DNA of 22,797 nt from a virus, in IMG/VR virus record IMGVR_UViG_3300024520_004462, positions 1-22,797 of that record. One strand, 5' to 3'. Each line of letters opens with the position of its first letter. Within the stretch, counting starts at the first letter, position 1. Shown in pieces: positions 1 to 22,797 of this stretch. The translations under genes were made by a program, and so were the position numbers. The notes under the pieces were generated by a model. That model ran no database searches. It was not told the origin of the DNA and saw nothing but the letters and a program-made list of their open reading frames with translations.

Positions 1-78
1 CCACGACGCCGAGTAGTCGTGGCTGATCTCTACCCGGTAGGGGCTCGGGGCGGGGTTGTTTTCGTTCGTCGTCGTCAT
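1..78 (-). CDS. Divergent gene start, partial at left edge, unknown function
   Basis: Read on the minus strand, an ATG at 78-76 opens 26 codons with no stop before the window ends. The peptide starts MTTTNENNPAPSPYRVEISH and has GC-rich third positions like the genes to its right. An in-frame TAG lies four codons upstream of the ATG (90-88), so the start is well bounded. No strong ribosome binding site is seen; the upstream minus-strand sequence is only G-rich. Twenty-six open codons is little evidence in GC-rich DNA, so this is a tentative call. If real, the gene is transcribed away from the terminase operon and the stretch to its right would be a divergent control region. I do not recognise the product. 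Confidence 0.4.
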   Translation of the reverse strand, partial: MTTTNENNPAPSPYRVEISHDYSASW

Positions 79-93
79 GGACCCACACTAACC

Positions 94-288
94 AGCCCCC
101 GACTTGTGTCTAGCAGAAAAGCGACACAGAGAGATCGGCTACCTCCGCGCTGTACGCGGCCAAGGTCGAACCGGACGGGACGGCTTTCTTCGCCGCACGT
201 TCTCCACGTAGACTAGAAGAGTGCGCCGCGCGCAGACACTGGACTGATCGCCCTCTTCACGATTCCCACGTGTGGGGGGTCGGGGGCT
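94..288. repeat. Widely spaced 10-bp inverted repeat
   Basis: The sequence agcccccgac (94-103) recurs as its exact reverse complement at 279-288. A second inverted pair, cccacac at 82-88 and gtgtggg at 270-276, is close by but cannot nest with the first in one fold. It may be an operator pair or chance in GC-rich DNA. Confidence 0.3.
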
Positions 289-436
289 TGGCTGGATATT
301 GTAAAGGCTGCGGGATGGAGGATACCTGGCCTGGCTCGAGAGCCGCGTGTACGCTCCGCTACAAGAGACCGCCCCGGCGGCCTCGGAAGCTGAACGACGC
401 CGAAATAGTCCCGCCGAGGCGATCTCCGCGGGCACT

Positions 437-443
437 GGAGGAG
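437..443 (+). promoter_or_regulatory. Strong ribosome binding site fixing the start at 446
   Basis: GGAGGAG lies just upstream of ATG 446. It decides the start of the 80-residue gene against the longer open frame that extends upstream to 347. Confidence 0.75.
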
Positions 444-445
444 AA

Positions 446-688
446 ATGACCGATCGATCCCGAGTGCGCGTAGGGCGCAGAGTTTCCTACCGGCCGACCG
501 ACGCGCAGGCGGCGGCGGGCAACGGCTCCGCTGGTGACGTTTGGGCGGCCACGATCACGGCCGTCAATGCAGACGGCACCGTGGGGCTTCATGTCCTCGA
601 GGCAGACGGCGGGGAGCTCGCGCTTACCGCTATCGGGCAGGGCCAGGCAAAGGGCGCCTTCGGCCTGCTCCATCCTGATGCGCCCTAG
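446..688 (+). CDS. Small SH3-like phage protein, 80 aa
   Basis: This 80-residue protein starts at ATG 446 behind a near-perfect GGAGGAG ribosome binding site. It begins MTDRSRVRVGRRVSY and then has the pattern WAATITAVNADGTVGLHVLE, which looks like a small SH3-like or KOW-like beta barrel: a VGRxVxY strand, an xAxITxVxxDGTVxLxV core, and a short tail. Proteins with this pattern are common as small hypothetical genes near phage packaging and head genes, but no molecular role can be given. The stop codon lies inside the first copy of a tandem 16-bp repeat. It is the first gene of the plus-strand cluster and lies 119 bp upstream of the terminase. The coding call is fairly firm; the fold is inferred from the pattern only. 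Confidence 0.75.
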   Translation: MTDRSRVRVGRRVSYRPTDAQAAAGNGSAGDVWAATITAVNADGTVGLHVLEADGGELALTAIGQGQAKGAFGLLHPDAP

Positions 689-710
689 CGGCGCTGCGCC
701 CTAGCGGCGC
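679..710. repeat. Perfect tandem duplication of a 16-bp palindromic unit
   Basis: The unit tgcgccctagcggcgc occurs at 679-694 and immediately again at 695-710. Each copy contains gcgcc-ctagc-ggcgc, a 5-bp stem with a 5-base loop. The first copy contains the stop codon of the 80-residue gene. The pair could act as twin small hairpins between this gene and terL, or be a recent slippage product. Confidence 0.8.
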
Positions 711-714
711 GTGC

Positions 715-790
715 GACGGTTTGGTGTAACGGCAGCACGCCCCGACCACACGGGAGGGGAGGAGCGGTTCGACTCCGCACCTGAGCCCCA
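715..790 (+). tRNA. tRNA-like segment, degenerate (acceptor stem not paired)
   Basis: The segment resembles the 3' three quarters of a tRNA. A D-arm tggtgtaacggcagcac (722-738) has four stem pairs (G-C, T-A, G-C, T-G). A T-arm gcgg-ttcgact-ccgc (764-778) carries the canonical TTCGA loop. Seven acceptor bases and a discriminator after the T-stem are followed by an encoded CCA at 788-790, at the expected distance. The anticodon arm is weak: a four-pair stem (741-744 with 751-754) and a six-base loop accaca. The first seven bases do not pair with the 3' acceptor strand, so a functional tRNA is doubtful. It may be a relic, a packaged tRNA-like structure, or coincidence. No amino acid identity can be assigned; CCA (Trp) is only one reading of the loop. 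Confidence 0.3.
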
Positions 791-807
791 TCTGCTACGG
801 TTGAGCG

Positions 808-2556
808 GTGAGCCTCACCGTTCCCAATCCACAGGAGCGCGCTGCGCCAGCCGGCCAGCGAAGGCCCCGGCCGCTTGAGCTCGAGCCCACGCTTCCGCGG
901 AGACAGCCTCGGGCCATCGATGACGAGCCGTCCGAGCCCGAGCTCGAGCTAGGTGCTGACCCGGAGACCGGCGCGGCCGACCTCCTAGAAGCGGTCGAGG
1001 CCGGCGCCGTTCAGTGGGGGCCGGTCTACGAGCAAATGCTCCAGCTCGACTGTTGTCTCTTCGCGCGGGATATTCTGAGTCTTGAGATCGGGCCGCATCT
1101 CCTCGCCTGGGGAGACATGATCTATGACAACGATCGGATCGCTACTCTCGCCGCTCGGGACCATTCCAAGTCGACGTTTTGGAGCTACGCTTATCCGATC
1201 TGGCGCGCTTGGATGGACCCCGGGTGCGAGGTCTACATTTTCAGCAAGACGCTCGATTCGGCCTGCGAGTTTCTCGATATCATTGTCTACGGCAAGGACA
1301 ATCTTTCAGGCCTGACGGGGACGCCGGCGCTCGCGCACATGGTCCCCAGTCCTGACGAGGTGAGGCGCGATCCGAGGCTCCGCCTTAACCGTGCGGACGT
1401 TCGGCTCAAGAACGGCTCGCGCATTCGTGCGATGGGCTGGGGCAAGGCGACTCGAGGACGGCACCCGAAGTATATCGTGTGCGATGACGTGCTGAACGAT
1501 GAGGACATGTGGAGCGAGACGGTCCGCATGAAGAACATCGAGTATTTCCGCTCGGCGATCTCCCAGATGGTGGCCCCCGACGGACAGCTCGTGGTGGTCG
1601 GCACGCCGTTCCACATGGCCGATCTCTACGGCGAACTCCGCCAGAACAAGCGCTACAAATTCGTGGCTTTCCCCGGCATCGTCAGCGACCCGAAGACTGG
1701 TATCGAGCGCGCCCTTTTTCATTGGCGCTGGACGCTCGAATCGCTCTATGCGAAGCGCACCGAGATCGGCAACGTGGCGTTCGCTCGCGAGATCCTGTGC
1801 CAGCCGATCTCCGACGATCTGAGCGTGTTTCCCTCCTATCTGTTCCCGCCGCTGTTCGACAAGGCCTTGCGGCTCCGGCCCACGCTGGCCGAGCTCCGCG
1901 GGCGCGGCTGGACGACCTACATGGGGGTCGACATCGCGCGCTCCGCGAATGTTGGCGCCGACTACTTCGTGATTTTCGTGATCGGCAAGGACCGCCAGGG
2001 CTTTTCGCACGTGGTTGACATCCGGCGCAGCAAAGGCCTGCCGTTTCGGAAGCAGCTGGAGGAGATCGCGGTCACCGCGCAGCTGTACGATCCCGCGCTC
2101 ATCTTCATCGAGTCTAACGCCATGCAACAGGTCTACACAGACGAGATGAGGCGGCTCACCGATCTACCGGTCAAAGAATTCGTCACGCTCGCCACGAACA
2201 AATACCCGCTCGATCGAGGCGTCCCAGGCCTCCGCATCTTGATGGAGAACGGCAAGCTGGTGATTCCGCGCAACGACGAGCTCAGCCGGCGGATCACCGA
2301 CGTTTGGATCCGCGAGTGCCAGATGTTCGGCTACATCGACGGCAAGCTCCAAGGCATAGGCACCCACGACGACACGGTGATGTCGTGGTGGTTCGCGATG
2401 GAAGCCGCGAAGGCCGGCGGTTTCTCGTTCGCGTTTGGCGCCGAAGATACCGAGGCCTCGGACGACTTTATGGGCGATGGCGGTGACGAAAGCTGGGAGG
2501 CCGTCATGCTCGGGGACAGCCGAGCCGACGAGGCAGAGGGCGGATTCGGTATCTAG
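808..2556 (+). CDS. terL: Phage terminase large subunit (packaging ATPase and nuclease)
   Basis: TerL drives DNA into the prohead with ATP and cuts the concatemer. The 582-residue product has both domains. In the ATPase domain, the Walker A-like loop is AARDHSKST (115-123), the Walker B is YIVCDD (222-227), and the coupling segment is VVVGTPFH (262-269). In the RNase H-like nuclease domain, acidic residues sit in MGVDIARS (Asp375), FIESNA (Glu435) and THDDT (Asp521/Asp522), the usual D-E-D layout. The first 60 residues are a proline- and glutamate-rich extension. I use GTG 808 because the reading frame and full N-terminal region begin there; the ribosome binding site is weak. No small terminase is recognisable beside it. 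The portal gene, normally next, is displaced by about 15 kb. Assignment is firm. Confidence 0.96.
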   Translation: MSLTVPNPQERAAPAGQRRPRPLELEPTLPRRQPRAIDDEPSEPELELGADPETGAADLLEAVEAGAVQWGPVYEQMLQLDCCLFARDILSLEIGPHLLAWGDMIYDNDRIATLAARDHSKSTFWSYAYPIWRAWMDPGCEVYIFSKTLDSACEFLDIIVYGKDNLSGLTGTPALAHMVPSPDEVRRDPRLRLNRADVRLKNGSRIRAMGWGKATRGRHPKYIVCDDVLNDEDMWSETVRMKNIEYFRSAISQMVAPDGQLVVVGTPFHMADLYGELRQNKRYKFVAFPGIVSDPKTGIERALFHWRWTLESLYAKRTEIGNVAFAREILCQPISDDLSVFPSYLFPPLFDKALRLRPTLAELRGRGWTTYMGVDIARSANVGADYFVIFVIGKDRQGFSHVVDIRRSKGLPFRKQLEEIAVTAQLYDPALIFIESNAMQQVYTDEMRRLTDLPVKEFVTLATNKYPLDRGVPGLRILMENGKLVIPRNDELSRRITDVWIRECQMFGYIDGKLQGIGTHDDTVMSWWFAMEAAKAGGFSFAFGAEDTEASDDFMGDGGDESWEAVMLGDSRADEAEGGFGI

Positions 2557-2666
2557 CCCGTTATCTCTTCGCGTGTCCCCCCCGTTGAGGCTAGGCTTGC
2601 ACTTGGGCCAGCCAGACGGCAGCATCCAGCGCATACCCGCGCCCACCCAACCAAGGAAGCACGACC

Positions 2667-3086
2667 ATGGCCAGAGAAACTTTTGCAGAAGCCCAGATCC
2701 CCGCAGAGGGTAAGGATGATGTCCCCTACGCGGATCACCGCGCTATCGCTCGCGCGCTCATGGGGCGAGCCACGGAGTCGATGATCGCCCAGGGCACCGG
2801 CGCTGGCGGCGCCGGCTTTGCGATCGTGAACGTCCCATTCGAGCCCGCCGCGCTCTTGGCGATCAACCAGGCGGGCGCAGCGCCGGCGCTCCACCACAGC
2901 ATCTACAGCCCCACGCCGGCGCACACGACCACGATTCTCGCGGTCGCCGCCAACGCGACGCCGGCCGTTATCACACAGGTGGCCGATAACGATTGGACGG
3001 TCACGTTGACGACAGCCATGGCTCCCGATGCGGAGGTTGTGACTGTTCTCCTTCTCGGCGTGCGCGACGCTACGCCGGGCATCTAG
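2667..3086 (+). CDS. Probable virion structural protein, 139 aa, unrecognised family
   Basis: The gene starts at ATG 2667 with an AAGGAAG ribosome binding site at 2653-2659. After a short charged N-terminus and a helix (residues about 22-45), the rest is rich in alanine, threonine and valine with alternating hydrophobic strands: AIVNVPFEP, TTTILAVAANATPAVI, WTVTLTTAM, VVTVLLLGV. This composition suits a small beta-sandwich virion protein such as a head decoration protein or fibre piece. I do not recognise the family. It is a single gene between terL and the giant-protein block, and is followed by a strong hairpin at 3113-3139 that may separate its expression from the genes beyond. The structural role is inferred from composition and location only. 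Confidence 0.75.
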   Translation: MARETFAEAQIPAEGKDDVPYADHRAIARALMGRATESMIAQGTGAGGAGFAIVNVPFEPAALLAINQAGAAPALHHSIYSPTPAHTTTILAVAANATPAVITQVADNDWTVTLTTAMAPDAEVVTVLLLGVRDATPGI

Positions 3087-3112
3087 CGCCGGACCGGTTA
3101 GGTGGTCGCATC

Positions 3113-3139
3113 GGCCGCGGAGCACATAGCTCCGCGGCC
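3113..3139. terminator. Perfect 11-bp GC-rich hairpin, terminator-like without T-run
   Basis: The arms ggccgcggagc (3113-3123) and gctccgcggcc (3129-3139) pair perfectly around a five-base loop acata. It lies wholly in the non-coding gap between the 139-residue gene and the next start at 3174. No T-tract follows, so this is not a classic intrinsic terminator. It could be a partial terminator, an RNA-processing or stabilising hairpin, or a protein-binding palindrome. Confidence 0.6.
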
Positions 3140-3173
3140 ACTCGCCGCTTGACCTCGAGTGAGGAGCGGAGCG

Positions 3174-5744
3174 ATGGGGCAAGGCGAGACCAGAGAGCGC
3201 GCACGCTGGCACACCGGCGCCGGGCGCTTTCCGGCGTACGCCCCGACTAATAAGATCCGCGCGCAGCTCCGCGCCGGTCGGGGTGAGATCAACGCGGTTC
3301 AGAACGCCGCGAATCGCCTCTTTCGCACCGGCTCCGAGCTCGCGCCGCTCCCCCGCAAGGTCGAGCGGCTCGAGGACGTCACGTTCGGCCTCGGATTGGA
3401 TAACGCAGACGCCCAGCGGATCCAGCGTCTCGTCAGCGACCAGAACGCGGAGACGACGCTCAAGACCCAGACTCAGCGCCTCTTCCTCGCGAGGGGCGCT
3501 CTGCTCGAGACCCTTCGCACGCTCCGGCACATCCCGAGCGAGACGAGGGGCGAGGTGGTGAAGCGAGCCACGGCATACTGGAGGCGCACCGTCCAAACGG
3601 ACTACGGGCGTGGCCCGCAGATCCGCTACACAGCAAGGAAATCCGATGCAGATCACGGCGCAGCAGAAGGAGCGGTTCTGGGGCCGCGTGGCGAAGGCGA
3701 GCCGTCGGTGGGGGCACGTAGCATGATCACCGCCCGCAAGAGCTCCGCGCCGGAGATGATGCACACGCTCCCGTTATCCACGCTGCTCTCGAAGGCCAAG
3801 AAAGGCTCGCAGGGCGCCGGCCACAAGTACGAGAGCCGCAAGCCCGACGGCCACGGAGGCTGGCTCTACAAGTACCCCGGCCAGGCTGGATGGCAGGCCG
3901 GCAAGGGCGCGCACGAAGGCACCACGAACGCGCTACCGGGCGAGCATCTCGACAGCCACCACAAGGGCTACAAGCCGACCGTCGAAAAGAAGGACGGCGG
4001 AGGGTTCACGCTGCACACCGGCGGCGGCATTACGAGCGATTTCCACCCCGATATGAGCACGGCTGACCACGAGGCGATGTGGGACCGCCACAAGGCCGGC
4101 GTCGATGCCGCGCGCCGCTCGGGAGACGAGGAACTCGAGCACGCGCACCGTCACGCGCTTCAGACACATTCTCGAGCTCACAATATGAAGCTCGAGGCGC
4201 AGCAAGCGGAAGGGCAACCTGGCGCGGCCCAGGGGGCAGCAGGGCCCGGAGCAGCGCCAGACGGCCAGCCACCAGGCGCAGCCCCCGGCGGCGCAGCCCC
4301 CGATGCTGAGCAAGGCGACCAGCCCCCGCCGATGGGCGCAGCTACCGGTCAGAACGGGCCGCCTGATGGCGGCGAACAAGGCGCCGCGCCGATGGGCGCC
4401 GAAGAGCAGCAGCAGCCACTTGAACAGCCCGGCCAGGGCGAGTCGCTCGCCATATCCGGAGGGAGACAGCGCCATTCAGCCGTCCACCCGGATATCCAAG
4501 CGGTCCAGCAAGGGCTCAGCCAAGCGACCAAGGTCATGAGCGATATCGTCGCGTCCCACGCTCACCAGCAGGAAGTGAAGAGCCGCATCGCCGCCGTGAA
4601 GGGCGACAAGTCACTCCCGAGAGCCATGAGAAAGCGGCTCATCGCCCAGCACAAGGCCGAGCTCGCAGCAGCCAAGCTCGACCAGGCCATGCTCGACGAA
4701 CACCACGACTCCGTGATGAGCGAGCTCAAGCAAGCCCAAAAGAAACTCAAGAAGCCGCACCCGATCCTCAAAAAGCTCATCGCCATCTTTGCGAAACTCC
4801 GGGGGCCCGGCGGGCCGAAGGATGACGCAGACCTCCACGAGCAAGCCCAGAAGATCAAAGAACACAGCAAGCGCCGCTCTGCCGACGAAGCACACGCCGA
4901 GCACCAGGCCGACGAGGCCTTGATGGGCGGCCCCGCACCAGACGAACCACAAGGCGCAGCAGAGCGAGCCGACCAAACTAGGCAAGCCGGAGGCGTCGGA
5001 GACGCGCAACCCATGGAGAATGAACCCGCACCGGCAACCGAGCAGCGCGCTCCAGGCGAACTGCCAGCAAACCCCGACGAAGCCTCGCAATCGGATAACG
5101 CGCCAGCCGCGAAGACCGAGAACAAGACCAAAAGCAAAAGACCAGCTGCCAGCAGGAAAAAGAGCGCCAAGAAGACGGCAGGCACCAAAGCCCACGTCGA
5201 AGCCGCAGCCAAAAAGGCCAGCGCTGCCGTAAAGGCGCACGATGAAGCCAAGCGCAGCGGGAAGGGCGTAGGCGCCGCTCACGACGACATGACAGATGCG
5301 CAGGACGCACACCGCACCGCCGACGCGCACCACACCGCAAAAGTCGACGCAGTCGAACACCGCGCAGCGCAGCGAGAACACGCGAAGGCGCACGCTGACC
5401 CGCGATCCACTAAGGCCCAGAAAGACGCCGCCACCGCCAAGGTCAAAGCTCTCGGAGAAAAAGCGCTCAACAGCGCAGCCAAGCACGCCAAGCACCAGGC
5501 CAAAACCGCAAAAAGACCAGCAGCGCGCAGAGGAGAACGGCTCGCCGCTTCCTTCGCCGAGCACGCGCAGATGGCCCTCGAGGAACTGAAAAAAGGATAT
5601 GCAGAGGAGACCGCGCGGTATGTAGCGCCATTATCCCAAAATGACGCCGTACAGATGCACCGGGCTGCGACGCGCCGCTCCGCGCCAGATCCAGGCGCTC
5701 CGGATACGCACTTCGGGCCGCTCCAGCACGTGGTGCGGCTGTGA
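3174..5744 (+). CDS. Low-complexity 856-aa phage protein with KYxSRK...GGW module
   Basis: I choose ATG 3174 because GAGGAG (3161-3166) sits correctly before it; a GTG at 3159 would add five residues. The product is 856 residues. Order: a helical basic N-terminal region (1-150); a KYESRKPDGHGGW...YKY module (218-234); a proline/glycine/glutamine-rich stretch (about 343-426); a helical or coiled-coil region (about 433-539); and an Ala/Lys/His-rich tail resembling histone H1-like tails (about 643-785). No catalytic motif is visible. Codons in the second half favour AAA, GCA and AGA, unlike the AAG/GCG-rich neighbours. The gene ends in a GTGA overlap with the giant gene, indicating coupled translation. 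A scaffold, DNA-condensing or internal virion protein would fit, but the function is not known. Confidence 0.8.
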   Translation: MGQGETRERARWHTGAGRFPAYAPTNKIRAQLRAGRGEINAVQNAANRLFRTGSELAPLPRKVERLEDVTFGLGLDNADAQRIQRLVSDQNAETTLKTQTQRLFLARGALLETLRTLRHIPSETRGEVVKRATAYWRRTVQTDYGRGPQIRYTARKSDADHGAAEGAVLGPRGEGEPSVGARSMITARKSSAPEMMHTLPLSTLLSKAKKGSQGAGHKYESRKPDGHGGWLYKYPGQAGWQAGKGAHEGTTNALPGEHLDSHHKGYKPTVEKKDGGGFTLHTGGGITSDFHPDMSTADHEAMWDRHKAGVDAARRSGDEELEHAHRHALQTHSRAHNMKLEAQQAEGQPGAAQGAAGPGAAPDGQPPGAAPGGAAPDAEQGDQPPPMGAATGQNGPPDGGEQGAAPMGAEEQQQPLEQPGQGESLAISGGRQRHSAVHPDIQAVQQGLSQATKVMSDIVASHAHQQEVKSRIAAVKGDKSLPRAMRKRLIAQHKAELAAAKLDQAMLDEHHDSVMSELKQAQKKLKKPHPILKKLIAIFAKLRGPGGPKDDADLHEQAQKIKEHSKRRSADEAHAEHQADEALMGGPAPDEPQGAAERADQTRQAGGVGDAQPMENEPAPATEQRAPGELPANPDEASQSDNAPAAKTENKTKSKRPAASRKKSAKKTAGTKAHVEAAAKKASAAVKAHDEAKRSGKGVGAAHDDMTDAQDAHRTADAHHTAKVDAVEHRAAQREHAKAHADPRSTKAQKDAATAKVKALGEKALNSAAKHAKHQAKTAKRPAARRGERLAASFAEHAQMALEELKKGYAEETARYVAPLSQNDAVQMHRAATRRSAPDPGAPDTHFGPLQHVVRL
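3822..3875 (+). other. KYxSRK...GGWxYxY module, copy in the 856-aa protein
   Basis: Residues 217-234 read H-KYESRKPDGHGGWLYKY. The same arrangement, with a longer lysine-rich insert, appears at 6299-6364 in the next protein. Both lie in basic, otherwise unrelated surroundings. Confidence 0.6.
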
Positions 5745-8700
5745 GCGCTCCGCACAGCTTCGATCTCGTGCGCCAGCTCGCCGGCAAAGCGCGGGATGAT
5801 CGATCACGTAGAGGTGCAGAATCGATGCGTCGGGAGGGCAACATTTCCCCCAGCGCAGAACAGGGTTCGGCGGGCACTGCGAGAGGGGGGCTCGAGCTCA
5901 GCAAGGCAGCCCAGGGGAGCGCAGCAGGCAGCCCAGGGCGAAACAGGGAGCTCGCCAAGGGCTCGACGAGGCCCCCGGGCGCAGCGACCCCGCCCCCCCA
6001 GCTCGAGCTCAGAAAGGGCAGGGGGCAGCGGGGACCCCATAGGCCGCCCGCTGTGCTCCCGGCCCCGCACGCTGCGACCCTCCAGCGCCGCAGGGGCCCT
6101 TTTGGATATCCGAATGGCCAGAATAGGCACGGGGGGACCACCTACCGCCCCGAAAATTTCGGAAAGGCGGCGCAGCCGAGGGAGTGGATAACGCTCCGAG
6201 GCTCTGACGGCACCGCGCGGCGCATGATGCAGGTCGATGCGGACCCGGCGGCCCTCGCGGAGGCGATGGCGAAGGCCCGTGGGCGCGCGAAGGGCGGAAA
6301 GTACACCTCGCGGAAGTGGAATCCGCGGAAGAACAAGGGCAAGGGCGGTTGGGACTACAGCTACCGTCACGACGGGAAGAAGCACGCGCGCCGGCGCAAG
6401 AAGGAAGCGGAGAGCCGGCAGCTGGGTCTGTTCGGCCGTCCGGTGGCTCCGGAGCCGGCGAAGGAAGAGCCGACGGCTCGGCGCGAGGAGAAGCCGGAGG
6501 CGGTTATCCAGCCTGGTGCTGTTGCGACGGCGGTGGCCCATGCGGTGGCGCCGCTCGATCTGCCTCCTGCGGTGAAGAACGCGGCTCGGCGCGTGGCGGC
6601 GAGCATCGCGCACATCCTGGCCGGTGCTCTTGGCCAGGTCTTCACGGTCAAGGTGTCGAACTACCGCTCGCAGGCGGATCGCCGCTGGATGAAGGGGGCG
6701 GAGCTCAAGTACCGGGTCACCGGGAAGACCACGGGTCAGTATGGCGGGCTCGAGGTGGAGCCGGTCGAGGGGACCAGGGGCCCGAAGGGGACGCTACACA
6801 TTCGACCGGCGAGCGGCGGCGACGTCGAAAAGGCCGCGATGCTCATGCTGTACGCCCAGGATGCGATCGGCGGGCACACGACCGGCCACCCGATCGATGT
6901 GCTGTCGGTGGCGGAGGCTCCGGCGCTGGGGCTCGAGACGCTCGAGGCTGAGCCGGGTGAGCCTGGGCCGCCGGCCGCCAAGCGGGAGAGCTTCGAGGCG
7001 CAAAAGCGCCGGGGCGCCACGCATACGTGGAGGGATGCGCTCAGCGAGGACCAGGCCCGCGCGGTCGCGAAGCACCCCGATGCCAAGTACCGCACGCAGG
7101 ACGGGACCCACGAGCGGGCGATGGAGCACGCCGAGAAGCTGGCCGAGCGCCTACGCGCGAATGGCATCAAGGGCGCGAAGGCGTGGGGCAAGAAGGACGT
7201 CCGCGTGTACGTGGGCCGGCAGTACCTCGCGATCGGCATGGACGGCACGGTCAAGGAGACGCAGCGAGGCAGACAGGTCTTCAGCCTTGGAGGGCTCTAC
7301 CCGAGCCAGCGCAAGGGCTTCCAGGCCGCTCGAGCTGCGCACCGTGACTGGCATCTCGCGGCGATGGCGAACTTGCGCAGGGAGCGTGAGAGCAACTTCG
7401 AGACGATGCCGGATTCCGTCGCCGAGGTCACCGAGGGCAGGGCCGCAGGCGCGAAGGAGGCCCGAGAGGACCATTGGACCGCCGAGATGCTGGCCAGCTA
7501 TCTCCGCCAGGTCGGGGCGCCGATCAACGCCTTCGACGCCGGGCATCAAGAGGGTCTGCGCGAGCAGGTTGCCAAGAACGAGGCGCAGGGAGGCCCGAGC
7601 GACGCTGGGGGGATTGGCCGAGGGGATGCGCCGGCGGATCCCACGCGCGAGCCTGGCCGTGGCGATCTCAGCGCTGGCGAGTTTGCGGCGATCATGGGCC
7701 GCAGCGAGACCACGGGGAGGGCCGACGAGCGGGCGATCATTCAGAAGCTCGCCGAGGCGGTGCGTGCGATGGCGCCGCAGGCGGCTGCGATCGCGGCCAT
7801 CCGAGCTCGCGGGGGCGACGCCTTCCCGACGCAGGAGCTCGCCGACAAGACGCGGGAGGCTGCCGAGGGTCGCATCATACGCGAGCACGGCATCACGGAC
7901 GGCCGGCTGCTCGGCTGGTTCTGGGATGCGGCTGAGCGCCCCAGCAACTTCGAGACGATGCCGGAGGCCGAGGACGCCCGGCTCGCCGCGGAGGTGGAAG
8001 GCCGGCGTGCTGCTGCGCGCGAGGACAAGCCTTACCGGGTCTTCTCAACGCCCGGCTACCGCGATCCGTCTGCTGCCCACGAGAAGGCGACGAAGATTCG
8101 GTCCCAGGGGGGCCAGTCCGTTCGTGTGGACAAAAAGGGTGCCCAGTGGGTTGTGGGCTACACCGCAAAAGGCCCTTTGCACGCCGAGCTCGCGGAGCGG
8201 CCGAGCAACTTTGAGACGATGCCGGAAGCGCAGCGGCGCGACGCGGCGGCGGTGCTGGAAACCGCTGGGGCGCCTTCGGCGCTCGCGGAGGCTTTCGGGC
8301 CGCGGGTTAAGAGCGGATTCAAGACCAAGAAAGCGGCCAGCGCCTATGCGAAGCAAGTAGATAAGGAGGGGCGCCGGACGGCTGAGCCGGCGTTCCGCGC
8401 GAAGGACGTGCGGGTCGAGGGCAAGCGCGGCGCCTGGACGGTGCATTACGAGGCGGAGGCGTATGACCGGCCTCCGCCTGCGGTGCTGCCAGCGCCGAGC
8501 GCGAAGATCACACCCGAGGGGATGGACGCGGAGGCGAAGGCTTTGGCGGCGGAGCTCGGGCTCGAGGACCGGGTGACGGCTCATGACGGGCACGACCACG
8601 CGCTCTTTGGGCGTAGCATCATCGTGAGCGTGCGGAGCGAGGGCAAGGCGATCCACGACGGGCGCGAGCTCCTGGCGAAGCTGCGCGAGCGGTGGAAGGT

Positions 8701-11700
8701 CTGGGGTCCGGTGAACTACCTCGAGGTGCGGATGGGAGCCTCCGCCGGTGGGAGCAGCGGCTATCCAGACGGCACGATTCTCAGCCTGGTGGTCCGGCCC
8801 GACCTCGAGCGGGATTCTGACCTCGAGCGCCCTACCCTCCGCCCGGACGCTGAGCGCGGGTTGGCGCCGGGGGACCGCGCGCGCGGCACGGCTCTGGTTG
8901 AGCGGCTCGAATCGGAGCGCTCCCTAACCGCCGAGGAGGCAAAGGCCCGGCTGGCTGCGCTGCTCGAGGGGCTGACCGATGACGAGAAGATCCAGAAGAT
9001 GGGCAGCGCTTCCGTCGTGGACGGCAAGCGGGTTTATAGCTGGTGGGGGTGGTCGGACCGGCAGGCGCACAAGGCTGTTGCTGATCTGATCGCGAGTGGC
9101 GACCTCCAGGCCATCTATGCGGCGAAGCTCGCGAGTAATCGCTCGTCAAACCGAGCCAAGGCGCGGATCAAGGAACTCACCGGCAAGAACCGCTCGCGGC
9201 TCTATGCAGGTGATGAGGGCTACGCGGAATGGGCGCGGTTGAGCGGGATCGTCGGCCTGTTTCGCGGCATCCAGCAGTCGCTCATAGCCGCTCTCGATCG
9301 GCCGCCGCCAGTGGTGGAGCCCGAAGCGGTGGCCGAGTCGGACGAGGATTTCGCCGACAGGATGGAAGAGGACGAGGACGAGCTCGCGGACCGTGCGGAG
9401 GCCTACGGCGAGCCGCCGCCCGCCGAGGATGACGCCCCGCCCGGCTTTTACGAGGCGATGGGGCAGCCCGGCGCGAACGATCCGAAGCCCCCGGGTTGGG
9501 ACCGGATGCCGAGCGGCGGCGCCGGAGTAGACCGGGGCGTGACCTCGGGTCAGTCGTCGATACCCCGCGCGAAGCTCCTGCGGGAGCTCGCCAGCTGGCC
9601 GGCGGCGATTGGATATCCGCTGGACCGGCCGGGTGTGCGCGAAGCGCTCGCGGCGGGGCATATCGCCGGCGAGGAGCATCGCGGCGAGCTCCACGGGGCC
9701 TACAGAACGGACAAGGGCTCAAACTGGCTGGCCGAGCAGGCCGAGGCGAAGGCCGCGGACGCCAAGGCGGTGATCGAGGAGGCGAAGGCCGCAGCGGAGG
9801 CGAAGCTCGAGGACGCCAAGGCCGTGCTCGAGGAGGCCAAGCCGCCGGTCCCGAAGCTCAAGCCGATCTGGGAGGTGGTCAGCGCGGATCGAGACGGCAA
9901 GCCCACTGAGCGCTACTGGAAGCTCGACAGGATCCGCTGGCCGGGCCTCGTGGTCTGGGACCACGGCAAGTCTGGGCGGGGCGGTCGGTACGAGGTGAGC
10001 TCGATCAGCCACGGCGGGGTCGTCGAGGGCCAGGGGTTCCGGTTCCGGAACATGCGCCAGGTGGCCGAGCATCTCGCGACCGTCAAGGTGACGCGCGAGG
10101 TGGCCGAAGCTCCGGCCAGCAGGGTCGTGTCCGACCCCGAGCAGTGGCCGGGCGCGGTCGCGCAGCGGAAGGAAGAGGACGAGTACGCGCGGCGGAACCG
10201 GGTCCGCGCGGCGATCACCCAGGAGGACCGGGGCAAGTACCCGGCCGACGTCATCGAGGAGGCCGAGGCGATCGGCTTCCGGCCGGACAAGGTGCTCGAG
10301 CTCCGCGCGATGAGCGAGCGGGAGGAGGCGGACTACGGCCGCAAGATGCGCCGCGGCATGCGCGAGGAAGAGGCGCAATACCAGCGCGAGCAGATGGCGC
10401 CGGCGCAGCGGCGCGACGCCGCGGCGGTGGCGGGCGGCGCGGCGCCGAAGCCCTCGAGCTCGAAGTCTCCCTATGTGCGCGCGGACGAGCAGATCCACCG
10501 GGCGCTCCGCACGACGGGCAAGAACACCGGCGACGGTGGCAAGGTGCTCGAGGGCGGGCACGCGGCGATCGACTCCGCGCTGGCCGATGCGAAGAGCGCG
10601 ATCGACAAGCTGGCCGCCACCGGCGAGGTCAACCATCTGGCCCGGCTGACGACCGGACTGAAGAGCAGCCGCGTGGGCGCCGGTGCCAACGGGGTCGTAC
10701 ACAAGAAGATCCGAGAGCACGCGGAGAAGGCGCTCGCAGGGATGCAGAGCGGCGCCGCGGCGAAGCGCCTGCGGGAGTCGCCGAAGGACGCAGCAAACGC
10801 GATGGCGCTCGAGCCGTACACCAAGGCCAAGGAGCTCGCGCGCGATCTCCGCGGCGGCGCGCGCGGCGATCACGCCAAATTCGAGGCCGTGCGGAGCCAG
10901 CTCGCCAGCCAGGTGGCCACGGTCCAAGCGGCCGGGGCGCTCAAGGGTGCGCAGGAATACGCGAAGCTCGTGAAGCGCATGGGCGAGATGGTGAGCGCGA
11001 TCGGCAAGGGCGCCGACGCGCACGGCAAGGAAGTGATCGCGAGCCTCGCCGGCCTCTTCGATGACGCCGGCCGCGCCGTCTATCGGCACTACACGGAGAA
11101 GCCCAAGGCCCCGGCGCCGATGGAGCAGGCCCAGGTCAAGGCTCTACACAGCGTGAGGCGCGGGCAGACTATCCAGGTCAACGGCAAGGCCCGCGTGGTG
11201 AAAAACACCGTAGGCGGCGGCCGTTCGGTGAGCGCCCACGATACGGGCTTTCAGACGACCACGGTCTATTTCAAGGACGGGTCCAGGGTTTCCCTGGCGC
11301 ACAACTCGCGCGTGCCTCTTTTCGGGGCAGGCGATGAGGCAGGCACTCCGGCGTCGGTGAGCATCGCCACGGCGGCGAGCCGCGCGAAGCTGACGGCGAA
11401 GGCCAACCAGGAGGCCAACCAGGCGAAGGCCAAGGCACGCCGCGCGAAGGAGGCCAGGTATCGGGAGGTGTCGCAGCGCGCCTCGGCGAAGCTCAAGGAG
11501 AAGCGCGAGCAGGTCGAGACCGAGGCTAAGCTCGAGGCGCTCCGGCGCAAGACGTCGAAGCCGAAGAGCGCGAAGGAGCGCACGGTCTCGATGGGATTCG
11601 AGAACGAGGCATTTTCGCTCACGCCCCAGGCGCGCGCGGAGTCGTTCGGCGCGTTCGTGCCGGATCCGGTCGACACGCAAGAGTCGATGTTCGGGGGCAA

Positions 11701-12994
11701 GCCAGCGCCGAAGGCTCCGGCCGAGCCCGCGACGGCCGAGCCCGATCATCGAGCGGTGCTCGGCGATGACGGGCTGACCGATCACCAGCGCGAGCGGAAG
11801 GAAAAGAAGCGGCGCAAGGCCACGCGGCTGCGCGCGGAAGCGGAAGGGCAGTGGGCCTCCTCGGGAGCCCAGGTCCGGCATATCCCGATGGGGCAGCCGA
11901 TCCTCATGGGCCACCACAGCCAGCGGAAGCACCAGCGCGCGATCGAGCGAGCTCAGAGCCTCTCGTCCAAGGCTGCGGCGACGTTCCGTGAGGCCGAGAA
12001 CGCTGCGAGCTCCGTGGAGTCGGGCAACCATGTGGTGAGCTCGGACGATCCCGATGCGGTCTCCGCGCTCAAGGTGAAGCTCGCGGGGCTCGAGGCGCAG
12101 CGCGCGCGCATCAAGGCCTACAACAAGGGCAAGAAGAAGGACCCCAACCCCTGGGGCCACAGCGAGACCAAGCGGGAGGAGGGGGTGCTCTACCGGCATC
12201 CGAGCTACATGCTCAGCAACCTCGGCGCGACCATCCGCAACACGAAGAAGCGGATCGAGAAGCTCGAGCGCGCGGCGGCCCTGGCCCCGCGCCCCGACAT
12301 CGTGGGGGACGGCTTCACGATCGAGGAGGACAAGGAAGCGAACCGGATCCGGTTCCACTTCCACGCGGGCAAGCCGAGCAAGGCCATTATCCAGAAGATG
12401 AAGCGCAACGGGTTCCGGTTCTCGAGGCGCGAGGAGGCTTGGCAGAGGCACCTCAACACGCAGGGCCGGTACGCCACGCAGCAGATGGCCAAGGAGATAT
12501 TCGGCTACGATCCCGATGCGGGTAAGGTGTCGAAGAGCAGGAGAGCGGCGATGGACGAACTTAGGAAGGCGGAGGAAGGTCCGTACATCGGGAAGCGGGG
12601 CGGATTCTGGAAAGATGCGAGGCACACGATCCCGTATAAGCGGAGAGACCACGTGGCTCGGCTCAAGAAGCGCGAGGCGAGGCACCAGAAGAAGAGCTCG
12701 AAGCCGAGCAAAAAGCGTTCGTTGGTGCAGCGAATGTTTGGGAAGAAGCCGGACGCCATTGATGCGCTGAGTTCGCTCGGGCACAGCCAGCACGCGGCCG
12801 ATTTGAGGTCTGGTACGCGCCATCATGAACGCCAGCTCGCGCAGCACGGCAATCACCAGCTCGTGGCGACCACGCCCCAGGGCAAGGTCTGGGGATCGAG
12901 GAAGCACAAGGATACTGACGTACACCCGAGGCACCGGATCGACTCGCTTGAGGCGCTCCAGGTCGCGCCTCGGATTCTCTCGAGGAATAGGTGA
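5741..12994 (+). CDS. Giant polyvalent-type protein, 2417 aa, with DUF3560 domain
   Basis: Starts at GTG 5741 in a GTGA overlap with the upstream stop. Order of parts: low-complexity linker (1-130); KYTSRK...GGWDYSY module (187-208); QLGLFG (227-232); three related small alpha/beta modules (about 430-910) interleaved with three SNFETMP linkers (551, 735, 822); acidic Pro-rich linker; Ala/Lys/Glu coiled coil (about 1330-1370); further helical regions; a DUF3560 domain (about 2010-2180) with the hallmark IPMGQPILMGHHS at 2048-2060; a module with GFRFSR...AWQRHL (2224-2238), often found beside DUF3560; and a GPYIGKRGG block (2280-2299). DUF3560 and large multi-domain chains are typical of 'polyvalent proteins' of phages and conjugative elements, which are thought to enter the host with the DNA and act early, for example against defences. 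No enzyme active site is recognised. Its position among head genes supports virion packaging by inference. Confidence 0.9.
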   Translation: MSAPHSFDLVRQLAGKARDDRSRRGAESMRREGNISPSAEQGSAGTARGGLELSKAAQGSAAGSPGRNRELAKGSTRPPGAATPPPQLELRKGRGQRGPHRPPAVLPAPHAATLQRRRGPFGYPNGQNRHGGTTYRPENFGKAAQPREWITLRGSDGTARRMMQVDADPAALAEAMAKARGRAKGGKYTSRKWNPRKNKGKGGWDYSYRHDGKKHARRRKKEAESRQLGLFGRPVAPEPAKEEPTARREEKPEAVIQPGAVATAVAHAVAPLDLPPAVKNAARRVAASIAHILAGALGQVFTVKVSNYRSQADRRWMKGAELKYRVTGKTTGQYGGLEVEPVEGTRGPKGTLHIRPASGGDVEKAAMLMLYAQDAIGGHTTGHPIDVLSVAEAPALGLETLEAEPGEPGPPAAKRESFEAQKRRGATHTWRDALSEDQARAVAKHPDAKYRTQDGTHERAMEHAEKLAERLRANGIKGAKAWGKKDVRVYVGRQYLAIGMDGTVKETQRGRQVFSLGGLYPSQRKGFQAARAAHRDWHLAAMANLRRERESNFETMPDSVAEVTEGRAAGAKEAREDHWTAEMLASYLRQVGAPINAFDAGHQEGLREQVAKNEAQGGPSDAGGIGRGDAPADPTREPGRGDLSAGEFAAIMGRSETTGRADERAIIQKLAEAVRAMAPQAAAIAAIRARGGDAFPTQELADKTREAAEGRIIREHGITDGRLLGWFWDAAERPSNFETMPEAEDARLAAEVEGRRAAAREDKPYRVFSTPGYRDPSAAHEKATKIRSQGGQSVRVDKKGAQWVVGYTAKGPLHAELAERPSNFETMPEAQRRDAAAVLETAGAPSALAEAFGPRVKSGFKTKKAASAYAKQVDKEGRRTAEPAFRAKDVRVEGKRGAWTVHYEAEAYDRPPPAVLPAPSAKITPEGMDAEAKALAAELGLEDRVTAHDGHDHALFGRSIIVSVRSEGKAIHDGRELLAKLRERWKVWGPVNYLEVRMGASAGGSSGYPDGTILSLVVRPDLERDSDLERPTLRPDAERGLAPGDRARGTALVERLESERSLTAEEAKARLAALLEGLTDDEKIQKMGSASVVDGKRVYSWWGWSDRQAHKAVADLIASGDLQAIYAAKLASNRSSNRAKARIKELTGKNRSRLYAGDEGYAEWARLSGIVGLFRGIQQSLIAALDRPPPVVEPEAVAESDEDFADRMEEDEDELADRAEAYGEPPPAEDDAPPGFYEAMGQPGANDPKPPGWDRMPSGGAGVDRGVTSGQSSIPRAKLLRELASWPAAIGYPLDRPGVREALAAGHIAGEEHRGELHGAYRTDKGSNWLAEQAEAKAADAKAVIEEAKAAAEAKLEDAKAVLEEAKPPVPKLKPIWEVVSADRDGKPTERYWKLDRIRWPGLVVWDHGKSGRGGRYEVSSISHGGVVEGQGFRFRNMRQVAEHLATVKVTREVAEAPASRVVSDPEQWPGAVAQRKEEDEYARRNRVRAAITQEDRGKYPADVIEEAEAIGFRPDKVLELRAMSEREEADYGRKMRRGMREEEAQYQREQMAPAQRRDAAAVAGGAAPKPSSSKSPYVRADEQIHRALRTTGKNTGDGGKVLEGGHAAIDSALADAKSAIDKLAATGEVNHLARLTTGLKSSRVGAGANGVVHKKIREHAEKALAGMQSGAAAKRLRESPKDAANAMALEPYTKAKELARDLRGGARGDHAKFEAVRSQLASQVATVQAAGALKGAQEYAKLVKRMGEMVSAIGKGADAHGKEVIASLAGLFDDAGRAVYRHYTEKPKAPAPMEQAQVKALHSVRRGQTIQVNGKARVVKNTVGGGRSVSAHDTGFQTTTVYFKDGSRVSLAHNSRVPLFGAGDEAGTPASVSIATAASRAKLTAKANQEANQAKAKARRAKEARYREVSQRASAKLKEKREQVETEAKLEALRRKTSKPKSAKERTVSMGFENEAFSLTPQARAESFGAFVPDPVDTQESMFGGKPAPKAPAEPATAEPDHRAVLGDDGLTDHQRERKEKKRRKATRLRAEAEGQWASSGAQVRHIPMGQPILMGHHSQRKHQRAIERAQSLSSKAAATFREAENAASSVESGNHVVSSDDPDAVSALKVKLAGLEAQRARIKAYNKGKKKDPNPWGHSETKREEGVLYRHPSYMLSNLGATIRNTKKRIEKLERAAALAPRPDIVGDGFTIEEDKEANRIRFHFHAGKPSKAIIQKMKRNGFRFSRREEAWQRHLNTQGRYATQQMAKEIFGYDPDAGKVSKSRRAAMDELRKAEEGPYIGKRGGFWKDARHTIPYKRRDHVARLKKREARHQKKSSKPSKKRSLVQRMFGKKPDAIDALSSLGHSQHAADLRSGTRHHERQLAQHGNHQLVATTPQGKVWGSRKHKDTDVHPRHRIDSLEALQVAPRILSRNR
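6299..6364 (+). other. KYxSRK...GGWxYxY module, copy in the giant protein
   Basis: Residues 187-208 read KYTSRK, a lysine/asparagine insert, then GGWDYSY. It matches the module at 3822-3875 in spacing and aromatic positions and is followed by a run of lysines and arginines. Confidence 0.6.
7391..8224 (+). repeat. Three SNFETMP repeats in the giant gene
   Basis: The heptapeptide SNFETMP is encoded at 7391-7411, 7943-7963 and 8204-8224 (residues 551, 735 and 822). The second and third copies extend to ERPSNFETMPEA. They separate or flank small modules of similar pattern (glycine-rich start, Ala-rich helix, then a VRV...W/Y-V strand pair), so the region looks built by duplication. Confidence 0.75.
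9758..9841 (+). repeat. Coiled-coil repeat DAKAV(I/L)EEAK, two copies
   Basis: DAKAVIEEAK (9758-9787) and DAKAVLEEAK (9812-9841) are 18 codons apart inside an Ala/Lys/Glu-rich segment, residues 1340-1367 of the giant protein. This probably forms a single long helix or coiled coil acting as a spacer. Confidence 0.6.
12578..12637 (+). other. GPYIGxRGG...HTIPY module, giant-protein copy
   Basis: Residues 2280-2299 of the giant protein read GPYIGKRGGFWKDARHTIPY. This is a diverged copy of the block found at 15024-15092 and 21938-22006. It is preceded by an acidic/basic run and followed by a strongly basic stretch. Confidence 0.65.
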
Positions 12995-13686
12995 GCGGAA
13001 AGTCCCAGCGCGCTCCGGCGCAGCGCCGGATGCGCGGCAAGCTCACCGTCATCAACGGCGAGGGCGGGCCGCGCGTGGCGAAGATCCGCAAAAAGAAGCG
13101 CGATGACGAGGACGACATGGCGGAAAAGAGCGAGGCTAGTGCCCCGTTGATCGTACCTGTTGACAGGCTCCGCTTTCGGGGCAGGGCGGCGCTCGTGAGG
13201 GCGCACCTGCATAGCTTCGGTGAGCTCAAGAAAAAGCTCCCGTTTTCGGCGCTTCCGCTTACGGCGCCGACGCACGGACCAGCCCCGGTTTGGGAACGTC
13301 AGCCTACCCCGGATTTCGCGGATATCTACTTCCAGCCCGAGAGTGACGAGCGCAACAAGCTCCAGCGGGAACAGCGGCGCAATCGGCGGATGGCCAATGC
13401 GGCGCGTAACGCTGGGATTTCGTCGTTTCACGGCGAGACACACGACGGCGAGCCCGAGCTCCGCTACGACCCCGAGACCACGCTCAACGTAGCGGCAACG
13501 TATGGCCAGGCGCCGGGGCGTAAGCAGCGGACGGCGCTGGTCGTCCCGAAGCGGATGGACCGCCTCGCGGCCGGCACGACAGACCAGGGCTCGACATACA
13601 AGGACGACCCCGATGAGGACGAGGATGAGAAGCGCGAGCGCAGGCTGCGCTTTGTTTCGCGACGTCCGACTCGGCGAATTGAATGA
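12991..13686 (+). CDS. Basic phage protein of unknown function, 231 aa
   Basis: Starts at GTG 12991, overlapping the giant gene's stop as GTGA, with GAGG at 12982-12985 as ribosome binding site. The N-terminus is strongly basic (RAPAQRRMRGK, then KIRKKKR). It is followed by a mixed central part with VPVDRLRFRGRAALVRAHLHS, then a charged helix (KLQREQRRNRRMANAARNAG). The C-terminus has an acidic cluster DDPDEDEDEK directly before an arginine-rich end. No known domain is recognised. The charge pattern would suit nucleic-acid or protein binding, but that is only a guess. The short basic QRR segments resemble linkers of the neighbouring giant protein, which supports a common origin or co-function. 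Confidence 0.8.
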   Translation: MSGKSQRAPAQRRMRGKLTVINGEGGPRVAKIRKKKRDDEDDMAEKSEASAPLIVPVDRLRFRGRAALVRAHLHSFGELKKKLPFSALPLTAPTHGPAPVWERQPTPDFADIYFQPESDERNKLQREQRRNRRMANAARNAGISSFHGETHDGEPELRYDPETTLNVAATYGQAPGRKQRTALVVPKRMDRLAAGTTDQGSTYKDDPDEDEDEKRERRLRFVSRRPTRRIE

Positions 13687-13733
13687 GCTCGATCGTTGAC
13701 GTGGGCGCAGCCCTCGCGCACCTTCGCAGGTAG
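13683..13733 (+). CDS. Possible 16-codon micro-ORF coupling two genes
   Basis: An ATG at 13683 overlaps the preceding TGA as ATGA and opens 16 codons (MSSIVDVGAALAHLRR) before a TAG at 13731. The AGGAAG ribosome binding site of the next gene follows at once. It may be a leader that hands ribosomes on, a decayed gene start, or chance. Confidence 0.25.
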   Translation: MSSIVDVGAALAHLRR

Positions 13734-13742
13734 GAAGAACGT

Positions 13743-16700
13743 ATGAACCCGCTGAACCGAAAAATCCCAGAGGGCACCAAGCCCGCGAGCGTAGCTGCCC
13801 TCGAGTCCGAGGTGGCGTCCCAGGCTGCGGGTAGCCCGGCGCCGTCCGAATTCGAAACGGCGCGTCCGAAAGTGCTCGGTCAGGGTGCGATGACCAAGGG
13901 TGGCGATTTTGTGAATTGGGACGCGCTTATGCCTACTATGCGGAAGGCGGATCCTAGCTCTTACGACCCTGCCGAGGCTCCTGACCCGCGCGCTGCGCTG
14001 GCAATGCCCACGAGCCCGCAGGCGATTGCGGCTGCTCTACAGGCCCAAGGGACGGATCTCACCGCTTGGGGGTTGGCGAAGTCCGGAGCGGCGCGGGTGG
14101 TTAAGCGCGTGAGCCCTTACGGGACTCGCGTAGTGAAAAACCCCCGAGCGGGTGGGATCCAAACGGCGCATGAGGAGGGGGCGCCTTCTCGCCATGGCGT
14201 GGTCAGCACTTCGGGTTTCATGAGTCGCCGGGATGCGGTCGCCGCCAACATGGTAGGCAAGCTCGAGGTGCCTGCGCGCCATCGCAGGCCGGCGGGCGGC
14301 GCTGCTCAGCATATCGAAGGGGCCGTGCGTAGTGTTCAGCGCCGGATGGGCTGGGGCAACACGGCCGGGCACGGGCTTCGCGTGCCCACTACTGAGCAGG
14401 GCCGCCGCCGGATGGACCCGGGATCGTTACCGAAGGAGCTCCCGAAGGAGCAGATGACTCCGGGGAAGCCGGCGGGTGGTTCGGGTAGGGAAGGCAGCAA
14501 GGAGAAAAAGGGAGGCCCGCGGAAGTCGTCGCCGACGACGATGACCGGCAAGATGCGCCGCAAGGTCATGCGCGCAGCGATGACGGGCAAGGTAGGCCCT
14601 GGCTCGCGTGGGACGCATGGACGGTCTGGCGTAGCTGGGCCGGGGGCTACGGGGCCCGGAGGGCACAACCAGCCCCCTATGACGAGGCACACGACCTCGA
14701 GCGGGCGCACCACCGACAAGGACATGGAGACCGGGGCCTCGATGAGCTATGGCGGCGGCCAGCCCTACTCCTCCCAGCGGCCCAGCAGGGGGTGGGGATC
14801 GGGCAGCGCGCAGATGACCGGCAAGATGGCCGAGACCGTTGGCCGCGCGAAGATGTATGCGAAGAAGGCGAAGGCTGAGCGGGAGGCTAGGCGCAGCACC
14901 AGGGGCGGCTACGCTTACGCCGGTGCCCCTTGGGCGATGGCGCGGAGCGCCGACGCTATCGATGGGCTCGAGGATCTCGTCAAGATGACGATGATGCCCG
15001 AGGAGAAGGCCGCGGCGCTGCTCTCGAAGGGAGGCCCGTACACCGGGCCGCGTGGGGGGAAGTGGGCCGACCCGCAGCACAAGATCCCGTGGTCTCCCGA
15101 GGGCTCGAAGGATGACAAGCGTGCCCACCACCGCACGCGGGCTATCCATCACCGCGCTCACGCGGACGAGATCGAAAAGCGCCTGTGGGACCGAGCGCAC
15201 GCTCGATCCCGCAAGGAAGCGCAAGCGGCATGGGACGCGAAGCACAAGGGTAAGGACCCCAAGGGCAGCAAGGGCTTTCTGGGGATGGGCAAGCATCCGC
15301 CGCGCCCCACCAGGGGCGAGCACTCCGCCGAGCTTCGTAAAAAGAAGTTCAAGGCCGACCGCAAGCTCCACGAAGCGCTCAAGCACCACCAGAAGATGGA
15401 AGCCGCGCACCACGAGGCGAAGGGCGGCCTCGCCGATACGCCGTGGGACGTGAGCTCCGGCAGGGTCTACCGCGTGCGGGACGTTCGGAAGGATCTCAAG
15501 AAGCTCTCGGATGCTGAGCTCAGCAAGGCCTCGCACGGCAACTCGCTCATGGGGAAGCAGGGCAGGGGAACCGTAGCGGGTCACATGAGCGCGAAGATGG
15601 CCGAGCGCCCGTATACGGGCGCTGGGAAGCGCACGGGCACGCCCGGCCACTACGAATATGAGTACGGCGGCAGCAAGGGTGGGCAGAAGGGGAAGCACGG
15701 CGAGACCGACATCCCCGAGTACAAGATCACCGTTCGCGGCAAGAGCCACGAGGAGATCGCCCAGAAGATCAAGAGCGGGATCGACAAGGCGGCCGACCTC
15801 TGCAAGACCGATCCCCCCGTCTGCGCCGGCAATCTGGGGATCGTGCGGACGTGGATGCCGCAGTTCAACGACGACCCGAAAAAGGGCGGCGACAAGAACG
15901 CGATCAAGAACTTCCTCGCCGAGTTCAAGGCGGAGGGGAAGGGCGTCAAGAGCCAGAAGGCCGACGGCAGCCCGTTCACGCGCCCGGTCGGCACGCTGAA
16001 AGCGACCCAGCGCGAGATCAAGACGGCCAAGAGCTACGGCATGGCCTCGGCTCAGAAGAAGTACGAAGAGAGCAAGGCGCGCGGCGACGGCGGGTTCTAC
16101 GATGCCGTGTTCGATGGGAAGAAGGTGCGGACCGACTGGCACCCTTCCAAGAACGCGATCGTGGTCTCCAAGGACGGCTACGTGCTCGACGGGCACCACC
16201 GCTACGCCGCCATGGTGATCGCGGATCCCGGGTTCCAAATGCCCGTGCATGAGGTGGACGCGACGATCGAGGAGATCCTCGACAAGACGCAGGAGTGGTT
16301 TGAGCAGGGCAAAGCGATCAAGAAGGCTGATTTTCAGGGGAAGCCCGTGAGCCCGAAGGATCAGGTCGGCAAGACGCCTCCGTGGTCGAAGGCGATGCGC
16401 GCGGCAGGCCTCGGTGGCAAAAAGAAGACGACCAAGAAGAGCATGGAGCACGACCAAATGATCAATCTACACAAGGGGGACATCCCCGAGCCGCCCCCGC
16501 TGCCCGGTCGTAGGAGCCGCGTGCCTCCGCCGCAGCGCCCGGCGCCCACGGGCCGCATGAGCGCGAAGATGAGCGCGAAGATGAAGAAGCGGCAGGCGTG
16601 GCGAGATTACGTGGGCGACTTCGTGGGCAAGTGTGGCGATGACGTGCCGCAGCCGAAGCGGCTCCGGCGCTCGATGGATGGCGCGCTCGAGATGGATCTC

Positions 16701-17384
16701 CGCAAGGGGGGGCTTTACTCGTTCAATGATAGCCACGCGAAGAACCGGAGTTCTCTCCCGGCGAAGCTCCTGCCGGAGTACCTGGCGGCGTTCGTCGAGG
16801 AGGCGTACGAGCACGAGCGGAAGGAGTGCGAGCACCGGAAGATCGCGCCGCTCGCTGATGAAGACCACGCGGAGTTCTGGGCAAAGCGTGTTCTGGGCGA
16901 GCTCGTGGTTTATATGCGGATGAACAAGGATTTGGCCCGTGCCGGAAAGGGTCAGACCGTCAAGACAATCGCTTCGGTCCTGCGCTCACGCGGGATCGTT
17001 AAGCCTTCGCACAAGACGACCACCCCGACGGATCGTGACAGCGCGGTGGCGATGAACGCGCGCATCGACGGGCAGAATGCCGAGGTGCTGGCGTTCTCCG
17101 AGGTCAAGCGCGGGCATTTCCGTGAGGAGCTCGAGAAGGCCGGCGCTTCTCTCGAGCTCTCCGGCTGGCGAGGTGTGCCGGAGATTGAGGTCATCGACGA
17201 CAAGGTGGATCCTTTCGCGGCGGGAGCCCGCACCGAGGCGGCTCGCGTCGGGCGCATGGGCGCGATGAGCAAGGGCTTCGTCGCGCGCGCGAGCGTGAAT
17301 CACGAGTGTGTGATCCACGGCTTCCGCGACCTCACGAAGAGCCAGAACCTCGCGAACCCTGACGGGCACTGCATTTGCGGGTAA
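13743..17384 (+). CDS. 1213-aa phage protein with ParB/sulfiredoxin-like domain
   Basis: ATG 13743 has AGGAAG at 13732-13737. The N-terminal 425 residues are low complexity, rich in Gly/Arg/Lys/Ser, with MTGKM repeats. A GPYTGPRGGKW block (428-450) and a His/Lys-rich helical part follow. Residues about 690-870 form a ParB/sulfiredoxin-superfamily domain: LKATQREI precedes IVVSKDGYVLDGHHRYAA (806-823), in which DGHHR is the signature, and MPVHEVDATIEEIL closes it. This superfamily includes ParB CTPase/nuclease folds and is known in phage polyvalent proteins; which activity applies here is unknown. A proline-rich linker (about 915-938), MSAKM repeats and a helical region come next. The C-terminus has a possible zinc site, CVIH (1189-1192) with HCIC (1209-1212). 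It lies 3 nt upstream of the portal gene. The domain is firm; the role, perhaps a virion-delivered protein, is inferred. Confidence 0.88.
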   Translation: MNPLNRKIPEGTKPASVAALESEVASQAAGSPAPSEFETARPKVLGQGAMTKGGDFVNWDALMPTMRKADPSSYDPAEAPDPRAALAMPTSPQAIAAALQAQGTDLTAWGLAKSGAARVVKRVSPYGTRVVKNPRAGGIQTAHEEGAPSRHGVVSTSGFMSRRDAVAANMVGKLEVPARHRRPAGGAAQHIEGAVRSVQRRMGWGNTAGHGLRVPTTEQGRRRMDPGSLPKELPKEQMTPGKPAGGSGREGSKEKKGGPRKSSPTTMTGKMRRKVMRAAMTGKVGPGSRGTHGRSGVAGPGATGPGGHNQPPMTRHTTSSGRTTDKDMETGASMSYGGGQPYSSQRPSRGWGSGSAQMTGKMAETVGRAKMYAKKAKAEREARRSTRGGYAYAGAPWAMARSADAIDGLEDLVKMTMMPEEKAAALLSKGGPYTGPRGGKWADPQHKIPWSPEGSKDDKRAHHRTRAIHHRAHADEIEKRLWDRAHARSRKEAQAAWDAKHKGKDPKGSKGFLGMGKHPPRPTRGEHSAELRKKKFKADRKLHEALKHHQKMEAAHHEAKGGLADTPWDVSSGRVYRVRDVRKDLKKLSDAELSKASHGNSLMGKQGRGTVAGHMSAKMAERPYTGAGKRTGTPGHYEYEYGGSKGGQKGKHGETDIPEYKITVRGKSHEEIAQKIKSGIDKAADLCKTDPPVCAGNLGIVRTWMPQFNDDPKKGGDKNAIKNFLAEFKAEGKGVKSQKADGSPFTRPVGTLKATQREIKTAKSYGMASAQKKYEESKARGDGGFYDAVFDGKKVRTDWHPSKNAIVVSKDGYVLDGHHRYAAMVIADPGFQMPVHEVDATIEEILDKTQEWFEQGKAIKKADFQGKPVSPKDQVGKTPPWSKAMRAAGLGGKKKTTKKSMEHDQMINLHKGDIPEPPPLPGRRSRVPPPQRPAPTGRMSAKMSAKMKKRQAWRDYVGDFVGKCGDDVPQPKRLRRSMDGALEMDLRKGGLYSFNDSHAKNRSSLPAKLLPEYLAAFVEEAYEHERKECEHRKIAPLADEDHAEFWAKRVLGELVVYMRMNKDLARAGKGQTVKTIASVLRSRGIVKPSHKTTTPTDRDSAVAMNARIDGQNAEVLAFSEVKRGHFREELEKAGASLELSGWRGVPEIEVIDDKVDPFAAGARTEAARVGRMGAMSKGFVARASVNHECVIHGFRDLTKSQNLANPDGHCICG
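14541..16583 (+). repeat. Dispersed MTGKM / MSAKM peptide repeats
   Basis: MTGK or MSAK motifs are encoded at 14541, 14580, 14814, 15585, 16557 and 16569 (residues 267, 280, 358, 615, 939 and 943 of the 1213-residue protein). Each lies at a junction between low-complexity and more structured parts. The last two are in tandem, with a further Met after them. Confidence 0.7.
15024..15092 (+). other. GPYTGPRGGKW...HKIPW module, 1213-aa protein copy
   Basis: Residues 428-450 read SKGGPYTGPRGGKW then ADPQHKIPW. It is nearly identical in protein to the copy at 21938-22006, which begins SKGGPYIGPRGGKY, but codons differ at many positions, so the copies are not a recent DNA duplication. Confidence 0.75.
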
Positions 17385-17387
17385 TTC

Positions 17388-19112
17388 GTGGGCATCGCTG
17401 AAGACATGGCGCGCGCGGCGCTCCGGGCCGCTGGGGATTGGGCCACGCAGTCGGATGACGACGTGTCCCAGCCCATGATGGCCGATGCGCTCAGCAAGGC
17501 AGGGCTCGCCGAGCCCACCGAGGAGAAGCCTCGGGCCCTCTTCCACGATCCTTACAGCGTCATGGACTGGGGCGGCTGGCGCCAGCGGCCCAGCGCGCTC
17601 ACCTACGACACGCTCCGCCAGATGACGGTAAGCAACACCGTCGTGGCCGCCATCGTCCAGCTGCGGATCGATCAGGTGGCGCAGTTCGCGCGCCCCCAGC
17701 AGGGCGACTACGACAAGGGCTTTCGAGTCATCAAACGAGACCGGCGCGACAAGCGTAAGAAGATGACGCAGGTCGAGCAGAAGAAGGCGGCCGAGCTCGA
17801 GCGGATGATCGAGACCACCGGCTATCTCCTGCCGGATGAGCGCACCTACGACCGCGACTCGTTCCGGAGCTTCCTCAAGAAGTCGATCCGCGATGTGATG
17901 ACCTACGATCAGATGTGTTTCGAGAAAATCCGCGACCGCAAAGGGCGGCCATCGCGATTCCTGGCCCTACCGGCAGAGACCATCCGTCCAGCCGTCGCGG
18001 ATGTCGAGCACATGGACCCCGCCGAGCGGCGCAATCGCGTGGCCTACGTCCAGGTGTACGAGGAGACCGTGATCGCCGAGTTCGGCCCGGATGATCTCGC
18101 GTGGTGCGTAAAGAACCCTCGGAGCGATCTGCGGGTCAACGGCTTCGGCTTTTCCCCGATCGAGCAGATCATCCGGCTCGTGACCGCGTGGCTCTACGGG
18201 TTCGAATACAATACGCGCTTTTTCACCCAGGGGAGCGCGGTCAAGGGGATCATCAACATCAAGGGGGCCATCCCGGACAGGCAGCTTAGAGCCTTCCGGC
18301 GTATGTGGTACTCGATGATCTCGGGGGTCTCCAACGCTTGGAAGACGCCGATCCTTAACTCTGAGGATATCCAATGGCATTCCCTCCATTCGACAAATCG
18401 TGAAATGGAATTCGGCGCCTGGATGGACTGGTTGACCAAGCTCACGTGCAGCGTCTTTGGGGTCGATCCGGTAGAGATCAATTTCATTTTTGGCGGCGGC
18501 GGTTCAGGTGGCGGTGGTGGGCCGATGTTCGACAAGCGGCCCAATAAGGCCGAGGTGACCGAGAGCAAGGACAAGGGGCTCACGCCTCTCGTGCAGCACA
18601 TTCAGGACCAGATGAACCACCACTTGATCTGGGAGCTCGACGAGGATTTTGAATTCGCGTTCACCGGGATCGATGCCCAGGGCGAGGGCAAGGCTCGCGA
18701 AGCCCGCAATGTCGAGGTCCGCGGATGGAAGACGGTTAATCAGATCCTCGCCGAGCAGGATCTCGATAAAATGCCTGGGGAGCTCGGAGACGTGATCCTC
18801 GACCCGACGTGGCTACAGTGGGCCAGTCAGAAGAGCGCCGAGGAACAGGAGGCCAACGCGCCCGAGGACCCCGCCGGCCCGCTCCCCGAGGACCCGGACG
18901 AGGACAAGCCCAGCGCAGCGGCGGAGCTTGGGCCGGGCGCCCCTGGTCCAGCCGTGTCGGAGCCGTTTGAGTACCAGGGCGAGGGTGAGCCGATGGAGGC
19001 GTCGTTCGATGCGACGCTGGCCCGGCTTGATGAGCTCCGGAAGGGCGAGCGCAGCTGGACGCTGGCCGGCAGTCAGCAGATCATCGAGTACAAGTCGGGA
19101 GACGAAGGCTGA
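17388..19112 (+). CDS. Phage portal protein
   Basis: The portal forms the dodecameric ring at the head vertex through which TerL pumps DNA. The 574-residue product starts at GTG 17388, three bases after the previous stop. Supporting segments, in order: the N-terminal VSNTVVAAIVQLRIDQVAQF helix (crown/wing side); FLALPAETIRPA and ERRNRVAYVQVYE strands; DLAWCVKNPRSD and GFSPIEQIIRLVTAWLYGFEYN, which match the portal core and stem pattern; LTKLTCSVFGVDPVEINFIF; and the later TESKDKGLTPLVQHIQ helix. A glycine linker GGGGSGGGGG occupies residues 369-378. The C-terminal 100 residues are acidic and proline-rich. The type resembles HK97/PBSX-like portals, although closest family cannot be fixed here. 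It overlaps the next gene (stop TGA shares its A with ATG 19112). Confidence 0.93.
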   Translation: MGIAEDMARAALRAAGDWATQSDDDVSQPMMADALSKAGLAEPTEEKPRALFHDPYSVMDWGGWRQRPSALTYDTLRQMTVSNTVVAAIVQLRIDQVAQFARPQQGDYDKGFRVIKRDRRDKRKKMTQVEQKKAAELERMIETTGYLLPDERTYDRDSFRSFLKKSIRDVMTYDQMCFEKIRDRKGRPSRFLALPAETIRPAVADVEHMDPAERRNRVAYVQVYEETVIAEFGPDDLAWCVKNPRSDLRVNGFGFSPIEQIIRLVTAWLYGFEYNTRFFTQGSAVKGIINIKGAIPDRQLRAFRRMWYSMISGVSNAWKTPILNSEDIQWHSLHSTNREMEFGAWMDWLTKLTCSVFGVDPVEINFIFGGGGSGGGGGPMFDKRPNKAEVTESKDKGLTPLVQHIQDQMNHHLIWELDEDFEFAFTGIDAQGEGKAREARNVEVRGWKTVNQILAEQDLDKMPGELGDVILDPTWLQWASQKSAEEQEANAPEDPAGPLPEDPDEDKPSAAAELGPGAPGPAVSEPFEYQGEGEPMEASFDATLARLDELRKGERSWTLAGSQQIIEYKSGDEG

Positions 19113-19888
19113 TGGGTATCCGAATCAAGAACGAACTTAGGATCCAGGCGGGTTTTGATAATTCCCTGGACGACTGTTTTTTCGATCGCTCGGTGTCCGA
19201 GCTCCTCGATACCCTCGACCACGGCAACGCCTCGATCATGCTGCTCGAGGCTGGCTCGACCGACGTCGCCGTACCTTTCGGCGACGTTGCGCAGGCGAGG
19301 ATCCTCTATATCGAGGCTGACGGCGAGTTTGAGGTGGAGCTCGGCGGCGGCGCGGCCACCGGCGCGGCCGTTACCGGTGTGGGCGGCTCGTTCCCCACTG
19401 GCTTCGCCGGCGGCGAGGCGATGAGTCTCGATATCGACAACCTGGGAGCGGTCGCGATCGTTTTCACGGTGTCGGCGAGCCTGGTGCAAGACGTGGCGAA
19501 CGAGATCAATGCCGCTTTTGCGCTCGCGGGGGTACTCTCGGGCGGGTTGCCGGTGGCTCCGGCGAGCGTGAGTGGCGGTGAGATTAGGATCACCTCTCCC
19601 ACCACAGGGCTCACGTCTGAGGTGGACGCCGTGTCCGCAGATGCGGCCGTGCTCACAGCACTCGGCATCTCAGTCAGCATCACCAACGGTGTGAACGCGA
19701 ATCCGGGCACGAGCGATCTCAACATCGATCGGCCCGCCGATCCCGCAGGTGCTAGCGCAGCGGCCGGCGTGACTGCGTTTTTCTACGCCACGGTCAATAC
19801 CGATCAGGTGCTTCTCACGAATCTAAGCCCGACGGTGGACATCAACGTCAAGGTGCTCATCGTTGGCGATCTCACCGCGAGCCCGTAG
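19112..19888 (+). CDS. Beta-rich virion protein with flagellin-like insertion, 258 aa
   Basis: ATG 19112 overlaps the portal stop (TGATG), with GAAGG just upstream. The outer parts (about 45-75 and 220-258) have short beta strands such as VAVPFGDVAQARILYIEADG and VLLTNLSPTVDINVKVLIVG, like small head, neck or decoration proteins. Between them, about residues 95-190, lies a module with the pattern SLDIDNLGAVAIVFTVSA, DVANEINAAF, GGEIRITSPTTG, VLTALGIS. This matches the ridge or hook-like insertion domain known from flagellar filament and hook-associated proteins and reused in phage virion proteins. It suggests a surface-exposed insertion on a structural core. Location between the portal and MuF genes supports a head or head-tail connector role. 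The family is not firmly recognised. Confidence 0.82.
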   Translation: MGIRIKNELRIQAGFDNSLDDCFFDRSVSELLDTLDHGNASIMLLEAGSTDVAVPFGDVAQARILYIEADGEFEVELGGGAATGAAVTGVGGSFPTGFAGGEAMSLDIDNLGAVAIVFTVSASLVQDVANEINAAFALAGVLSGGLPVAPASVSGGEIRITSPTTGLTSEVDAVSADAAVLTALGISVSITNGVNANPGTSDLNIDRPADPAGASAAAGVTAFFYATVNTDQVLLTNLSPTVDINVKVLIVGDLTASP

Positions 19889-19897
19889 GTATGCGGG

Positions 19898-21664
19898 ATG
19901 GGGACCACCCTACGCATTGAGGCGCCGAAGGATTGGACGCCTCTCGAGATCGCCCAGGCTGTCGTGGGGCCTGGACATCTCGTCAAGGCTGAGCGCGTCA
20001 AGGGCGTCGCGCGCACTTTTCAGGATTACCGCCCGATGCGGATGCTCGCGAAGGATCTCGAGCTCGCCTACAAGGCCCAGCTCGAGAAACTCGTGGCTGA
20101 GATCCGCGCCTACGTGGAGAAGCACATCGTTCTCGGGCCGCTCGGCAAGGCGGGACCATCGGGGCCTGCGCCCCCACCAGGGCCCGAGCACATCCACGAG
20201 CTCCGGGCGCTGGTCGAGCGCTATCACCAGGCGTTCATTGCTGGTGTGATCGGTCCCGACACGCTCCGGCCTGGCGATGTCCAGCGGCTCATCGACGCTG
20301 GCATTTTGCCGCAAGATCTCGCGTTCACCTTCCAGCCGGGCGCGCACGAGCTCCCCCCGCGCGCGATGCGAGCGATCGAGGACGCTTACCGCTACGGGCA
20401 CGTCCTGGCCTCGGCGCGGTCGCTGGATGAGAAGCGGCTCCGCGGGCGTATGACCTACAAGCAATTCGTCGAGGGCTGGGCGCCAAGCCATCCGCTCAGC
20501 GAGCGGGAAGAAGCGGCGATCACTTGGCTCCAGCACAGCGCTGCGGCGAGCATCACCGGGCTCGGCAATCGGATCGCTGCTGACTTTTCTACGATTGCGA
20601 TCGAGGCTGATGCCAACGTGCGCCGGCGCTACGCCGGGCTGATTGGCGAGACGCTCGAGGAGAACGTGGCTCGGCGCGATACGTGGCGCGAGGCCGTGAG
20701 CGAGCTCGGGCGGAAGACGGGGGACTATTCGCGGGACTTCGGGCGGATCGCGGCTACCGAGAAGATGAAGGCGATGCAGGAGGGGATCGCCACGGGCCTG
20801 ATCAGCCAGTACGGCGATCCCGACGATATCATGGTGGCGAAACAGCCCAACCCGGACGCCTGCCCGGACTGCATCCGGCTCCACCTGACGGGCGGCCCTG
20901 GGACGAATCCGCGGATCTTTAAGCTCTCCGATCTCGTGGAGAACGGCACCAACGTGGGCAGGCACCGCGATGACTGGCTAGCCGTGGTTGGGGCGACGCA
21001 CCCGTGGTGCGGCTGCGAGCTCATCCACGTGCCCGAGGGGATGGGATTCGACGACCAGGGTAACCTTGAGATCCTCGAGCTCACGCGGAGCGATTGGCTC
21101 GAGTGGGATCTGCGCAAGGCGCTCCCGAAGGAGCCGGCGAAGGCCGCCCACCTGACCTACGGCGAGTCCGTGCCCGAGCAGGGCGTCACCGTGCGCGTGG
21201 GCGACCCGCGCGTGCGGGCGGAGATCGACAAGGTGATCGCGCGCACCCCGCCCGAAATTTTCGACAAGCGGGTGGGGGTCACGCTCATCACAACCGAGAC
21301 CCCGCGCGTACAGAACCCGTTGGAGGAGCACGACTACGCCTATTGGACGAGCAACGAGATCAGGCTAATGCAGACGTTACCCGCGCACCGGATCAAGCGC
21401 GTGCTCCCGCACGAACTCGGGCACAGCCTGAACGTCTACTTGATGCACCAGATGGGGGGCGCCGGGAAGGTCCGGCAGTGGCATTCCGCGCTCTGGGCGA
21501 TCAGTGTGCGCGAGGGCTTCGTGAGCAAGTACGCCAAGAAGATGCCGATCGAAAACGCGGCCGAAGTGACGATGCACTACCTCTATCACCGCAAGCATTT
21601 GATGTTGCACTGGCCGCAGCAATTCGCGTTCGTACACAAGGCGTACCGAGGAATTTGGCGATGA
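19898..21664 (+). CDS. MuF-type head morphogenesis protein fused to zinc metallopeptidase
   Basis: The N-terminal two thirds is a phage Mu gpF/SPP1 gp7-type minor head protein. Typical signs are RIAATEKMKAMQEG (283-296), the cysteine pair CPDC (322-325), and HPWCGC (368-373). These proteins associate with the portal and few copies are packed in the head. The last 180 residues form a separate domain with HELGH (505-509), the HExxH zinc site of zincins. A plausible third ligand is in ENAAE (552-556). MuF domains joined to C-terminal toxin or enzyme domains are a known theme in temperate phages. The start at ATG 19898 has only a weak ribosome binding site. The next gene begins in an ATGA overlap, so the two are coupled. 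The peptidase target is unknown: it may act on host proteins after delivery or on prohead proteins. Confidence 0.9.
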   Translation: MGTTLRIEAPKDWTPLEIAQAVVGPGHLVKAERVKGVARTFQDYRPMRMLAKDLELAYKAQLEKLVAEIRAYVEKHIVLGPLGKAGPSGPAPPPGPEHIHELRALVERYHQAFIAGVIGPDTLRPGDVQRLIDAGILPQDLAFTFQPGAHELPPRAMRAIEDAYRYGHVLASARSLDEKRLRGRMTYKQFVEGWAPSHPLSEREEAAITWLQHSAAASITGLGNRIAADFSTIAIEADANVRRRYAGLIGETLEENVARRDTWREAVSELGRKTGDYSRDFGRIAATEKMKAMQEGIATGLISQYGDPDDIMVAKQPNPDACPDCIRLHLTGGPGTNPRIFKLSDLVENGTNVGRHRDDWLAVVGATHPWCGCELIHVPEGMGFDDQGNLEILELTRSDWLEWDLRKALPKEPAKAAHLTYGESVPEQGVTVRVGDPRVRAEIDKVIARTPPEIFDKRVGVTLITTETPRVQNPLEEHDYAYWTSNEIRLMQTLPAHRIKRVLPHELGHSLNVYLMHQMGGAGKVRQWHSALWAISVREGFVSKYAKKMPIENAAEVTMHYLYHRKHLMLHWPQQFAFVHKAYRGIWR

Positions 21665-21903
21665 GCCGCGCCGAGATCCTCGATCGCTTTCAGGCCAAGG
21701 CCGGGTGTATGCACACCCAGGTGGTAGCGTTCGCTGCCTGGCGCAGACTCAAGAAGCACTTGACTCGAGAGCAGCGCAACGCGCTCCTCCTCGCGTGGAG
21801 CCATCACGTAGACATCGGCGAGGGTCGCGGCGCACTCGATCACGAGTGCGCAGCGGTGCGGAAGAGCTGGGCGCAGCAGGAGGCGCGAGTCGGTGGCCCG
21901 TAA
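21661..21903 (+). CDS. Small protein of unknown function, 80 aa
   Basis: ATG 21661 overlaps the MuF-zincin stop as ATGA and has GAGGAA at 21648-21653. The 80 residues are mostly helical: AEILDRFQAKAG, a Trp/Arg-rich AAWRRLKKHLTREQRNALLLAW, then SHHVDIG and DHECAAVRKSWAQQ. Two cysteines and several histidines are present but no clear metal site. No family is recognised. A small gene coupled directly behind a MuF-toxin-like fusion is where an immunity or chaperone partner would be expected, but nothing in the sequence proves this. The next gene's GTG lies inside its 3' end. Confidence 0.7.
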   Translation: MSRAEILDRFQAKAGCMHTQVVAFAAWRRLKKHLTREQRNALLLAWSHHVDIGEGRGALDHECAAVRKSWAQQEARVGGP

Positions 21904-22797
21904 GATCCTCACCATCGCGCAGGTTCGCGAAGCGCTCAGCAAGGGCGGGCCCTACATCGGTCCGCGAGGCGGGAAGTATGCGGACCCGCAGCACAAGATC
22001 GCGTGGCGCGAGAGCATCGGGCGCAAGGGCCCGCGCACGGGGTCGATCCCTATCAGCGAGGCTCGAGTGGCATTCGCGGTCGAGGAGATGCTTGAAGGTA
22101 CGCGCGCGGACCGGCACGGGGTGGTCCGGCACCTGGGCCGGAAAAGCACGGAGGTGCCGATCACGAACGCGAGGGGGCAGACGAAACGCGTCGCCGTCCG
22201 CATGTATCACGACTCTGGGATGAAGGATCTGCGCGGCGTGCGCGGACAGCACCAGATCCACGCGAGGCCGACGCGCAGCGGGGTGATCATAGAGCACAGC
22301 GTTGCCGTGTACGTGAACCCCAAACGCGGGTGGGAGCGGGACGCTCTGGGCCGCGCGATGCGCAGTGTCCTCGCGCACGAGTTGACGCACGCGGCCGATC
22401 CGGGGCTAGAGGAGGACGCAAAGCGGAGGGCTGCCGCAGGGTACGCCGCGGCTCTTGCCGCTGGGGACAGCGCCCCCCGGCGGCCGCCGAAGGTCCGGCA
22501 GGATTACGTCACGTATCTGAACCAGCCCCACGAAGTCACCGCGTCGATCCAGCAGATCAAGCGGGACATCACGGACTCCTACGTCGCCGGCGAGATCAAA
22601 GGCGACCCGGAATGGCTGCGCCCGGAGGCGCTGCTCAATTGGTCGGAGCGCTACAAGGACGTCGGCCACCACTACACCGAGAAGAACCGGCGCCGCGTGC
22701 TCCGCGCAATTTTCGATATCCGCGAATCGCTACTTGCGGGGACCACGAAAGAGATTGAGAAGGCGCTCCGCCGTGCCGAGCTCCGCAAGGCGGGCAG
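21893..22797 (+). CDS. Zincin-like metallopeptidase gene, truncated by window end
   Basis: GTG 21893 has AGGAGG at 21878-21883 and overlaps the 80-residue gene by 11 nt. The frame stays open for 301 codons to the right edge, with no stop seen. Residues 16-38 are the GPYIGPRGGKY...HKIAW module shared with the 1213- and 2417-residue proteins. A zincin domain follows: SVLAHELTHAAD with HELTH at 162-166, and YLNQPHEVTASIQQI, in which Glu214 is a likely third zinc ligand. This HExxH plus PxEVxA layout is common in phage-encoded putative metallopeptidases. The C-terminal part is helical and basic (KEIEKALRRAELRK). The full length and any further domains lie outside the window. The peptidase call is fairly firm; the substrate is unknown. 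Alternative internal starts would remove the shared module. Confidence 0.85.
   Translation, partial: MARKILTIAQVREALSKGGPYIGPRGGKYADPQHKIAWRESIGRKGPRTGSIPISEARVAFAVEEMLEGTRADRHGVVRHLGRKSTEVPITNARGQTKRVAVRMYHDSGMKDLRGVRGQHQIHARPTRSGVIIEHSVAVYVNPKRGWERDALGRAMRSVLAHELTHAADPGLEEDAKRRAAAGYAAALAAGDSAPRRPPKVRQDYVTYLNQPHEVTASIQQIKRDITDSYVAGEIKGDPEWLRPEALLNWSERYKDVGHHYTEKNRRRVLRAIFDIRESLLAGTTKEIEKALRRAELRKAG
21938..22006 (+). other. GPYIGPRGGKY...HKIAW module, zincin-gene copy
   Basis: Residues 16-38 after GTG 21893 read SKGGPYIGPRGGKY then ADPQHKIAW. The module stands right at the N-terminus here, whereas in the 1213-residue protein it is internal. Confidence 0.75.

Follow-up and report, generated by a model that had tools for sequence, protein, structure and literature searches.

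Predicted lysine-site processing of polyvalent-type proteins encoded beside the portal gene of an uncultured herellevirus-like phage

Introduction

Polyvalent proteins, described by Iyer et al. (2017; PMC5512222) with DarA, DarB and DdrB of phage P1 among the examples, are believed to equip phages for the opening minutes of an infection, and how such giant proteins are loaded, cut and passed through the narrow tail has been a standing question. In P1, the prohead protease Pro cuts DarA, an anti-restriction virion protein (PMC12810830, PMC9024508), and the prohead proteases of SPN3US, phiKZ and T4 cut ejection proteins after Glu, the SPN3US site being A-x-E (PMC5694885, PMC10052503).

We analysed a window of 22,797 bases, an IMG/VR record that represents a fragment of a virus genome, in which a block of large proteins is encoded ahead of the portal gene. 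Basing our view on sequence comparison, we prefer, with a probability of about 0.6, the reading that the prohead protease would cut packaged polyproteins at LxK-[AGS], after the lysine, into effectors that are injected separately. The proteins of the block and of its relatives resemble those of Iyer et al. in being large and multidomain, in their late-gene setting of portal and terminase genes, in their zincin and MuF-like partners, and in their ddrB-ParB, InPase, ART-PolyVal, SNF2, LPD1, DarA_C, RadC and PRTase modules; they differ in that repeated modules of a lysine site followed by a motif that we call M1 stand between the domains, and in that they are grouped around the portal gene in uncultured 100-kb contractile phages. 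Concerning processing, Iyer et al. favoured built-in zincins (PMC5512222), whereas the evidence presented here points to the prohead protease.

P1 DarA loses one N-terminal piece of ~9 kDa, whereas for the proteins studied here we predict several internal cuts in one chain. As with the internal proteins of T4 and the ejection proteins of SPN3US and phiKZ, the proteins are predicted to be head cargo with a short site at which the prohead protease acts during maturation; unlike in those systems, the predicted cut follows Lys, the sites are internal and repeated, and the tag would be kept on the downstream piece. The T4-type capsid targeting sequence, an N-terminal propeptide that is removed, is resembled in part only, since most sites here are internal. 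Members of the Herelleviridae (SPO1 gp3.1-gp6.1, A511, phi812) share a homologous portal, prohead protease and capsid protein with these phages, and have a capsid cleavage after Lys and a protease with a copy of the capsid N-arm; in contrast, the SPO1 head module has no polyvalent block, and the known members, which are from Bacillota, have larger genomes.

Gene organization of the window

All genes described here lie on the + strand. The gene for the terminase large subunit, terL (808-2556; 582 aa; PHROG phrog_38, E 1.6e-57; Pfam Terminase_6C), is followed by that of a 139-aa protein (2667-3086), which is kept 3' of terL in relatives with 32-46% identity. The block consists of the ORFs of an 856-aa protein (3174-5744; ATG start, with an in-frame GTG at 3159 that would give 861 aa), a 2417-aa polyvalent protein (5741-12994), a 231-aa protein (12991-13686), whose aa 98-160 are kept in relatives, and a 1213-aa polyvalent protein (13743-17384), the final gene of the block. 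GC3 values of 0.75-0.86 are coding-like in all reading frames. The portal gene (17388-19112; 574 aa; GTG start; Pfam Phage_portal, E 2.6e-20, with a PHROG match also) comes next, followed by the gene of a 588-aa head protein (19898-21664), in which a helical MuF-like part (1-393) is joined to a zincin metallopeptidase with HELGH at aa 505-509, and by a further cargo gene that starts at 21893 and is cut by the contig end.

The ORF calls confirmed four proteins of 856, 2417, 231 and 1213 aa between terL and portal, as the initial annotation had described, over 14.2 kb; on inspection of the sequence, the GTGA overlaps at 5741 and 12991 proved to be real, and the 1213-aa gene does stop 3 nt ahead of the portal GTG. 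The tight coupling claimed for these genes holds at the two overlaps but not between the 231-aa and 1213-aa genes, which are 56 nt apart, so the coupling along the block is not continuous; because the 139-aa gene is a fifth gene in the gap, the distance from terL to portal is 14.8 kb. The interval that separates the 139-aa gene from the block contains a GC-rich hairpin with a perfect 11-bp stem, a 5-nt loop and no T run (3113-3139, +); the RNA fold z of the region 3087-3173 is -3.8, and the hairpin might divide the terL and block transcripts. Scans of the window detected no tRNA, no Rfam family and no excess of sigma-70-like promoters.

Relatives and the tie between block and portal

Searches of IMG/VR with the portal and terL gave 33 and 13 loci, respectively, with 50-73% identity; for the portal this range holds for clade A, and the identity is mostly 37-46% in clade B. 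In all 10 relative contigs that hold both genes, the terL-portal gap amounts to 4.1-15.7 kb and contains 2 to 8 genes, so the gap of the window is not due to chance and the wide spacing is a clade-wide layout. On four of the 10 distinct contigs (G002, G003, G006 and G008) terL lies on the opposite strand, and the block therefore belongs to the portal operon and accompanies the portal instead of terL. A block that "separates terminase from portal" was thus the wrong frame, because terL is divergent in these four relatives and M1 cargo genes occur also after the portal. The non-adjacency of terL and portal had been regarded as an oddity; the content of the gap is indeed unusual, but SPO1, the nearest isolated relative by portal, carries RNR and small genes ahead of its portal and likewise lacks the adjacency, which is therefore less unusual than the content.

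Within the block, the first and last modules are conserved, i.e., the N-terminal ~170 aa of the 856-aa protein, an anchor present in 13 of 13 relative records, and the C-terminal domain of the 1213-aa protein; the parts between them are variable, and their gene sizes differ wildly among relatives. The middle of the 856-aa protein is rich in lysine and appears disordered. By portal and capsid the closest isolates are SPO1 and other herelleviruses, and in a gene-by-gene comparison with the Herelleviridae the head genes and the tail sheath are homologous, but with only ~30-37% identity for portal and capsid. Since G003 has a tail sheath gene, the particle is contractile-tailed.

Three observations on relatives and host can be added. 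A 2211-aa ORF between the MuF-like gene and the protease in G001 (51487-58122) is a putative second cargo block, downstream of the portal, of a kind found in some relatives. The portal gene of one relative (L030:8624-10795) is broken between residues 349 and 350 by ~140 in-frame codons, possibly an intein. A search for the host among genome contigs gave one match, to a short contig of a gammaproteobacterial MAG, which was too weak to name a host.

Domain content

The 2417-aa protein contains a DUF3560 domain (aa 2014-2129; 11780-12127, +; Pfam, E 1.1e-17) adjoined by matches to phrog_6744 (E 1.8e-29) and phrog_19458 "primase", together with regions that have no match. The 1213-aa protein contains a ParB/sulfiredoxin-like module (aa 694-888; 15822-16406, +; phrog_2859, E 1.3e-14) that carries DGHHRYAAM at aa 816-824, is common to relatives of phage F116 and has a weak match to the ParB-like phrog_620 (E 0.036), and the conserved helical C-terminal domain (16707-17381, +), which is always the last module before the portal and was modelled as a confident helical bundle with no fold match. 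A C-x2-H ... C-x-C end of this protein (17307-17378) is kept in relatives and is likely a zinc site next to the portal gene. PADLOC and NCBIfam gave no match for the four block proteins, and among the four pattern matches obtained with the 2417-aa protein as an IMG/VR query there was no close relative.

The multidomain organization and the repertoire of Iyer et al. (2017) are clear in the relatives, although in the window they are limited to the ParB-like module and DUF3560, joined to the C-terminal domain and the unmatched regions, respectively. Of 31 M1 proteins, ddrB-ParB was found in 10, InPase and SNF2 in 8 each, ART-PolyVal and Zeta in 3 each and LPD1 in 2; DarA_C, RadC, RelA_SpoT and LPD25 occur additionally in M1 proteins of relatives, genes of this kind in relatives also encode PRTase domains, and one 2230-aa protein joins SNF2, ddrB-ParB, Zeta and RelA. 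The block adjoins the portal gene and the gene of the MuF-like/zincin protein, a late-gene context of portal and terminase. The interpretation of the initial annotation is hence upheld in part: proteins of polyvalent type are encoded in a late head-gene cluster, supported by the diagnostic domains that relatives carry there, whereas the terminase-portal frame failed and the LxK-M1 architecture had been overlooked. Counter-defence, which it proposed, is a plausible role, one among several for these proteins.

This domain content bears also on a simpler explanation, in which the block proteins are structural or scaffolding proteins of the head with adhesive Lys-rich linkers and have no role in a new host. 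Such an explanation would suit the location in the head operon and the conserved but unclassified anchors at the two ends of the block; however, the highly variable middle parts carry ART, Zeta, RelA_SpoT, InPase and helicases, none of which a scaffold needs, and we consider it highly improbable.

The M1 motif

Sorting of short repeats across the relatives yielded M1, a motif of ~22 residues with the consensus G-P-[YF]-I-G-P-[RK]-G-G-K-W-A-D-x-x-H-T-I-P-W. IMG/VR contigs, where a DNA pattern scan for its core gave 111 stretches, contain 167 distinct copies of it, and it is missing from all 50,697 isolate phages and all 72,556 plasmids; a Pfam search with the M1 and M2 (see the last section) peptides gave no family even at E 10. 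M1 is an undescribed motif, and the internal LxK-M1 architecture of the block is a new element. Because a homologous portal was present in 22 of 25 M1 contigs checked and a homologous capsid protein in 30 of 31 records checked, M1 marks a broad lineage.

For 22 contigs with known portal and capsid positions, all 61 mapped M1 copies are on the portal strand, within an interval that runs from 13.4 kb upstream of the portal to the capsid gene. This interval makes up ~40% of the sequence, and of one of the two strands only. None fell elsewhere or on the other strand, in keeping with the late head-gene position assigned to the block at the outset, and since the loci came from an unplaced scan, this clustering is not an artefact of the search. 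In individually scanned proteins with Pfam hits, M1 lies outside the domains in 26 of 26 copies, where ~3-4 would be expected inside. The first M1 is at most 30 aa from the predicted N-terminus in only 24 of 131 M1 proteins, some of these ORFs being truncated by contig ends.

M1 might alternatively be a DNA-level repeat that aids recombination of modules and has no function in the protein, an idea invited by its position at module boundaries and by some copies within one protein that share codons above expectation (L030 80/329, L084). Among copies within one protein, however, codon identity is 0.53 against 0.47 expected while amino acid identity is 0.76, indicating that selection acts on the peptide and not on the DNA; we rejected the idea on these codon data and regard it as barely credible.

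Lysine sites

A lysine followed by A, G or S is found within 12 aa upstream of M1 in 155 of the 167 distinct copies (93%), whereas stretches drawn at random from these proteins have it in 23%. The LxK form precedes 74% of the copies, compared with 4.5% by chance; 12 copies have no such K-[AGS]. In the window, examples are ELRK2276-AEE with M1 (GPYIGKRGGFWKDARHTIPY) in the 2417-aa protein (12566-12637, +; site score 5.7), LLSK429-GG with M1 (PYTGPRGGKWADPQHKIPW) in the 1213-aa protein (15027-15092, +; motif match) and LSK17-GG with M1 at the N-terminus of the cargo gene that starts at 21893 (21941-22006, +; motif match).

Further candidate sites are LEELK807-G in the 856-aa protein (5577-5597, +; site score 6.2) and MDLRK988-GGLYSF in the 1213-aa protein (16692-16724, +), which opens the conserved C-terminal domain; at the latter position LxK-[GS]-xYxF is kept among relatives, and the AF2 model switches there from disorder to order. 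In the 588-aa protein, WDLRK407-A (21104-21121, +) is located between the MuF-like part and the zincin, in a linker that is otherwise variable and of low confidence in AF2, though across 20 sequences the conservation of L405 and K407 reaches at least 90%. In three relatives, an M1 cassette is inserted exactly at this MuF/zincin LxK junction, with ~150 extra codons (L123:1220-3466, -; L168; L172).

The LxK form occurs in three places without M1, i.e., the capsid N-terminus, the prohead protease and the MuF/zincin junction. When a profile that covers the eight residues preceding the lysine, and that was built from M1 sites of the distant clade B only, was applied to the 395 K-[AGS] of G003, capsid K31 ranked 6th, MuF/zincin K410 13th and protease K165 26th (rank-sum p 1.5e-4). 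Across the whole proteome, late proteins show only a mild excess of LxK-[AGS] (odds 1.9, p 0.018), and with so modest an enrichment many single tetrapeptides must be due to chance. Plain counting of LxK-[AGS] per protein gave a weak signal, and our case therefore rests on the M1 sites, the conserved junctions and the capsid and protease sites.

A longer form of the lysine site, DAI[DE]GLxxLxK-[GA], is present four times in a 1414-aa protein of G003 (L052:13492-17736; LxK at aa 11, 637, 917 and 1122), and DAIDGLEDLVK is found also in the window at 14952-14984.

The spacing between the lysine and GPRGG of M1 varies from 5 to 12 aa, and this bears on another explanation, that the proteins are virion cargo that remains uncut, with M1 plus the lysine forming one motif that docks them to the capsid interior, the portal or the scaffold. 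M1 is conserved far above the need of a flexible protease linker, the capsid localisation signal of P1 DarB functions on a foreign protein (PMC9024508), and the virion RNA polymerase of N4 (vRNAP) is packaged unprocessed (PMC5512222), all of which would be in line with docking. Nevertheless, the variable spacing speaks against a single rigid motif, and the presence of LxK in the capsid protein, in the protease and at the MuF/zincin junction, where M1 is missing, does not fit it, so that we judge this explanation improbable.

Prohead protease and capsid protein

The contig of the window ends before its own protease and capsid genes, and we examined those of relatives. The prohead protease of G003, encoded beside scaffold and capsid genes, matches phrog_1028 (E 4.4e-42) and TIGR01543 (E 5e-4) and is 43% identical to SPO1 gp3.2 over 178 aa. 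All 19 capsid proteins listed have [LI][RNH]K-AL at the N-terminus, so that one site form is shared by capsid protein and cargo, as in substrates of HK97/S78-type prohead proteases. The mature peptide (mat_peptide) of the A511 capsid homologue begins at S24, after ALK, and that of phi812 (PDB 9row) begins at S25, after VVK; these sites, ALK-S and VVK-S, are after Lys, yet not strictly LxK.

Cutting could instead be attributed to the zincin fused to the MuF-like head protein, the LxK then being merely a feature of linkers. Self-processing by MPTase domains was predicted by Iyer et al. (PMC5512222), and the C-terminal HELGH zincin of the 588-aa protein is kept in relatives and has fold matches to PPEP-1/PPEP-3 and the lethal-factor class with probability 0.97-0.99, although with E 0.05-0.2. 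Against this, the junction of the zincin itself is an LxK site, which fits its release by a different enzyme, LxK agrees in form with the cut positions mapped in homologues for substrates of the prohead protease, and the best fold neighbours of the zincin include Pro-Pro endopeptidases. Pro-Pro endopeptidases are not known to prefer Lys-Gly/Ala. We therefore regard the zincin as an unlikely processing enzyme of the block proteins.

Behind its own K-S site, the prohead protease holds a copy of the capsid N-arm (G003, L053:4408-5148 versus 6098-7507), and in A511 the corresponding copy is 57% identical over 42 aa (L203:528-1322 versus 2378-3781); it resembles a substrate mimic that is built into the enzyme, or an anchor to the shell.

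Proposed mechanism

Processing by the prohead protease, the reading that we prefer, is modelled on the layout, domains, motif, statistics, conserved sites and protease/capsid homology, with the protease and capsid of the window taken from relatives. The block would be that part of the head operon in which an uncultured, contractile phage of herellevirus-like type encodes its cargo polyproteins, and these proteins would be composed of unrelated effector and DNA-handling modules on disordered linkers. They would be expressed late and then presumably enter the prohead, inside which an S78/HK97-type prohead protease is predicted to cut the cargo after lysine at (D/E)xLxK-[AGS]; the same protease would also act on the major capsid protein, on its own chain and at the MuF/zincin junction, with the zincin as one more released module. 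Freed modules would often begin with the M1 tag, which would stay at their start and may perhaps retain the piece in the head or guide its exit, and small freed modules would probably pass down the tail along with the DNA and exert their effect in the newly infected cell. The more specific proposal that M1 is a new packaging/ejection tag, retained on swappable effector modules that are bounded by LxK-[AGS] and separated by the prohead protease in the particle, is a tentative one, to which we give somewhat less than an even chance.

If the mechanism is true, LxK-[AGS]-M1 would be a general loading code, module by module, for virion cargo. The site plus tag is easily searched and provides a concrete and cheap test of cargo processing, and LxK-M1 would mark the boundaries of effector modules in the genomes of many uncultured phages; most of these modules have no match to a known family. 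M1 could also serve as a tag to load chosen proteins into phage heads.

Other repeated motifs

The heptapeptide SNFETMP occurs three times in the 2417-aa protein (aa 551, 735 and 822; 7391-8224), in a part with no known domain. A second, aromatic motif, M2, with the form [GH]KYxSRK...GGWxYxY and a GTPGHYEYEYG variant, is present in block proteins and relatives. In the window it is found in the 856-aa protein (GHKYESRKPDGHGGWLYKYPG; 3819-3881, +), the same motif occurring in eight other proteins of relatives and the window, in the 2417-aa protein (GKYTSRKWNPRKNKGKGGWDYSYRHDG; 6296-6376, +; motif match) and at 15627-15671, and it may be another class of tag.
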